From: Xylophilus sp. GW821-FHT01B05
GTDB lineage: Bacteria; Pseudomonadota; Gammaproteobacteria; Burkholderiales; Burkholderiaceae_C
Direction of reading: 5' to 3'
DNA: 64,000 nucleotides
Assembly: GCA_038961845.1 (NCBI GenBank)
Contig: CP152408.1
Location: forward strand, 3,286,001 to 3,350,000
Shown here in pieces: positions 1-64,000 of the stretch. Within the stretch, counting starts at the first letter, position 1, and the number at the start of each line of letters is the position of its first letter. The notes below the pieces were generated by a model. That model was not told where the DNA came from. It ran no database searches and saw nothing but the letters and a program-made list of their open reading frames with translations. Both the position numbers and the translations under genes were made by a program.

Positions 1-715
1 CGACGGCAAGCTCGCTCTCGCTTACGCGTTCCGCCACTTCACGCATCACGGAAACAGGAACGATCGGGTCTTCACTGCCGACCAGCAGCAGTGTTGGGCA
101 GCGCACGTCAGCAAGCGCGTCCATCGGAATGAGCCGTCCCGGCTGCATGAGCGCGCCCAGTGCTGAGCCCCATTCCGCCGCGTCGAGCTTATAGGCGCTC
201 TGATTGAAATGATTGATCTGCGCGTACAGCATCGCCTTGGCGGGGTGGTGCTCAAGGAACCACTTGCCGAGTGAGCGTTGTTCGATCGTGACCGCGCGGT
301 GCGTGATCTGCCGTCGTGAAATCGCGTCGAGCAATGCAGGGTGATCGAGCGCCAGCGATGTGTCGCACGCGATGAAAGCAGCGATGCGCGAGGGATTGGT
401 CAGGGCCAGCTTGATGCCGATCATCCCGCCCAGTGACTGCCCGACCAGCGTGACGCGGTCGATCTTCTCGCGATCGAGGATGGCAAGGACATCGTCTACG
501 AAGTTCTCCAGCGAAAACTCCTGCAGCGGCGCGACAGAGCGCCCGAAGCAGCGGATGTCCATCGTCAGGCACGTGTGACGCTGCGTGAACGCGGGCAACT
601 GCTGCCACCACGTCGCCGCGTTGGAGCCAGCCCCATGGCAGAAAAGAACAGGCTCGCTACCCTCCCCATGGCGCTCGTAGTAGATAGCGCGGCCATGGCT
701 TTGCACGAAAGGCAT
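1..715 (-). CDS. Alpha/beta-fold hydrolase (partial, C-terminus outside window)
   Basis: The reading frame opens at the ATG read leftwards from 715 and is still open at base 1, giving about 238 residues. Visible hydrolase marks are an HGAGSN oxyanion-type loop (residues 27-32), a GQSLGG nucleophile elbow (92-97, Ser94) and an Asp in GSEDP (near 216) in the position of the acid residue. The catalytic His should lie beyond the window edge. The start is 11 bases after the stop of the Bug protein gene, so the two are probably one operon, with the hydrolase acting on the compound the binding protein captures. Similar proteins are annotated as 3-oxoadipate enol-lactonase or carboxylesterase; the sequence does not settle which. 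Confidence 0.85.
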   Translation of the reverse strand, partial: MPFVQSHGRAIYYERHGEGSEPVLFCHGAGSNAATWWQQLPAFTQRHTCLTMDIRCFGRSVAPLQEFSLENFVDDVLAILDREKIDRVTLVGQSLGGMIGIKLALTNPSRIAAFIACDTSLALDHPALLDAISRRQITHRAVTIEQRSLGKWFLEHHPAKAMLYAQINHFNQSAYKLDAAEWGSALGALMQPGRLIPMDALADVRCPTLLLVGSEDPIVPVSVMREVAERVSESELAV

Positions 716-726
716 AGGAGAAGACC

Positions 727-1701
727 TCAGTTGGCTTTGAGATTCATGCTGCGTACCAGTTGGCCCCAGCGCTCGGTATCGCTGCGCACCATCTGCGCGT
801 ATTGGTCTGGCGTTCCTGGCAGCGGCATCAGGCCCTCCGTCTCCAACAACTTGAGCAACGCAGGCTCACTCAAGGCGGCATTGATCGCAGCGTTGACCTT
901 GCGAACCACGGCCGAGGAGGTGGCCTTGGGCGCGGATAACCCGACCCAGGAGGCCACAGTGAGCTGCTTGTAGCCCAGTTCTGCAAAGGTGGGAACCTCC
1001 GGCGCCGTGGCCATGCGTTGGGCACTGGAGACGGCCAAGACATGGAGTTTTCCGCTTTGCACATAAGGCAGCGCGACGCTTGGCGGGATCACGATCACCG
1101 ACACGACGCCTGCGAGCACGTCCTGCAGAGCGGGCGCACCGCCCTTGTACGGCACATGCGTTAACTGCACACCGGCAGCACGCTGCAACAGTTCCATCAC
1201 GAGGTGCCCGGTGCTGCCCGCGCCGGAGCTTGCGTAGTTGATCTTTCCCGGCTCCCGCTTGGCCTGCTGTACCAGGTCCTGGAAGGTGCTCATCCCCGCA
1301 TCGCTGCGCGCCACCAGCCACTGAGGGCTTTCGCCAACTGCACCCACGTGCACGAAGTCCTTGGCGATGTCGAAGGGCACGTTTTCGTAGATGCCTTGCG
1401 CGATCGTGTTGAGCATCCCGGTCATGGTCAGCGTATAGCCGTCGGGCGCTGCGCTTGCGCCAGCCTGGGTGCCGACGATGTTGCCTGCACTCGGCCGGTT
1501 CTCAACTACCACGGGTTGCTTGAGTGTCTTCGCCATGTACTGTCCCAGGGGCCGAGCGACGCGGTCGTACGGCCCCCCAGCCGGCGCGGGGACGATGATG
1601 CGAATCGGACGCGCGGGCCAGTCCGTGCTTTGTGAGTGGGCGGCGGAGGTCGCCAGTATGCCGGCCGCAAGGGCGGCCGCGATGCGCAAAAGGGAATTCA
1701 T
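727..1701 (-). CDS. Bug-family (tripartite tricarboxylate transporter) substrate-binding protein
   Basis: A 324-residue secreted protein with a Sec signal peptide (hydrophobic stretch after MNSLLRI, ending near AAHSQ). It has the family hallmarks: a WPARPIRIIVP-type first strand, a GG-P loop, and VVVENRPSAGN. A longer in-frame start exists at 1752, but AAGGAGAC lies just upstream of the ATG at 1701, so I chose that. Bug proteins bind carboxylates or aromatic acids in the periplasm, usually without a linked membrane partner; none is present here. It is divergent from a LysR gene at 1791 and followed by the hydrolase, suggesting a small regulated catabolic unit. Confidence 0.9.
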   Translation of the reverse strand: MNSLLRIAAALAAGILATSAAHSQSTDWPARPIRIIVPAPAGGPYDRVARPLGQYMAKTLKQPVVVENRPSAGNIVGTQAGASAAPDGYTLTMTGMLNTIAQGIYENVPFDIAKDFVHVGAVGESPQWLVARSDAGMSTFQDLVQQAKREPGKINYASSGAGSTGHLVMELLQRAAGVQLTHVPYKGGAPALQDVLAGVVSVIVIPPSVALPYVQSGKLHVLAVSSAQRMATAPEVPTFAELGYKQLTVASWVGLSAPKATSSAVVRKVNAAINAALSEPALLKLLETEGLMPLPGTPDQYAQMVRSDTERWGQLVRSMNLKAN

Positions 1702-1790
1702 GCTTGTCTCCTTGTTTTCCGCATCTTCGTCCGCGCACCCATCGCTAGCCAATTAAATCTGAGCGGTATCCATTAGACTTTCCGATACCT

Positions 1791-2768
1791 ATGCCGCATA
1801 GTGCTACCGCCCTTCTGAATCGGCTGCTCGCCCGTGGCAAGTTCCGCCACGCGCAGGTGATCTTGGTCCTGACAGAACTCGGCAGTGTGCAGCGCACTGC
1901 CGATGCAATCGGCATGACGCAGTCTTCGGTGTCTCAGACACTGGCCTATCTGGAGGAGTTGCTCGAAGTGCGCCTGTTCGAGCGTCACGCGCGCGGCGTG
2001 CGGCCGACACCGGCCTGCGCCGACTTGTTGCCGGTGGCCCGCCAATTGATGCTGGGAATTGCCGACGGCGCGGAGGTCGTGAGCGCGCGCCACCAGCAGG
2101 GCCAGGGCGTTGTCCGACTGGTCGCCTCCGGCGCTGCCATCAACGGCTTGTTACTCGACGCATTGCCCGCATTCAGTGATCGGTACCCCGCCGTCCAGGT
2201 CCAACTCGCGGAGGCGGAAGGTCAAGACCAACTGCTGGCCATTGCGCGAGGTGAGGTGGATCTGGTCGTATGCCGCCGGCCGCCTGTACTCCCGGAGGGG
2301 TGGGAGTTCCATCCGCTGCGGGATGACCGATACGTGATCCTGTGCCGCTCAGACCATCCGCTGGCCGACGCCCGGCCGCTGAAGTTGGCGGACATCGCAC
2401 AGGCCACGTGGCTGATGTTGCCGGCCGGCGTTGCCGCTCGGCAGCGCTTCGATGAACTCGCATGCAGCTTTCCAGAGCTGCCGAGGACGTATCCGGTGGT
2501 AACGCAGTCGCTCAACATGCTATGGCATCTGCTGCAGCATCGGCCCCTGCTCTCCTTAATATCGCTCAACCTGGCACGGCCACTGCTGGAAGAAGGCGCG
2601 CTGGTGGAATTGCGCGTCGGCGACGCCGCGGCCCTCGAGCCGATCGGAATCCTGCAGCCTGAGGCTGGCGTGGGTCAAGCCGCAGCTTGTTTCGGCCAGT
2701 TCCTGCACCTGACGCTCAGCGAAAGCCCATGCGCTCCGCGTGCCAGATCGTCCGACAAGAGGCTCTGA
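1791..2768 (+). CDS. LysR-type transcriptional regulator
   Basis: 325 residues. The winged helix-turn-helix sits at about residues 20-75 (ELGSVQRTADAIGMTQSSVS, then a FERHARGVRPTPA wing) and an effector-binding domain follows (about 100-305). It is transcribed away from the Bug/hydrolase pair across a gap of 89 bases, the classic arrangement for a LysR activator of its divergent neighbour. No strong Shine-Dalgarno precedes the ATG. The C-terminal tail after residue 305 is short and basic. The effector is unknown. It differs in sequence from the second LysR protein at 14627-15535. Confidence 0.9.
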   Translation: MPHSATALLNRLLARGKFRHAQVILVLTELGSVQRTADAIGMTQSSVSQTLAYLEELLEVRLFERHARGVRPTPACADLLPVARQLMLGIADGAEVVSARHQQGQGVVRLVASGAAINGLLLDALPAFSDRYPAVQVQLAEAEGQDQLLAIARGEVDLVVCRRPPVLPEGWEFHPLRDDRYVILCRSDHPLADARPLKLADIAQATWLMLPAGVAARQRFDELACSFPELPRTYPVVTQSLNMLWHLLQHRPLLSLISLNLARPLLEEGALVELRVGDAAALEPIGILQPEAGVGQAAACFGQFLHLTLSESPCAPRARSSDKRL

Positions 2769-2837
2769 GAACCATCCCTCTCAAGGTCTTGTGAGCGACA
2801 AGCAGTAACCTCGGAGATATCAAGAGGAAGCCTGCGG

Positions 2838-3450
2838 ATGTGGAAAGAAGTATTGGAGCGCTTCGAGCGTGAAGGGCCGGTCAGCGTGATGGCGCGCGCA
2901 GCACTGGAGCAGGCTTTGCCGGTGCAGTGGATAGACGAAGTGTTCGAAGCGGGTCGCCAGCGCCAATACCCGCGCGAGCTGCTGATGTCCACCGCAGTAG
3001 AGCGGATGCTGCTGGTCTCATTGGGCCTGCGGCCCTCGTTGCACGCGGCGTGCCAAGAAGATGGAGCGCTTGCCCGTGACCCTGGCCGCGCTGTACGACA
3101 AGGTCAAACGCACCGAACCCCGGATACTGCGCGCGCTGGTGCAAGGCCGCGCAGCACGCCTGGCGTCGGTGGTTGCTGCCACAGGCACCCAGCCCAGCTT
3201 GCACGGCTGACGGCTACATTGCGCTGGAGCCGCAGGCCTGGCTGGAGTGGTCCGAGGCGCCCCCGGTGCGCGTGGCGGGCTACCTGCTGCGCCTGGCCAG
3301 AGGCATCTCACCGCTCAGTGTCGCCAGGGCTCAGCGCGGGCCCAAGAAAGACAAGCCCGGGGGCTATGTGACTGCTGCCGTCGCACGCAAGCGGTTGGCC
3401 ACCGCTCGCGTGCTGCGCAAGACACTGCTCAAACACCTTGAAAGGGATGG
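2838..3450 (+). pseudogene. Broken IS4-type transposase remnant
   Basis: The first segment (2838 to about 3050) encodes an IS4-family N-terminus: MWKEVLERFEREGPVSVMA, then a long helical part ending in SLGLRPSLHAA. The frame then shifts to a segment with LPVTLAALYDKVKRTEP (from about 3060), which stops at a TGA (3207-3209). A third segment from 3210 carries RGPKKDKPGG, a stretch typical of the C-terminus of this transposase family. The central catalytic DDE region is missing. There are therefore at least two frame breaks and an internal deletion, so no active transposase is possible. I could not identify terminal inverted repeats. Confidence 0.75.
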
Positions 3451-3457
3451 CTTTGAG

Positions 3458-3640
3458 AGAGCGTGTGACGAGATCATGCCGGTTCATCAGCGCGAGCGCC
3501 GTCGTCGGAATCACGCCAATGCCCAGACCGGCTGCAATCAAGCCACCGATGATTGGTAGGCTGATCGATTCATGCACCGATCGCACAGCCAAACCCAATT
3601 CGGCAAATACCTCGTCTGTCGCGTTCCGCGTACTGGTCCC
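3458..3640 (-). pseudogene. Fragment of a LysR-type regulator (effector domain)
   Basis: Read leftwards, about 60 residues match the end of a LysR effector domain: a run of VHESISLPIIGGL followed by AAGLGIGVIPTTAL and ALMNRHDLVTR. There is no N-terminal DNA-binding part. The fragment abuts the transposase remnant at 3450 on its C-terminal side and tannase stop 3681 on the other. This suggests that an insertion and later deletions destroyed a regulator that once stood beside the esterase gene. It is not expected to be functional. Confidence 0.65.
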
Positions 3641-3680
3641 CGTTCTGCCGCGCTCGCCGTCGTGAGGCGGCCCCCAGTAT

Positions 3681-5318
3681 TCATGGACCCGGCGCAGTAC
3701 ATGTGTAGTTAGTGGCGAGCTTTCCCGCTGCTGCGTCATCCGAGGGCCCAACGTACCTTGGGTACGTCGGATACTGACACAAGGGGCGAGTAAAGGCGAT
3801 GTCACCACTGGAGGTCAGTTTCGTCGCCAACAATGTATTTGGCGGCGCGTCCCTCGTTACCCAGTCGTCGAGGGACTGCAGCAGATCAGTCGGCGCTGCG
3901 CCGGGGCCATTTCCACAATGCCCAACCCCCGGGGCCACATAGAACCGAACGGCGGAATCTGCCACGGTTTTTCCTCCAACTGCCGAAACCATAGCATCGT
4001 AGTAGTTCGCCGTTCCTTGAGCTGGGTAGAAATCATCAGCGCCTCCGTGCCACATGATTAGTTTGCCTCCACCATTGATAAATGGGCGAATGTCTTTGGA
4101 GGTGGCATTGACGATGGACGCTGTTGAGAACAGGGCATTCAGATCCTGATCGTACGAGAAGGTCAGCGGGTTGACCGCAGCATTTCTCGCGATGATGTTC
4201 TTGATGCTTGTGTCTTGAAAAATGTATCCAGCGCTGAACGTGAAATCCCCGTCGCGTGCAGCACCGGTGGAACCCGCGGGCCACTGCGTATCTTCGTTTC
4301 CAGTGAATGGGTGTCCGACTTGCGTATAGACGTTTGGCGCGATCCCGAACTCTGCAGGCGTTGTCAGGGCGGCGATCGAGTTCAGCTGACCATCTGAAAG
4401 ACATGCGTCTCCCAAGTCGCCTCCGCCGGCGCAGCGTAGGGCCTTCGGATCAAAACCAGACTTGCTACAGGCGGCAGGATTGGAAACTATGCCGTCGGCA
4501 ATGCCATCCAAGGCATCGCACACGTCGCGGACCGATTGTGAAAGAAGTTTTAGCTTTGCGTTAGGTAATGCACCGCCCGGCGCTGCCAGGGCCTTTGCAT
4601 TTCGATTGAACCACCCAATTAGTCCAACAAAGTCATAGGAAGGGTCGCCCGCGATGACGCCGTCAAACAAGTATGGGTAGCGCTGCACTGTCATGAGCGC
4701 TTCTCTGCCACCCGTCGAGCAACCTTCAAAATAGGATCGATCGGGGAATTTTCCATATGCATCTCGAACGACCTCCTTCGCAGATGCCAGCGTAGTGGGG
4801 ATGGACAGATGCCCCCACATGTTCAACGCCAGGGAATCATTGAGGGCAAAGCTGGCATCGAAGGCTGAGCCCTTGTGACCTCCGTCACTTCCTACTGCAG
4901 CGTACCCTTTCGACAAAGCAGCGACCGGTAGCGCCGGAATCGACCCGTTCATACCAGCGCCGCCTTGGTAGTAGAGCTTGCCGTTCCATTTGTCCGGGAA
5001 GAGGATCTCAATGCCTAGTTGCGCGGGAATCGTTCCAGTGACTTGGCAGTACGTGGGTGTGCTTGAGGTTGCGGGAACAACTTTCGCGCTTAACCCAGCT
5101 ACGCCGCCACTCGTTGCCCCGTTGAGTTTCGCGCAGACACTCGCTGCAGATGGAGGCGGGTTGTCGCCTTCTGGTTGCGTTGGAGTAATGGGTGGCGGAG
5201 TAGTGGTACCTACTACCACGGGAACTAGCGAGCTGTAGGAGCCGCCTCCACAGGCTGCGAGAAGGAGACTGATGCCTCCGATGCAACTGCCAAGGCGAAG
5301 TCGATTCGTACGTTTCAA
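3681..5318 (-). CDS. Tannase/feruloyl esterase family lipoprotein (CS-D-HC type)
   Basis: An ester hydrolase of the tannase family (Pfam Tannase; relatives include fungal feruloyl esterase B and MHETase), probably exported and lipid-anchored: the lipobox is LLAAC with Cys at about residue 23. The nucleophile motif is CSTGGREA (Ser near 201), the acid loop is HGGADDFYP, and the catalytic His is in GVGHCGNG (near 467), so the CS-D-HC signature is intact. A DALDGIADG loop is the likely calcium site. I chose a TTG start at 5318 because AAGGGAGAC lies 4 bases upstream; the in-frame ATG at 5342 has no such site. The DNA is visibly more AT-rich than the adjoining transporter genes, which hints at separate acquisition. 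It is the last gene of the leftward transporter block. Confidence 0.88.
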   Translation of the reverse strand: MKRTNRLRLGSCIGGISLLLAACGGGSYSSLVPVVVGTTTPPPITPTQPEGDNPPPSAASVCAKLNGATSGGVAGLSAKVVPATSSTPTYCQVTGTIPAQLGIEILFPDKWNGKLYYQGGAGMNGSIPALPVAALSKGYAAVGSDGGHKGSAFDASFALNDSLALNMWGHLSIPTTLASAKEVVRDAYGKFPDRSYFEGCSTGGREALMTVQRYPYLFDGVIAGDPSYDFVGLIGWFNRNAKALAAPGGALPNAKLKLLSQSVRDVCDALDGIADGIVSNPAACSKSGFDPKALRCAGGGDLGDACLSDGQLNSIAALTTPAEFGIAPNVYTQVGHPFTGNEDTQWPAGSTGAARDGDFTFSAGYIFQDTSIKNIIARNAAVNPLTFSYDQDLNALFSTASIVNATSKDIRPFINGGGKLIMWHGGADDFYPAQGTANYYDAMVSAVGGKTVADSAVRFYVAPGVGHCGNGPGAAPTDLLQSLDDWVTRDAPPNTLLATKLTSSGDIAFTRPLCQYPTYPRYVGPSDDAAAGKLATNYTCTAPGP

Positions 5319-5412
5319 TTTTGTCTCCCTTTGCTTCTTCATGGCAATCTTTTATGGAGGTAGTTTTATTTTCCGAGGAGCCGAGGCTCTACTTCTTCGT
5401 TACGGCGCTGCG

Positions 5413-6393
5413 CTACTTCGCGCGCCGCCGCTCGATGAACGCAATGATCTCGCCCATGATCCCCTTGCGGAACGCCAGCACGCAGATCACGAAGATCAGG
5501 CCCGTGACCATGGTCACCGACTCGCCCAGCGTGCTGAACCAGTCCACCGTGGTGATGCGCGCCAGGAAGTTGCCAAGTTCGCCGATCTTGTTCTCCAGCA
5601 GCACCACCACAGCCGAGCCCATCAGCGGACCCGAGAGCGTGCCCAACCCGCCCACCAGCGTCATCAGGATGACCTGGCCCGAGGCGGTCCAGTGCACGTC
5701 GGACAGCGTGGCGAAGCCCAGCACCAGCGTCTTGAGCGAACCGGCCAGGCCTGACAGCGCCGCTGAAATCACGAAGGCCAGCAGCTTGAAGCGGTTCACG
5801 TCGTAGCCCAGCGACAGCGCGCGCGGCTCGTTCTCCTTGATGCCCTTCAACACCTGCCCGAACGGTGAGTGGACGGTGCGCACGATCAGCAAGAATGCCA
5901 GCACGACCACGACCAGCGCCACGTAGTACATCGTCAGGTCGTTCGACAGGTCGATCAAGCCGAACAGCTTGCCGCGCGGCACGCCCTGCAGGCCGTCTTC
6001 GCCGCCCGTGAACTTGGCCTGCAGCGCGACGAAGAACATCATCTGCGCGAGCGCCAGCGTGATCATCGCGAAGTAGATGCCCTGGCGGCGGATCGCCACC
6101 AGGCCGAAGATCCAGCCCAGAAAACCGCCGGCGAGCGTGCCCGCGATCAAGCCCAACTCGGGCGTGAGGCCCCAGACCTTCATCGCATGGCCCGCGACGT
6201 ACGCGGACCCGCCCAGGAAGGCCGCATGCCCGAACGACAGCAGACCCGTGTAGCCCAGCAGCAGGTTGAACGCCGCCGCGAACAGCGCGAAACACATAAG
6301 CTTCATCACGAACACGGGGTAGGCGCCGAAGAACGGCGCGAGCACCAGCGCGACCAGCAGCAATGTGTAGACGACGGTAGAAATTTTCTTCAT
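5413..6393 (-). CDS. LIV-type ABC transporter permease (LivM family)
   Basis: 326 residues, almost entirely membrane-spanning, with the LivM features AFNLLLGYTGLLSFGHAAFLG near residues 39-58 and LVGGLGTLSGPLMGSA near 258-273. It forms the transmembrane channel together with the LivH-type partner encoded just upstream. The order livG-livF-binding protein-livH-livM on one strand makes a complete high-affinity importer. LIV-type systems of this kind in Burkholderiales often import aromatic acids or amides rather than leucine. Given the neighbouring esterases, an aromatic product is the better guess here; that is inference. Confidence 0.92.
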   Translation of the reverse strand: MKKISTVVYTLLLVALVLAPFFGAYPVFVMKLMCFALFAAAFNLLLGYTGLLSFGHAAFLGGSAYVAGHAMKVWGLTPELGLIAGTLAGGFLGWIFGLVAIRRQGIYFAMITLALAQMMFFVALQAKFTGGEDGLQGVPRGKLFGLIDLSNDLTMYYVALVVVVLAFLLIVRTVHSPFGQVLKGIKENEPRALSLGYDVNRFKLLAFVISAALSGLAGSLKTLVLGFATLSDVHWTASGQVILMTLVGGLGTLSGPLMGSAVVVLLENKIGELGNFLARITTVDWFSTLGESVTMVTGLIFVICVLAFRKGIMGEIIAFIERRRAK

Positions 6394-6469
6394 GAATTCT
6401 TAAGCAAGAAGGTCGCCGCGCACGGCCGCCCGAAGCGACACGAAGCGCGCGCAGCCTGGGGACGAGCAA

Positions 6470-7345
6470 TCATTTTTCTTTGCCGAACAGGCCGGTGGGG
6501 CGAATCAACAGCACGATGACCATGATCACGAACACAACCGTTGACGATGCCTCGGGATAGAAGACCTTGGTGAGCCCTTCGATCACGCCCAATCCCAGGC
6601 CCGTGAGGATGGCGCCCATGATGGAGCCCATGCCGCCGATCACGACCACCGCAAACACCACGATGATGAGGTTCTGTCCCATCAGTGGCGACACCTGCAT
6701 CACCGGCGCCGCCAGCACGCCGGCGAAAGCGGCGAGCGCACAGCCGAAGGCGTAGGTCAGCGTGATCATCAGCGGCACGTTGACGCCGAAGGCTTCCACC
6801 AGCCGTGGGTTCTCGGTGCCGGCACGCAGGTAGGCGCCCAGCCGAGTCTTCTCGATCACGTACCAGGTCGCGAAGCAGACCACCAGCGATGCCACGACCA
6901 CCCATGCGCGGTAGTTGGGCAGCACCATGAAGCCCAGGTCGGTGGCACTGGAGAGGACATCGGGCGCGTCGTAGGGCAGCCCCGACACGCCGTAGACCGA
7001 GCGGAACACGCCCTCGATCAGCAGCGTGAGACCCAGCGTGAGCAGCAGGCCGTAAAGGTGGTCGAGCTTGTAGATCCAGCGCAGCAGCAAGCGCTCGATC
7101 AGCACGCCAAACAGGCCGATGACGAGGGGCGCCACGATCAGCATCACCCAGTAGTTGATGCCGAAATACTCCATCGCCATCCAGGTCAGGATGGCGCCCA
7201 TCATGAACAGCGCGCCGTGCGCGAAGTTAATGACGTTGAGCAGGCCGAAGATCACCGCGAGCCCGAGGCTCAGGATGGCGTAGAAGGAGCCGTTGACCAG
7301 CCCCAGGAGGAGTTGGCTCAAAAGCGCAGGAAGGGAAATGGTCAT
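6470..7345 (-). CDS. LIV-type ABC transporter permease (LivH family)
   Basis: 291 residues and about eight membrane segments. Family marks are LLLGLVNGSFYAILSLGLAV at the N-terminus, LLNVINFAHGALFMMGA, and VVIGGMGSIMGAILTGLGLG towards the C-terminus. It is the second channel subunit of the importer and lies 76 bases before livM and 42 bases after the binding-protein gene in the direction of transcription. No internal oddities are visible, and the length is normal for the family. Confidence 0.92.
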   Translation of the reverse strand: MTISLPALLSQLLLGLVNGSFYAILSLGLAVIFGLLNVINFAHGALFMMGAILTWMAMEYFGINYWVMLIVAPLVIGLFGVLIERLLLRWIYKLDHLYGLLLTLGLTLLIEGVFRSVYGVSGLPYDAPDVLSSATDLGFMVLPNYRAWVVVASLVVCFATWYVIEKTRLGAYLRAGTENPRLVEAFGVNVPLMITLTYAFGCALAAFAGVLAAPVMQVSPLMGQNLIIVVFAVVVIGGMGSIMGAILTGLGLGVIEGLTKVFYPEASSTVVFVIMVIVLLIRPTGLFGKEK

Positions 7346-7387
7346 AAGCGTTTCAACAAACCCGGGCGGCTGCGCGCCTGCGGAGGA

Positions 7388-8590
7388 TCACTTCCAGAGA
7401 GCGCATTTCGTTTCGGCCTTGGTCGTGAAGACTTGGTCGCCCGGCAGCGTCTGGAGCACCTTCAGGTAGTCCCAGGGTTGTTTGGATTCGGCCGGCGACT
7501 TGGCTTCGACCAGGTACATGTCGTGGATGAAGCTGCCGTCGGCGCGGATCTGGCCCTTGCCGTAGAAGTCGTCGATCTTCATGCTCTTCAACTGCGCCAT
7601 GACCTTGTCGGCGTCTGTGGTCTTGGCTGCGGCCACAGCCTTCAGGTAGGTCATGGTGGCGGAGTAGTCGGCTGCCTGCACGTCGGTTGGCATGCGCTTG
7701 GTTTTCTCGAAGAAGCGGTTGCCGAACTTGCGCGTGTCGTCGTTCAGGTCCCAATACCAACTGGTGGTGTGCAGCAGGCCTTCGGTGTTCTTCAGGCCCA
7801 GGCTGTGGATGTCAGACAGGAACACCAGCAGGCCGGCGGTCTTCATGGTCTTGTTGATGCCAAATTCCTTGGCGGCCTTGATCGAGTTGATGGTGTCGCC
7901 GCCGGCGTTGGCCAGGCCCAGGATCTGCGCCTTGGAGTTCTGCGCCTGCAGCAGGAATGAGGAGAAGTCCGACGCGTTCAGCGGATGGCGCACCGCGCCC
8001 GCCACCGTGCCCCCCTTGTCCTTCACCACCTTGGTGGTGTCGGCCTCGAGCGCGTGGCCGAAGGCGTAGTCGGCCGTCAGGAAGAACCAGCTTTTGCCGC
8101 CGCGGTCGACCACCGCCGTGCCGGTGCCCTTGGCCAGCGCCACGGTGTCGTAGGCATAGTGCACGGTGTAAGGGCTGCACTGCTCGTTGGTGAGCGCCGA
8201 GCTGCCTGCGCCATTGTTGAAGTACACGCGCTTCTTCTCTTCCGCCACCTTGGCAATGGCCAGCGCGGTGCCGGAATTGGTACCGCCGAAGATCATGGTG
8301 ACGCCGGCCGTGTCGACCCACTCGCGGGCCTTGGAGGCGGCGATGTCGGCCTTGTTCTGGTGGTCGGCGGTCAGCAGCTCGATCGGCTGGCCCAGCACCT
8401 TGCCGCCGAAATCGTCGATGGCCATCTGGATGGCCGTGGCCCCGCCCTTGCCTTCCAGGTCGGCGTACAGGCCCGACAGGTCGGTGACGAAGCCGATCTT
8501 CACTTTTTCCTGCGCCTGCACGGCGCCCGCGCTCATTGCGAGGATGCCGATGGCCGTGGAGATGGCGATGAGGCCGAGTTTCTTGTTCAT
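7388..8590 (-). CDS. Periplasmic substrate-binding protein of LIV-type ABC transporter
   Basis: 400 residues with a Sec signal peptide (MNKKLGLIAIS... cleaved near VQAQ-EKVKIG). The mature start KVKIGFVTDLSGLYADLEG and the type-1 periplasmic binding fold are typical. Length and internal pattern (FGGTNSGTALAIA, YVFNNGAGSS-like segment, TSWYWDL) resemble binding proteins assigned to aromatic acids and other hydrophobic carboxylates rather than LivJ. The gene sits between the ATPase and permease genes, an order common in betaproteobacterial paralogues. It should determine what the operon imports. Confidence 0.9.
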   Translation of the reverse strand: MNKKLGLIAISTAIGILAMSAGAVQAQEKVKIGFVTDLSGLYADLEGKGGATAIQMAIDDFGGKVLGQPIELLTADHQNKADIAASKAREWVDTAGVTMIFGGTNSGTALAIAKVAEEKKRVYFNNGAGSSALTNEQCSPYTVHYAYDTVALAKGTGTAVVDRGGKSWFFLTADYAFGHALEADTTKVVKDKGGTVAGAVRHPLNASDFSSFLLQAQNSKAQILGLANAGGDTINSIKAAKEFGINKTMKTAGLLVFLSDIHSLGLKNTEGLLHTTSWYWDLNDDTRKFGNRFFEKTKRMPTDVQAADYSATMTYLKAVAAAKTTDADKVMAQLKSMKIDDFYGKGQIRADGSFIHDMYLVEAKSPAESKQPWDYLKVLQTLPGDQVFTTKAETKCALWK

Positions 8591-8657
8591 GGCTTGTTGT
8601 CTCCTGAAGAAATCTTTGCGGGATGCGAGAAACGGTTTTGTGGACTTTTCTTGTTGT

Positions 8658-9365
8658 TCAGACGCCGAGCAGCTCGGTGAGCACTGGCATCTTGGCTTCG
8701 AGCTCGGCAGCGCCGAACTTCTCGACGATGCGGCCGTGCTCCATCACGTAGAAGCGGTCGGCCAGCGGCGCGGCGAAGCGGAAGTTCTGCTCCACCATGA
8801 CGATGGTGTAGCCCTTGTCGCGCAGCGTGGTGATCATGCGGGCCAGCGCCTGCACGATGACCGGCGCGAGGCCCTCGGAAATCTCGTCGAGCAGGAGCAG
8901 CTTGGCGCCCGTGCGCAGGATGCGCGCGACGGCCAGCATCTGCTGCTCGCCGCCCGACAGGCGCGTGCCCTGGCTGTTGCGGCGTTCGGCCAGGTTGGGG
9001 AACATGGCGTAGATCTCTTCGACCGACATGCCCTGCCCCGCGCCTTTGAGTTCGGGCGGCAGCAGGAGGTTTTCCTCGCATGAGAGGCTGGCGAAGATGC
9101 CGCGCTCCTCAGGGCAGTAGCCGATGCCGAGGTGCGCAATGCGGTGCGTCGGCGTGTCGATGGTCTCTTTGCCGTTGACCTCGATGCTGCCCTTGCGCGC
9201 GCCGGTCAGGCCCATGATGGCCCGCAGCGTGGTGGTGCGGCCCGCGCCGTTGCGGCCTAGCAGCGTGACGACTTCGCCCGGCTGCACGACCATGTCGACG
9301 CCGTGCAGCACATGCGATTCGCCGTACCAGGCCTGGAGCCCTTTGATTTCGAGTGCGGCGGTCAT
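8658..9365 (-). CDS. LIV-type ABC transporter ATPase (LivF family)
   Basis: 235 residues. Walker A is GRNGAGRTT (residues about 37-45), with Arg in the position where most ATPases have Lys (consensus GxxGxGKT). The signature is LSGGEQQMLA and Walker B is LLLLDEISEGL. Each of these should be compared with relatives because the Lys-to-Arg change in Walker A and the 'ISEGL' D-loop are departures from the textbook motif. The start codon overlaps the last base of livG, implying translational coupling. It pairs with LivG to power the importer. Confidence 0.9.
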   Translation of the reverse strand: MTAALEIKGLQAWYGESHVLHGVDMVVQPGEVVTLLGRNGAGRTTTLRAIMGLTGARKGSIEVNGKETIDTPTHRIAHLGIGYCPEERGIFASLSCEENLLLPPELKGAGQGMSVEEIYAMFPNLAERRNSQGTRLSGGEQQMLAVARILRTGAKLLLLDEISEGLAPVIVQALARMITTLRDKGYTIVMVEQNFRFAAPLADRFYVMEHGRIVEKFGAAELEAKMPVLTELLGV

Positions 9366-10135
9366 CAGTGCGCACCCTGCAGTTGGCCGTCAGTGGTGCC
9401 CATGTAGGCCTCCATCACCTGCGGGTTCTTTGAGACTTCGGCGTACGGGCCTTCGGCGAGCACGGCGCCGCGCTGCAGCACGGTGATGGTGTCGGCGATG
9501 GTCGAGACCACGCTCATGTTGTGTTCGACCATCAGGATGGTGCGTCCGGCCGACACGCGCTTGATGAGCTCGGCCACGCGGTGCACGTCTTCATGGCCCA
9601 TGCCCTGCGTCGGTTCGTCGAGCAGCATCAGCTCGGGCTCCATGGCCAGCGTGGTCGCGATCTCAAGGGCGCGCTTGCGGCCGTAGGGCAGGTTCACGGT
9701 CTGTTCGCCGGCGAGTTCTTCGAGGCCCACTTCGGCCAGCAGTTCGCGCGCACGCGCATCGAGCGGCTTGAGCGACTTCTCGCTCTTCCAGAAGTGGTAC
9801 GAGGTGCCGAGGCGCCTTTGCAGGCCCAGCCGCACGTTCTCGAGCAGCGTGAGGTGCGGAAACACGGCCGAGATCTGGAACGAGCGGATGACGCCGCGCC
9901 GCGCGATCTGCGCCGGGCGTTCGCCCGTGATGTCCTGCCCGTTGAACAAGATCGTGCCGGTGGTGGGCTCAAGGAACTTGGTGAGCAGGTTGAAGCAGGT
10001 GGTCTTGCCCGCGCCGTTGGGGCCGATCAGCGCGTGGATGGAGCCACGCACCACCGAGAGATTGACCTTGCTGACCGCGGTGAACCCCTTGAATTCCTTG
10101 GTGAGCTGGCGTGTTTCGAGGATGACGTCGCTCAT
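9365..10135 (-). CDS. LIV-type ABC transporter ATPase (LivG family)
   Basis: 256 residues with Walker A GPNGAGKTT (about 37-45), LPYGRKRALEIA in the place of the LSGGQ signature (usual for LivG) and Walker B LMLLDEPTQGM. The C-terminus has the LivG-type end around PQVMEAYMG. The ATG overlaps the stop of the 64-codon frame upstream (ATGA, 10132-10135), so translation is probably coupled to it. It is the first full transporter gene of the leftward operon. Confidence 0.93.
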   Translation of the reverse strand: MSDVILETRQLTKEFKGFTAVSKVNLSVVRGSIHALIGPNGAGKTTCFNLLTKFLEPTTGTILFNGQDITGERPAQIARRGVIRSFQISAVFPHLTLLENVRLGLQRRLGTSYHFWKSEKSLKPLDARARELLAEVGLEELAGEQTVNLPYGRKRALEIATTLAMEPELMLLDEPTQGMGHEDVHRVAELIKRVSAGRTILMVEHNMSVVSTIADTITVLQRGAVLAEGPYAEVSKNPQVMEAYMGTTDGQLQGAH

Positions 10136-10326
10136 TCCTGCGGTCCACTTGAATGCAAGAACAGAGGAAACCGGCGCGTGAACCCTTGGTTAACCTCGGT
10201 GCCGTACAGACCGTCGGCGCCCGGATGAGCGCCGATGTGTGTGATGACGATGTCCTTGGCTTGGACGCTGATGGCGCCGGCAGCGAGCTGCAGCGGAACA
10301 AGCGAACGTGCGCTCGGAATTTGCAT
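10132..10326 (-). pseudogene. 64-codon frame: probable N-terminal remnant of a periplasmic binding protein
   Basis: A short frame with a very good ribosome site (AGGAGAC 5 bases before the ATG at 10326). It encodes a signal-like N-terminus, then QAKDIVITHIGAHPG and LYGTEVNQGF, which resembles the first strand and helix of a type-1 periplasmic binding protein. After about residue 50 the similarity stops and the frame ends 4 bases into livG. It may be the stub left when a binding-protein gene was deleted, now serving as a translated leader that couples ribosomes into livG. Identification of the family from 35 residues is uncertain. Confidence 0.45.
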
Positions 10327-10403
10327 GGTTTGTCTCCTAAACGTCGGTACAGCCTAAGTCGCGTGGGCTGGGCTTTTACTCCAGCGGCAAATTGGCTCGA
10401 TTC

Positions 10404-10468
10404 AGTATCGCGGGAGCGTTTTTGCTCCGCAATGGCGTTTGGCGCAACGTCATCGTGCATTGATGCAC
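10404..10468 (-). promoter_or_regulatory. LysR-type operator plus sigma70 promoter of the LIV transporter operon
   Basis: Reading leftwards: palindrome GTGCAT-CA-ATGCAC (10455-10468), then a -35 box TTGCGG (10427-10432), a 17-base spacer, and a -10 box GATACT (10404-10409). The palindrome centre is 52.5 bases upstream of the first base of the -10 box, which places it near -64, the usual recognition site of LysR activators. 59 of 70 bases match the region in front of the tannase gene at 14388 without gaps. Predicted transcription starts near 10397, about 70 bases before the ATG at 10326. Confidence 0.75.
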
Positions 10469-10718
10469 AACGAGCCGTACGAAGATGCGACTCGGATTGC
10501 ACAGGACGGCACCGCAAGGAATTCCCGAGGGAGTTGATTTCCATGGAATCCTGCCCCCGTCACCTCTGGCTGGAAATCAACACTTTTTTGGAGAAAGGAA
10601 TCACGATGCGCATACGGAGAGCGGCGCTCATAGCGCCCTCTGCATCGGGGTACACCGGCGGTGCAAGGCATTGCCGGTGGGGAAGCGTCGGCCGACGCTG
10701 CCGTGTGGGACGGCTGGG
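10469..10718. other. Intergenic stretch without a recognisable gene
   Basis: Between the transporter operator and the stop of the tannase gene at 10719 I see no convincing coding frame. A rightward ATG at 10605 has GGAGAAAGGAATC in front of it and a short basic N-terminus resembling the start of a signal peptide, but the frame loses sense after about 12 codons; it may be the scar of a deleted gene. GGCGCT-CAT-AGCGCC near 10623-10637 is a small hairpin without a T-run. Confidence 0.4.
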
Positions 10719-12431
10719 TTACTGCATCGAGCAGCTGAAGCTCGAGGCGGAGTTGACGTCCCCGCTGCCGTTGTAGCGCGGATAAGCGGGGTAATCGCAG
10801 AGCGGACGCGTGCGGCCGGGCACACCAACGGTGTCGGTCACGATCTGATTCGGTGGCAGCGTGCCTTTCTCGATCCAGTTCTCGAGAGTTGTCAACGAGT
10901 CCCAGGATGCGTTGAAGACGGTGCTGGCCGCATGGCCGTAGCCAGGAATTTCGTAGTAGCGCAGGAACGAGTCGGTGCGGGCATCACCCATCGTCGCGCG
11001 AACGCGGTCGACATACTGCTCCGTCGCCCGCGTGCTGACGAGCGCATCGCTCATGCCGTGTGCGATCAAGATCTTGCCGCCCTTGGATTGGAAGGCCGTG
11101 AGGTCGGTCTTGTTGACGTCCTGAAGGCCGGTCAGCGTGCTGATTCGCGCTTGGTATGGACCGGGGTTCTGCGGGTCGAGTGTCAGCGAGTTGAAGTTCG
11201 CATCCCGCGTCACGAAAAAGCGCACCCACTGATCCCAGAACACGCTGCCGTACGGCGCCGCATTTGGCATCGGGCTGGAAGGTTGGGCGCTGTTCAACGA
11301 AAGGAACGAAACAGCAGCCTGAAGGGGGCTGGCGTTCGGGATACCGAAGTCGGTCCCCCACGTGTTGAAGCCGGGATACTGTGTCTCGCCGCTCGCCAGC
11401 GTGTAGCTGAATGTGATCGGCGTGTTGATGACATCGAACGCCGCGATCTGCGCATCCGACAGGCAGGTGTCGCCGGTGTCAGCGCCCCCCGCGCAGCGCA
11501 GTGGCTGGCCATTCACGGTCGCCGTCGTTGGATTGAAGTTCGCGTTGCAGGCTTTGATATTGCTGATCAGCCCGTCGGCAACACCGTCCAGCGTGTCACA
11601 CGCCTGAATCGACGCGTCGTAAAGCACCTTTCGCTTCGCCGCGTTGGGATACGCGCCAGGCTGCGCGAGCGCCCGCGTGATACGGCCGAACTGAAGATCG
11701 AGGCTGGCGGCCGCTCCGGCCGGGTACAAGGCTATTACACCGTCCCAGTCTTGCGGCCAATCTTGCGCTACTTTGAGCGCTTCGCGGCCACCCGAAGAAC
11801 CCCCGGCAAAGTACGCTTTGGCCGGTCCATTCACGGCATAGCGGGCGTTGATGATCGCGATCGCCACATCGCGCGTCTTCTTCAGCGCGTCCCCGGAGAA
11901 GTTGTTGACGGCCTCGTCGTTGACGCCGAAGGAGCCATCCTGGCTGCCGAGCGCATTTGCCTGATGGCCGGAATCGCTTGCGAATGTCGCGTAGCCACGA
12001 CCAAGCGGAGCTGGCTGATCAGCGGGGCCCACCGGCACGTTGCCGGTCACGTCAGGGATCGTCCCGTCATAGCCACCACCGCCGAACATCATTACCTTGC
12101 CGTTCCAGGTGCTCGGAAGGGCGACCTGCATCAGGATCTTCGGCGCCGCAGAATCGACGGGCGAAATCGCGGCGCCGACCTTGCAGTACTCGGGCGTGGC
12201 ACCCACACCGCTGCCGGCGGCCGCGACCAGCGTCGCAGCGGTGACTATCGCGCCTGTTGTCGGCAGACCGATATTGGCTGCCGCGATCGTCATTCCAGTC
12301 AAATCTCCGCAACTCAACGGCTGCGGCGGCCTGTTGCCACCGTCACCACCACCACAGGCGACCACCAGGGCGGAAGCGGAAAGCGCCACGAAAAGGGCAT
12401 GGCGACCGAGAGAAGGTTGAGGCTGTCGCAT
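10719..12431 (-). CDS. Tannase/feruloyl esterase family lipoprotein lacking the CS-D-HC cysteines (paralogue 1)
   Basis: 570 residues with a lipoprotein signal (ALVVAC, Cys26). It belongs to the tannase family: nucleophile motif GGSSGGREAL, acid loop AHGMSDALVSTRA, histidine motif IPGYGHAAS. In the classical family the residues before Ser and after His are cysteines forming a disulfide; here both are non-Cys (Gly and Ala), so the pair was lost together. The LDGVADGLI calcium-type loop is kept. GGAGACAAC precedes the ATG. It is closely related to the gene at 12661-14388, from which it is separated by 229 bases, and is likely co-transcribed with it. The substrate is unknown, probably an aromatic ester. 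Confidence 0.87.
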   Translation of the reverse strand: MRQPQPSLGRHALFVALSASALVVACGGGDGGNRPPQPLSCGDLTGMTIAAANIGLPTTGAIVTAATLVAAAGSGVGATPEYCKVGAAISPVDSAAPKILMQVALPSTWNGKVMMFGGGGYDGTIPDVTGNVPVGPADQPAPLGRGYATFASDSGHQANALGSQDGSFGVNDEAVNNFSGDALKKTRDVAIAIINARYAVNGPAKAYFAGGSSGGREALKVAQDWPQDWDGVIALYPAGAAASLDLQFGRITRALAQPGAYPNAAKRKVLYDASIQACDTLDGVADGLISNIKACNANFNPTTATVNGQPLRCAGGADTGDTCLSDAQIAAFDVINTPITFSYTLASGETQYPGFNTWGTDFGIPNASPLQAAVSFLSLNSAQPSSPMPNAAPYGSVFWDQWVRFFVTRDANFNSLTLDPQNPGPYQARISTLTGLQDVNKTDLTAFQSKGGKILIAHGMSDALVSTRATEQYVDRVRATMGDARTDSFLRYYEIPGYGHAASTVFNASWDSLTTLENWIEKGTLPPNQIVTDTVGVPGRTRPLCDYPAYPRYNGSGDVNSASSFSCSMQ

Positions 12432-12482
12432 GTTGTCTCCTGCTGTTTATATAAAGGGGCACTACTGGGCGAGTCGAACCGT

Positions 12483-12510
12483 CGGTCTGACGGTCTGACG
12501 GTCTGACGGT
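12483..12510. repeat. Tandem 8-bp repeat (CGGTCTGA x3 plus partial)
   Basis: Three exact head-to-tail copies of CGGTCTGA (12483-12490, 12491-12498, 12499-12506) followed by CGGTG. It lies 52 bases upstream of the tannase start at 12431. Just beyond it, TTGGGC-GCTTCA-GCCCAA (12514-12531) forms a 6-bp hairpin. It could be simple slippage DNA or a cluster of regulator sites; the sequence alone does not decide. Confidence 0.8.
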
Positions 12511-12660
12511 GAATTGGGCGCTTCAGCCCAAATCTGAAAACGTGATGCGGTCGAGTCGGTCATGCGGGATTGCGACCCCCAAGCGGTTGCACCGCCACTT
12601 GGTCGACGGCGCAACGAGCTGATTGCCGAGCCCTTCACACTTCTCGGCCACGGTGCGCGC

Positions 12661-14388
12661 CTACTCCGTCACACAGTTGAAGTTCTGCGCCGAGTTCACG
12701 TCCGCCGACCCGTGGTACCGGGGCCAGCTGGGATAGGGGCACAGAGGTCGGGTGCGCTCCGGCACTGCACCTTTGTCGGCCACAACTTGCTTGCCAGGGG
12801 CGGTACCTTTCTCGACCCAATCCTCCAGTGCCGTCACCGAGTCCCAGCCGGCGTTGAACACGTTGCTGACTACATGGCCGTACCCCGGAATTTCGTAATA
12901 GCGGATGAAGCTGTCCACCTTGGCTGCGCCCATGGATTTGCGCACGCGTTCATAGAACTGCGCGGTGGCGCGCGTGCTCACTAGAGCGTCCTGGGAGCCG
13001 TGTGCCATCAGGATTTTTCCGCCCTTGGCCATGAACGGGGTCAGGTCGCTGACGTTGACGTCTTGGACACGCGTGAGGTCCAGGATGCGCTCTCGCCACG
13101 GACCGGGATCCTGCGGATCCAACGCGAGCGAATTGAAAGTGGGGTCACGAGTGACGAAGTACTTTACCCACTGGTCCCAGAACGTGCTGCCGAACGGCGG
13201 CATCGCCGTGGCGGTTACTGCGGGCATCGGGTTCGCCGGCTGCTCGGTGCCAAGAGAAAGGGTCAACACCGTCGGCTGCAATGGGCCAGCGCCAGGGTTG
13301 CCGAAGTCCGTGCCCCAGGTGTTGAAGCCAGGATAAGTACGCTCACCGCTAGCGACCGCATAGTCCAGCACCAACGGCGTGTTCAATATATTGAAGGCCG
13401 CGATCTGCGCATCGGAAAGGCAAAAGTCACCCGCGTCCACACCACCCTCACAGCGGATCGGTGCGCCGTTGAGCGTCGCGGTGACAGGGTTGAAGCTGGC
13501 ATTGCAGGCCTTCACGTTGCTGATCAGGCCGTCGTCGACACCGTCCAACGCGTCGCACGCAGCGACGGCTGCGTTGTACAGCACCTGGCGCTTGGCGAGG
13601 TTCGGGTAGGCCCCTGGCTTGGCCAGCTCACGTGTCATCCGGCCGAATTGCAGGTTTAGGGTGGCTGCGTTCCAGGCCGGGTACAACACGATAGCGCCGT
13701 CGAAGTCCTGCGGCCAACGTGTCACCGCGAACAGCGCCTCCCTGCCGCCGGTGGAGCCCCCGGTGAAGTAGGTCTTCGTCGCAGTCGCCGCATAACGAGC
13801 CGTAATAATCGTCATCGCCACGTCGCGCGTTTTCTTGAGGGCGTCGCTGGAAAAATTGTTCAGCGCCTCGTCGCTCAAGCCGAAAGTGCCATCCCGGTTG
13901 CCATTGGCATTGGCCTGGTGACCGGAGTCACTGCCGAACGTGGCATAGCCTCGCCCAAGCGGAGTTTGCTTGTCGGCCGGGCCGGCGGGCACGTTCAACG
14001 TGCTCGGGGCCATGATGCCGTTGTACCCACCGCCCGCGAACATCATGGCCTTATTGTTCCAGGCAACCGGCAGGTTCACTTGGAACTTGATCTTGGGTGC
14101 GCGCGAGTCGACCGGGTTGATGTCACCCAGAACCTTGCAATATTCCCCGACAGCGGCTGCGCCAATACCTGCTGCAGGAACGAGCTCCGTGCTGGTCACG
14201 CTGGCGCCATTCGTCGGCATGCCGATGGTCGACCAAGGGATGACCATGCCGTTCAGTTCCTGGCAGTCTTTCGGGGAGGCGAACTGCGCCGTTGGAGGAC
14301 GATCAAACGTCGTGCCGCACGCTGACAAGGCGGCGACGACAACCATCGCGGCGAGAGCGTTCATCACCGCCGAATCGCTTAATTTCAA
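12661..14388 (-). CDS. Tannase/feruloyl esterase family lipoprotein lacking the CS-D-HC cysteines (paralogue 2)
   Basis: 575 residues, lipobox ALSAC (Cys24), so probably anchored in the envelope. Motifs: GGSTGGREALF (nucleophile Ser), MAHGSQDALVSTRA (acid), IPGYGHVVS (His). As in the paralogue at 10719, the cysteines next to Ser and His are replaced (Gly, Val). The calcium-type loop LDGVDDGLI is present. CGGAGACGC-type spacing is weak, but AGGAGACGCAAG lies directly before the ATG. It is the first gene downstream of a LysR-type operator/promoter (14474-14541) and of the LysR gene itself, which makes it the best candidate target of that regulator. Confidence 0.88.
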   Translation of the reverse strand: MKLSDSAVMNALAAMVVVAALSACGTTFDRPPTAQFASPKDCQELNGMVIPWSTIGMPTNGASVTSTELVPAAGIGAAAVGEYCKVLGDINPVDSRAPKIKFQVNLPVAWNNKAMMFAGGGYNGIMAPSTLNVPAGPADKQTPLGRGYATFGSDSGHQANANGNRDGTFGLSDEALNNFSSDALKKTRDVAMTIITARYAATATKTYFTGGSTGGREALFAVTRWPQDFDGAIVLYPAWNAATLNLQFGRMTRELAKPGAYPNLAKRQVLYNAAVAACDALDGVDDGLISNVKACNASFNPVTATLNGAPIRCEGGVDAGDFCLSDAQIAAFNILNTPLVLDYAVASGERTYPGFNTWGTDFGNPGAGPLQPTVLTLSLGTEQPANPMPAVTATAMPPFGSTFWDQWVKYFVTRDPTFNSLALDPQDPGPWRERILDLTRVQDVNVSDLTPFMAKGGKILMAHGSQDALVSTRATAQFYERVRKSMGAAKVDSFIRYYEIPGYGHVVSNVFNAGWDSVTALEDWVEKGTAPGKQVVADKGAVPERTRPLCPYPSWPRYHGSADVNSAQNFNCVTE

Positions 14389-14473
14389 CTTGCGTCTCCT
14401 CGGAGGACTGAGCTTGAATGCGAACCGCTAGAGAACTCAATCCGACGAGGCCTGCGGCAGCGTGGCTCTTTTC

Positions 14474-14541
14474 AGTATCGCGAGGGCGCTTCTGCTCTGC
14501 AACGGCGATTGGCGCAACCCCATCGTGCATGGATGCACGAT
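14474..14541 (-). promoter_or_regulatory. LysR-type operator plus sigma70 promoter of the tannase operon
   Basis: Reading leftwards: a perfect 9-bp-arm palindrome ATCGTGCAT-CC-ATGCACGAT (14522-14541), a -35 box TTGCAG (14497-14502), a 17-base spacer and a -10 box GATACT (14474-14479). The palindrome centre lies 52.5 bases before the first base of the -10 box. The predicted start near 14467 gives a leader of about 80 bases to the ATG at 14388. The same architecture occurs at 10404-10468 and 15544-15608. Confidence 0.78.
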
Positions 14542-14626
14542 GCTGCCCTGCGACTGCGCCGGGGCCCCAGGTGCAATGGGCCGCCCTGCGCCCACCCTAT
14601 GCCCTCCGTAAGGGGAAGCACGAGAT

Positions 14627-15535
14627 TCAGCCCGTGCTCGCTTCGAAGAGCTGTGGCTCCTTCAACACGAGCTGCCGGATGTAATCCCAAGTCAGTCGTA
14701 CTCGCCGGATCTTGAAAAGGTCTTCGGGAGCGGCGAGCCAGAGGGTCCGCGTGACCTGTGGGTTGCCCGGAAACACACTCACGAGGTCAGAGCGCGCCCC
14801 AACGACATACGGAGTGAGGAGAACCAAGCCCATTCCAGCTGCTGCAGCCTCGCGTTGCGCAAGAATGCTGGTCGAGGAGAAAGCACGCTTCGGACGAGCC
14901 ACCACTTCTTGGAGAAAGCGGAAGCGCTCGCTCATCAAGCCGTCGTGCACGTAATCCACAAATTCGTGCGTGGCGACGTCTTCCATGTCGCGGATGGGCG
15001 GCCGGCTCGCGAGATATTCGGGCGAACCGTACAGGTAATAGTTCATATCGAGCAGTCGAGCCACCTTGTAGCGGCCCACTTGGGGCGGCTCCACGGTAAC
15101 GAGGATTTCGACTTCCCGCGTGGCGAGGCTGGGGAACTGCGGTTGTGCCATCAGTTCGACATGCAAGTTGGGGTGAAGCGCTCTAAAAGGTCCCAACCGG
15201 GGAGCGAGGACGCAAATGCCAAAGGCCTCCAACGTACCGACCCGAACGGTGCCCGCAACTTCGTTCGCGTTGGATCGAGTCTCGTCCATCGCGTCGAGGA
15301 GTGCACTCTCCATGGCCTCCGCGTGGGGGACGAGTGCGCGACCGGCGTCTGTCAGCACATAGCCGTTGCGGCGCCGGTCGAACAGCACGGTCCCTAGCTG
15401 ATGCTCGAGGCGATCAATACGACGCGATACGGTCGAATGCTCAACCTGAAGCCGCTCGGCCGCGAGAGTGACCTTTTCAGTCCTTGCGACCTCGAGAAAG
15501 TACCGGACGTCAGTCCACTCAGGAAATTTTGGCAT
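14627..15535 (-). CDS. LysR-type transcriptional regulator, likely controller of the tannase/transport regulon
   Basis: 302 residues from the ATG at 15535. The open frame extends upstream to 15754, but the helix-turn-helix begins right after this ATG (TDVRYFLEVARTEKVTLAAE, then VEHSTVSRRIDRLE and FDRRRNGYVLTDAG), and AAGAGAC precedes it. The effector domain follows from about residue 88. A GTGC-N6-GCAC palindrome lies 9 bases before the start codon (15544-15557), suggesting autorepression while activating the divergent SDR. Matching palindromes stand before the tannase and transporter genes. The ligand is unknown. Confidence 0.9.
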   Translation of the reverse strand: MPKFPEWTDVRYFLEVARTEKVTLAAERLQVEHSTVSRRIDRLEHQLGTVLFDRRRNGYVLTDAGRALVPHAEAMESALLDAMDETRSNANEVAGTVRVGTLEAFGICVLAPRLGPFRALHPNLHVELMAQPQFPSLATREVEILVTVEPPQVGRYKVARLLDMNYYLYGSPEYLASRPPIRDMEDVATHEFVDYVHDGLMSERFRFLQEVVARPKRAFSSTSILAQREAAAAGMGLVLLTPYVVGARSDLVSVFPGNPQVTRTLWLAAPEDLFKIRRVRLTWDYIRQLVLKEPQLFEASTG

Positions 15536-15543
15536 GTCTCTTC

Positions 15544-15608
15544 GTGCTTTTTTGCACCATAGTTTTGCATGGTTTGCCGTAGCTGCGAAGAGGAGGAAGT
15601 CAGATACT
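15544..15608 (+). promoter_or_regulatory. LysR-type operator plus promoter of the SDR operon
   Basis: GTGC-TTTTTT-GCAC (15544-15557) is followed by a -10 box GATACT (15603-15608), with the palindrome centre exactly 52.5 bases upstream of it, the same as in the two leftward promoters at 10404 and 14474. An ungapped alignment also keeps TTGC and GCCGT in between. The hexamer at the -35 position (15580-15585, TAGCTG) is poor, consistent with dependence on an activator. The operator also lies between lysR and its own promoter region. Confidence 0.72.
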
Positions 15609-15672
15609 GCTGCCGACAGTGCTGATTCGTGGACGCATCCTGCTCCGAGCGGCAATACAGGAGACGTAAACC

Positions 15673-15759
15673 ATGAACGCTGCCGATTGGCCAGTGCGCG
15701 ATGAATTGAGAGACCACCTAACGGCGCTGGCCGATCTGCGCAAGGCGGGGGCACACTGA
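15673..15759 (+). CDS. 28-residue frame coupled to the SDR gene
   Basis: ATG at 15673 with CAGGAGACG 7 bases upstream; the peptide begins MNAADWPVRDEL and ends ALADLRKAGAH. Its TGA overlaps the SDR's ATG (TGATG, 15757-15761), so ribosomes could pass straight on. I do not recognise the peptide. It may be a genuine small protein, a translational coupling leader, or the two ends of a gene with an internal deletion. It falls within the leader of the LysR-type promoter at 15544-15608. Confidence 0.5.
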   Translation: MNAADWPVRDELRDHLTALADLRKAGAH

Positions 15760-16550
15760 TGTCAAAGCCTCAAATGGCGCAACGCCTCAAGGTGGCGGCC
15801 GTTACCGGTGCGGGGTCCGGCATCGGCGAAGCAGCCGCGATGAAGCTGGCGGAAGATGGCTTTCACGTCGCCGTCATCGACATCCAGAGCGACAAGGTCA
15901 GCGCCGTGGCGCGGGCGATCGAAGCGATCGGGGGGCAGGCTCTTGCGCTGGTGATGGACGTTCGACAGGCCGACTCGGTCGATCGGGCTTTCGAGGCGAT
16001 CGAGAAGTGGCGAAAGTGCCCGGACGTTTTAGTGAACAGCGCCGGGATCATCAACGTCGTGCCGCTGCTTGACTGCCAGGCAAGCGACTTCAACACCATC
16101 ATGGAAGTGAACGTGACTGGTACCTTCCTGTGCGCGCAGCGTGCAGCCAAAGGAATGATCGCCCAGCGGTACGGACGCATCGTTAATCTGACCTCCATCA
16201 GCGCCGAACGCGCCGGCATCGGCAGGGTTGCCTATGGCACGTCCAAGGCCGCCGTCGCAGGGCTTACTCGGCAACTCGCGATGGAGCTTGGTGCCTACGG
16301 AATCACTGCAAACTCAGTCGCCCCGGGCCCAGTCAGCACCCCGCTGACCGAGGAGATCTACACGCCCGACACGAAGCGCGCGTTCGAGAACATGATTCCG
16401 GCGAAGCGCCTTGGGACGGTCGGTGACGTGGCGAGTGCTATCGCCTTCCTCGCCAGCGAGCCAGCCGCTTACATCAACGGCGTGCTGCTGGCCGTAGATG
16501 GAGGTTACCTCGCCGCCGGTGTAGGCGTGACCGCAGGACTGCAATCCTGA
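15759..16550 (+). CDS. Short-chain dehydrogenase/reductase (SDR)
   Basis: 263 residues of the classical SDR type: NAD(P)-binding TGAGSGIG (residues about 16-23), NSAG (about 91-94), catalytic Ser in LTSIS and YGTSK with Tyr and Lys. The VIDIQ end of strand beta-2 has an acidic residue, favouring NAD over NADP. It probably oxidises or reduces an alcohol/ketone made from the compound handled by the tannase block. It is divergent from lysR and shares its operator; the translation start overlaps the 28-codon frame. Confidence 0.9.
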   Translation: MSKPQMAQRLKVAAVTGAGSGIGEAAAMKLAEDGFHVAVIDIQSDKVSAVARAIEAIGGQALALVMDVRQADSVDRAFEAIEKWRKCPDVLVNSAGIINVVPLLDCQASDFNTIMEVNVTGTFLCAQRAAKGMIAQRYGRIVNLTSISAERAGIGRVAYGTSKAAVAGLTRQLAMELGAYGITANSVAPGPVSTPLTEEIYTPDTKRAFENMIPAKRLGTVGDVASAIAFLASEPAAYINGVLLAVDGGYLAAGVGVTAGLQS

Positions 16551-16582
16551 GCGGGCACTGGAAGCAGTTGCCTTGGAGAAAC

Positions 16583-16615
16583 GCATGGTCGACTCGAAAA
16601 TGTGGTCGACCATGC
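16583..16615. repeat. 11-bp perfect inverted repeat after the SDR gene
   Basis: GCATGGTCGAC (16583-16593) and its exact complement GTCGACCATGC (16605-16615) are separated by 11 bases. It lies 33 bases after the SDR stop and just before the remnant of a thiamine-diphosphate enzyme. There is no T-run, so it is not a standard terminator; it could be a protein-binding site or the trace of a rearrangement. Confidence 0.75.
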
Positions 16616-16639
16616 CGACGGTACTCGGTGCCTGCCCGG

Positions 16640-16930
16640 ATTCATCAGCCGCGCGTTCCACGTCGCAACATTGGGCCGGCCCTGGCGTTGCCCGAGGACA
16701 TGCTGACCAATCTTGTGTCCGTGCCCGACCAAGGAGGCCATGGACGGCCTGGCCGCTGAACTGCAGCGCGCCGATCGGCCATTGCTGGTACTGGGCGGTG
16801 GCGGGTGGACGCGCGAGGCCGGTGCCAACATCATTGCCTTCGCAACGAACTTCGACCTGCCGGTCGTCTGCGCATTCCGCCGGCAGGACAAGCCATGGAC
16901 GGCGCACCGCGCCATAGAGATCGTAGACAC
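16640..16930 (+). pseudogene. Remnant of a thiamine-diphosphate enzyme (acetolactate synthase family)
   Basis: Short pieces in shifted frames match the middle of this family: ALALPEDMLTNLV (about 16675-16716), then in another frame EAMDGLAAELQRADRPLLVL with GGGGWTREAGANI and FDLPVVCAFRRQD (about 16734-16890). No N- or C-terminal catalytic parts remain. The gene has lost its ends and at least one frame. It stands after the SDR on the same strand and may once have belonged to its operon. The stretch 16930-17021 holds nothing recognisable. Confidence 0.65.
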
Positions 16931-17021
16931 GTTCTCAAACGTCCAGCACTTTGCGGAACTTCGGCCCCAGCAAACAGGAATGGCGCACATGTACCCCCGG
17001 GTTGCCGAGGCAAGCACCCAT

Positions 17022-17741
17022 TCAATCAGGCTGAAAGAACGGCGCCATGCGCTGCCGGGAACATTCCAGGTGATGCCGCATTGCGTCATGCGCCTGCTCG
17101 GCATTGCCTGAACGCAGCGCCTCGACGATGAGCGCATGCTCATGGATCGCCTCCTGCGTCACCTGCACATGGAAGCGCAGCCGAAACAGATGCATATGCG
17201 AATGCAGGCGGGCTAATGTCTCGACGATGAGGTCGTTGCCACTATGGCGGGCGATCCAGTTGTGGAACTCGGCATCCTGCACTGCGAACTTGCCATAGGC
17301 CACCTTGGCGTCATCGGCATCGGGCCGCTCCATGCCGGCCACGATGGCATCCAGCTCTACATCGTCCTTGGCCTGCAGCCCACGCGCCGCCAAGAAGGCG
17401 GCGTGCGGCTCCAGCAACAGGCGCATTTCGTAGATCTGCGAGAAGCGGTTTTGGCTGGGCATGGGCGCCGCGCTGTAGCCAATGTTGTGGGTCTTGACGA
17501 CCAAGCCCTCGTTCTCCAGCCGTATCAGGGCGGCGCGGATGGGCGTTTGCGACACCCCCAGGTCGCGCACTAGCGCATCGATCGCGATGCGGCTGCCCGG
17601 TGCGATCTTCAGCGAGATCAGTTGGGACAGAAGGCTTTCATAGACCTCGTCACCCAGGGACGCGCGCCGGATCACGCCGGGACTGGCGTCTTGGTCCAGG
17701 TTCACCAACAGCTTGCTCAGCTTGGAGTCGACGGTTGACAT
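17022..17741 (-). CDS. GntR-family regulator (FCD subfamily)
   Basis: 239 residues from the ATG at 17741 (a longer frame to 17792 lacks the usual context; GGAG lies 9 bases before this ATG). The N-terminal winged helix includes SLGDEVYESLLSQLISLKIAPGS and VSQTPIRAALIRLENEGLV. The C-terminal FCD domain has the metal/ligand residues in EFHNWIARHSGN, RLHSHMH and EHALIVEAL. It is divergent from the dehydrogenase cluster starting at 17826, and a palindrome suited to a GntR dimer lies between them. It is most simply a repressor relieved by a carboxylate intermediate of that pathway. Confidence 0.9.
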   Translation of the reverse strand: MSTVDSKLSKLLVNLDQDASPGVIRRASLGDEVYESLLSQLISLKIAPGSRIAIDALVRDLGVSQTPIRAALIRLENEGLVVKTHNIGYSAAPMPSQNRFSQIYEMRLLLEPHAAFLAARGLQAKDDVELDAIVAGMERPDADDAKVAYGKFAVQDAEFHNWIARHSGNDLIVETLARLHSHMHLFRLRFHVQVTQEAIHEHALIVEALRSGNAEQAHDAMRHHLECSRQRMAPFFQPD

Positions 17742-17763
17742 GGTGAGGCTCCGAAAAGATGGC

Positions 17764-17818
17764 TTGACACAGGATGGTGGCAACCATACCATTAATTAAA
17801 TCGTATATCCGATCGGAT
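17764..17818 (+). promoter_or_regulatory. Promoter and candidate GntR operator for the dehydrogenase cluster
   Basis: TTGACA (17764-17769), a 17-base spacer and TACCAT (17787-17792) form a good sigma70 promoter reading rightwards. A perfect 12-bp palindrome ATCCGATCGGAT (17807-17818) follows at about +8 to +20, where a bound repressor would block transcription. The region is markedly AT-rich compared with its surroundings. The gap to the ATG at 17826 has no Shine-Dalgarno. Confidence 0.65.
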
Positions 17819-17825
17819 TTTATAT

Positions 17826-18848
17826 ATGGCAGTTGTGGAAGCTATTCCCATCCCCTATCCCACCGTCCAAGCGCACTGCGTACGGGCACTGACAGTTCAC
17901 GGCGTACCCGAAGACAACGCCCGCATCCAGACAGAACTGCTGCTGGAGGCGGAGCTGCGCGGCCGCCCATCCCACGGCGTGATGCGGCTGCCCCGGGTGA
18001 TCGAGCGCATCCGCAATGGCGTGGCGGACCCGGTGCAAACCGGCTTGCATACCTGGCGCGGCAGCGCCCTGCTGCAGGTCGATGGCGCCAAGGGCCTCGG
18101 GCCGGTGGTGGCGCTTGCAGCACTGCAAGAGCTTTCCTCCCGGGCCCGGGAGACAGGGCTGACCGCCGCCGTCATCCATGACAGCAACCATCTGGGAATG
18201 CTGGCGCTGTACGCGGAACGCATCGCGCAGCAGGGACAAATACTCATCGCTCTGTCGACCAGCGAAGCCCTGGTCCACCCCTGGGGCGGGCGGCGCGCCT
18301 TGATCGGAACCAACCCGATCGCGATAGGCGTGCCCGCCAAGCCCCTGCCCTTCGTGCTCGACATGGCGACGAGCGCGGTATCCATGGGGCAGATCCACGA
18401 CTACGCCACCCGCGGCCGGCCACTGCAGCCCGGCTGGGCGCTGGACTCGCGCGGGAACCCAACGGTGGATGCGCAGGCGGCTACGTCCGGCGCGATCGCC
18501 CCCTTCGGCGATGCCAAGGGCTATGCGCTGGGGCTGGCTTTCGAGGTGATGGTGGCGAGCCTGACCGCGTCAGCCACGGGCACGCAGGTGTGCGGCACCC
18601 TGGACTCCCGGCAGCCGTGCAACAAGGGCGATGTCTTCATAGTGCTGGAACCCGCATCAAGTGCGATGGCGGACCACATCACCGCGTACCTCGACGAGAT
18701 CCGCGCATGCGCTCCGCGCGATCCCGGCAAGCCGGTGGTCGTGCCCGGGGACCGCGCCCATATGCAGCGTGAACGCAGCCTGCGCGACGGCCTGCTGCTG
18801 GCCCCATCGGTATGGGACGCGATCTGCGGCCTTGCCCAATCCACTTGA
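17826..18848 (+). CDS. Malate/L-lactate dehydrogenase family (Ldh2-type) oxidoreductase
   Basis: 340 residues. Family marks are RPSHGVMRLPR (residues about 47-57) with the conserved His, VIHDSNHLGML (catalytic His region), GTNPIAIGVP, DMATSAVSMGQI and GDAKGYALGLAFE. These NAD(P)-dependent enzymes reduce or oxidise 2-hydroxyacids (malate, lactate, ureidoglycolate, sulfolactate types). The C-terminus is normal. No ribosome site is visible before the ATG at 17826, so translation may be leaderless-like or start downstream. First gene of the GntR-linked cluster; 20 bases separate it from the next gene. Confidence 0.9.
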   Translation: MAVVEAIPIPYPTVQAHCVRALTVHGVPEDNARIQTELLLEAELRGRPSHGVMRLPRVIERIRNGVADPVQTGLHTWRGSALLQVDGAKGLGPVVALAALQELSSRARETGLTAAVIHDSNHLGMLALYAERIAQQGQILIALSTSEALVHPWGGRRALIGTNPIAIGVPAKPLPFVLDMATSAVSMGQIHDYATRGRPLQPGWALDSRGNPTVDAQAATSGAIAPFGDAKGYALGLAFEVMVASLTASATGTQVCGTLDSRQPCNKGDVFIVLEPASSAMADHITAYLDEIRACAPRDPGKPVVVPGDRAHMQRERSLRDGLLLAPSVWDAICGLAQST

Positions 18849-18868
18849 CCCTCCAGACGACATCCACC

Positions 18869-20095
18869 ATGAACGAACTCTTTGGAGCCATGCGCGCTCC
18901 CCGAAATGTGCTCTTTGGCGACGGACAGCGATTTGCCGTGGGCAGCGTTGCCGCAGCGATCGGAAGGCGGGCCCTGGTATGCACGGACGAACGCTTCGCC
19001 GCCTCGGCCCCCATGCAGGAGATCCTCGACAGCCTGCGCCGCGAAGGTGTGGAAGTCCTGGTGTCCACGCACACGCTGCCGGAGCTTCCGGCGCGCAGCA
19101 TTGCGGCCTGCGTCGAATTCGCCCGCGCCTTTGCGCCAGAGGTGGTGCTGGGCCTGGGTGGCGGCAGCTGCATGGACATGGCCAAGCTGGTCAGTCTGCT
19201 GCTGACGCATGGCGGGCCGGCAAGCCAGTACTACGGCGAACTGAAGGTGCCGGGCCCCATCATTCCCGTGATTGCCATCACCACCACGGCCGGCACCGGG
19301 TCAGAAGTCACGCCGGTGGCGGTGATGGCGGATGAATCCCGCGATCTGAAGGTAGGTATCTCCAGCCCGTACCTGATCCCGCACACCGCCATTTGCGACC
19401 CGGAGCTGACCCGCTCCTGCCCGCCGGGCCTCACGGCCATTTCCGGCGCCGATGCGCTGACCCATGCCATCGAGGCCTTCACGGCGGTGGAGCATCCACG
19501 CACCCCACTGCTTGCACAACAGCGCGTGTTCGTTGGCAAGAATCTCTTCAGCGACCAATGGGCGCTGACGGCCATCCGGGCCATTGCAGAGTTCCTGCCT
19601 CGAGCTATGAGTGATGGCGACGATGCGCACGCGCGCTCCATGGTGATGTTTGGCGCCGTCTCCGCCGGCCTGGCCTTCGGTGCGGCGGGCACGGCGGCGG
19701 CCCATGCCATCCAGTACCCCGTGGGCGCCCTGACCCACACCGCCCATGGCCTGGGCGTGGCGGCGCTGCTGCCCTACGTGATGGCCTACAACGCAGCGCA
19801 CTGCCTGCCCCAGCTCGGGGAAATCGCCCGCGCCATGGGCAGCACAGTGAACGATGGCCCCGTTGCGCTCGCCGAGGACGGCATACGCAGGGTGCGTGCC
19901 CTGCTGTCGGGCATCGGCGTGCCGCGCACCCTGGCCGAGCTTGGCCTGGCCGAAGACAGGCTGGGTTGGGTCGCTGAGCAATCCATGCTGTCGGCGCGGC
20001 TCGTGAACAACAACCCCCGGCCGCTGCAGGTCGCCGACATGCAAGCGATCGTCGACGACGCCTACCACGGCCGGCTCCGCCCCATCGCAGCCTGA
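18869..20095 (+). CDS. Iron-containing alcohol dehydrogenase
   Basis: 408 residues, group III Fe-ADH. The nucleotide site is GLGGGSCMDMAK (near residues 91-102) and TTTAGTGSEVTPVAV; metal ligands are in SGADALTHAIEAF (Asp, His), AHAIQYP and THTAHGLG (His residues). The upstream open frame reaches 18812, but MNELFGAM at 18869 fits the family start. Members oxidise alcohols or reduce aldehydes such as 4-hydroxybutyrate or lactaldehyde; which substrate applies is not visible. It is followed after 30 bases by an aldehyde dehydrogenase, which suggests an alcohol-to-acid sequence. Confidence 0.9.
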   Translation: MNELFGAMRAPRNVLFGDGQRFAVGSVAAAIGRRALVCTDERFAASAPMQEILDSLRREGVEVLVSTHTLPELPARSIAACVEFARAFAPEVVLGLGGGSCMDMAKLVSLLLTHGGPASQYYGELKVPGPIIPVIAITTTAGTGSEVTPVAVMADESRDLKVGISSPYLIPHTAICDPELTRSCPPGLTAISGADALTHAIEAFTAVEHPRTPLLAQQRVFVGKNLFSDQWALTAIRAIAEFLPRAMSDGDDAHARSMVMFGAVSAGLAFGAAGTAAAHAIQYPVGALTHTAHGLGVAALLPYVMAYNAAHCLPQLGEIARAMGSTVNDGPVALAEDGIRRVRALLSGIGVPRTLAELGLAEDRLGWVAEQSMLSARLVNNNPRPLQVADMQAIVDDAYHGRLRPIAA

Positions 20096-20125
20096 ACCAT
20101 TCTTTCCCTGAAACCTTCACCTCCC

Positions 20126-21574
20126 ATGTCCACTCTTCCATTCGACGTTCCCACCGAGCTTTTCATTGCAGGCCAATGGCGCCCCTCTGCGTCGGGCCGG
20201 CGCATCGATGTCACCAACCCGTCCACCGAAACGGTCATAGCAAGCGTGGCCAACGCCACGGTAGACGAAGCGCTGGAGGCGGTGGATGCGGCCGCAGCGG
20301 CCGCCCCGGCATGGGCCGCCACGCCACCGCGCAAGCGCGGCGAGATACTGCGGCGCGCCTATGAACTCATGGTGCGCGACGCAGAGCCCCTGGCACAGCT
20401 CATTTCCCTGGAGAACGGCAAGGCACTGGCCGATGCCCGGGGCGAAGTGGCTTACGCGGCGGAATTCTTCCGCTGGTTCGCGGAGGAAGCCGTTCGCATC
20501 AATGGCGACATCAGCGTGTCCCCTTCGGGCACGAGCCGCATCATCGTCCAGTACCAGCCGGTCGGCGTCGCCTTCCTGGTCACGCCCTGGAACTTCCCGG
20601 CGGCCATGGCCACGCGCAAGATCGGGCCGGCGCTTGCCGCGGGCTGCACATGCATCCTGAAGCCGGCCACGGCAACCCCTCTCACGGCCCTGGCGGTCGC
20701 ACGCCTTCTTGCTGAAGCCGGCGTGCCCGATGGCGTGGTGAACGTCATCACGACCTCGACCGCCGGCAAGATCGCCGACGTGGTGCTGGACGATCCGCGC
20801 GTGCGCAAGCTCTCTTTCACGGGCTCCACCGAAGTGGGCCGAATCCTGCTGCGCAAGGCCGCCGACTCGGTGGTCAACTGCTCCATGGAGCTGGGCGGCA
20901 ATGCCCCCTTCATCGTGTTCGATGACGCCGACTTGGGCGCCGCCGTCGAAGGTGCCATGGTGGCCAAGATGCGCAATGGCGGAGAGGCCTGCACTGCAGC
21001 GAACCGCTTCTATGTGCAGCGCGGCATTGCCGAGGCGTTCACCCAGGAACTGGCCAGGCGCATGGGCTCACTGAAGGTGGACGACGGCTGCAAGGAGGAC
21101 ACCCAATGCGGCCCCTTGGTCAACGCCGCCGCGGTGCGGAAGGTAGCTTCGCTGGTGGACGACGCCGTGGCCAAGGGCGCGCGCGTACTGACCGGCGGCA
21201 AGCGCCTGGACCGCGCAGGATATTTCTACATGCCGACCGTGCTCTCGAACGTTCATGCAGAGGCCGACCTGCTTGGCGAAGAGATCTTCGGCCCCGTCGC
21301 CCCCATCGTCGTGTTCGACGAGGAAGGCGAGGCCATCACGCAGGCCAATGCAACCGAGTATGGTTTGGTCGCCTACGTGTTCACCCGCGATCTGGCACGC
21401 GGACTGCGCGTGTCGGAATCTCTCGAAACCGGCATGGTGGCGCTGAACCGCGGCCTGGTGTCTGACCCGGCGGCCCCCTTTGGCGGCGTCAAGCAAAGCG
21501 GGCTCGGGAGGGAAGGCGCGCACCATGGGCTGCTGGAATTCATGGAGGCCAAGTACATCTCCACGAACTGGTAA
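20126..21574 (+). CDS. NAD(P)-dependent aldehyde dehydrogenase (succinate-semialdehyde dehydrogenase-like)
   Basis: 482 residues, the usual length of the superfamily. Seen motifs: VTPWNFPAAMATRKIGPALA, LSFTGSTEVGR, catalytic Glu in MELGGNAPFIVFDDADL and the nucleophile Cys in NGGEACTAANRFYVQ; EEIFGPVAPI and PFGGVKQSGLGREG are near the C-terminus. The pattern is closest to GabD-type enzymes. With the Fe-ADH upstream it would turn a hydroxy- or semialdehyde acid into a dicarboxylate. The exact substrate is inference. Confidence 0.92.
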   Translation: MSTLPFDVPTELFIAGQWRPSASGRRIDVTNPSTETVIASVANATVDEALEAVDAAAAAAPAWAATPPRKRGEILRRAYELMVRDAEPLAQLISLENGKALADARGEVAYAAEFFRWFAEEAVRINGDISVSPSGTSRIIVQYQPVGVAFLVTPWNFPAAMATRKIGPALAAGCTCILKPATATPLTALAVARLLAEAGVPDGVVNVITTSTAGKIADVVLDDPRVRKLSFTGSTEVGRILLRKAADSVVNCSMELGGNAPFIVFDDADLGAAVEGAMVAKMRNGGEACTAANRFYVQRGIAEAFTQELARRMGSLKVDDGCKEDTQCGPLVNAAAVRKVASLVDDAVAKGARVLTGGKRLDRAGYFYMPTVLSNVHAEADLLGEEIFGPVAPIVVFDEEGEAITQANATEYGLVAYVFTRDLARGLRVSESLETGMVALNRGLVSDPAAPFGGVKQSGLGREGAHHGLLEFMEAKYISTNW

Positions 21575-21615
21575 CTAGTCACTGTCATTGGAAAGCACTG
21601 GAGACATCAACTCAC

Positions 21616-22701
21616 ATGGCCAAATACGAAATCGCAACCCTCGACGGCGATGGCATCGGACCGGAAGTCTGCCAATCAGCCACTACGGTGTTGGCGCAGG
21701 CATGCGGAGCGGACCTGCTGCGGTTCTCGCGCCACGACGGCGGTGCAGGGCACTACGCGCGCACAGGCAAGGTACTGTCCGACGAAACCTTCCAGGCCTG
21801 CAAGAAGGCGGACGCCATCCTGCACGGTGCCGCCGGCCTGCCCGGCATCACGTATCCCGACGGAACCGAAGTTGGCAACGACCTTCACCTGCAACTTCGC
21901 TTCAAGCTGGACCTGTATGCCAACGTCCGCCCCATCCGGCTATACCCGGGCGCCAAATCGCCCCTGGCCGACTGGAAGCCGGGGCAGATCAACTATGTGA
22001 TCGTGCGCGAGAACACGGAAGGCCTCTACGCCAGCCGGGGCGGCGGTATCGTGCTGCGCGATGAGGTCGCGACCGACACGATCGTCATCACCAGGAAAGG
22101 CGTGGAGCGGGTGGCCCGCTTCTCGTTCGACCTGGCCCGCAAGCGCAATGGCGCCCCCCGGGATGGCAAGCGCCGCGTCACGGTCTGCGACAAGGCCAAC
22201 ATTCTTCGCAGCTACGCCTTCTTCAGGAAGGTGTGCGACGAAGTGGCCCAGACCTACCCCGACGTGGAAGTGGACTACGCCTACGCGGACGCCATCACGG
22301 TCCACATGGTCAAGAAGCCTGATTTCTACGATGTGATCGTCGCGGAGAACATGTTCGGCGACATCATCTCCGACCTCGGCGCGGCCACCATCGGCGGCAT
22401 GGGGCTGTCGGCCTCGGCCGAACTGGGCGACCACCATGGGCTGTTCCAGGGGGCGCATGGCTCCGCCCCGGACATCGCCGGCCAGAACGTCGCCAGCCCA
22501 TTCGCCACCATCCTCTCGGGAGCGCTGATGCTGCGCTGGCTTGGAGAAAAGTACCAGGACCCCAGCCTGGTCGATGCCGCCGCACGCGTGGAGACCGCTA
22601 CAGAGAACGTGCTCGCCGAAGGCCGCGTCCTGCCCCGGGACATCGGCGGAACCTCCAGTTGCACCGAGATCACCGAGGCGGTCTGCCGTCAATTGTCCTG
22701 A
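21616..22701 (+). CDS. Isocitrate/isopropylmalate/tartrate-type dehydrogenase
   Basis: 361 residues of the beta-decarboxylating dehydrogenase family. It starts IATLDGDGIGPEV, has YVIVRENTEGLYASRGG (substrate/phosphate loop), ADAITVHMVKKPDFYDVIVAENMFGDIISDLGA, and GAHGSAPDIAG. The window has its own icd at 48684, so this is an accessory paralogue, possibly acting on tartrate, isopropylmalate-like or other 2-hydroxy dicarboxylates. It lies in the middle of the GntR-linked cluster, 42 bases after the aldehyde dehydrogenase. Confidence 0.88.
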   Translation: MAKYEIATLDGDGIGPEVCQSATTVLAQACGADLLRFSRHDGGAGHYARTGKVLSDETFQACKKADAILHGAAGLPGITYPDGTEVGNDLHLQLRFKLDLYANVRPIRLYPGAKSPLADWKPGQINYVIVRENTEGLYASRGGGIVLRDEVATDTIVITRKGVERVARFSFDLARKRNGAPRDGKRRVTVCDKANILRSYAFFRKVCDEVAQTYPDVEVDYAYADAITVHMVKKPDFYDVIVAENMFGDIISDLGAATIGGMGLSASAELGDHHGLFQGAHGSAPDIAGQNVASPFATILSGALMLRWLGEKYQDPSLVDAAARVETATENVLAEGRVLPRDIGGTSSCTEITEAVCRQLS

Positions 22702-22748
22702 CCCCTGCCAGCACGCAGGCCGAAAAGAAAACCCAAGGAGACAAATCC

Positions 22749-23735
22749 GTGTTCAAGAAGTTCGCACTACTCGCTGCGCTTTGCCTGTCGTTTGCCGCAG
22801 CCCATGGCCAGGTGGCGGCTGATCGTCCCATCACCTTGATCGTCAATGTGCCACCCGGAGGCAGCTCCGATGCGCTGGCACGCCTGACAGCCACCATGCT
22901 GGGCAGTCAGTTGAACCGCTCCATCGTGGTCGAGAACGTCACCGGCGCCGGTGGCCTGGTGGGCATGCAGAAGTTCCTGCGCGCCCCCGCTGACGGCGCC
23001 ACGCTGCTGTTCATCAATCAATCACTGGTCATTCTTCCGCACCTGCATCCCAAGTCGGCCTACAACCCATTGACCGATGTGGAGCCCATCGGGGTCGTCG
23101 CCAAGGTGCCCATGGTTCTGTCGGTGAGCAACGCGGGGGGCGTGAAGAACCTCGCGTCACTCATCGAGACAATGAAGAAGTCCCCAGGCAAGATCAACTT
23201 CGGCTCTGGCGGCCCCGGCACGACGGCGCACTTGGCAGAGGCGCTGTTCCTCAAGCTTGCCGACGTTCAGGCAGAAATGATCCAGTACCGGGGCTCCGGC
23301 CCGGCGCTCAGCGACCTGATGGCTGGGACCATCGACGCGGTGATCGACCAGACCGTGACCATGCTGCCGCTGCACAAGGACGGCCGGGTGAAGGCGATCG
23401 CGGTCAGCGGCGGTGCGCGCCTGCCGCAGAACCCCGAGATCCCCAGCTTTGCTGAGGCGGGCTTGCCCGAGTTCGATCTGAGCATCTGGAATGGCGTGGT
23501 GGCCCCGAAGGGAACGCCGCCGGACCTCGCCGCCAGGCTGGCAAGCGCCCTGGCCGTAGTGGTGTCCAGCCCCGATTTCAAGAGCCGACTGGCCAGCCTC
23601 GCGGCGCAGGCGCCGACTGAGAACGAAAAGGGGCCAGCGTACTTCCGTCGCGTGATTACGCAGGACAACGAACGTGTTGCCGATCTAGCCAAGACAGGGG
23701 CATTCGCCAGTACGACGGGGGCGATGGGCAAGTAG
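22749..23735 (+). CDS. Bug-family substrate-binding protein
   Basis: 328 residues. I chose the GTG at 22749 because CCAAGGAGAC lies just upstream and a signal peptide begins there (FKKFALLAALCLSFAAAHGQ); the open frame continues into the previous gene but that part is not protein-like. Mature part: RPITLIVNVPPGGSSDALAR, VVENVTGAGG, and GSGGPGTTAHLAEA. It should deliver the carboxylate that the preceding dehydrogenases use, or sense it. No TctA/TctB membrane partners are present in the window. Confidence 0.9.
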   Translation: MFKKFALLAALCLSFAAAHGQVAADRPITLIVNVPPGGSSDALARLTATMLGSQLNRSIVVENVTGAGGLVGMQKFLRAPADGATLLFINQSLVILPHLHPKSAYNPLTDVEPIGVVAKVPMVLSVSNAGGVKNLASLIETMKKSPGKINFGSGGPGTTAHLAEALFLKLADVQAEMIQYRGSGPALSDLMAGTIDAVIDQTVTMLPLHKDGRVKAIAVSGGARLPQNPEIPSFAEAGLPEFDLSIWNGVVAPKGTPPDLAARLASALAVVVSSPDFKSRLASLAAQAPTENEKGPAYFRRVITQDNERVADLAKTGAFASTTGAMGK

Positions 23736-23785
23736 CAAGCACAGGTGTGTGTCCCGCATTCCGGCTTTCGCGCAATACTGCAGCC

Positions 23786-24508
23786 ATGACCTCACACACC
23801 ATCAAAGCCCTGGTATTCGACGTGTTCGGCACCGTGGTCGACTGGCGCAACGGCGTCGCGCACGAAGCCGCTGCCTTCCTGGCGCGGCACGGTGCCGGCC
23901 ACCGCGACGCCTATGCCTTCGCCGACGCCTGGCGCCGCCGCTATGTACCAGCAATGGACGAGGTGCGCTCCGGCCGTCGCCCCTTCACGCGGCTGGACGT
24001 TCTGCATCGGGAAAACCTGCTGGCCGTGTTGCCGGACTTCGGTATTGATCCGGCCCATGTGCCGGCACAAGAGATCGAGGCGCTGAACCTGGCCTGGCAC
24101 CGACTGGACCCATGGCCCGACGCCCTGCCCGGCCTGCAGCGGCTGAAGGCGCGCTTCATCATCGCGCCGCTGTCCAACGGCAACATCCGCCTCATGCTGG
24201 ACATGGCCAAGCGCGCTGGAATTCCGTGGGACGCAATCCTCGGCGCCGAGGTGGCGCAGGCCTACAAGCCCGCGCCGGAGGCCTATCTGCGCACGGCCGA
24301 GGTGCTGGCGCTGGCACCGGGCGAGATCTGCCTGGTGGCCGCACACAACGGCGACCTGGCCGCCGCCCGTGAATGCGGCCTGCAAACCGCCTTCGTACCG
24401 CGGCCGACCGAGCACGGCCCCAACCAGACGACAGACCTGCAGCCGGCACAGGCCTGGGATCTGGTGGCGCCAGACTTTCTTGCACTGGCGCAACAACTGG
24501 GGGGCTGA
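23786..24508 (+). CDS. HAD-superfamily hydrolase, haloacid dehalogenase type II-like
   Basis: 240 residues from the ATG at 23786. Motif I is VFDVFGTVVDWRNG with the nucleophile Asp, motif II is APLSNGNIRL, the Lys motif is QAYKPAPEAYL and the acidic motif is CLVAAHNGDLAAA. The DVFGTVVDW form is that of L-2-haloacid dehalogenases, which give D-2-hydroxyacids, although many homologues are phosphatases. As the last gene of the GntR-linked cluster (51 bases after the Bug gene), a role in making the 2-hydroxyacid for the Ldh2-type enzyme is possible but unproven. Confidence 0.85.
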   Translation: MTSHTIKALVFDVFGTVVDWRNGVAHEAAAFLARHGAGHRDAYAFADAWRRRYVPAMDEVRSGRRPFTRLDVLHRENLLAVLPDFGIDPAHVPAQEIEALNLAWHRLDPWPDALPGLQRLKARFIIAPLSNGNIRLMLDMAKRAGIPWDAILGAEVAQAYKPAPEAYLRTAEVLALAPGEICLVAAHNGDLAAARECGLQTAFVPRPTEHGPNQTTDLQPAQAWDLVAPDFLALAQQLGG

Positions 24509-24513
24509 GCAAC

Positions 24514-25686
24514 CTATTTCATCAGGTCGCTCAGGCTGACCGGCTTGATCTTGCCGCCCTCCACCGTGGCCACCACAGGGTCTACCAAGGTGCCGCCGGT
24601 GGCATCTACGCCGCGGAATTCACCGGCGTTCTGCTCCTTGGGCATGGTCGCCAGCGCGTCGCCGAGCTTGCTGCGGATGGCGGCCACGTCGGTGGTGCTG
24701 CCGGCCAGCTTCATCGCCAGAGCCAGTGCATGGGTGAGCGCATAGTTGTAGGAAGACTCGGTGGTCGGATCACGATCAGCGCCATAGGCCTTGCGGTAGG
24801 CCGCGCTGAAGGCCTTGGCACCGGGCCGTTCGTCATAGGACACTGGCAACACGCCAATGGAGCCCTCCAGCGGCGCCAGGCCGCCGGTGACCTTGGCCAT
24901 CTCGTCGAGTTTGGCCTGGTCCATGATCAGGAACCCACCTTTGAAGCCCAGTTCACGTGCCTGCTTGGCCACCAGCGCGGTCGGCTCGGACGGGCCACCG
25001 ATGAAGAGAACATCCGGCTTCTCCGCCAACACCCGGCTCACACCGCTGTAGAAGTCTGCCGAGCGGTTGTAGGACATGGGGTTGTTTGAGGCGATGGCGC
25101 CGCCTGCCTTCTCCCATGCCGGGCCGAACAGCTGCGTCCAGTTCTTGGCGTATTCGTGGTCGCCCGGCAGCATGCCCACGCGCTTGCCAAATTTCTTCAT
25201 CTCATAGCGGATAAAGGGCTCTATGTAGGAGTTGAAGGTCGGCGGGATGCGGATGGTGAGCTTGTTGCCCACTTCGGTGATCTTGGGTGTGCTGGAGTAG
25301 GCCATGACGATGAACTTCTCCTGCTCGTTGAAGGCCTGCATCGCGTAAATGCCGCCCGAGTGCGGCACGAACACGGCCGGCGTCTGGTGCTGCTGAACCA
25401 GGCGGCGCGCATTGATCGCAGCGTCGGCCGGCGAATACTTGTCGTCCAGGGCGACCAGCTCCAGCTTCACCTTCTTGCCCGCCACCTCCAGGCCCGCGGC
25501 ATTGATTTCCTTGATGGCCATCTCCATGCCATTGACCACGTTCTTGCCATAGAGCGCAGCGCCGCCGCTCAGCGGCCCGGTGAAGCCGATCTTCACCGTG
25601 TCCTGGGCGTGGGCCAGCGCACCTGTCAGCGCAAGCACCGAGGAAACCAGCGCCAGCCTGCGGGCCGAAGAGGGAACGAGCTTCAT
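24514..25686 (-). CDS. LIV-type ABC transporter substrate-binding protein (second system)
   Basis: 390 residues with a signal peptide (LALVSSVLALTGALAHAQ). The mature start DTVKIGFTGPLSGGAALYG is typical of type-1 binding proteins for amino acids and related ligands. The ATG at 25686 is preceded by AAGGAGACTCACC; the frame upstream of it is not protein-like. It ends 5 bases from the end of the convergent HAD gene. It is the distal gene of the leftward livH-livM-livG-livF-binding protein operon. Confidence 0.9.
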   Translation of the reverse strand: MKLVPSSARRLALVSSVLALTGALAHAQDTVKIGFTGPLSGGAALYGKNVVNGMEMAIKEINAAGLEVAGKKVKLELVALDDKYSPADAAINARRLVQQHQTPAVFVPHSGGIYAMQAFNEQEKFIVMAYSSTPKITEVGNKLTIRIPPTFNSYIEPFIRYEMKKFGKRVGMLPGDHEYAKNWTQLFGPAWEKAGGAIASNNPMSYNRSADFYSGVSRVLAEKPDVLFIGGPSEPTALVAKQARELGFKGGFLIMDQAKLDEMAKVTGGLAPLEGSIGVLPVSYDERPGAKAFSAAYRKAYGADRDPTTESSYNYALTHALALAMKLAGSTTDVAAIRSKLGDALATMPKEQNAGEFRGVDATGGTLVDPVVATVEGGKIKPVSLSDLMK

Positions 25687-25741
25687 GGTGAGTCTCCTTG
25701 TGTAAAACCTGGGCGACGGAACGGGGCAAGCCCCGCAGGCG

Positions 25742-26435
25742 TCATGCGCCGATATAGGCGGCGCGCACCGCCTCGTTGTGCAACAGCGAGTCACGATCGC
25801 CTTCGAGCGTGATGCGCCCGCGCTCGATCACGTAGGCGCGGTGCGCAATGGCCAGCGCAGAGAACGCGTTCTGCTCAGCCAGCAACACTGTGGTGCCGGC
25901 ACGGTTGATGCGCTGTATCACCTCGAACACCTGCTTGACCACCAGCGGGGCCAGGCCCAGCGAGGGCTCATCCAGCAGCAGCACCCTGGGCCGCCCCAGC
26001 AGGGCCCGCCCGATCGCCACCATCTGTTGCTGGCCTCCGGACAAAGAACCTGCAGGGTCGTTCTGCTTCTTCTCCAGGATGGGAAAGAGGCCAAACACCT
26101 CGTCCAGCGAACGCTGGATGCCGGCCTTGTCGCGCCGGTGCACATAGGCGCCCAGCGTGAGGTTCTTGCGCACCGACATCATGGGGAACAGCTTGCGGCC
26201 CTCAGGGCAATGCACCAGCCCATGGCCCACGATCTGCGCCGGGCGCATGCCGGCCAACTCTTTCTGCTCCAGCCGGATACGCCCCTTGGTCGGTCGCCGG
26301 ATACCGCTGGCGGCCATGAAGATCGAGGTTTTTCCTGCCCCGTTGGCCCCCAGCAGCACCACCAGTTCGCCCGCTGCGGCATGCAGGGTGACGCCCTCCA
26401 GCGCACGGAAGCTGCCGTAGTGCAGGTCCACATCA

Positions 26436-26449
<14 letters not shown>
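25742..26449 (-). CDS. LIV-type ABC transporter ATPase (LivF family, second system)
   Basis: 235 residues. Walker A GANGAGKTS (about 37-45), signature LSGGQQQMVA, Walker B VLLLDEPSLGLAP and LLAEQN with the switch region. The start overlaps the end of livG by 14 bases, implying tight co-translation. It forms a heterodimer with the LivG-type protein. No departures from the usual motifs are visible. Confidence 0.93.
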
Positions 26450-27192
<743 letters not shown>

Positions 27193-27200
<8 letters not shown>

Positions 27201-28194
27201 GGCGCTCTGCCTGGTTGCGCGCACCGTGCGGACTGGCCTGTGCCCGCGCCGCATGGGCACGGCGTGCACGGTGCTTGAGCCAGGTGCCGACGATGCCGTC
27301 CGGCAGGAAGATGATCAGCAAGATCAACATCGGCCCGAACACCACCATGCGGTAGTCCTGAAGGAATTGCAGGCTTTGGGTAAGAAAGGTCACCAGCGCC
27401 GTACCCACCAGCGGCCCCAGCAGAGTCCCTATGCCGCCCACCAGGACGAACATCACCAGGTCGAAGGTCACAGCCTCGCTGGCAAGGTCGGGCCCCAGGA
27501 AGCGCACCTGGCCCGCATACAGCGCGCCGGCAATGCCCGCGTAGGTCACCGACAGCACAAAGGAGAGCGTCTTGGTGCGCATCAGGTTCACGCCCAGCGC
27601 CTCTGCCAGCTCGTCGCTGTTGCGCACCGCCATGAAGCTGCGGCCCAGCAGCGAGCGCACGATGCGCGCCATGACCCAGATGCCCAGCGCCAGGAAGGCC
27701 AGCACCAGGTAGTACTGCGACAGCGGCGTGCCGAACTGCAGCGGCCCGATACCCGTCGGCGCAGGGATGCCCATGATGCCCACCGTCCCGTGCGTCAGGC
27801 TCTCCCACTTCTCTATCAGCAGGAACATGATGTAGCTCACACACAGCGTGAAGATCGAGAAGTAATGGCCCTTGAGCCGCAGCGACAGGATGCCGACGAA
27901 GAAACCCAGCACGGCCGTCACCATGCCCGCCAGCACGAAGGCGATCCAGTAAGGCACCTGATGGTCCACCGTGAGAATGCCCACGGCATAGGCGCCCACC
28001 GCCATGAAGGCGCCATGCGCCAGGTTGAACTGGCCGGTATAGCCCGTGATGAGGTTCAACCCCAGCGCGGCAATGGCCATGATGAAGGCCTGCGTGGCCA
28101 CCGAGACCAGGTAGTTGTTCTGCGCCGCCAACGGGAATGCGATGGCCAGCAACGCCAGCACGATCCATCCAGCACGCCCCTGCAAGACTTGCAT
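27193..28194 (-). CDS. LIV-type ABC transporter permease (LivM family, second system)
   Basis: 333 residues, hydrophobic throughout, with LNLITGYTGQFNLAHGAFMA near residues 45-64 and FVLVGGIGTLLGPLVGTAL near 245-265. A longer frame runs on the same strand in another phase and is a shadow. The start touches the stop of livH (28194). It forms the channel with LivH. Confidence 0.92.
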
Positions 28195-29060
28195 CAGCGG
28201 GCTCCTTTCGCCACGAACAGGCCATGGGGCCGGAACGACAGGATCACCACCAGCAGCACGAAGGCAATGATGTCCTTGTAGTCGGTCGAGAAATAGAAGC
28301 CGCCAAAGCTCTCTGCCATGCCGATGATCAGGCCGCCGACGATGGCCCCGGGGAAGCTGCCCATACCCCCCAGGATGATGATGACGAAGGCCTTGGTGAT
28401 CACCAGGTTGCCCATGCTGGGATAGACCAGATTGATCGGCGCGTAGAGCACGGCCGCCACCGCAGCAAGTGCGCCCGAGATGGCGAACACCAGCAGCGTG
28501 ACGCGCGTGGCGTCAATGCCGACCAGTGCCGCGCCGTCGCGGTTCTGCGCCATGGCGACGATGGTCGAGCCCAGCACGGTGTGGTTGAGGAACAGGTGCA
28601 GCAGCACCATGAGCCCGAAGGCCGCACCAATGATCAGCAGCCGCTGCAATGGGGCCGTCAGGCCAAAGACCTGCACGATCTGCCCGTAGGGCGTCGGCAT
28701 GCGATGGAAGTCCGCCCCGAACAAGGCCTGCGCGCCCGCCTCAAGGAACAGCAGGATGCCGATGGCGGCAATCATGTCGTGCAGCTCCGGGGCATTGCGC
28801 AGCGGATGAAAAACCAGACGCTCGGCCAGCATCGCCAGCACTGCCACCGCAGCCGCAGCGCCGGCCATGGCCACCCAGTAGTTCATGCCCAGCACGGCCA
28901 TGAGGTAGTAGGCGACGAAGGCCCCGGCCATGTAGAAGGCCCCATGCGCGAAGTTCGGCACATGCAGGATGCCGTAGACCAGCGTGAGGCCCAGCGCCAC
29001 AAGGCTATAGACGCCGCCTACGGTCAGGCCGTTGAGAAATTGCTGAAAAAACAGTTCCAC
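28194..29060 (-). CDS. LIV-type ABC transporter permease (LivH family, second system)
   Basis: 288 residues if translation begins at the GTG at 29060 (VELFFQQFLNGLTVGG), which has GCGAGGAC just upstream; an ATG at 29111 in the same frame gives an untypical N-terminus. Marks are YSLVALGLTLVYGILHVPNF and IIILGGMGSFPGAIVGGLI. First gene of the second importer operon. The 150 bases to the mntP stop hold nothing I recognise. Confidence 0.9.
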   Translation of the reverse strand: MELFFQQFLNGLTVGGVYSLVALGLTLVYGILHVPNFAHGAFYMAGAFVAYYLMAVLGMNYWVAMAGAAAAVAVLAMLAERLVFHPLRNAPELHDMIAAIGILLFLEAGAQALFGADFHRMPTPYGQIVQVFGLTAPLQRLLIIGAAFGLMVLLHLFLNHTVLGSTIVAMAQNRDGAALVGIDATRVTLLVFAISGALAAVAAVLYAPINLVYPSMGNLVITKAFVIIILGGMGSFPGAIVGGLIIGMAESFGGFYFSTDYKDIIAFVLLVVILSFRPHGLFVAKGAR

Positions 29061-29210
29061 GTCGGTCCTCGCAAGGCCTCCCGCAGTAGCGCGCCAGGCC
29101 GGCGGCCACATGAGGAAGAAGCGGCGGATTGTGGAGGTCCGGGCCAGGACCAGTGACTATGGTTTGCCCGGACACGGTCACGCAGGAGACTCGCCTGCGC
29201 GCCGCGCGGC

Positions 29211-29786
29211 TCAGCCGGCTGCGCCGCTCAGATGCTCGAAAAGAATGAAGGCACCGATGCCGATCAGCACCAGGCCGCCAGCCATCTCGGCACGGCGCCC
29301 GACAATCTGGCCGAGCACGCGCCCCAGCATCACGCCCAGCGTCACCATCACCAGGGTGGCGGTGCCAATGGCGGCAGCCACGGACAGGATGTTGGCGTCG
29401 ATGAAGGCCAGGCCCACGCCCACGGCCATCGCATCAATGCTGGTGGCAAACGCGGTGACCGCCAACAGGGCGAACGAATGGCGGGTTGGCCTCTCCTCCT
29501 GCGCCTCCTCGGGCCGCGTCATGGCGGCCCAGAGCATGCGCAGGCCCAGAGCAGAGAGCAGAACGAATGCGATCCAGTGATCCCAGGCCGCAACGTAACG
29601 AGCGGCTGCCAGCCCGGCGGCCCAGCCAATGACCGGCGTGATGGCCTCGATGCAGCCGAAGATCAGACCGGTGCGCAGCGCCTCGCCGAACCGGGGCCTG
29701 TCAAGTGCCGCGCCTTTGCCAATGGCGGCAGCAAAGGCATCAGTGGACATGGCGAACGCCAGCAATGCCGTGGAAGCGAAATTCAT
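29211..29786 (-). CDS. mntP: Manganese efflux pump MntP
   Basis: 191 residues and six membrane helices in two repeats, each with an acidic metal residue: [14 protein letters not shown] near residue 16 and [11 protein letters not shown] in the second half. It starts at the ATG at 29786 (MNFAST); the frame upstream crosses the riboswitch and is not coding. It exports Mn2+ from the cytoplasm. Control is read from the leader: a yybP-ykoY manganese riboswitch lies at about 29860-29970, so the gene should be switched on by high Mn2+. Confidence 0.93.
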
Positions 29787-29859
29787 GGAGTGGGAGAAAG
29801 CAAGGGCCGGTTGGAGACGCCACGGCATGCCCTGCACTCCGGCCTTGCCGTGCATACGC

Positions 29860-29970
29860 ATACCGCTGGTCTCGCCAACCTTTCGGCTACCCACGCCACG
29901 GCACACAGTGCCGAGTATGTTGACGTGGGCGCTTCCGCAAACCGGAAGCAGGCTACTCCCCAAAAGAGGC
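29860..29970 (-). ncRNA. yybP-ykoY manganese riboswitch
   Basis: Reading leftwards the three conserved blocks occur in order: GGGGAGTAGCC (about 29950-29960), GTCAACATACTCG (about 29911-29923) and GGTTGGCGAGACC (about 29868-29880). These are the invariant parts of the Mn2+-sensing yybP-ykoY aptamer, and the following gene is mntP, its typical target. Between the aptamer and the ATG, G/C-rich segments such as GCACGGCA and TGCCGTG can pair and probably form the expression platform. A promoter with TGTCAG, 16 bases, GATACA lies upstream. Confidence 0.9.
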
Positions 29971-30130
29971 CGGAAGTGTATCACCCGCCTCATAGCGCCT
30001 GACAGTGCTTGACCCTGTGCAAGGTGGTAACAATCGCCCCTGGTAGCGGGCGGTAACATCCCCGCGATATTCATTTCCACGCCGGTCCGCTCATGGGAGC
30101 CGCCGTGTCCCAATGCCCGAGGAGAATCGC

Positions 30131-32017
30131 ATGTTTACCCGCGCCAGCCCAGCAGCCCGTTCCACATCCGGACTCCTCCATCCGCAACGCCAACCCTCCG
30201 GCAAGCCGGCATGGATGCATGCTGCGGCGTGGGCCATACCACTGGCCTTGCTGACGGCCTGCGGCTCGACGCCGCTCCCTCCTTGGCAGCCTGGCCAGGA
30301 GGCTGCGGGCGCCCGCCGTCCAACGCCCGGGGTCGTGGTGCGGCCGGCGCCGCCAGTCATCGACATGTCGCCGCCGGGGGCCGTCGTCACGCCGGTCTCG
30401 CCATCTGGCCTGCAGACCGTACCGGGCAGCGCTGCGCCGCCGGACGCATTGGCGCCCCCGCCCTACTTGGACGCCGTGGCGGCGCGCTTTCCCGATCCAT
30501 CCGTGCGCTACAGCACGCCCGGCCTGCAGCCTGATCGCAGCAGCTTCACCACCAACGCCGAGGTCCACGCCTGGCTGAGCAGCCTGTCTGCGACGGCGTC
30601 CGGCGCCGGTGGGGCGCGTGCCGGCCTTCTGGCCATCGGGCGCTCCCAGCGCGGCGAACCGCTGGAGGCCCTGGTGATCACGCGCTCTGCCAACACCGAG
30701 CCCAGCACGCTGCTGGCCGATGGCCGCCCTACCGTGCTGCTGATAGGCCAGCAGCACGGCGACGAGCCGGCCGGCAGCGAAGCACTGCTGGTAGTGGCCC
30801 GCGAGGCGTCGCAAGGCTTGCTCGAACCGCTGCTGAACCGCATCAACGTGATCGTGGTGCCCCGCGCCAATCCTGATGGCGCGGCCGCCGGCACCCGCAC
30901 TACCGCCAACGGCATCGACATGAACCGCGACCACCTGGTGCTGCGTACGCCAGAGGCCCAGGCACTGGCCCGCCTGGTGCGGGACTATCGGCCGATGGTC
31001 GTGGTCGACGCGCATGAATACACGGTGGTTGGCCGCTTCCTGCAGAAGTTCGGCGGCGTCCAGCGCTACGACGGCCTGGTGCAGTACGCCACCACCGGCA
31101 ATCTGCCGGAGTTCGTCACCAAGGCCTCCGAAGAATGGGTGCGGCGCCCCCTGGTCACGGCGCTCAACCGCCAATCCCTGAGCAACGAGTGGTACTACAC
31201 CACCTCCACCGACCCGGAGGACAAGCGCGTCTCCATGGGCGGCGTGCAGCCCGATACCGGCCGCAACGTCAACGGGCTCAAGAACACGGTGAGCCTGCTG
31301 CTGGAGACCCGCGGCGTCGGCATCGGCCGCCTGCACATCCAGCGCCGCGTGCACACCCATGTCACGGCCGTGGCCAGCGTGCTGCAAAGCACGGCGGCGC
31401 GTGCCGATGACCTGAAGCAGCTGCGCTCCTTCGTGGAGCGGGACGTGAGTTCCCTGGCCTGCCGCGAGGACGCCGTGATCGACGCCGGCCCCACGCCGGG
31501 CCGGCGCACGCTGCTGATGCTTGACCCGCAGACCGGCGCAGACCGCAGCATCGATGTCGAGTGGAATTCGTCGCTCGCGCTGCGCACGCTCAAGTCCCGC
31601 AAGCGGCCCTGCGGCTACTGGCTGTCGGCCGCGGCGGCACCAGCAGTCGACCGGCTGCGCATGATGGGCGTGCAGGTGATGCGCGTGATGGAGCCCAGCT
31701 CGCTGCTGATGGACACCTACCGGGAAACCGCACGCACCACTGGCGCACGCGCAGACGTACGCGGCACGGTGGCCGACGGCGGCGCGGGTGACAGCACGCG
31801 CGTGGAAGTGGCACTGAGCCGCAGCCTGATCGACATACCGCAAGGCAGCTACTACGTGCCACTGAGCCAGCCCTTGGGCAACCTTGCCGTGGCGGCACTG
31901 GAGCCCGACACGCAGAACAGCTTTTTCGCCAACCATGTGATCGAGAGCCTCGACTCTTCGGCGCGCGTGGCCGGCCCGCCGCCGGCATCGCTGCGCCTGG
32001 AAGAGCTGCAACCCTGA
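30131..32017 (+). CDS. M14-family zinc carboxypeptidase-like lipoprotein
   Basis: 628 residues. CGAGGAGAATCGC sets the ATG at 30131. A lipobox (PLALLTAC) gives an envelope anchor, followed by a proline-rich linker to about residue 110. The catalytic domain has a Zn motif [14 protein letters not shown] (His and Glu), NRDH and [12 protein letters not shown] (second His). The protein is longer than single-domain M14 enzymes and has a C-terminal extension (residues about 400-628) of unknown role. Likely trims peptides or cell-wall fragments. No linked operon partner is visible. Confidence 0.8.
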
Positions 32018-32040
32018 GAGGGTCTTGCTGCCAGCTGCCG

Positions 32041-32110
32041 ATTTTGGTGAAAAGTGCCATTTTCCCAGGCGCAGCCTGGGCTTTAAGCTATATATTTAAT
32101 AGCAATAAAG
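32041..32110 (-). repeat. Dispersed Comamonadaceae-type repeat, copy A
   Basis: Reading leftwards it contains ATAGC at the start of an AT-rich block, TATAGCTTAAAGCCCAGG, a loop and CCTGGG (hairpin CCCAGGC-GCA-GCCTGGG, 32064-32080), then GGCACTTTTCACC. Copies B and C show the same order. It stands between the M14 gene and the next gene and could also act as a transcription terminator or mRNA stabiliser. The rest of 32018-32236 holds nothing I recognise. Confidence 0.7.
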
Positions 32111-32236
32111 CTTTACCGATGGCGGGCCTCCAACGGCCGCCGCCTGCACGTGGGCGCCTGCTTCGTCCTACAGCAGGCAGACAGCCGCGTGCCTAAGCTT
32201 CATGCCGAGACAGGTTTCCTGCCAAAGGAGCCCAGC

Positions 32237-32641
32237 ATGAAGGAATTTTCACTGCACTCCGGCATGCGGACGCTGGCCGGAGCGTTCTACCCTACCGGCC
32301 ATGCCGTGGTCATGTTTCCGGAAGAGACCCATGCCCTGCAGACAGCCGGGGCGCTGGTGGCGGAAGGCTTCAGCGCGGACGAGGTGCAACTGCTCAAGCC
32401 CGAAGCCGTGCTCACCGAGATTCTGCAATTTGAAGCAGACAAGAAAGGCGCCCTGCCCTCCGTCGGCACCGAAGCAGCCACGGCCCGCAGCTTTGGCGAG
32501 CTGGCACGGCAGGGGCACTACGGGCTGCTGGTCGTGACCGACGACGCCGAGACGGCTGAACGCCTGATGGCCGTGGTGCGGCGCGTGCCGTTCTCGGCCG
32601 CGCAGCGCTACCGCCAATGGGTGATCGAAGATCTGAACTAG
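32237..32641 (+). CDS. Conserved hypothetical protein
   Basis: 134 residues starting MKEFSLHSGMRTLAGAFY, with AAGGAGCCC in front of the ATG. No signal peptide or membrane segment. A central region resembles ACT-like or general stress-domain folds only loosely (alternating hydrophobic strands and helices: VVMFPEETHALQTAGALVAEGF). I do not recognise the family. The end overlaps the stop of the convergent antiporter gene by 4 bases. Function unknown. Confidence 0.7.
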   Translation: MKEFSLHSGMRTLAGAFYPTGHAVVMFPEETHALQTAGALVAEGFSADEVQLLKPEAVLTEILQFEADKKGALPSVGTEAATARSFGELARQGHYGLLVVTDDAETAERLMAVVRRVPFSAAQRYRQWVIEDLN

Positions 32642-34341
32642 GCGTGCGCCTGGGCCGCTGACGCCCGCTGCAGCACGTGCCGCACCATCGCCTGCGCCAG
32701 TTCCTGCTCGCCCAGGAAGACGGTGCCCACGTGCTCTTGCTCCAGCAGGCGCGCTTCGTCCTCGTTGTGCATGCGCACCACCACCTCGATGTCCGGGTTC
32801 AGCGTACGCGCCGTGGTGATCATCTGGCGCACACCCAGCGCGTCGGGCACGGCAATGACCAGCATGCGCGCGCGGGCGATGTGGGCCTGGATCAGCACGG
32901 CCGGGTCCATCGCATTGCCGGACACCGCTGCAATGCCGGAGGCGCGCAGGCGCTCCACCAGTTCGCGGTTTTCCTCGGCCACGACAAAGGGCATTTCCTG
33001 CTCGGTCAGCGCAGCCGCGATGCGCCGGCCCACGCGCCCATAGCCCACCAGCACCACCTGGTGCGCCAGGTAGCGCGCGTGGGTGGTGGTGGGCAGCTCG
33101 GCCAGCGGGTCGTCGCGCTGCTCCAGCCGGCGGGCGAATGCGGATTTCTCCAGCAGCCAGCGGCGTATCGGCTCGATGCCCTTGAACACCAGTGGGTTGA
33201 TGGCAATCGAGATCAAGGCCCCCGCCAGCACCAGGCTCTGCCCCTCTGGCGGCAGCAGGCCGAGCGACAGGCCCAGGCTGATCAGGATGAAAGAGAACTC
33301 GCCAATCTGCGCCAGGCTGGCCGAGATGGTCAGCGCCGTATGCAGCGGGTAGCGGAAGGCCAGCACCAGCGCCGCCGCGGCAATCGACTTGCCGACGATG
33401 ATGATTCCGACCACGGCCAGCACCTGCAGCGGCCGATCGATCAGCACACGCGGATCGAACAGCATGCCCACCGACACAAAGAACAGCACCGCGAAAGCAT
33501 CGCGCAGCGGCAATGATTCTTCGGCCGCGCGGTGGCTGAATTCGGATTCCCGCATCACCATGCCGGCGAAGAATGCGCCCAGCGCAAAAGACACACCAAA
33601 CAGCGCCGCCGAGCCAAAGGCAATGCTGACCGCCGCCGCCACCACGCACAGCGTGAAGAGTTCACGCGAACCGGTGCGGGTGATCTGCCACAGCAGCCAG
33701 GGGAACACGCGCCGGCCCACGACCAGCATCAGCGCCACAAACAAGCCCACCTGCAGCAGCGTCAAGCCCAGGGTCTTCAGCAGCGACCCAGCCGCGCCAG
33801 GGTCCACCTTGCCACCCAGCCAGCCCGCCAGCGGCGGCAGCAGCACCAGCACCAGCACCATGGCCAAGTCTTCCACCACCAGCCAGCCCACCGCCACGCG
33901 CCCGGTGAAGGAATCAAGAATGCCCAACGTCTCCAGGGCACGCAGCAGCACCACGGTACTGGCCACCGACAGCGATAGCCCGAACACCAGCGCCGCGCCA
34001 AAGCTCCAGCCCCACATCGATGCCACGCCCATGCCCATCAGCGTGGCCACCACGATCTGCACGATGGCCCCGGGCAAGGCCAGGCGGCGCACCGACAGCA
34101 GGTCATCCAGCGAAAAGTGCAGGCCCACGCCAAACATCAGCAGCATCACGCCGATCTCTGACAGCTGCGACGCGATCTCACCGTCAGCCACGAAGCCCGG
34201 CGTAAACGGCCCGATGATCACGCCCGCCAGCAAATAGCCCACCAGCGCCGGCAAGCGCACCTTGGCCGCCAGAAAGCCGAACACAAGTGCCAGCCCCAGG
34301 CCGACGGCTATGGTGTTGATGAGCGAGACACTGTGGGGCAT
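32638..34341 (-). CDS. Kef/YbaL-type monovalent cation:proton antiporter (CPA2) with RCK domain
   Basis: 567 residues from the ATG at 34341 (MPHSVSLINT); the frame upstream is not membrane protein-like. About 12 transmembrane helices (residues 1-390) are followed by a cytosolic TrkA-N/RCK domain with GYGRVG (near 418) that binds nucleotide, then a C-terminal tail. Such systems export K+ in exchange for protons, often under control of nucleotides or glutathione adducts. Its closest relatives by pattern are YbaL-like proteins. No partner ancillary gene is adjacent. Confidence 0.9.
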   Translation of the reverse strand: MPHSVSLINTIAVGLGLALVFGFLAAKVRLPALVGYLLAGVIIGPFTPGFVADGEIASQLSEIGVMLLMFGVGLHFSLDDLLSVRRLALPGAIVQIVVATLMGMGVASMWGWSFGAALVFGLSLSVASTVVLLRALETLGILDSFTGRVAVGWLVVEDLAMVLVLVLLPPLAGWLGGKVDPGAAGSLLKTLGLTLLQVGLFVALMLVVGRRVFPWLLWQITRTGSRELFTLCVVAAAVSIAFGSAALFGVSFALGAFFAGMVMRESEFSHRAAEESLPLRDAFAVLFFVSVGMLFDPRVLIDRPLQVLAVVGIIIVGKSIAAAALVLAFRYPLHTALTISASLAQIGEFSFILISLGLSLGLLPPEGQSLVLAGALISIAINPLVFKGIEPIRRWLLEKSAFARRLEQRDDPLAELPTTTHARYLAHQVVLVGYGRVGRRIAAALTEQEMPFVVAEENRELVERLRASGIAAVSGNAMDPAVLIQAHIARARMLVIAVPDALGVRQMITTARTLNPDIEVVVRMHNEDEARLLEQEHVGTVFLGEQELAQAMVRHVLQRASAAQAHA

Positions 34342-34566
34342 CGAGGGCTTTCTCCAGGCGGGGACGGGTGGTGAAAACGGCCGTGCGGTCGCGCACCAGG
34401 CACGCCGCAGGCAAAACTGCAACCGGTTATAACCGCAGCGCGCAAAAGACCCGTTCCGGCCAAGGGCATGGCGCCGGAAAACAAGACAGCACCCGGTCTT
34501 GGCGAGGCTCATCGGTGTTCTGGCCAAACGAGCAGCCGCCTTCAACACCGCCGCTTTTGGCAATCA

Positions 34567-34633
34567 CTTTTTCAGTCAAAAGTGCCTCTAGCCCAGGCAC
34601 ATCCTGGGCTTATAGCTATCTATTTGATAGATA
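34567..34633 (-). repeat. Dispersed Comamonadaceae-type repeat, copy B
   Basis: Reading leftwards: ATAGCTATAAGCCCAGG, a 5-base loop, CCTGGGCT and then AGAGGCACTTTTGACTG. The hairpin AGCCCAGG/CCTGGGCT is exact. It lies between the antiporter start and the phaB terminator. The remainder of 34342-34660 holds the presumed antiporter promoter; I see no gene. Confidence 0.75.
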
Positions 34634-34660
34634 TTCAGCCTTGCCAGCGGCGAGCCAAAA

Positions 34661-34690
34661 GCACAAAACCCGCCGAAGCGGGTTTTGTGC
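34661..34690 (-). terminator. Rho-independent-type terminator after phaB
   Basis: Perfect 13-bp stem GCACAAAACCCGC / GCGGGTTTTGTGC around a CGAA tetraloop, 22 bases after the phaB stop (34712, leftward). The AT-rich base of the stem gives T-runs on both strands, so it should stop leftward transcription from phaB. Confidence 0.88.
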
Positions 34691-34711
34691 AGAGTCCGCC
34701 AGAGCGAAAAC

Positions 34712-35449
34712 TCAGCCCATGTGCAAGCCACCGTTGACGGCGAACTCGGCCCCGGTGGAATAGCCGCCCTCGTCCGAGGACAGCCAGGCAATGATCGACG
34801 CGATCTCACCCGGCTCGCCCAGGCGCTTGACCGGAATGGTGCCGACGATCTTGTCGAGCACATCCTGGCGAATCGCCTTGACCATGTCGGTGCCGATATA
34901 GCCCGGGCTCACGGTATTGACCGTCACGCCCTTGGTAGCCAACTCTTGCGCCAGCGCCATCGAGAAGCCATGCATGCCGGCCTTGGCGGCCGAGTAGTTG
35001 GTCTGCCCGACCTGGCCCTTCATGCCGTTGACCGAGCTGATGTTGACGATGCGGCCCCAGCCGCGCTCCACCATATCGCCCACCACCTGCTTGGTGACGT
35101 TGAACATGCTGTTGAGGTTGGTCTCGATCACCGCATCCCAGTCTTCGCGGGTCATCTTCAGGAACATGCGGTCGCGGGTGATGCCGGCGTTGTTCACCAG
35201 CACATCGATGCTGCCGTGCTCGGCCTTGGCCTTGCCGAAAGCCTCGACCGTGGAGTCCCAGTTACCGACATTGCCAACCGAGGCGTAGAAGGTAAAGCCC
35301 TGGGCCTTCTGCTCGGTCAGCCACTTGTCGTAGTCCCGTGTCGGGCCACAGCCGGCAATCACGGTAAAGCCATCACGGTGCAGGCGTTGGCAGATCGCAG
35401 TACCGATGCCCCCCATTCCTCCCGTCACATATGCCACTCGCTTGCTCAT
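34712..35449 (-). CDS. phaB: Acetoacetyl-CoA reductase
   Basis: 245 residues. The SDR motifs are TGGMGGIG (9-16), NNAG, NISSVN and YSAAK; the QVGQTNYSAAKAGMHGFSMA stretch and the short C-terminal FAVNGGLHMG are characteristic of PhaB. It reduces acetoacetyl-CoA to (R)-3-hydroxybutyryl-CoA with NADPH for polyhydroxybutyrate synthesis. phaA and phaC lie 3-6 kb away (38338-41251), separated by a chemoreceptor and another SDR. The gene has its own terminator. Confidence 0.92.
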   Translation of the reverse strand: MSKRVAYVTGGMGGIGTAICQRLHRDGFTVIAGCGPTRDYDKWLTEQKAQGFTFYASVGNVGNWDSTVEAFGKAKAEHGSIDVLVNNAGITRDRMFLKMTREDWDAVIETNLNSMFNVTKQVVGDMVERGWGRIVNISSVNGMKGQVGQTNYSAAKAGMHGFSMALAQELATKGVTVNTVSPGYIGTDMVKAIRQDVLDKIVGTIPVKRLGEPGEIASIIAWLSSDEGGYSTGAEFAVNGGLHMG

Positions 35450-35795
35450 AACTGTCGATGCCTTCCTGAATTAATCAATATGGAGCCTACCCACAAGCAC
35501 TGTACCGAAGAATCGCAGCGCCCCCTGCTCAGGGGAAACACCGACGATTCACACGCGGTCAGGTCATGTTTCATTTCTATACTGAATCGGCACGGGTCCG
35601 ACAGGCCCGGCCCCATTCGAAGCTGTCATCAAGGGTTGGCAAAAGCCATGTACTGCGTCCGTTCGCCCCTGCGCCACCGCACCCCATGACACACCACCAC
35701 GCCCACTGCACGCCATTCCCGCACCGCCCGTCGTGCGCCGGCCCGGACTCGCTGCCGCTTGGCGGAAGCAACTTTTCACTGGAAGGCTAGATACC
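35450..35795. other. Intergenic region between phaB and the chemoreceptor gene
   Basis: 346 bases with no convincing gene. TATACT at 35578-35583 could be a -10 box for the rightward gene, but the -35 position is poor. The divergent phaB promoter must also lie here; I cannot place it. Confidence 0.5.
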
Positions 35796-37415
35796 GTGTC
35801 GCTCGCAAACATGTCCATCCGCACACGCCTGGCGCTGAGCTTTGGCGCCGTGCTCCTGTTGCTGCTCGCCTTGCTGGCCGTGGCCACCCTGCGGCTTGGC
35901 AGCCTTGGCGCCATGGGGCGCGAGATCGGCCACGACGACTGGGCCAAGGCCGAGGCGGCCGCAGTGATCGGCAGCTCGGTGCAATCCAGCGCGCGCCGGA
36001 CGGTCGAGCTGCTGCTCGCGCCGGACCCCGCCCATGCCACCGAAACCGCCCGCCGCGCCGCTGCGGACGGGCAGGCCCTGGACGCCGCCGTGCAATCACT
36101 GGAGCGCCTGGCCAGCGCCCCGGGCGAGCAAGCCCTGGTCACAGCCATCCGCAGCGCTCGCAGCACCTACGTGGCAGCGCTCGGCAAGGCCACCCAGCTG
36201 CTGCAACAAAACGAGCGCGAGCAGGCCGCAGCCGTCTGGACGGGTGAAACCCTGCCCGCACTGGAAACCCTGGAGGCCAGGGTTTCCGCCTTGGTGACGC
36301 AAGAGAAGCGCCGCGTGGAAGCCCTGGGCGTGCAGGCCGAAAGCGAGGTGTCCTCGGCGCGCTGGCTGATGCTGAGCCTGGGCCTGGTCGCCTTGCTGGT
36401 CGGTGGGTTCTCGGCCCTGGGCCTGATGCGCAGCATTGCCCAACCGTTGGACGAAGCCCTGCTGATCGCAGAAACCGTGGCCTCTGGCGACCTGAGCCAG
36501 GAGTTCAGCACCGAGCGCGGCGGTGACTTCGGCCGCCTGCTCGGCGCGCTGGGCACGATGGAAGACACCCTGACCGATCTAGTGACCCGCATCAAGGACT
36601 CGACCGACCAGATCGCCGTGGCCTCGGGCCAGATCGATGCCGGCAACCGCGATCTGTCGCGCCGCACCGAGGACCAGGCCTCATCCCTGGAGCAGACCGC
36701 CGCCAGCATGGAGCAACTGACCGCCACCGTGCGCCAGAACGCCGAGCGTGCGCGCTCTGCCAGCAACCTGGCCACTGGTGCATCGGGCATTGCTGAACGC
36801 GGCGGCGCGGTGGTCGGCGAGGTGGTGCACACCATGGGCGCGATCAGCACCAGCTCGCGCAAGATCGTGGACATCATCCAGGTGATCGAGGGCATTGCCT
36901 TCCAGACCAACATCCTGGCGCTCAACGCCGCAGTGGAAGCGGCGCGCGCCGGCGAGCAGGGCCGCGGCTTTGCCGTGGTGGCCAGCGAAGTGCGCAGCCT
37001 GGCCCAGCGCAGCGCCGTGGCGGCCAAAGAGATCAAGGGGTTGATCGATGACTCCGTGCACCAGGTCGAAAGCGGCGCGCGGCTGGTTGGCCAGGCCGGC
37101 AACACCATGACCGAAATCGTCGGGGCCGTACGGCAGGTCGGCACCATCCTGGCCGAGATATCGGCCGCACTGAACGAGCAAAGCACCGGCATCGAGCACG
37201 TGAACCAGGCCGTGACCCACATGGACTCAGTCACCCAGCAGAACGCCGCCCTGGTCGAAGAGGCCGCAGCGGCCGCCACGGCGCTGTCCCAACAGGCCGG
37301 CCGCTTGCAGCAGGTGGTGGGTGAATTCAAGCTGGAGGCAGACGACGAACCCGCCCGCCCGTCCCTGGCCGCGGCAACCCTCCCCATGCGGGCGCTGACC
37401 ACCAGCCTGGCCTGA
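35796..37415 (+). CDS. Methyl-accepting chemotaxis protein
   Basis: 539 residues from the GTG at 35796, chosen because GGAAGG lies 9 bases upstream; the ATG at 35811 has no such site. Two membrane helices (about 12-35 and 190-212) enclose a four-helix periplasmic sensor, followed by HAMP (about 212-265) and the signalling domain with the conserved tip [21 protein letters not shown]. It transmits ligand signals to CheA/CheW. It has no C-terminal CheR-binding pentapeptide. The ligand is unknown; the location between PHA genes may be incidental. Confidence 0.9.
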
Positions 37416-37426
37416 CCCTTCAAGGA

Positions 37427-37476
37427 TTGCGCCCAAAGTCGCTTTCGCCATATAGTTGCACCATACAACAGTATGG
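37427..37476 (+). promoter_or_regulatory. Promoter with overlapping inverted repeat before the SDR gene
   Basis: TTGCGC (37427-37432), an 18-base spacer and TATAGT (37451-37456) form a candidate promoter. An inverted repeat CCATAC-AACA-GTATGG (37461-37476) overlaps the predicted start, as a repressor operator would. The regulator is not identified. Confidence 0.45.
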
Positions 37477-37485
37477 GCGACTGAC

Positions 37486-38283
37486 ATGGCTGCATCAAAC
37501 CAAACGCAAGAAGTCTTGACCACGGGCCGTGGCCGCATGGCCGGCCGTGTGGGCCTGGTGACAGGCGGCGGCAGCGGCATTGGCCGCGCCACCGCACTGC
37601 TGATGGCGCGCGAAGGCGCCGCAGCCGTGGTGGTGGCCGGACGGCGCCAGCAGGAAGGTGAAGCGGTGGCGGCCGAATGCCGTGCAGCGGGCGTGCAAGC
37701 CTTGTTCGTGCAGACGGACGTCACGCAAGAAGACCAGGTGGCGCAATTGGTGCAGACGACCGTGGCGCGCTTTGGGCGGCTGGACGTGGCTTTCAACAAC
37801 GCCGGCTACCAGGAGCGGCGTGCCCCGCTCGATCAGCAGGACAGCAGCGTGTACGACACGGTGTTCAACGCCAATATGCGCTCGATCTTCCTGTGCCTGA
37901 AATACCAGGTGCCGGTGATGGCCGCGCAGGGCGATGGCCGCATCGTCATCAATGCATCCGTCAGCGGCCTGCGCAACCCCAATCCGGGCCTGTCGCTGTA
38001 CTCGGCCTCCAAGGCCGCCGTCATTTCTTTGGTGCGCTCGGCCGCGATGGAATGCGCGCCGCGTGGCGTGCGCATCAACGCAGTGGCACCGGGGCGCGTG
38101 GTGACCGACATGATGCTGGCCTCCGGCATCGCGGACATGTCGGCCGTGGCCGCCGGCCTGCCGCTGCGGCGCATGGGGCAGCCAGAGGAAGTTGCCGAAG
38201 CCGTGCTCTGGCTCAGCTCGGACGAGGCCTCTTATGTCGTCGGCCATGTGCTGGCGACGGACGGTGGCTTTACCGCGTCCTGA
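37486..38283 (+). CDS. Short-chain dehydrogenase/reductase
   Basis: 265 residues from the ATG at 37486. Motifs: TGGGSGIG, FNNAGY, ASVSG and YSASK. Strand beta-2 ends in AGRR, favouring NADPH. It resembles glucose/ribitol dehydrogenase-type or general SDRs found near PHA genes, but substrate cannot be read. It is convergent with phaA, and the two share a strong bidirectional terminator. Confidence 0.88.
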   Translation: MAASNQTQEVLTTGRGRMAGRVGLVTGGGSGIGRATALLMAREGAAAVVVAGRRQQEGEAVAAECRAAGVQALFVQTDVTQEDQVAQLVQTTVARFGRLDVAFNNAGYQERRAPLDQQDSSVYDTVFNANMRSIFLCLKYQVPVMAAQGDGRIVINASVSGLRNPNPGLSLYSASKAAVISLVRSAAMECAPRGVRINAVAPGRVVTDMMLASGIADMSAVAAGLPLRRMGQPEEVAEAVLWLSSDEASYVVGHVLATDGGFTAS

Positions 38284-38289
38284 GAAAGA

Positions 38290-38318
38290 AAAAACGCCGC
38301 GGATCACGCGGCGTTTTT
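38290..38318. terminator. Bidirectional terminator between the SDR gene and phaA
   Basis: Perfect 12-bp stem AAAAACGCCGCG / CGCGGCGTTTTT with loop GATCA. T-runs follow on both strands, so it should stop rightward SDR transcription and leftward phaCA transcription. Confidence 0.93.
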
Positions 38319-38337
38319 AAAGGGCGCAGAGCGCGGC

Positions 38338-39516
<1,179 letters not shown>

Positions 39517-39559
39517 GGATGCTCCTTGCTGACTCTCTGAGGGAAATGACGGGAAAAAT

Positions 39560-41251
39560 TCAGGCCTTCTGCCGCACGTAGCGGCCGGGCGCGGCCTCGA
39601 TCACCGGGTAGTCCTTGCTGCCATAGCCCTTGGGCGCGGCGACCATGCGGCCGGCCTGACCGCTCAGCCAGTCGGACCAGTCGCCCCACCAACTGCCCGG
39701 GCGCTCTTCGGCCTTGGCCTGCCATTCGGCCAGCGACGGCGGCAGCGCGCCATCCTCGCGCACCCAGTGGCTGCGCTTGTTCTTGGCTGGCGGGTTGATG
39801 ACGCCGGCGATGTGGCCCGAGGCGCCCATGACGAAGCGGCACGGCCCCGGCAGCACCTGGGTCGAGGCATAGGCGCCGCCGCCCTGGCTGCCGACCGGCA
39901 CGATGTGGTCCTCGCGCGAGCCGTACACATAGACCGGCAGATCCAGCGTGCGCAAATCCACCGGCACGCCGCAGACCGTGGCTGCACCGGGCTTGACCAG
40001 GCGGTTTTCCAGGTAGGTATTGCGCAGATACCAGGCGTAGAACGGGCCCGGCAAATTGGTGGCGTCGCTGTTCCAGTACAGCAGGTCGAAGGGCGCGGGG
40101 GTTTCGCCCTTCAGGTAGTTGCCAACCACGTAGTTCCAGACCAGCTCGTTGGGCCGCAAGAAGCTGAAGGTGGACGCCAGCTCTTGCCCGGCCAGCAAGC
40201 CGCGCTGGCCCATTTGCAGCTCGCGCAGGCGCACAAAGGACTCGTCGATGAACAGGTCCAGCACGCCGGTGTTGCTGAAGTCGAGGAAGGTGGTGAGGAA
40301 GGTGGCCGAGGCCACAGGTTTCTCGCCACGCCCGGCCAGCACCGCCAGCGCGGTGCCCAGCATGGTGCCGCCGACGCAGAAGCCCAGGGTGTTGATCTTG
40401 GGCACCTTGGTGATGTCGCGCACCGTCTCGATGGCGCGGATGACGGCGTCTTCGATGTAGTCGTCCCAGGTGGCCTCGGCCAACGATTCGTCGGGGTTGC
40501 GCCAGCTGACGACAAAAGTGCGGTGGCCCTGCTCCACCGCGTAGCGGATCAGCGAGTTGCCCGGTTGCAGGTCCAGGATGTAGTACTTGTTGATGCAGGG
40601 CGGCACCAGCAGCAGCGGCCGCGCATGCACCTTGGCTGTGAGCGGCTTGTATTCGATCAGCTGGAACAGCGCGTTCTCGAACACCACCGCGCCCTCGGTG
40701 GTGGCGACATTGCGGCCAACCTCGAACACGCGCTCGTCGGTCTGGCTGACATGGCCCTGGTGCAGGTCTTGCGCCAGGTTGTGCAGGCCTTGCGCCAGGC
40801 TTTGGCCCTGGGTCTCCAGGGCTTTTTGCTGCGCCTCGGCATTGAAGGCGATGAAGTTGCTGGGCGCGGCCGCAGCGGCCCATTGCTCCACCGCGAAGCG
40901 GATGCGCGCACGGGTTTTGTCGTCGGCCTGCACGGCGTCGGCCAGGCCGGCCAGCACCTTGCTGTTCAACAGGTGCGCATTGGCGGCAAAGCTGCCGACC
41001 GGGCTGCGGGCCCAGGCCTCGCCGGCAAAGCGGCGGTCGGTCAGCGCCTCTGGCCCGGCAGCACCAGACCAGAGGGCCGCCATGCCCTGCAGGTAATCCT
41101 GCTGCAGCGCCTGCACCTTGGCGGTGTCAAGCTGAGGGACGGGACCCGGCGCGGTGGCCGGGAGGGCGGATTGCCAGAGCTGCTGCCATTGCTTGGCAAA
41201 GTCTTGCGCGAAGCTGCCTCCGGGGACGGATGCGGCTGGTCCAGAATCCAT
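39560..41251 (-). CDS. phaC: Class I poly(R)-hydroxyalkanoate synthase
   Basis: 563 residues, typical of class I. The lipase-like box is GFCVGGTML with the catalytic Cys near residue 294; the Asp and His follow in VYGSREDHIVPVGS and GASGHIAGVINPP. It polymerises hydroxyacyl-CoA into cytoplasmic granules. It is the first gene of the leftward phaCA unit. The N-terminal 100 residues are variable, as usual for the family. Confidence 0.94.
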   Translation of the reverse strand: MDSGPAASVPGGSFAQDFAKQWQQLWQSALPATAPGPVPQLDTAKVQALQQDYLQGMAALWSGAAGPEALTDRRFAGEAWARSPVGSFAANAHLLNSKVLAGLADAVQADDKTRARIRFAVEQWAAAAAPSNFIAFNAEAQQKALETQGQSLAQGLHNLAQDLHQGHVSQTDERVFEVGRNVATTEGAVVFENALFQLIEYKPLTAKVHARPLLLVPPCINKYYILDLQPGNSLIRYAVEQGHRTFVVSWRNPDESLAEATWDDYIEDAVIRAIETVRDITKVPKINTLGFCVGGTMLGTALAVLAGRGEKPVASATFLTTFLDFSNTGVLDLFIDESFVRLRELQMGQRGLLAGQELASTFSFLRPNELVWNYVVGNYLKGETPAPFDLLYWNSDATNLPGPFYAWYLRNTYLENRLVKPGAATVCGVPVDLRTLDLPVYVYGSREDHIVPVGSQGGGAYASTQVLPGPCRFVMGASGHIAGVINPPAKNKRSHWVREDGALPPSLAEWQAKAEERPGSWWGDWSDWLSGQAGRMVAAPKGYGSKDYPVIEAAPGRYVRQKA

Positions 41252-41310
41252 GCTGTCTCCTCAATTCCTTGGCCGAACATGGCGGGCTCTCAAACCCGCC
41301 AAGGCATTGT

Positions 41311-41616
41311 ATGTACCTCGTCGTAATCGCCTGGCTCTACGTGGTCACCATGATGGCCGTGGCTGAAGCCACCAACACCACCGGCACAGTGCTGGGCGCC
41401 TTCATCACCTTCGTGCTGTATGGGCTGCTGCCGATGGCCATCGTGGTCTACCTGATGGGCACGCCAGCACGGCGCCGCGCCATCAAGAAGCGCGAGGCCA
41501 AAGAAGCCGAAGAAGCCGCCGCACAGCGCGCAGCCTCAGACGCGCCAGATGCTGGCGGCCATGCGCCCGCTGCTGCCGAGCACGCCCGCGTCGCGCCGGT
41601 GCGAGAAGAACCGTGA
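41311..41616 (+). CDS. Small membrane protein with charged tail
   Basis: 101 residues: two membrane helices (about 2-20 and 28-52) followed by a Lys/Glu/Ala-rich cytoplasmic tail. GCCAAGG lies before the ATG at 41311. The last 81 bases overlap, on the opposite strand, the end of pgeF. I do not recognise a function. The hydrophobic-then-charged layout and position are the only hints. Confidence 0.65.
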   Translation: MYLVVIAWLYVVTMMAVAEATNTTGTVLGAFITFVLYGLLPMAIVVYLMGTPARRRAIKKREAKEAEEAAAQRAASDAPDAGGHAPAAAEHARVAPVREEP

Positions 41617-42321
41617 CGGGTTGGCCACGGTGCACCAGGCGGCGCTGCCGTCGTTGCCATGCACCGATGACACACCGGCCGCCAATAGCCGGCGCCGCGC
41701 CAAACCGGGTAGATCGGCCCACCATTTGCCGGGCGCGGCCGCCGGCCTGAAGCACGCAGAGGCACCCGCGTCCTGCGCCAGGAACGCCACGCGCACCTCG
41801 TCGCCCACCTCGAATGCGTCCGGGCCTATGCAAGGGCCCAGCCATGCTACCAATTCAATAGCTGTTAGCCCAGTCAGGATAAGGGATTGAACCCTAAATC
41901 GTTCACAAAGTGCTTCCAGCACACCGCCCGCCAGTCCGCGCCAGCCCGCATGCGCGGCGCCCACGGCGCGGCCGGTGCAGTCGGTCAGCAGCACCGGCAG
42001 GCAGTCGGCCACCATGATGGTGCAGGCGCGGCCGGGCACGGTGGCCACGCAGGCGTCTGCCGGCGTGCCTTGCGGCAGCGCCGGGTCGTCCAGGCTCACC
42101 ACGCCAGTGCCATGCACCTGCTGCAAAAAGACGGGTTGCGCCGCCGTGGCATCGGCCAGCCGCGCCCGGTTGGCCTGTACGGCGGCGGGCGCATCGCCGA
42201 CGTGATCGCCCAGGTTCAGCGACGCCCATGGGCCACCAGAGACACCGCCCGCGCGCGTGGTGCACAGCGCCCGCACGCCTGCTGGCGCGGGCCAGTCGGG
42301 GACGATCCAGTCGGGGTGCAT
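41536..42321 (-). CDS. pgeF: PgeF/YfiH laccase-domain protein (peptidoglycan editing / purine nucleoside phosphorylase type)
   Basis: 261 residues. Marks of the family are the N-terminal ALCTTRAGGVSGGPWASLN, QVHGTGVV with His, VADCLPVLL (Cys) and AAHAGWRGLAGG (His), and SVHGNDGSAAWCTV near the end. The members cleave purine nucleosides or remove wrongly incorporated residues from peptidoglycan precursors. An interspersed repeat contributes about 17 in-frame codons before VAWLGPCIGPDAF. The start overlaps the stop of the GST gene by one base (TGATG). Confidence 0.9.
   Translation of the reverse strand: MHPDWIVPDWPAPAGVRALCTTRAGGVSGGPWASLNLGDHVGDAPAAVQANRARLADATAAQPVFLQQVHGTGVVSLDDPALPQGTPADACVATVPGRACTIMVADCLPVLLTDCTGRAVGAAHAGWRGLAGGVLEALCERFRVQSLILTGLTAIELVAWLGPCIGPDAFEVGDEVRVAFLAQDAGASACFRPAAAPGKWWADLPGLARRRLLAAGVSSVHGNDGSAAWCTVANPSRFFSHRRDAGVLGSSGRMAASIWRV
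41852..41902 (+). repeat. Dispersed Comamonadaceae-type repeat inside pgeF, copy D
   Basis: ATAGCTGTTAGCCCAGTCAG, then GATAAGGGATTGAACCCTAA. It matches copy E in lpxK base for base over most of its length (ATAGCT-NNNAGCCCAGTC-NNGA-AAGGGATT). Read on the coding strand it keeps the frame and codes for RVQSLILTGLTAIELV. Unlike copies A-C it lacks the hairpin. Confidence 0.7.
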
Positions 42322-42971
42322 CAGGCCTCGGCGTCCGGGCAGGCCGACGGCTGGGCGCGCTGGAAGGCGTCGAGCGCCATGCAGCGCTCGTTGATCGCCA
42401 AGGTCAGCGGCAGGCCCGACAGGTCGCAGCCAAAGCGCTGGGCATTGAAGATCTGCGGCACCAGGCAGCAGTCGGCCAGCGTGGGTGTGTCGCCCCAGCA
42501 GAAGGCGCCCAGCCCTGCGGCGGGGCGTGCGGCCAGTTGGCGCTCAAAGGCCTGCAGGCCTTCGCGCACCCAGTGGCGGTACCAGCGGTTCTTGGCGTCT
42601 TCGTCCACCTTTAGCTCGCGCGCCAGGTAGCGCAGCACGCGCAGGTTGTTGATGGGGTGGATCTCACAGGCAATCGACTGCGCCAGCGCGCGCACCTGGG
42701 CGCGGCCGGCGGCGTCGGCCGGCAGCAGCGCGGGGCTGGGGTGGGTCTCGTCCAGGTATTCGATGATGGCCATGGACTGCGACAGCCGCAGGCCGTCGTC
42801 GGTCTCCAGCAGGGGCACCAGGCCGTCGCACGACCTGGCCGCGTACTCGGGCGCCAGGTGCTCGCTGCGGGCGATATGCACCGGCAGGTACTCGTAGTCC
42901 AGCCCCTTCAGCGCCAGCGCAATGCGCACACGGTACGACGCGGAGGAGCGAAAGTAGTTGTAGAGTTTCAT
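42321..42971 (-). CDS. Glutathione S-transferase of the maleylacetoacetate/maleylpyruvate isomerase type
   Basis: 216 residues from the ATG at 42971; the frame upstream lacks a start context. N-terminal MKLYNYFRSSASYRVRIALA carries the Ser-rich glutathione loop of zeta-class enzymes; then LSQSMAIIEYLDE and HPINNLRVLRYL. It isomerises the cis-dienoate formed by ring cleavage using glutathione as cofactor. With the fumarylpyruvate hydrolase-like gene divergent at 43127, maleylpyruvate isomerase (gentisate route) fits best, although maleylacetoacetate isomerase of the homogentisate route is possible. Confidence 0.85.
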   Translation of the reverse strand: MKLYNYFRSSASYRVRIALALKGLDYEYLPVHIARSEHLAPEYAARSCDGLVPLLETDDGLRLSQSMAIIEYLDETHPSPALLPADAAGRAQVRALAQSIACEIHPINNLRVLRYLARELKVDEDAKNRWYRHWVREGLQAFERQLAARPAAGLGAFCWGDTPTLADCCLVPQIFNAQRFGCDLSGLPLTLAINERCMALDAFQRAQPSACPDAEA

Positions 42972-43126
42972 GCGGCCAAGCATAGCGCCGGCCACTCGCC
43001 CCGCCTGCCCCGACACCACCGCGGCGCGCGCGGCAGACGCGGGCCCGCGGGCAATGGCACACTGCCGCACCGGGCGGGCGCACGCCGGCCCGGCCCATTT
43101 CTGTATTCGACTTTGCAGGACCCTTC

Positions 43127-43822
43127 ATGAGCTACGTCTTCACCCCGCCCGCCCCCGTTGCTGTTCCGGTGGCCGGCCGTCCCGAGAAGTTCCCGGTGCA
43201 CCGCATCTACTGCGTTGGCCGCAACTATGAGGACCACGCCAAGGAAATGGGCTTCACCGGCCGCGAGCCGCCCTTCTTCTTCCTGAAGCCCGCCGATGCA
43301 ACCCTGGTGGTGGCCGAGGGCGAGACCGGCACTCTGCCCTACCCCAGCCTGACCCAAAATTTTCACCACGAGATCGAGCTGGTGGTGGCCATTGGCAAGG
43401 GCGGCAAGAACATCGCTGCAGCCGATGCCTTCGAGCACGTGTTTGGCTACGCCGTGGGCCTGGACATGACGCGCCGCGACCTGCAGAACGAGATGAAGAA
43501 GCAGGGCCGCCCCTGGAGCATCGGCAAGGGCTTTGACCACAGCGCACCCATTGGCCCGATCGTGCCCAAGGAGCAGGCCGGCGACGTCGAGAAGGCCGAG
43601 ATCTGGCTGCAGGTCAACGGCACCGACCGCCAGCGCAGCACGGTGGCCAAGCTGATCTGGAACATTGCCGAAACCATCGAGCACCTGTCGGCCGCCTGGG
43701 AGCTGCAGCCCGGCGACCTGATCTACTCCGGCACGCCAGAAGGCGTGGGCGCCGTGGTGGCGGGCGACGTGATCGAAGGCGGCGTGGCCGGCATCGGCAC
43801 GCTGCGCCTGAAGGTCGCCTGA
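43127..43822 (+). CDS. Fumarylacetoacetate hydrolase family, probable fumarylpyruvate hydrolase
   Basis: 231 residues. Metal ligands are in FHHEIELVVAIG (two Glu) and GYAVGLDMTRRD (Asp); other marks are IYCVGRNYEDHAKEMG, PWSIGKGFDHSAPIGPIV and SGTPEGVGAVVAGD. The short single-domain form is that of fumarylpyruvate hydrolases rather than the larger mammalian-type FAH. It cleaves fumarylpyruvate to fumarate and pyruvate in the gentisate pathway. It is divergent from the GST isomerase; the ring-cleaving dioxygenase is not in the window. Confidence 0.85.
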   Translation: MSYVFTPPAPVAVPVAGRPEKFPVHRIYCVGRNYEDHAKEMGFTGREPPFFFLKPADATLVVAEGETGTLPYPSLTQNFHHEIELVVAIGKGGKNIAAADAFEHVFGYAVGLDMTRRDLQNEMKKQGRPWSIGKGFDHSAPIGPIVPKEQAGDVEKAEIWLQVNGTDRQRSTVAKLIWNIAETIEHLSAAWELQPGDLIYSGTPEGVGAVVAGDVIEGGVAGIGTLRLKVA

Positions 43823-43832
43823 CCCGCGCACG

Positions 43833-44381
43833 ATGACCCGGCGCCCCCCGATCCTGCACTGCCGCAACTGCGGCAGCGCCGTTGTCTACCGCCTGCCCGA
43901 CGACGGCGACACCAAGCTGCGCGCCGTTTGCCCGGCCTGCCACACGGTGCACTACGAGAACCCGCTGAACGTGGTGGGCACGGTGCCGCATCTGGGCGAG
44001 CAGGTGTTGCTGTGCAAGCGCAACATCGAGCCGCGCTGGGGCAAGTGGACGCTGCCGGCCGGCTTCATGGAACTGGGCGAAACCACCGCCGAGGGCGCCG
44101 AGCGCGAGACCGACGAAGAGGCCGGCGCGCAGATAGAGATGGAAGACCTGTTCAGCGTGATCAACGTCAAGCACGTGGGGCAGGTGCATTTCTTCTACCG
44201 CGCGCGCCTGCTGTCGGATGTCTTTGCGCCGGGCCACGAAACCATCGAGGCCCGGCTCTTCACCGAGGCAGAAATCCCCTGGGACGAGATCGCCTTCCAC
44301 ACGGTGCGCGACACGCTCCAGCGCTTCTTTGACGACCGCCGGCGCGGGCAGTTTGGGCTGCACCACTTCGACATCGGCTAG
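43833..44381 (+). CDS. Nudix hydrolase with zinc ribbon
   Basis: 182 residues. An N-terminal CRNCGSAV...CPACH zinc ribbon precedes the Nudix domain with the box GFMELGETTAEGAERETDEEAG (Glu residues for Mg2+). It follows the FAH-family gene by 11 bases and may be co-transcribed. The family hydrolyses nucleoside diphosphate-linked substrates such as NADH or ADP-ribose; specificity is not visible. Confidence 0.9.
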   Translation: MTRRPPILHCRNCGSAVVYRLPDDGDTKLRAVCPACHTVHYENPLNVVGTVPHLGEQVLLCKRNIEPRWGKWTLPAGFMELGETTAEGAERETDEEAGAQIEMEDLFSVINVKHVGQVHFFYRARLLSDVFAPGHETIEARLFTEAEIPWDEIAFHTVRDTLQRFFDDRRRGQFGLHHFDIG

Positions 44382-44397
44382 CGGCACCCGCAGGTAA

Positions 44398-44462
44398 ATT
44401 TTGAAGAAAAGTGGCTGAAACGCAGGCTGGGCGCCGGCATATAGCTATATATTTAATAGCAC
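44398..44462 (-). repeat. Dispersed Comamonadaceae-type repeat, copy C
   Basis: Read leftwards: GCTATTAAATATATAGCTAT, GCCGGCGCCCAGCCTGCG and CCACTTTTCTTC, the same order as copies A and B though with a diverged middle. It fills the space between the convergent ends of the Nudix and DUF1501 genes. Confidence 0.65.
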
Positions 44463-44463
44463 C

Positions 44464-45792
44464 CTAGACCAAGCCGATATCCACCGGCTTCACGCCGGGG
44501 AACACCTGGGCCAGGCGTGCATCGTCCAGCCCATAGATGCGACGGAACACGCCACCCAGCACCGCGCGGTATTCGTTCAATACCGGGAAGTCGCGGTTCT
44601 GGTTGAGCGTGCCGGCGTTGACCGCCACCTGCTCGCCCGCCAGCCGGCCGCCGCGCACCGCGCCGCCGGCCGCCCAGTAGGCGGTGCCGTGGCCGTGGTC
44701 GGTGCCGCGCGTGCCGTTCTCGCGGAAGGTACGGCCGAATTCCGACACCACCACCACCACCGTCTTGTTCCAGGCCGGGCCGCTTTCCTCGGCAAAGCCG
44801 GCAATGCCCGCGCCCAGGTTTTGCAGCAGATTGGCCAGTTGGCCTTGCGCGCCGCCCTGGTTCACGTGCGTGTCCCAGCCGCCGACATCGATGAAGCCCA
44901 GGTTGAAGCGGTCGCGCATCAGCCCGGCCATGCGGCGCGCCTCGACCTCGAAGCCCTTGGCGCTTAGTGAGCGGCGGTTGGCGGCTTCCATCTCCTGCAT
45001 GCGCGCGGCCATGCCGGGGTCGGCCATGTCGCCGCCGGCCATGCCTGCGCGCAGCGCCGCATCGCGCTTTTGCATGGCATCGGCCTCTTGCGCCACGGTC
45101 TGGCGCAGCTCGAAGCCTTCTGCAATCACCGACTCAAAGCGCGTGCCCTTGTACATCTCGGCCAAGAGCTGGCTCTGCCGCGCATCAAAGGGCGTGCGGC
45201 CCGTGCCTTTGAGCGACACGTTGGGCACATTGGCCGGCCCGGTCAGCACCGCCGGCAGGCCATCGGTAAAGGCCACCGGCGCCGCGCGCCCGCCCATGGC
45301 GCCCGCCAGTCGGTTCAGGAAGCCGGTGCCACGCAGGCCCGGGGTGGTCGCATGGTCGCCCGGCAAGGGCAGGCCGGCCTCGACGCTGTCCTGGGTCTCG
45401 AAGTGGCTGCGCGAGAGGTCTTCAGTGCCGGCAAAAGGGATGAAGGCAATCTGCCGCTGCTGCCACAGCGGCAGCAGCGCCGGGGCCAGGGCCGGGTGCA
45501 GGCCCCAGCCGCTGGCGCCTTCGCCCTCCAGCGCCACGGCCGCCTGCGGATCTGGCATGCCGCCGGCCGCCGCCGGGCGGCGGATGGCGATGGTGGGGCG
45601 CGAGGCGTAATAGAAATCGCTGCTGGTCGGCACCAGCACATTGGCCGCGTCATAGCCGCCGCGCAAAAAGACCAGCAGAAAGCGCGTGTCGGCCTCGGTG
45701 GCGGGCAGCGCGTAGGCCTGCGAGCTGATCAGGGGGCTGGCCAGCGCCAGACCCGCAAGGCCCAGCAGTTGGAGGTGGTGGCGTCGTTGCAT
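44464..45792 (-). CDS. DUF1501 family protein (secreted)
   Basis: 442 residues. AAGGAG precedes the ATG at 45792; a signal-like N-terminus (MQRRHHLQLLGLAGLALASP) with two Arg suggests Tat or Sec export. Conserved stretches: FLLVFLRGGYDAANVLVP, GWGLHPAL, GFIDVGGWDTHVNQGGA, VVVVSEFGRTFRENGTRGTDHGHGTAYW. The last motif resembles metal-dependent sulfatase/phosphatase-like folds. It almost always accompanies DUF1800, here 33 bases upstream; function is unknown. Confidence 0.85.
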   Translation of the reverse strand: MQRRHHLQLLGLAGLALASPLISSQAYALPATEADTRFLLVFLRGGYDAANVLVPTSSDFYYASRPTIAIRRPAAAGGMPDPQAAVALEGEGASGWGLHPALAPALLPLWQQRQIAFIPFAGTEDLSRSHFETQDSVEAGLPLPGDHATTPGLRGTGFLNRLAGAMGGRAAPVAFTDGLPAVLTGPANVPNVSLKGTGRTPFDARQSQLLAEMYKGTRFESVIAEGFELRQTVAQEADAMQKRDAALRAGMAGGDMADPGMAARMQEMEAANRRSLSAKGFEVEARRMAGLMRDRFNLGFIDVGGWDTHVNQGGAQGQLANLLQNLGAGIAGFAEESGPAWNKTVVVVVSEFGRTFRENGTRGTDHGHGTAYWAAGGAVRGGRLAGEQVAVNAGTLNQNRDFPVLNEYRAVLGGVFRRIYGLDDARLAQVFPGVKPVDIGLV

Positions 45793-45824
45793 CAGGGGCT
45801 CCTTGCGGCGTGCGTGGGAAGTGC

Positions 45825-47402
45825 TTAACGCTGCATCCACTCGGGGGATGACAGCAGCACCGTGTTCCATTCGGGTTGCGAGGCCGCCTGCGACAGCGCC
45901 TGGCGTGTGGCGGCCCCCAGGGTGGGTTCGATCTGGTCGTAGAAGCTGCGGGTGGTCAGCAGCGGGAAGCCGGCGCGCAGCGGCTTGCCGGCGTCATCGG
46001 CATACAGCGCAGCCTGGCCGCTGCCCATGGCGCGGGCGATCTCGAAGCGCTTGACCATCTGCCCCGAGCTGGCCCAGGCCGCCTCGCCCATCGGATAGCC
46101 ATCGGGCGTGATGCGGCCATACAGCGGCTCGGCCAGTTGGGCAAGCCAGTTGGTCACCGGCCGCAGGTTGGCGGCCGGCCGCTCGGCATAGGCCATGCGC
46201 ATGGAAGAGGTCACGTACTGCATCGGGTCCTTGAACTTGCGCGTGCCCGATGCCAGCGCCGCCTGCATCTCCGGCGCCAGGAACATGGTGCGCAGCACGG
46301 CCGCGATGTCGCCCTGGCTGCGCTGGAAGGTGGCGGCCATGCGGTCGACCAGCGCCGGTGGCGGTGTGTCGGCCACGAAGTACACCGCCAGCTTGTGCGA
46401 GATGAAGCGCGCCGTGGCCGGCTGGCGCACCAGCAGGGCCACGGCCTGCTCGACCTCGGCAAAGCCCGCGCCGTCGATGCGCTGGCCGAGCAGGGTCTTG
46501 TTGCCGAAGTCGTGGCGGCCGGGGTTGAACTCGAACAGGCCGTCGTGCAGGTACAGCGCCTGGCGTTGTGGCGACAGCCGCGGCGGCTGGCCGTTGGCGT
46601 CAATGCCCACGCCGGTCAGGATGCGCGCCAGCTCCTGCACGTCCTGCTGGGTATAGCGCGAGCCGCTGGGCCCGCCCGATACGCCCAGGGTGTGCAGCTC
46701 CATCAGCTCACGCGCGTAGTTCTCGTTGATGCGGCCGGCGGCGCTCTGCGCGTTGTCCAGAAACTCCAGCATGGCGGGCGCGGTCAGTGTCGCCATCACC
46801 AGATCGCCGAAGCGGCCAAAGACACGCGGGCGCACCGCCTTGTCCTCGTAGTCGCCCAGGGTCCAGCACACCGAGCCTTTGCCCGAATAGACGCTGAAGT
46901 GGTTCATCCAGAACCAGGTCATCTGCTCGCGCAGTTGCGCCGGGGAATAGAGCGCACGCAGCATGTGGCGGGTGGCCGTTTCCTGGGCCGCATCGTTGCC
47001 GGCGCGGTTGAGTGCGTTGCGCGCCTGCTGCTTGGCGTCTTCGTCCGGCAAGGTATTGATGCGCTGCTGCTCGGCACGAAGCGCGCGGTAGCGCTGCTCG
47101 GCCGTCTGCTGTGCCACCGGCAGCACCGCGATGGCAGCAGCCAGCCCCGGCGGATCGGCCGGCGGCATGGCCAGTTGCTCGTCCAGGAAGCGTGCGCGCC
47201 CCAGGGACTGCAAGCGCTGCATCGACGCATCGTCGCCAAAGAACAGCACGCGGTTGAGCCAGCGCCCATCGGTCTTGCGCAGTTCAGCTTCTGGCACCGC
47301 GCCCGCAGTGCCGTCCGGGGACCCTTGCCCAAACGGAGCGCAGGCTGCGGCCAGCAAGGGAGCGGCAAGAAGTCCAAGGCGACAACGGGGGGACAGGGAC
47401 AT
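45825..47402 (-). CDS. DUF1800 family lipoprotein
   Basis: 525 residues. The N-terminus MSLSPRCRLGLLAAPLLAAAC is a lipoprotein signal. Conserved parts: LNRVLFF, WFWMNHFSVY, NENYARELMELHTLGV, GRHDFGNKTLLGQ and NWLAQLAEPLYG. Proteins of this family are secreted or envelope-bound and occur next to DUF1501, as here; no enzymatic role is established. It begins the two-gene leftward unit. Confidence 0.85.
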   Translation of the reverse strand: MSLSPRCRLGLLAAPLLAAACAPFGQGSPDGTAGAVPEAELRKTDGRWLNRVLFFGDDASMQRLQSLGRARFLDEQLAMPPADPPGLAAAIAVLPVAQQTAEQRYRALRAEQQRINTLPDEDAKQQARNALNRAGNDAAQETATRHMLRALYSPAQLREQMTWFWMNHFSVYSGKGSVCWTLGDYEDKAVRPRVFGRFGDLVMATLTAPAMLEFLDNAQSAAGRINENYARELMELHTLGVSGGPSGSRYTQQDVQELARILTGVGIDANGQPPRLSPQRQALYLHDGLFEFNPGRHDFGNKTLLGQRIDGAGFAEVEQAVALLVRQPATARFISHKLAVYFVADTPPPALVDRMAATFQRSQGDIAAVLRTMFLAPEMQAALASGTRKFKDPMQYVTSSMRMAYAERPAANLRPVTNWLAQLAEPLYGRITPDGYPMGEAAWASSGQMVKRFEIARAMGSGQAALYADDAGKPLRAGFPLLTTRSFYDQIEPTLGAATRQALSQAASQPEWNTVLLSSPEWMQR

Positions 47403-47772
47403 GGCATCAATCCTTCAAAGCCCGCGCAGATTCGGGCCGGCAGTTCGATTGGACTGCAGACTCGGACAGGGGTTGGGGGCTGCATGCATCGTGAGGGAAA
47501 AGTTGCGCAAGCAAACAGGGCTTTGTGTTACGCCGCGCAACAGGGCCGGCACGCGTACACTGGCCTGATCGCGCCCGCGACCCGCCCTGCGTCGGTCACA
47601 CCAACACACTCTCCTCCCCCGCCCACCAAATGCTGCCGCAACGGCAGCCTGCGGTCAGGGCAGCTTTGGCGCCTGGGGCAGCGCCCGTCTCGCCTTCTAC
47701 ACCTGCTGCGGCAATCCCGCGACGGCCCCCTGACTTGCGCTCCAACCACTTCCCCCTCGCCCTGGGCGCGCC
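47403..47772. other. Intergenic region between DUF1800 and transglutaminase genes
   Basis: 370 bases with no gene I can support. Divergent promoters for both flanking genes should lie here. I see no recognisable operator or riboswitch. Confidence 0.5.
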
Positions 47773-48645
47773 ATGGTGCGCCTGACGTTCACCATAGAGC
47801 TGCAGTACCAGGTGCTGGCACCGGGTACTGACTTCATCTTCTGCATCCAGGCCGCGCGCACGCACCACCAGTACGTGCGCACAGAGCAACTGGACATCAG
47901 CCCGGCGCTGGTGCCGCAAACCTATGTGGACCCGGTCACGCACAGCCGCTACCTGCGCCTGCGCTGCGATGCGGGCCCGCTGCGGGTCGCCTACGGCGCC
48001 ACGGTGGACATTGCCCACCGCGTCATGCCGCCCGAGCAGATCGGCGAGGTCTGGATCGTCAACCTGCCCAGCCATGTGCTGCCCTACCTGTACCCCAGCC
48101 GCTACTGCGAGTCGGACCGGCTGCAGGCCTTTGCCATGCAGCAGTTCGGCACGCTGTGGCAGGGCTACAGCCGGGCGCTGGCGATCCGCGACTGGGTGCA
48201 GCAGCATGTGCGCTTCGAGTCCAACAGCTCGGACAGCAACACCTCGGCGGTAGACACCCTGGCCAGCCGGCGCGGTGTGTGCCGGGACTTTGCCCACTTG
48301 ATGATTGCGCTGTGCCGCGCGGTGAACATTCCGGCGCGCTTCACCACCGGCATGGACTACGGCGCCGACCCGGTGCTGGGGCCGCTGGATTTTCACGCCT
48401 ACGTCGAGGCCTACCTGGGCGGCCACTGGTATCTATTCGACCCGTCCGGCACCGCCATCCCGATGGGCTTTGTGCGCATCGCCACGGGCCGCGACGCAGC
48501 CGATGCGGCCTTCGCCACGATCTTTGGCGGCGTGCACTCAGAATCGCCACGCATCCATATCGAGGCCACAGCAGACGAGCACGGCCGCCTGGTCTTGCCG
48601 CAGCACAGCGCCGAGGCGCTGTCCACGGATACCGACGTGGGGTGA
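47773..48645 (+). CDS. Transglutaminase-like domain protein
   Basis: 290 residues, cytoplasmic (no signal). An N-terminal beta-sandwich part (residues 1-130) precedes the transglutaminase core with Cys in SRRGVCRDFAHLM (near 175), His in DFHAYVEAYL and Asp in WYLFDPSG. The architecture is that of the bacterial transglutaminase-like/cysteine peptidase family, often linked to an alpha-E/circularly permuted ATP-grasp pair; neither is present here. Role unknown. Confidence 0.85.
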   Translation: MVRLTFTIELQYQVLAPGTDFIFCIQAARTHHQYVRTEQLDISPALVPQTYVDPVTHSRYLRLRCDAGPLRVAYGATVDIAHRVMPPEQIGEVWIVNLPSHVLPYLYPSRYCESDRLQAFAMQQFGTLWQGYSRALAIRDWVQQHVRFESNSSDSNTSAVDTLASRRGVCRDFAHLMIALCRAVNIPARFTTGMDYGADPVLGPLDFHAYVEAYLGGHWYLFDPSGTAIPMGFVRIATGRDAADAAFATIFGGVHSESPRIHIEATADEHGRLVLPQHSAEALSTDTDVG

Positions 48646-48683
48646 GTTAGCGCACCGGCAACGTCAGCAGACGCCGGGGCGCA

Positions 48684-49940
48684 TCACATGTTGTCGATCA
48701 TCACCTGACCAAAACCAGAACAGCTCACCTGCGTCGCGCCCTCCATCAGGCGGGCGAAGTCATAGGTGACCTTCTTGCTGGCGATCGACTTCTCCATGGA
48801 GCTGATGATCAGGTCCGCGGCCTCCTTCCAGCCCATGTGGCGCAGCATCATTTCAGCGGAGAGGATTTCAGAGCCGGGGTTCACATAGTCCTTGCCGGCG
48901 TACTTGGGTGCCGTGCCGTGCGTGGCCTCGAACATGGCCACGGTATCGGACATGTTGGCGCCCGGGGCAATGCCGATGCCACCGACCTGCGCGGCCAGCG
49001 CGTCGGACACGTAGTCGCCATTCAGGTTCAGCGTGGCGATGACGCTGTACTCGGCCGGGCGCAGCAGGATCTGCTGCAGGAAGGCGTCGGCAATGCTGTC
49101 CTTGACCGTGATGTCCTTGCCGGTCTTGGGATTCTTGAACTTCATCCAGGGACCGCCATCGATCAGTTCAGCCCCGAACTCCTTCTGCGCCAGGCCATAG
49201 GCCCAGTCACGGAAGCCGCCTTCGGTGAACTTCATGATGTTGCCCTTGTGCACGACCGTCACGCTGGGCTTGTTGTTGTCGATCGCGTACTGCAGGGCCT
49301 TGCGCACCAGGCGCTCGGTACCTTCGCGCGACACCGGCTTGACGCCGATGGCCGAGGTGTCGGGAAAGCGGATCTTGTTCACGCCAAACTCATCCTGCAG
49401 GAAGCGGATGAGCTTCTTGGCCTTCTCGCTCTCGGCCTCGAACTCAATGCCGGCGTAGATGTCCTCCGAGTTTTCACGGAAGATGACCATGTTGGTCTTC
49501 TGCGGCTCGCGCACCGGGCTGGGCACGCCCTCGAAATACCGGATCGGGCGCAGGCAGACGTACAGATCGAGCTGCTGGCGCAGCGCCACGTTCAGCGAGC
49601 GGATGCCGCCGCCAACAGGCGTGGTCAGCGGGCCCTTGATGGAGATGACATAGTCACGCACGGCATCCAGCGTCTCTTCGGGCAGCCAGACGTCAGGGCC
49701 GTAGATATTGGTCGACTTCTCGCCGGCGTAGACCTCCATCCAGTGGATCTTCTTCTTGCCGCCGTAGGCCTTGGCCACGGCCGCGTCCACCACCTTCAGC
49801 ATCACGGGCGTAATGTCCTTGCCCGTGCCGTCGCCCTCGATGAACGGGATGACCGGCTCGTCCGGCACATTCAGCGACGAGTCGGCATTGACGGTGATTT
49901 TCTGACCTTGGGCAGGCACCTTGATGTGCTGGTAGGACAT
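48684..49940 (-). CDS. icd: NADP-dependent isocitrate dehydrogenase
   Basis: 418 residues from the ATG at 49940 (MSYQHIKVP). Marks: [16 protein letters not shown], the phosphorylation loop [30 protein letters not shown], and [15 protein letters not shown]. It converts isocitrate to 2-oxoglutarate in the TCA cycle. The Ser of IRSLN is the site phosphorylated by AceK in enterobacteria. The start has a GGAG 15 bases upstream. Confidence 0.96.
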
Positions 49941-50136
49941 GGAATGATGTCTCCGGTGGACGTGGGGAGTAGAAGGCAAAGGCGCGCCCGCAAGCGGCAT
50001 CGTCTGCGGGGGAATCCTGAAATTCTATTCCCAATAAAAATGAGCGTTGCCCCGTCAACCGCGCCCACGCGAGTTGCGTTGAGCAGGCGGTCTTTTTCAT
50101 TCGCAAAGCATCTTCACCACTCACAGGAGCCAACCC

Positions 50137-50358
50137 ATGAACCGAATTCTCGCCACCCTGCTTGCCGGATGCTTTGCCGTCGGAGCCTATGCCCAACAAG
50201 GCCCGGCCAATGCGCCGGCCGGCTCCGGCATGTCGTCCATGCACATGTCCCACCCGCACGCCGTCAAGGCCAAGAAGCACCATACCGCGGCCAAGAAGGG
50301 CAAGCACCACGCCAAGCATGCCAAGGCCAAGCACCCGAAGCACGCCAGGCGCGTCTGA
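50137..50358 (+). CDS. Small secreted His/Lys-rich protein
   Basis: 73 residues: Sec signal peptide MNRILATLLAGCFAVGAYAQ, then a short linker and a tail of alternating Lys, His and Ala (HHTAAKKGKHHAKHAKAKHP). ACAGGAGCC precedes the ATG. The tail could bind metals or nucleic acid, or buffer acid like the enterobacterial acid-shock proteins; none is shown. It ends with its own terminator. Many betaproteobacteria have related short proteins. Confidence 0.8.
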   Translation: MNRILATLLAGCFAVGAYAQQGPANAPAGSGMSSMHMSHPHAVKAKKHHTAAKKGKHHAKHAKAKHPKHARRV

Positions 50359-50380
50359 GCCCACGGCACACCGCCAGCAC

Positions 50381-50403
50381 AAGGCGCCTCCGGGCGCCTT
50401 TTT
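50381..50403 (+). terminator. Terminator after the His/Lys-rich protein gene
   Basis: Stem AAGGCGCC (50381-50388), loop TCCG, stem GGCGCCTT (50393-50400) followed by T residues. It is 22 bases after the stop codon. Confidence 0.85.
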
Positions 50404-50481
50404 GCATGAACTGCAGCATCAGCGCCCTTTTGCGACAATGCCTGCCAGTCCGAGTCCTCCATGCACAGCCCCAGACCATCC

Positions 50482-50964
50482 ATGAAGTTCCATCCGCTCC
50501 CGGCCCTGCGCAAGCTCCTGCTCTGCGCGACATTTGCATTCGCGGCTGGCGCAGGCGCCCAGGACAGCCCCGACGGCGCCCCGCAAACCGATCTGCAGCG
50601 GGTGGCACTGCTGGCGGGCATGTACCGCATCGACGCGCAGGTGGCCGCCACGCCGCAACAGCGCGAGATCGGCCTCATGTACCGCCGCGAGATGCCGCAG
50701 CCCGAAGGCATGCTGTTCGTCTTCGAAGAACCCGCCACCCAGTGCTTCTGGATGAAGAACACGCGGCTGCCACTGACCGCAGCCTTTGTGGCGGACGACG
50801 GCACCATCGTCAACCTGGCCGACATGAAGCCGCAGACCACCGACTCGCACTGCTCCGAGAAGCCGGTGCGCTACGTGCTGGAGATGAACCAGGGCTGGTT
50901 TGCCGCCAAACACCTGAAGGCTGGCTTCAAGCTGTCCGGCCCCCCCTTCAAGCCGGCACGCTGA
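50482..50964 (+). CDS. DUF192 family secreted protein
   Basis: 160 residues if started at the ATG at 50482 (MKFHPLPALRKLLL); an ATG at 50461 in frame adds 7 residues and neither has a clear ribosome site. Signal peptide to about residue 25, then the DUF192 domain: IGLMYRREMPQPEGMLFVF, CFWMKNTRLPLTAAF and LEMNQGWFAAKHL. The family's biochemical role is unknown. It is convergent with xseA (15 bases apart). Confidence 0.85.
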   Translation: MKFHPLPALRKLLLCATFAFAAGAGAQDSPDGAPQTDLQRVALLAGMYRIDAQVAATPQQREIGLMYRREMPQPEGMLFVFEEPATQCFWMKNTRLPLTAAFVADDGTIVNLADMKPQTTDSHCSEKPVRYVLEMNQGWFAAKHLKAGFKLSGPPFKPAR

Positions 50965-50979
50965 CGCCGCGGTAGCCGC

Positions 50980-52266
50980 TCACGACGGCCGCTTGCCGCG
51001 CACGGTGAGATCAAGGCTGCCGTCGACCAGGGTGGCACGCAGTGCATCGCCGGGCTGCACGTCGCCGGTGTTCTGCACGGTGCGCCCGGATTCATCCTCC
51101 AGCCACGCATAGCCGCGCTGCAGCACCAGCCGTGGGTCCAGCATCTGCAGCTTGAGCCCGGCGCGCTGCAGCCGTGACTCTTCCTGCGTCCAGCGTGCCG
51201 CCATGGCTGGCGCCAAGGCCGTGGCACAGCGCTGCTGCGCCTGCGCGGCCCGCTGCAACACCGCCCGGGTGCCGTAGCGGAGCGCATGCGCGTGGCGCTC
51301 CAGCAGGAGCCGCTGACCGGCGAGCCGTGCAGAGGGCCGACCCAATCGCGCCGTTGCGCCATCAAGGCGCTGGCCCTGGCGGTCCAGCGTCTTCTGGGCT
51401 GCATTGGCCAATGCGTCGGCAGCCAGGTCCAGCACGCCTAACAGCGCTTCGCGCGGCGGCGCCGCCAATTCCGCGGCGGCCGTGGGCGTGGGCGCGCGCA
51501 GGTCGGCGACGAAATCGGCAATGGTGAAATCCGTCTCGTGCCCGACGCCGCTCACCACCGGCACCGGACTGGCGGCGATCACGCGCGCCAGCGCCTCGTC
51601 GTTGAAGGCCCACAGGTCCTCGATGGAGCCCCCGCCGCGTACCAGCAAGATGAGATCCACAGGCGCCGCCGCCTGCGCATACAGCGCGGTCAGTGCCCGC
51701 ATGATCTCGGCCGGTGCGCCGGCCCCTTGCACCGCGGCGGGCGCCAACACGACAGGCAGGTGCGGTGCACGCCGGCGCAATGCCGTGACCACATCGTGCA
51801 AGGCTGCGGCGCCCAGCGAGGTGACGATGCCAATGCCGCGTGGCATGGCCGGCAGCGGGCGCTTGCGCGCCGGCTCGAACAGGCCTTCGGCTTCGAGCCT
51901 GGCCTTGCGTTGCAAAAACTGCTCGAACAGACCGCCCTGCCCCACCCGCACCATGGACTCGGCTACCAATTGCAGGTCACCACGCGCCTCGTAGACGCCG
52001 ATGCGCCCGCGCACCTCGACCAGTTCGCCGTCGCGCGGCGCAAAGTCGAGCAGCATGGCGGCGCGCCGGAACATGGCGCAACGGATCTGGCCCGTCGCAT
52101 CCTTCAGCGAGAAATAGCAGTGCCCGCTGGCCGCGCGCGAGAAGCCGGTGAGCTCACCGCGCACCGCTACCGGGTTGAAGCGGCTGTCCAGCGCATCGGC
52201 CACCGCATGGCACAAAGCACCTACGGCCCAGACACGCAGCCCGGGGGCTTCCAGGCCATCACGCAT
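50980..52266 (-). CDS. xseA: Exodeoxyribonuclease VII large subunit
   Basis: 428 residues. N-terminal OB fold (VRGELTGFSRAASGHCYFSLKDA), then the catalytic part with GIVTSLGAAALHDVVTAL, RGGGSIEDLWAFNDEALAR and GVGHETDFTIADFVAD, and a long C-terminal coiled coil. It degrades single-stranded DNA with XseB; xseB is not in the window. It is divergent from exbB. Confidence 0.94.
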   Translation of the reverse strand: MRDGLEAPGLRVWAVGALCHAVADALDSRFNPVAVRGELTGFSRAASGHCYFSLKDATGQIRCAMFRRAAMLLDFAPRDGELVEVRGRIGVYEARGDLQLVAESMVRVGQGGLFEQFLQRKARLEAEGLFEPARKRPLPAMPRGIGIVTSLGAAALHDVVTALRRRAPHLPVVLAPAAVQGAGAPAEIMRALTALYAQAAAPVDLILLVRGGGSIEDLWAFNDEALARVIAASPVPVVSGVGHETDFTIADFVADLRAPTPTAAAELAAPPREALLGVLDLAADALANAAQKTLDRQGQRLDGATARLGRPSARLAGQRLLLERHAHALRYGTRAVLQRAAQAQQRCATALAPAMAARWTQEESRLQRAGLKLQMLDPRLVLQRGYAWLEDESGRTVQNTGDVQPGDALRATLVDGSLDLTVRGKRPS

Positions 52267-52479
52267 GGGAACGGCCAGAAAAATGAAATGGTGCTGCTTT
52301 TTTCATCGAACTGTCACAAGCCAGTATTGGCGCGGGGTAGGCGCGGGAATGAAGGGTTTTCTCACAAACTTATCCACACGATCTGTGGGCGGTTGCAAGG
52401 CCCGCGCCGAAAGCACATTTCTGCCGGAGAGGCGTACGCCATAATGCCCGGCGATGTCATCTGCCCTCGGAGAGTCTTC

Positions 52480-53106
52480 TTGTTTTCGATCATACAAGCG
52501 GCCGGCTGGCCGATCTGGCCCTTGCTGGCCTGCTCCGTGCTCGCACTGGCACTCATCGTCGAACGCTTCCTCAGCCTGAAGGCTGCCAAGGTTGCACCGC
52601 CCAAGTTGCTGGACGAGGCGATCACGGTCTCCAGCCGCGGCGTGCCTGCGCCCGACGTGGTGCAGCAACTGGAGCAGAACTCCGCACTCGGCGAAGTGCT
52701 GGCCAGCGGCTTTCGCGCCCTCAACGTCAACCCGCGCTGCAGCGAGGATGACCTGCGCTCTTCCATAGAAGGCGCCGGCCGCAGCGTGGCGCATCGACTC
52801 GAAAAGTACCTCAGCGCACTGGCCACCATCGCCTCGGCCGCGCCGCTGCTGGGCCTGCTCGGCACGGTGATCGGCATGATCGAGATCTTTGGCTCGCAAA
52901 CCGGCGCCTCCGGCACCGGCAACCCTGCGCAACTGGCGCAGGGTATTTCGATTGCGCTGTACAACACCGCGTTCGGGCTGATGGTCGCCATCCCTTCGCT
53001 GATCTTCTGGCGCTATTTCCGTGGCCGGGTGGACAGCTACCTGCTGACGCTGGAGCTGTCGGCCGAGCGCTTCATGCGCCACCTCAACCTGCTGCGCAAG
53101 CCCTGA
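52480..53106 (+). CDS. exbB: ExbB/MotA/TolQ family proton channel subunit
   Basis: 208 residues. I place the start at the TTG at 52480 (FSIIQAAGWPIWPLL), with CGGAGAG 8 bases upstream; an in-frame ATG at 52444 would add 12 untypical residues. Three membrane helices; the conserved TM2-TM3 block is ATIASAAPLLGLLGTVIGMIE and ALYNTAFGLMVAIPSL. It energises TonB-type outer-membrane uptake or related processes with ExbD. First gene of the exbB-exbD-lpxK-ycaR-kdsB run. Confidence 0.88.
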   Translation: MFSIIQAAGWPIWPLLACSVLALALIVERFLSLKAAKVAPPKLLDEAITVSSRGVPAPDVVQQLEQNSALGEVLASGFRALNVNPRCSEDDLRSSIEGAGRSVAHRLEKYLSALATIASAAPLLGLLGTVIGMIEIFGSQTGASGTGNPAQLAQGISIALYNTAFGLMVAIPSLIFWRYFRGRVDSYLLTLELSAERFMRHLNLLRKP

Positions 53107-53119
53107 GCCACCGCCCCGC

Positions 53120-53581
53120 ATGAGCCTGAACTTCCGCGCCCGCTCCCGCATGGACTTCCGCACCAGCGGCAAGGACGAGCCCGAGATCAACCTGATCCCG
53201 TTCATCGACGTGCTGCTGGTGGTGCTGATCTTCCTCATGCTGTCCACCACCTACAGCCGCTTCACCGAGATCCAGCTGCGCCTGCCGGTGGCTGACGCGC
53301 AGGCCATGCGCGACTACCAGAAGGAAGTCGTGGTCTCGGTCAGCAGCGACGGCCACTTCACCGTCAACCGCAGCCCTGTCGCCGGTGGCTCGGTGGATGC
53401 GGTGACGCGGGCCCTGACCGACGCCGCCAAGGCCGGCCGCGACACGATCGTCATCATCAGCGCCGACGCCAGTGCCGCGCACCAGAACGTGGTCACGGTG
53501 ATGGAGGCCGCGCGCCGCGCCGGCCTGTCGCAGATCACCTTTGCCACGCAAAGCACGGCCAAGGCCGGCGGCAAGCCCTGA
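53120..53581 (+). CDS. exbD: ExbD/TolR family protein
   Basis: 153 residues with one N-terminal membrane helix ([20 protein letters not shown]) whose conserved Asp (Pro-Phe-Ile-Asp) carries protons, then a periplasmic domain. It follows exbB after 13 bases. The C-terminus AKAGGKP is flexible. No TonB gene is in the window. Confidence 0.93.
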
Positions 53582-53603
53582 TCCACCGCGGAACGCAAAC
53601 GCC

Positions 53604-54632
53604 GTGAGCATCACCCAGACGCTGCAGCAGGCCTGGCTGCAGCGCGGTGCGTTGGCCTGGCTGCTCTGGCCTCTATCACTGCTGTATCGCCTGCTCTGGA
53701 GCCTGCGGGCCCTGGCCTATCGGCGTGGCTGGCTGCGCAGCGAGCGCCTGCCGGTGCCGGTGCTGGTGGTGGGCAATGTCATTGCGGGCGGCGCCGGCAA
53801 GACACCCACCGTGATCGCGCTGCTGGAGCATTTGCAGACACGCGGCATCGCCGCTGGCGTGGTGTCGCGTGGCTACGGGCGCAGTGCCCCCACTGCAGGC
53901 GATGACGACCTGCGCGAAGTGCGGCCCGACAGCGCACCCGCCGAGGTCGGCGATGAGCCCTTGCTGATCCGCCGCCGCACCGGCGTGCCGGTCTTCGTCG
54001 GCCGCAACCGGGCCGCGGCCGCGCGCCGGCTGCTGGCCGCATACCCCGCCACCCAATTGATCGTCTGCGATGACGGCCTGCAGCATCTGGCGCTGGCGCG
54101 CGACATCGAGATCTGCGTGTTCGATGACCGCGGCATTGGCAACGGTTTTCTGCTGCCCGCAGGCCCCCTGCGCGAGCCCTGGCCGCGGCCGGTGGATGCG
54201 GTGCTGCACACCGGCACACGGCCGGCCTTTGCCGGCTTCACGGCAGAGCGCAGCCTGGCCGACCACGCGCTGCGCGCCGACGGCAGCCGCGTCCCGCTCT
54301 CGTCCCTGATCGGGACGCCGCTGCATGCGCTGGCCGGCATCGCGCAACCGCAGGCGTTCTTTGACATGCTGCGGGCCCAGGGACTCACGCTGGCACACAG
54401 CGACGCGCTGCCCGACCACTATGATTTTCATAGCTACAAGCCCAGTCCAGACAAGGGATTAGTGCCAATTTGCACCGAAAAAGATGCTTTCAAGCTGTGG
54501 CGCGTCACGCCGCAGGCCTTGGCCGTGCCGCTGCGCTTCAGCCTTGCGCCCGCCTTCCTGGCCCAACTCGACCGCCTGCTGGACGCACGGCTATCATCCG
54601 CCGCTCCTCCCCCACCCAACACACCACTCTGA
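53604..54632 (+). CDS. lpxK: Tetraacyldisaccharide 4'-kinase
   Basis: 342 residues from the GTG at 53604 ([14 protein letters not shown]); the frame before it overlaps exbD and is not typical. P-loop [19 protein letters not shown] (near residues 55-73), DDGLQH and FDDRGIGNG mark lipid A kinase. It phosphorylates the 4' position of the lipid A disaccharide at the inner membrane. A dispersed repeat lies in frame at 54423-54475 ([16 protein letters not shown]), just before the [11 protein letters not shown] motif. Confidence 0.93.
54423..54475 (+). repeat. Dispersed Comamonadaceae-type repeat inside lpxK, copy E
   Basis: ATAGCTACAAGCCCAGTCCA, GACAAGGGATTAGTGCCAA. It aligns with copy D in pgeF (ATAGCT, AGCCCAGTC, AAGGGATT). 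It is read in frame and adds about 17 residues between the conserved DHYDF and TEKDA motifs of LpxK. Like copy D it lacks the hairpin of copies A and B. Confidence 0.7.
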
Positions 54633-54635
54633 TCC

Positions 54636-54818
54636 ATGGACAGCAAACTGCTCGAACTGCTGGTCTGCCCCGTCACCAAGGGCCCTCTCACCTATGACCG
54701 CGAACAGCAGGAGTTGGTGTCGCGCAGCGCGCGCCTGGCCTACCCCGTGCGCGACGGCATCCCGATCCTGCTGGAAAACGAAGCGCGCACGCTGACCGAT
54801 GCCGAGCTGGAAAGCTGA
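54636..54818 (+). CDS. ycaR: Trm112-like protein YcaR
   Basis: 60 residues, beginning [21 protein letters not shown] and ending in a typical [15 protein letters not shown]. Only one Cys pair position is kept (CPVTKGPL). It sits between lpxK and kdsB, as in many proteobacteria, 3 bases after the lpxK stop. Function in the cell is not established; related proteins activate methyltransferases. Confidence 0.9.
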
Positions 54819-54836
54819 GGGGCATTCAGCACCGCC

Positions 54837-56370
<1,534 letters not shown>

Positions 56371-56390
56371 GCCTTGGCGCAACCCCACAA

Positions 56391-56414
56391 AGCCGCGGTG
56401 ACGCGGCTTTTTTT
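56391..56414 (+). terminator. Terminator after adk
   Basis: AGCCGCG (56391-56397), loop GTGA, CGCGGCT (56402-56408), followed by seven T residues (56408-56414). It reads rightwards after adk and also borders the end of the leftward asparaginase gene. Confidence 0.9.
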
Positions 56415-57394
56415 CATGGAGCCAGCAGTTCCAGTATGAGCGCGACGCGCGCCTTGACAGCGGAGGTCTCCGCTGCCGCCGGCACCGGGTGTTCCCCCGC
56501 CGACAGCAGCGGGCCGTAGGCGCAACGCGTTGTGCGCCAGACACGCACACCACTGGCCTGCGCGCGCTGCAGCGCCGCCAACAAAGCCTCATGCACCGTA
56601 CCGTTCCCGGTGCCAGCCACCACCAGGCCCTCGGGCCTCGCTGCAGGCGGAAGTGCCAGCAGAGCATCGACGATCCGGCCATCCGCGCCCGCGTGGCTTA
56701 GCACGATATCCACACGGGGCGACGCGACCGTGCGCGCCAACCGGGCCAGCCAGGCGCCATCGACCTCTTCGCATGGCCAGGGCCGCACCTGGCGCAATAC
56801 GCCCTCCTCCACATAAGCCAGCGGACCAGCATCGCCCGAGCCAAAGGCGTCAAGCCGGTAGGTGTGCTCCTTGCGAACGTCCGTTGCACCATGCACCCGA
56901 CCGGCACTCACCGCCACCACACCCGATACGCCTGGGGCACGCACCAGCGCCATGGCATCACGCAGGTTCTGCGGGCCGTCCGGCGCCAGAGCGGTGGCTG
57001 GCCGCATGGCCGACACCAGCACCACCGGCTTGCGCGGCGCCAGCACCCGGTGCAGAAAGTAGGCAGTCTCCTCCAGCGTATCGGTGCCGTGCGTGACCAC
57101 GATGCCTTGCACCTCGTCCTGGGCGAGCCAATGCGCGCAGCGCAATGCCAACGCCTTCCAGACGTCGAAACCCATGTCCTTGCTGTCCACCTGCGCCAAC
57201 TGCTCAGCCCGCAGCGGGCCCGCATCCGGCGGCAGGCAGGCCAGCAAATCCTCCACCGACAAGCTGGCCGCCTGGTAACCCAGGTTGTCCCGCGCATTCT
57301 TCGCAGCGCCGGCAATGGTTCCTCCGGTTCCCAACACCACGACACAGCGGGTAGCGCCGTGCGCGGATTCTTCTTTTTGCAGGGTCACTTGCAC
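56414..57394 (-). CDS. Asparaginase (type II-like, apparently cytoplasmic)
   Basis: 326 residues. The first Thr motif is [12 protein letters not shown], the second [16 protein letters not shown] with Thr and Asp, then Lys in the region [17 protein letters not shown]. No signal peptide is seen at the N-terminus. It hydrolyses asparagine (possibly glutamine). The gene is divergent from lexA; two LexA boxes between them may also affect it. Start context is fine. Confidence 0.9.
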
Positions 57395-57405
57395 ACTTTC
57401 AAAAA

Positions 57406-57440
57406 CTGGTCAAAAATACAGTTACTGGATATCCAAACAG
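57406..57440. promoter_or_regulatory. Two LexA (SOS) boxes
   Basis: CTGGTCAAAAATACAG (57406-57421) and CTGGATATCCAAACAG (57425-57440) both fit CTG-N10-CAG. They lie 22 bases before the lexA start, 3 bases apart, and 12 bases from the asparaginase start. Autoregulation of lexA is expected. Confidence 0.9.
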
Positions 57441-57461
57441 CCCCGTTGCCGAGGATCACCG

Positions 57462-58148
57462 ATGATCGATACCCGCACCTCCGCCGTCAAGCTCACCGCA
57501 CGCCAACAGCAGATACTGGAATTGATCCACTCCGCTGTAGCCCGCACCGGCGCTCCGCCCACCCGGGCCGAGATCGCAGCCGAGCTTGGCTTCAAGTCTG
57601 CCAACGCCGCAGAAGAGCACCTGCAGGCCTTGGCCCGCAAGGGTGCCATAGAGTTGGTCAGCGGCACCTCGCGCGGCATCCGGCTCAAGAGCGACACGCT
57701 GCGCTCCCTGCACGCCTCGCGGGGCGATCCGTTCTCCCTTACGCTGCCCGGCCTGGCCCAACTGGCCCTGCCCTTGGTCGGCAGGGTGGCGGCCGGCGCC
57801 CCCATCCTGGCCCAGGAACATGTCGAGCAAACCTACCATGTCGAAGGCAGCCTGTTCCAGCAAAAGCCGGACTACCTGCTGAAGGTGCGCGGCATGTCGA
57901 TGCGCGACGCCGGCATCATCGACGGCGACCTGCTCGCTGTGCGCTCTTCCCGCGAGGCGCGCAACGGCCAGATCGTGGTGGCCCGGTTGGGCGAAGAAGT
58001 CACCGCCAAGCGCTTTCTGCGAACCGCCCAGGGCATAGAGCTGCACGCCGAGAACCCGGACTACTCCACTATCTTCGTCGCGCCAGACGAGCCCTTCGAG
58101 ATCGAAGGGCTGGCGGTGGGCTTGATCCGCAACACCATGCTGATGTAG
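57462..58148 (+). CDS. lexA: LexA repressor
   Basis: 228 residues from the ATG at 57462, with GAGGA upstream. N-terminal winged helix [15 protein letters not shown] and [17 protein letters not shown]-terminal peptidase: cleavage site Ala-Gly in RVAAGAPIL, nucleophile Ser in [11 protein letters not shown], and Lys in VTAKRFL. It represses SOS genes and cleaves itself with RecA. Two SOS boxes precede it. Confidence 0.96.
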
Positions 58149-58210
58149 CGCGCAGCGCCCGCACCAGCAATCCTGCCGCTAATCCAAACTTTGGCCTTCG
58201 GGGTATTCAC

Positions 58211-58585
58211 ATGGAAACTGCCGTTCTGGCGCGCACCCATCTCTTTGCGCCGCTGTCCGCCTGGATGGGACGCCTGGCAAGCCGGCGTATTGCAGACCTT
58301 GCCGCCTTGGCAGCACCTGCAGCCGCCAGCAGTCGCCGTCTGCCACCTCACGCTCCCGGCCCCGCGGACAAGGCCGCAGTGCAAGCCTATCCATCCTGCG
58401 CCAATGATGCGGCAGGGCCCCCGGCAGGCGCCATGCGCCGCCGCGCGCCCGCATTGCGCGTCGTGCATGTGGTGGACGGGCCGCAGTCCGCACACTGCGC
58501 AGGTCGCATGGTGATCTCGGGCCGCATGGCAGACGTATGCGCAGAACTCGACCGTCTCAGCGCACGCGAAGCCGCCATGCACTGA
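58211..58585 (+). CDS. Conserved hypothetical protein downstream of lexA
   Basis: 124 residues starting METAVLARTHLFAPLSAWMG. The N-terminal half is low-complexity Ala/Pro/Arg; the C-terminal part RVVHVVDGPQSAHCAGRMVISG ... RMADVCAELDRLSA looks like a small folded unit. No ribosome site is clear. I have seen no function for it. Its position 62 bases after lexA could make it SOS-linked. Confidence 0.65.
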   Translation: METAVLARTHLFAPLSAWMGRLASRRIADLAALAAPAAASSRRLPPHAPGPADKAAVQAYPSCANDAAGPPAGAMRRRAPALRVVHVVDGPQSAHCAGRMVISGRMADVCAELDRLSAREAAMH

Positions 58586-58731
58586 CAGATCGCCACACGC
58601 CGGAAACCGCCGCCCGGGGCAGCAACAGAGTCTGCCCACTTTGACCGCCTTGTCACCTTTTGCAAGCATTAAGGCGACAAACTACCCAGCAAACGGGCAA
58701 TTGCCCCATACCTGCGAGGCACAATGGCAGG

Positions 58732-59739
58732 ATGAACATTGTGATCCTCGATGACTATCAGGATGCGGTGCGGAAGCTGCATTGCGCCACGCGACTTGAT
58801 GCCTATCCCGCCAAGGTCTACACCAATACGGTCAAGGGCATCGGCCAACTCTCCGTCCGCCTCAGAGACGCCGACATCATTGTCTTGATCCGCGAACGCA
58901 CCCATATCACCCGGCAACTGGTCGAGAAGCTGCCCCGGCTCAAGCTGATTGCACAGACCGGCAAGGTGGGACACCACATCGACGTTGGCGCCTGCACGGA
59001 GCGAGGCATTGCAGTTGCCGAAGGCGTGGGTTCGCCGATCGCACCGGCCGAACTCACCTGGGCGCTCATCATGGCGGCCATGCGCCGCCTGCCGCAGTAC
59101 ATCTCCAACCTGAAGCACGGCGCCTGGCAACAGTCCGGGTTGCGCGCGGCCTCCATGCCGGCCAACTTCGGCATTGGCACGGTGCTGCGTGGCAAGACGC
59201 TGGGCCTCTGGGGCTACGGCAAGATCGGCCAGATCGTGGCCGGCTATGCCCAGGCCTTTGGTATGCATGTGCGCATCTGGGGCCGTGACGCCTCGCGCGC
59301 CAAGGCACTGGCAGACGGCTACCAGGCCGCCAACAGCAAGGAAGAATTCTTCGAACAATGTGACGTGGTGTCATTGCACCTGCGACTGAACGAGGAAACC
59401 CAGGGCATCGTCACACTGGATGATCTCTCCCGGATGAAGCCCACCGCCTTGATCGTCAACACCTCGCGGGCGGAGTTGATCGAGCCTGAGGCCCTGATCG
59501 CCGCCCTCAACCGCGGCCGCCCCGGGATGGGCGCCGTAGATGTCTTCGAGACCGAGCCCCCACTGCAAGGCCATGCACTGCTACGCCTGGAGAACTGCAT
59601 CTGCACACCGCATATCGGCTACGTCGAGCGCGACAGCTACGAGATGTACTTTGGTGCCGCCTTCGACAACGTCATCAACTACATCCGGGGTGCTCCGACC
59701 AATATCGTGAACCCCGGGGCACTGCAGGTACGACGATAA
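58732..59739 (+). CDS. D-2-hydroxyacid dehydrogenase family protein
   Basis: 335 residues. The NAD site is LWGYGKIGQIVAGYAQAFG (near residues 155-175), then NTSRAELIEPEALIAAL, GAVDVFETEPPL and CTPHIGYVERDSYEMYF. The family includes phosphoglycerate, lactate and formate dehydrogenases; this one is close to the C-terminal-binding-like group. It begins at the ATG at 58732 after GGCAGG. Substrate not visible. It is convergent with the FimV-like gene. Confidence 0.9.
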   Translation: MNIVILDDYQDAVRKLHCATRLDAYPAKVYTNTVKGIGQLSVRLRDADIIVLIRERTHITRQLVEKLPRLKLIAQTGKVGHHIDVGACTERGIAVAEGVGSPIAPAELTWALIMAAMRRLPQYISNLKHGAWQQSGLRAASMPANFGIGTVLRGKTLGLWGYGKIGQIVAGYAQAFGMHVRIWGRDASRAKALADGYQAANSKEEFFEQCDVVSLHLRLNEETQGIVTLDDLSRMKPTALIVNTSRAELIEPEALIAALNRGRPGMGAVDVFETEPPLQGHALLRLENCICTPHIGYVERDSYEMYFGAAFDNVINYIRGAPTNIVNPGALQVRR

Positions 59740-59760
59740 AGAGGGCTGAGGGGCTTCTGC

Positions 59761-61857
59761 TCAGGCCTTGACTTCGGCGCCCTTGCCCGACGACGGCAGC
59801 ACTTCGACATCAAAAAGGTCGAAGTCGATCAAATTGCTGTCGCCCGCAGGCGCCGGGGCAAAGCCTACTTCAGCATCCACGCCACTGGCCCTGGCCACAA
59901 CGGATGCGGACGGCTTGGCTTGGCTGCCGTCCTCTGGCTCATCGTCAAGCGACAAGTCGAATGTCAACGGCGCTGGAAAGCCGGCCTCTCCGATATCGTG
60001 CTGCTGCAGCGACGCCATCGGGGAACTTGGGCGATGCGCATCGGGCAAGGGCATAGGCATGTGTGCAGCAAAGGCCTCCGGCTGCTCCATGGCTGCAGGC
60101 AGTCGGTCTTCAGGCGCGGCGGGCCGCGCAACACGCGCCATGCCGGACGCTCCATGAAGGCTCTTGGCCATCGCGTACAGCAACAACAGCTCGCGATAGG
60201 CCTCCAACTCGAAAGGCAGGGGCTGTACAGGGCCTGAGCTGCGATACAGGCAGGCCTCTATCACCTCCAGTACCTCAGGCTGATCCCAACGCGCCTGGAT
60301 CGAGGCGAGCGCATCTGGATAGTCCTCCAGCCGCCGCGCACTCTTCAGAAAGCCTGCGAAGGCCGGCACGTCTGCGTTGAAGATGGCGTTGAACTCTTCG
60401 CGGAGCCTGCGGTAGTCGTCGGTCAGGCTCAGGGTATGCAGGATTTTGAGCAGATCCAGGTAGACCGCCGGGCTGATGCCCGGGTGCGCGGCAATGTAGT
60501 GCTGGAGCAATTCGATGGCCTGCTCGTACTGTCCCAGGGATACGTAGAACTCCGCGTTCTGCTGCGCATCGACCTGTTCATCATCCAAGCCAGGGGCACG
60601 CAACGCATCGCCAGCATCCGCCGCAGCTTTCGGGGACACAGAGGGCACTGCCACCTCGGGTAGATCGAGCCATGCAGTGTCCACGTCAGTGACCACATTG
60701 ATGGGGACCGGGGCCGCGACGGGCACTGGAGGCCGCGCCATCACCGGCGGGGTAATCGGCGGCGGAACAGCCGTATCGGGCGAGGGCTTTGCCTCTGCTA
60801 CCCACTCGGGCGACAAGGCCGGTTCGGAGTCTTGCTGTACGGTGCTGCGCGGTGCCCACCACATCGACCGGGCGCCGTCTTGACGCAGGCGGCGCCAGCC
60901 AACCAGCAAGGCCCCGAGCGCCATCGCCAGCACCGCGACCAAGGCGGTGACGATCCACTGGGTTTGACGGTCACGCCCGACCTCGTCCAATTGGGCCTGC
61001 AATTCGGCCGTACGGCTGCGTTCGCGGGCCTCGTTGACCTGCAGCGCCTTGAGCTGCGTCTCCAGCGCCTGCAGGCGCTCAACCGCCGCCGGCGCCTCGA
61101 CAGCCACAGCCGGAGCCTCCATGGCGAGGCTGCGCCAGCTTGCTGCGGCGGCAGCCCGCTGCTCCGGCGTCGCAGGCACAGGGACCGCCATTTCCATGGA
61201 GGGGCGCAACTGGACGTCACGCTCTTCCAGCCAATCCAGCGGCGACTGCAATTCAAGCCGGGGACGCCCAGGCTCGCTGGCCTTTGCAGGGGCCGACGCC
61301 GGCTTAGGGCGGCGGACAGGCGCCGTCACGGCTGCTGCCTCGGACTTGGCAGGGGACTTCGGACGTACAGCCGCAGCCTTGTCCACCAAACGGGGTGCCC
61401 CTGTACCCGACGACGCGGATGGCACAAGGCTGGGCAAGGTGCTGGCTATCGTTGCCGCTGCCTGCCCAGTTTCGGCCGCAGCAGCCATGGGGGCTGACGC
61501 CAGCAGGACATAGCGCCGTGACAAGGCTTGCCCGCAGCCCGCGCGCAGCAACACCGACACCACGGGCTCATTCACCACCACACTGGACAGCAGCCGCACC
61601 CGGGCCTGGTCTGGCTTCGCTCCCGGAAGCACCGCGACCCGAAGGCGCGAAGGATCGACCCGGGTTTCGCCGTAGAACACTTCCGCCTGCGGGCATGTAG
61701 ACGGGGCCTCGCCCTCGGCATCCAGGGAAAGATCAAAGTGCAAATCGAGCGGCTGGCCGATGACTGCGGCCCCATGCGATGGCCCCAGGGACAACGCGGC
61801 ACTTCCGCAAGCAATAGCCGACAGCGCGACACCGATAACAGTTTTGCGACTTCTCAC
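59761..61857 (-). CDS. FimV-like envelope protein with TPR-type C-terminus
   Basis: 698 residues: signal peptide (MRSRKTVIGVALSAIACGSAALSL), an N-terminal periplasmic domain (residues 30-140), a long linker rich in Ala/Pro/Lys, a membrane helix (about 305-327: WIVTALVAVLAMALGALLV), and cytoplasmic repeats about 430-600 with YVSLGQYEQAIELLQHYI. The layout matches FimV/HubP proteins that organise type IV pili, polarity or peptidoglycan at the pole, but it is shorter and I see no clear LysM. Symbol not assigned. Confidence 0.7.
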   Translation of the reverse strand: MRSRKTVIGVALSAIACGSAALSLGPSHGAAVIGQPLDLHFDLSLDAEGEAPSTCPQAEVFYGETRVDPSRLRVAVLPGAKPDQARVRLLSSVVVNEPVVSVLLRAGCGQALSRRYVLLASAPMAAAAETGQAAATIASTLPSLVPSASSGTGAPRLVDKAAAVRPKSPAKSEAAAVTAPVRRPKPASAPAKASEPGRPRLELQSPLDWLEERDVQLRPSMEMAVPVPATPEQRAAAAASWRSLAMEAPAVAVEAPAAVERLQALETQLKALQVNEARERSRTAELQAQLDEVGRDRQTQWIVTALVAVLAMALGALLVGWRRLRQDGARSMWWAPRSTVQQDSEPALSPEWVAEAKPSPDTAVPPPITPPVMARPPVPVAAPVPINVVTDVDTAWLDLPEVAVPSVSPKAAADAGDALRAPGLDDEQVDAQQNAEFYVSLGQYEQAIELLQHYIAAHPGISPAVYLDLLKILHTLSLTDDYRRLREEFNAIFNADVPAFAGFLKSARRLEDYPDALASIQARWDQPEVLEVIEACLYRSSGPVQPLPFELEAYRELLLLYAMAKSLHGASGMARVARPAAPEDRLPAAMEQPEAFAAHMPMPLPDAHRPSSPMASLQQHDIGEAGFPAPLTFDLSLDDEPEDGSQAKPSASVVARASGVDAEVGFAPAPAGDSNLIDFDLFDVEVLPSSGKGAEVKA

Positions 61858-61927
61858 ACCTCAGCCTTCCCGATTTCCGTGGATTCTGTCACACATGTTC
61901 ACAAATTCATGCCCTGATAATCAATCA

Positions 61928-63448
61928 ATGCACACTCCAATTTCCTTGATTGCCGTGATCGGCGCGGGCGCGATGGGTCGCGGTATCGCGCAATTGGCAG
62001 CCCAGGCCGGCAGCGTTGTCCGGCTGTTCGACAACAACGCCGACGCGGTCGCCGCGGCCTGCGCAGCCGTTCACGCCCAGTGGGACAAGATGCAGGACAA
62101 GGGCCGCATCGATGCGGCGCAATGCGCGGCCTTGAAGGAGCGGCTGCTGTCCGCGGACTCGCTCGAGGCCCTTGCAGACTGTTCACTGATCGTCGAAGCC
62201 ATCGTCGAGCGGCTCGACATCAAGCGCGAACTGTTTGCCAAGCTGGAAGGCCTCGTGACGCCCGATACCATCCTGGCCACCAACACCTCGTCGCTGTCAG
62301 TCACCGCCATCGCCGCGGGCCTGCAGCACCCCGAGCGCTTTGCCGGACTGCACTTCTTCAACCCAGTGCCGCTCATGAAGGTGGTGGAGGTGATCGCCGG
62401 GCTACGCACCGCGCCTGCCGTATGTGATGCCCTGCACGCCTACGTCGGGAAAATGGGTCACACCGCCGTCCGGGCCCAGGATACCCCGGGCTTCATTGTC
62501 AACCATGCCGGGCGCGGCTTCGGGACCGAGGCGCTGCGCATCGTGGGCGAGAGCGTGGCGGATTTCGCAACCATCGATCGAATCCTGAAGGACCAGATTG
62601 GCTTCAAGCTCGGCCCTTTCGAGTTGATGGACCTTACCGCATTGGACGTCTCGCACCCGGTGATGGAATCCATTTACCACCAGTACTACGAAGAGCCGCG
62701 CTACCGCCCCAGCGTCATCACGGCCCAGCGCCTGGCGGGTGGCATGCTCGGCCGCAAGAGCGGCCAGGGCTTCTACGACTATGAAGACGGTGTCGCCATC
62801 CAGCCCCCCGAAGCAGCGGCGCCGAAGGTGGAAAAGCTGCCGCCCGTATGGGTCTCCCCGCGCGCGGCGCGGCGCGCTGAATTGCTGCAACTGCTCAAGG
62901 ACCTGGGCGCCTCCATCGAAAGCGGTGCATCGCCTTCGCCCCAGGCCTTGACGCTGGTGGCACCACTCGGCTTCGATGTGACGACGGTGGCCGTGGTCGA
63001 GCGTCTGGATCCGGCGCGTACCATCGGCATCGACATGCTGGCCGACGACGCGACCACCCGGCGCCGGGTACTGGCCACCAATCCAGCCACGCGCAGCGAT
63101 ATGCGCGACGCCGCGCATGCCCTGTTCGCCCGCGACGGCAAAGCCGTCAGCGTGATCCGCGACAGCGGCGGCTTCGTCACACAACGCGTGGTGGCCACCA
63201 TCATCAATATCGCGGCTGACATATGCCAACAGGGCGTGTGCTCGCCGCGCGACCTGGACACAGCCGTGACACTGGGCCTGGGTTATCCGCAAGGCCCGCT
63301 GGCACTTGGCGACCGACTGGGCCCGACCAATGTGCTGGAGGTGCTTTTCAACCTGCAGACGGTGTACGGCGACACACGCTACCGCCCCAGCCCCTGGCTG
63401 CGCCGCCGCGGTGCCATCGGCCTGAGCCTGCTGCATACGGAAGATTGA
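61928..63448 (+). CDS. 3-hydroxyacyl-CoA dehydrogenase, PaaH/PaaC-like
   Basis: 506 residues from the ATG at 61928 (MHTPISLIAVIGAG); upstream frame is atypical. NAD site IAVIGAGAMGRGIAQLAA, catalytic region HFFNPVPLMKVVEVIAG and DTPGFIVNHAGRG, with a second dehydrogenase domain near residue 410 (GFVTQRVVATIINIA). The two-copy layout and the 500-residue length match PaaH-type enzymes of phenylacetate degradation, which oxidise 3-hydroxyadipyl-CoA. It precedes an enoyl-CoA hydratase gene 28 bases later, as in a degradative operon. Confidence 0.9.
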   Translation: MHTPISLIAVIGAGAMGRGIAQLAAQAGSVVRLFDNNADAVAAACAAVHAQWDKMQDKGRIDAAQCAALKERLLSADSLEALADCSLIVEAIVERLDIKRELFAKLEGLVTPDTILATNTSSLSVTAIAAGLQHPERFAGLHFFNPVPLMKVVEVIAGLRTAPAVCDALHAYVGKMGHTAVRAQDTPGFIVNHAGRGFGTEALRIVGESVADFATIDRILKDQIGFKLGPFELMDLTALDVSHPVMESIYHQYYEEPRYRPSVITAQRLAGGMLGRKSGQGFYDYEDGVAIQPPEAAAPKVEKLPPVWVSPRAARRAELLQLLKDLGASIESGASPSPQALTLVAPLGFDVTTVAVVERLDPARTIGIDMLADDATTRRRVLATNPATRSDMRDAAHALFARDGKAVSVIRDSGGFVTQRVVATIINIAADICQQGVCSPRDLDTAVTLGLGYPQGPLALGDRLGPTNVLEVLFNLQTVYGDTRYRPSPWLRRRGAIGLSLLHTED

Positions 63449-63476
63449 CTGCCTCCCACGTATTGAAAGCCTCTGC

Positions 63477-64000
63477 ATGCCCGCTCAACTCATCTGCACT
63501 CGCCATGGCGAAACCATGGTGCTCACGCTGCACAACCCCGACAACCGCAATGCGCTCGGCCCCGAGATCTACGCGGCAGGCATCGAAGCGCTGAATTCAG
63601 CCGGTTCGGAAATTCGCAGCGTGGTCATCGTCGGCGAAGGCAGCACCTTCTGCGCCGGCGGCAACCTGCAACGCCTGAAAGCCAACCGCGAGCAAGCTCC
63701 CGAGGTCCAGGCGCAAAGCATCGAAGGCCTGCATCTCTGGATCGAGGAACTGCGCGCCTTCCCCAGGCCCATCATTGCCGCAGTGGAAGGTGCTGCGGCC
63801 GGAGCCGGCTTCTCGCTGGCCCTGGCCTGCGATTTCATCGTTGCCGCACGCGATGCCTTCTTCGCCATGTCCTACAGCAGCGTGGCCCTGTCACCAGACG
63901 GTGGCGGCAGTTGGCACCTGCCCCGCGTGCTGCCCCGCCCGCTGGTCAACGAACTGATGATGCTCGGCACGCGTATCGAGGCCGAGCGGCTGCACGCTCT
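63477..64000 (+). CDS. Enoyl-CoA hydratase/isomerase family protein (partial)
   Basis: About 174 residues visible; the end is beyond the window. Marks: LTLHNPDNRNALGPEIYAAG, the oxyanion region STFCAGGNLQRL, and PIIAAVEGAAAGAGFSLALACDF. It is likely the partner of the PaaH-like dehydrogenase (beta-oxidation or oxepin-CoA/phenylacetate route). I choose the ATG at 63477; no strong ribosome site is seen. Confidence 0.88.
   Translation, partial: MPAQLICTRHGETMVLTLHNPDNRNALGPEIYAAGIEALNSAGSEIRSVVIVGEGSTFCAGGNLQRLKANREQAPEVQAQSIEGLHLWIEELRAFPRPIIAAVEGAAAGAGFSLALACDFIVAARDAFFAMSYSSVALSPDGGGSWHLPRVLPRPLVNELMMLGTRIEAERLHA

Follow-up and report, generated by a model that had tools for sequence, protein, structure and literature searches.

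A candidate LysR-type regulon joining tannase-family lipoproteins, a LIV-type transporter and a dehydrogenase through one conserved operator design

We propose that the LysR protein encoded at 14627-15535 of the window (the whole 64,000-nucleotide stretch of DNA analysed) binds three sites, activates an SDR gene, tan1-tan2 and livGFKHM-tan3, and limits its own synthesis, a reading that we hold to be very probable from comparative sequence evidence. An earlier note had put forward a three-promoter LysR regulon on the window's letters alone, and phylogenetic footprinting now strongly supports it, in that orthologous regulators share the operator design and a matrix built from relatives finds exactly three sites here. 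The binding, the activation and the effector are what we infer from this pattern. The regulon would be a new one of a kind already known, that of the LysR-type transcriptional regulators (LTTRs); the note had called it undescribed, and we found no description in the literature searched, which reached a minority of subscription papers.

The three promoters and their genes

The features of the locus are as follows.

3681..5342, minus strand: tan3, predicted lipoprotein, the third of the tannase family here and the last gene of the LIV operon (PF07519, E 8.7e-94)
5413..6393, minus strand: livM-type permease (Pfam)
6470..7345, minus strand: livH-type permease (Pfam)
7388..8590, minus strand: LIV-type periplasmic binding protein (Peripla_BP_6, E 1e-109)
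8658..9365, minus strand: livF-type ABC ATPase (Pfam)
9365..10135, minus strand: livG-type ABC ATPase (ABC_tran, BCA_ABC_TP_C)
10404..10409, minus strand: -10 box GATACT of the LIV promoter, exact match
10455..10468, minus strand: operator 1 (GTGCATCAATGCAC) of the LIV promoter, exact palindrome, matrix score 43.0
10719..12431, minus strand: tan2, tan1 paralogue, 62% identical (Pfam and alignment)
12661..14388, minus strand: tan1, tannase/feruloyl-esterase-family predicted lipoprotein (PF07519, E 5.7e-117)
14474..14479, minus strand: -10 box GATACT of the tan1-tan2 promoter, exact match
14525..14538, minus strand: operator 2 (GTGCATCCATGCAC) of the tan1-tan2 promoter, exact palindrome, matrix score 34.8
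14627..15535, minus strand: lysR, HTH_1 and LysR_substrate domains (Pfam, E 8.7e-20 and 1.5e-29)
15544..15557, plus strand: operator 3 (GTGCTTTTTTGCAC) of the SDR promoter, exact palindrome, matrix score 32.2
15565..15568, plus strand: KTGC element (TTGC), N7 after operator 3, ABS-like, spacing kept in relatives
15603..15608, plus strand: -10 box GATACT of the SDR promoter, exact match
15759..16550, plus strand: SDR-family dehydrogenase (Pfam adh_short_C2, E 3.6e-64)

Checked letter by letter, the three GTGC-N6-GCAC palindromes are exact, and their centres (10461.5, 14531.5 and 15550.5) each lie 52.5 bases before the first base of the corresponding GATACT, as the note had reported. Activating LTTRs characteristically place a dyad near -65 and a half-site next to a weak -35. 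Two features weigh against the regulon: the SDR promoter has a poor -35, and the dyad is even-spaced (T-N10-A), in contrast to the T-N11-A usual for LTTRs. Operator 3 also lies 9-22 bp upstream of the lysR start codon, so close that it is suited to autorepression. No operator was found upstream of tan2, where the best matrix score was -13.8. Promoters of the sigma-70 consensus type were also sought; the count was 0, where shuffled sequence gave 1.1, a result that carries no weight either way for the regulon.

The gene content was partly as described earlier. The divergent SDR unit stands, but seems to comprise a single gene and a 28-aa ORF rather than an operon; for its protein, none of the best 25 of 232 matching NCBIfam models reached its cut-off. 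The LIV operon holds the transporter genes and, in addition, the third tannase-family gene. Between its promoter and livG sits a 64-aa ORF, which by eye had suggested a fragment of a binding protein; this was rejected, since it matched no Pfam family and the search for relatives gave none that convinced. Membership of tan1-3 in PF07519 is clear (315-392 bits against a cut-off of 29.8). Tannase activity is uncertain: Tan1 and Tan2 are without the usual cysteine pair of the family, and 'tannase' is used here as a family name. The closest solved chains to Tan1 are those of MHETase, which, like the feruloyl esterases, has PF07519 and the nucleophile motif G-x-S-x-G-G in common with tan1-3. MHETase (6qg9) aligns GCSEGG and GMNHC with the GGS and GYGH[VA] of tan1 and tan2, whereas tan3 (GCSTGG and GVGHC) alone among the three keeps both cysteines, as in MHETase.

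The resemblance between the two leftward promoters has its own explanation. Their ungapped match of 59/70 is right if counting starts two bases before the palindrome (58/70 from palindrome base 1), but the best ungapped match is 72/88 (82%), starting exactly at the first base of the palindrome and fading about 20 bp beyond the -10. The LIV and tan1-tan2 promoters are thus probably copies of one another, one having arisen as an 88-bp copy of the other, and therefore they are not independent and count once as evidence. The SDR promoter cannot be aligned with them outside the motif.

Rarity and conservation of the operator design

By itself, the palindrome is only mildly enriched, with 9 occurrences in the window against 4.1 expected and 2 of 100 shuffles reaching 9. 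Adding the spaced -10 box changes this. Exact pattern searches for palindrome-N40..52-GATACT gave 3 matches in the 5.83-Mb genome, all at this locus and all at N45, while the reversed control gave 0 over the whole genome; the remaining 18 places in the genome with palindrome and KTGC have matrix scores of at most 9.1. The suggestion that such hits would sit only near this locus therefore held for this genome. Across a sample of the family the motif at N44-46 is rare, being present in 11 of 399 genomes, but it does extend beyond this one: besides its 3 matches, ten of the 398 other genomes searched hold 12 between them, a background of about 0.03 per genome.

A further comparison comes from the regulator's own relatives. 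Both Pfam domains of LysR lie above the gathering score, and orthologues 57-68% identical occur in Burkholderiales and in two Agrobacterium, on plasmids. In a tree of 22 rows against 14 paralogues the window LysR falls inside this group with support of 100/100. Beside the orthologous genes the design reads GTGC-N6-GCAC-N7-KTGC, followed by a -10 at N43-46. By this strict rule at least one full-architecture site is present in 21 of 24 relative loci, two sites in 17, with 38 sites in 442 kb and 0 in the reversed control. The same arrangement occurs three times near lysR in the window. We then scored the window with a weight matrix built from 25 non-redundant relative sites, the window sequence being excluded: it ranks the three sites 1-3 (43.0, 34.8 and 32.2), and the next score in the 64 kb is 6.9.

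Two of the 24 relative loci (L034 and L038) have no site by rule or matrix, which counts against the reading; both genomes carry palindrome and KTGC pairs elsewhere, and that of the first (L095) passes the full rule. The same scan of 127 other loci gave 18 sites in total. Five loci taken from the genomes of the relatives themselves account for 10, another 4 adjoin LysR paralogues, loci chosen by the GATACT pattern contain 3, and L143 has a single weak one.

Proposed mechanism, alternative readings and known systems

If the regulon is as we propose, LysR would bind GTGC-N6-GCAC, the recognition half in an LTTR operator of standard form with its dyad centre near -65, and would make a second contact at KTGC seven bases further on, adjoining the weak -35. 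Effector-bound LysR would recruit RNA polymerase at the SDR, tan1-tan2 and livGFKHM-tan3 promoters, and the SDR-side dyad just before its start codon would let it limit its own synthesis as well. Outside the inner membrane, the lipoprotein esterases may then set free an acid, which the LIV system would import and the SDR enzyme would oxidise.

That one chance motif was copied once and joined by an unrelated look-alike is hardly credible; two of the three promoters are copies and palindromes alone are mildly enriched, but the spaced motif has a background of only about 0.03 per genome, and the recovery of all three sites by an independent matrix from relatives speaks strongly against coincidence. 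We think it very unlikely that the dyads bind another regulator and that the adjoining lysR is incidental. LysR binding is read from sequence, and the genome has 39 scored LysR-like matches among 167 candidates; against this, members of this lysR group keep the design in different genera and on plasmids even where the other genes differ, and no operator site occurs in any of eight loci of 20 kb that contain tannase homologues (61-75%) and no such lysR.

There is somewhat more room, though still little, for operators that are real but used by LysR at SDR and tan1 only, the LIV copy being a leftover of duplication. The promoters of LIV and tan1 are 82% copies, and the ORF without known kin lies between that of LIV and livG. 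Yet the LIV site scores highest of the three and keeps all anchor bases, and LIV genes stand beside several orthologous lysR genes, although most of their binding proteins are not close to that of the window; those adjoining lysR in L040 and L043 are 47-50% identical to it. Similarly improbable is a LysR that mainly represses at these promoters, since LTTRs that activate have this layout, in which the dyad is near -65 and a half-site adjoins a weak -35. In its favour, the lysR leader contains the SDR-side dyad, a position that fits autorepression, and MmsR is believed to have positive as well as negative effects (PMC6441110).

The preferred, activating arrangement has precedents in the literature, where the RBS/ABS layout of LTTRs and autorepression by overlap are described (PMC5002191, PMC6441110, PMC9942251). 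Divergent activators such as GcvA, OxyR, IlvY and CynR, as modelled there, have a divergent target, an upstream dyad, a second contact by the -35 and an overlap with the regulator start region, as proposed here; the window differs in its even 14-bp GTGC-N6-GCAC instead of T-N11-A, its three promoters and its unrelated cargo (PMC5002191). MmsR of Pseudomonas denitrificans, which answers to 3-hydroxypropionate and drives mmsA, has the half-site consensus AATGTGCAA, whose GTGCA core is common to the window operator, but its arms are 15 bases apart and its dyad centre is at -79 (PMC6441110). In gallate catabolism of Pseudomonas putida, as proposed here, a single LysR activator, GalR, acts on more than one promoter, namely two in a cluster for aromatic acids that includes a transporter; that transporter is of the MFS type, the operator is like CTATA-N9-TATAG, and the cluster as described there is without a tannase (PMC9942251).

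A probable exchange of cargo under a conserved regulator

The promoters of relatives mostly drive a CoA-transferase operon and an operon of transporter, enoyl-CoA hydratase and dehydrogenase genes, whereas those of the window face the SDR gene, a pair of lipoprotein genes of the tannase family and a LIV operon whose last gene is a third of these. In Achromobacter, Cupriavidus, Comamonas and others (L031-L049, L074-L078), an orthologous LysR accompanies a module of CoA-transferase AB, enoyl-CoA hydratase, a HIBADH-like protein and a GntP or LIV transporter, with the same operator-promoter design as the window, usually at two sites, and no close tan1/tan2 relative within these loci (one 33% match, in L032). 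The window locus, unlike this module, has no CoA-transferase; tan1-tan2 follow lysR, and no CoA-transferase AB operon was found there under this promoter design. The nearest CoA-transferase A homologue in the same genome (70%, at 2531756) has no operator within about 1.5 kb, nor was one found near the genome's best CoA-transferase and enoyl-CoA hydratase homologues (L157-L163). For the leftward promoters, likeness is slightly greater to those of the CoA-transferase operons (27.3 and 26.8 against 24.0 and 23.9), a suggestive difference at most. A resemblance of the SDR promoter to the relatives' divergent promoters was dropped, its mean being 22.6/45 against 24.4 for the other class, and this lack of special likeness counts against the regulon.

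Judged by these comparisons, the operator and regulator are old and common to other bacteria, the tannase link of this regulator appears local as far as sampled, and the esterases were probably brought under this control in this lineage. It is conceivable, though we advance it tentatively, that the promoter-lysR-promoter block acts as a portable unit of control, keeping one effector while the enzymes are exchanged. Most sampled lineages would then use it for CoA activation of an organic acid, and here outer esterases and an importer would supply that same acid, so that the acid of the CoA-transferase pathway would name the product released by tan1-tan3.

More generally, the work defines the operator of a LysR group of Burkholderiales and two Agrobacterium plasmids for which we found no description, so that regulons can be recognised from sequence. 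In addition, an MHETase-like lipoprotein subfamily is linked with regulator, importer and dehydrogenase genes, so that its substrate becomes testable via the inducer.

Predicted operator design in relatives and in the window

The argument turns on a predicted regulator gene, three promoters with GATACT -10 boxes and three genes for predicted lipoproteins:

14627..15535, minus strand, lysR
15603-15608, plus strand, -10 box of the SDR promoter
14474-14479, minus strand, -10 box of the tan1-tan2 promoter
10404-10409, minus strand, -10 box of the LIV promoter (livGFKHM-tan3 operon)
12661..14388, minus strand, tan1
10719..12431, minus strand, tan2
3681..5342, minus strand, tan3

We assembled loci encoding relatives of this LysR. 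Searching GTDB representative contigs turned up 28, of which 19 encode proteins of 59-68% identity, and a plasmid collection gave 17 records, of which five (57-68%) were fetched. The resulting set of 24 includes one near-repeat (plasmid locus L074, of L031) and omits nine GTDB loci (28-33%) as well as 12 of the plasmid records, three of them with 61-68% identity and the other nine with 40-43%. Most of the 24 carry GTGC-N6-GCAC directly upstream of the lysR start and pointing away, past the lysR stop and pointing onwards, or both. The layout sets KTGC seven bases past the palindrome, with a hexamer resembling a -10 box (CATAAT, GATAAT, TAGTAT and TAGCAT among them) 43-46 bases after the palindrome. 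Allowing at most one mismatch over the eleven anchor bases, we found 38 sites in 442 kb, with 21 of the 24 loci positive and 17 holding two sites; the same loci read backwards gave none. At L077 a weight matrix detects both sites (40.3 and 29.2), and at L034 and L038 no site was found in the examined stretch. The genomes of these last two have divergent palindrome-KTGC pairs elsewhere, and that of the L034 genome (L095/L114, G427:C1:35767-36014) satisfies the full rule at L095. Since this pair and the orthologous lysR lie on different contigs, the sequence suggests a regulon divided between contigs in that genome.

The matrix covers the palindrome region and the -10 box and was trained on 25 non-redundant relative sites, with no window sequence among them. 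Applied to the 64-kb window on both strands, it placed the three sites at the top (43.0, 34.8 and 32.2), the next best scoring 6.9 and the reversed window reaching 3.2. Sequence checks upheld the positions assigned in the earlier note to the palindromes and GATACT boxes, and the distance of 52.5 bases from palindrome centre to GATACT is exact at all three. Taken alone, the palindrome is only mildly overrepresented, with 9 occurrences in the window against an expected 4.1. The expectation that spaced hits would be confined to this locus was borne out in the 5.83-Mb source genome: GATACT 40 to 52 bases downstream of a palindrome occurs three times, at these sites and always at 45, and the reversed control over the whole genome gave no match. 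That genome has 21 exact palindrome-N7-KTGC places, the loci of the other 18 scoring at most 9.1. With 44-46 spacing, 11 of 399 Burkholderiaceae_C genomes match, the source genome three times and ten others 12 times between them. Among the loci of those 12 only L062 (G209:C1:1395655) exceeds a matrix score of 10, with a fair 20.5.

Descent and proposed action of the promoters

Twenty-two LysR sequences form one group (support 100/100) against 14 paralogues of 35-43% identity, and in the midpoint-rooted tree the window LysR branches near the group base, next after L040. The helix-turn-helix segment HSTVSRRI is identical in 19 of the 22 ingroup rows, the last residue allowed as printed; L040, L077 and L078 differ. 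At the paralogous loci L002-L016 (35-43% identity), 11 of 15 score above 8 within about 90 bases of one LysR gene end, with dyads such as TTGC-N6-GCAA and the onward spacing unchanged. Because of these variants, the layout seems to be older than its GTGC version, and a wider LysR group seems to have it in common.

An ungapped alignment of the tan1 and LIV promoters has 72 of 88 positions identical; the similarity starts with base 1 of the palindrome and stops about 20 bases past the -10 box, with unrelated sequence upstream. Confined in this way to the promoter stretch, it most likely makes the two promoters a single event rather than two independent ones. A third copy was not found in the source genome (next match E 0.49), and the SDR promoter has just the motif in common with them.

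LysR-type regulators (LTTRs) usually set their recognition dimer near -65. Were transcription to start seven bases after GATACT, the dyad centre here would fall near -65, and KTGC with a weak -35 would form the activation site. A consensus promoter scan of the region gave 0, against 1.1 in shuffles. The dyad is even (T-N10-A), whereas the LTTR norm is T-N11-A. Binding and activation by LysR, like its effector and the hydrolase substrate, are inferences. Seen from lysR, the dyad occupies the stretch 9-22 bases upstream of the start codon, a position that would fit autorepression, as described for LTTRs in PMC5002191. Literature searches turned up no description of the regulon, nor of an operator for this LysR group.

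Cargo of the promoters

All three hydrolases match PF07519 far over the cut-off, and each has a hydrophobic N-terminal stretch ending, by eye, in a lipobox-like cysteine (LSAC, VVAC, LAAC). A cysteine pair beside the serine and histidine is usual for the tannase family, and an alignment with MHETase, which provides the closest solved chains to Tan1, is consistent with it. Tan3 has GCSTGG and GVGHC. Tan1 and Tan2 have GGS[TS]GG and GYGH[VA], and belong to a subfamily, present in many Burkholderiaceae_C genomes, that lacks the cysteines next to the catalytic serine and histidine; the nucleophile motif GGSTGGRE recurs in all 29 homologous loci L120-L148. The sequence indicates family membership, and tannase activity should not be assumed. 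Between tan1 and tan2 (12480-12512) lies a short tandem repeat with a unit, by eye, of about GGTCTGAC.

Two small ORFs separate promoters from their genes:

15673-15759, 28-codon ORF (MNAADWPVRDELRDHLTALADLRKAGAH) lying between the SDR gene and its promoter, with a stop that overlaps the SDR start (TGATG)
10132-10326, minus strand, 64-codon ORF downstream of the LIV promoter and ahead of livG, with a stop that overlaps the livG start (ATGA)

The former had no convincing relative among the fetched loci, and for the latter neither a Pfam family nor a convincing relative was found. Further on, at 17022-24508, a separate GntR/FCD-type regulator adjoins a TctC binding protein gene and genes for Ldh_2-type, iron alcohol, aldehyde and tartrate/isopropylmalate-type dehydrogenases; the matrix found no LysR site of the GTGC-N6-GCAC design there.

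In relatives, the promoter downstream of lysR usually faces a 3-oxoacid CoA-transferase A/B pair (in Achromobacter matching TIGR02429 and TIGR02428 above cut-off; at L043 with a binding-protein gene in between), and its divergent counterpart faces a GntP permease or a LIV operon, accompanied by genes for an enoyl-CoA hydratase and an enzyme resembling 3-hydroxyisobutyrate dehydrogenase. In the window, by contrast, the same two positions are occupied by tan1-tan2 and SDR, and the third promoter faces livGFKHM-tan3. At L040 and L043, orthologous lysR genes adjoin genes for binding proteins with 47-50% identity to that of the window. The binding proteins of Achromobacter-type LIV operons are not close relatives of the window's protein.

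Tan1 matches at E 1e-80 or better occur in 57 of the 399 family genomes, the source genome counted. Eight homologous loci, each with flanks of about 9 kb, had no rule site, no matrix score above 8 and no such lysR; LIV genes lie close by at one of the eight, L154. Among 29 narrower loci (about 1.5 kb each side, less at contig ends) there was a single weak site, at L143. Three plasmid loci, annotated to see their surroundings, had no common neighbours of interest. The association of the tan hydrolases with this LysR is thus, as far as sampled, local to this lineage.
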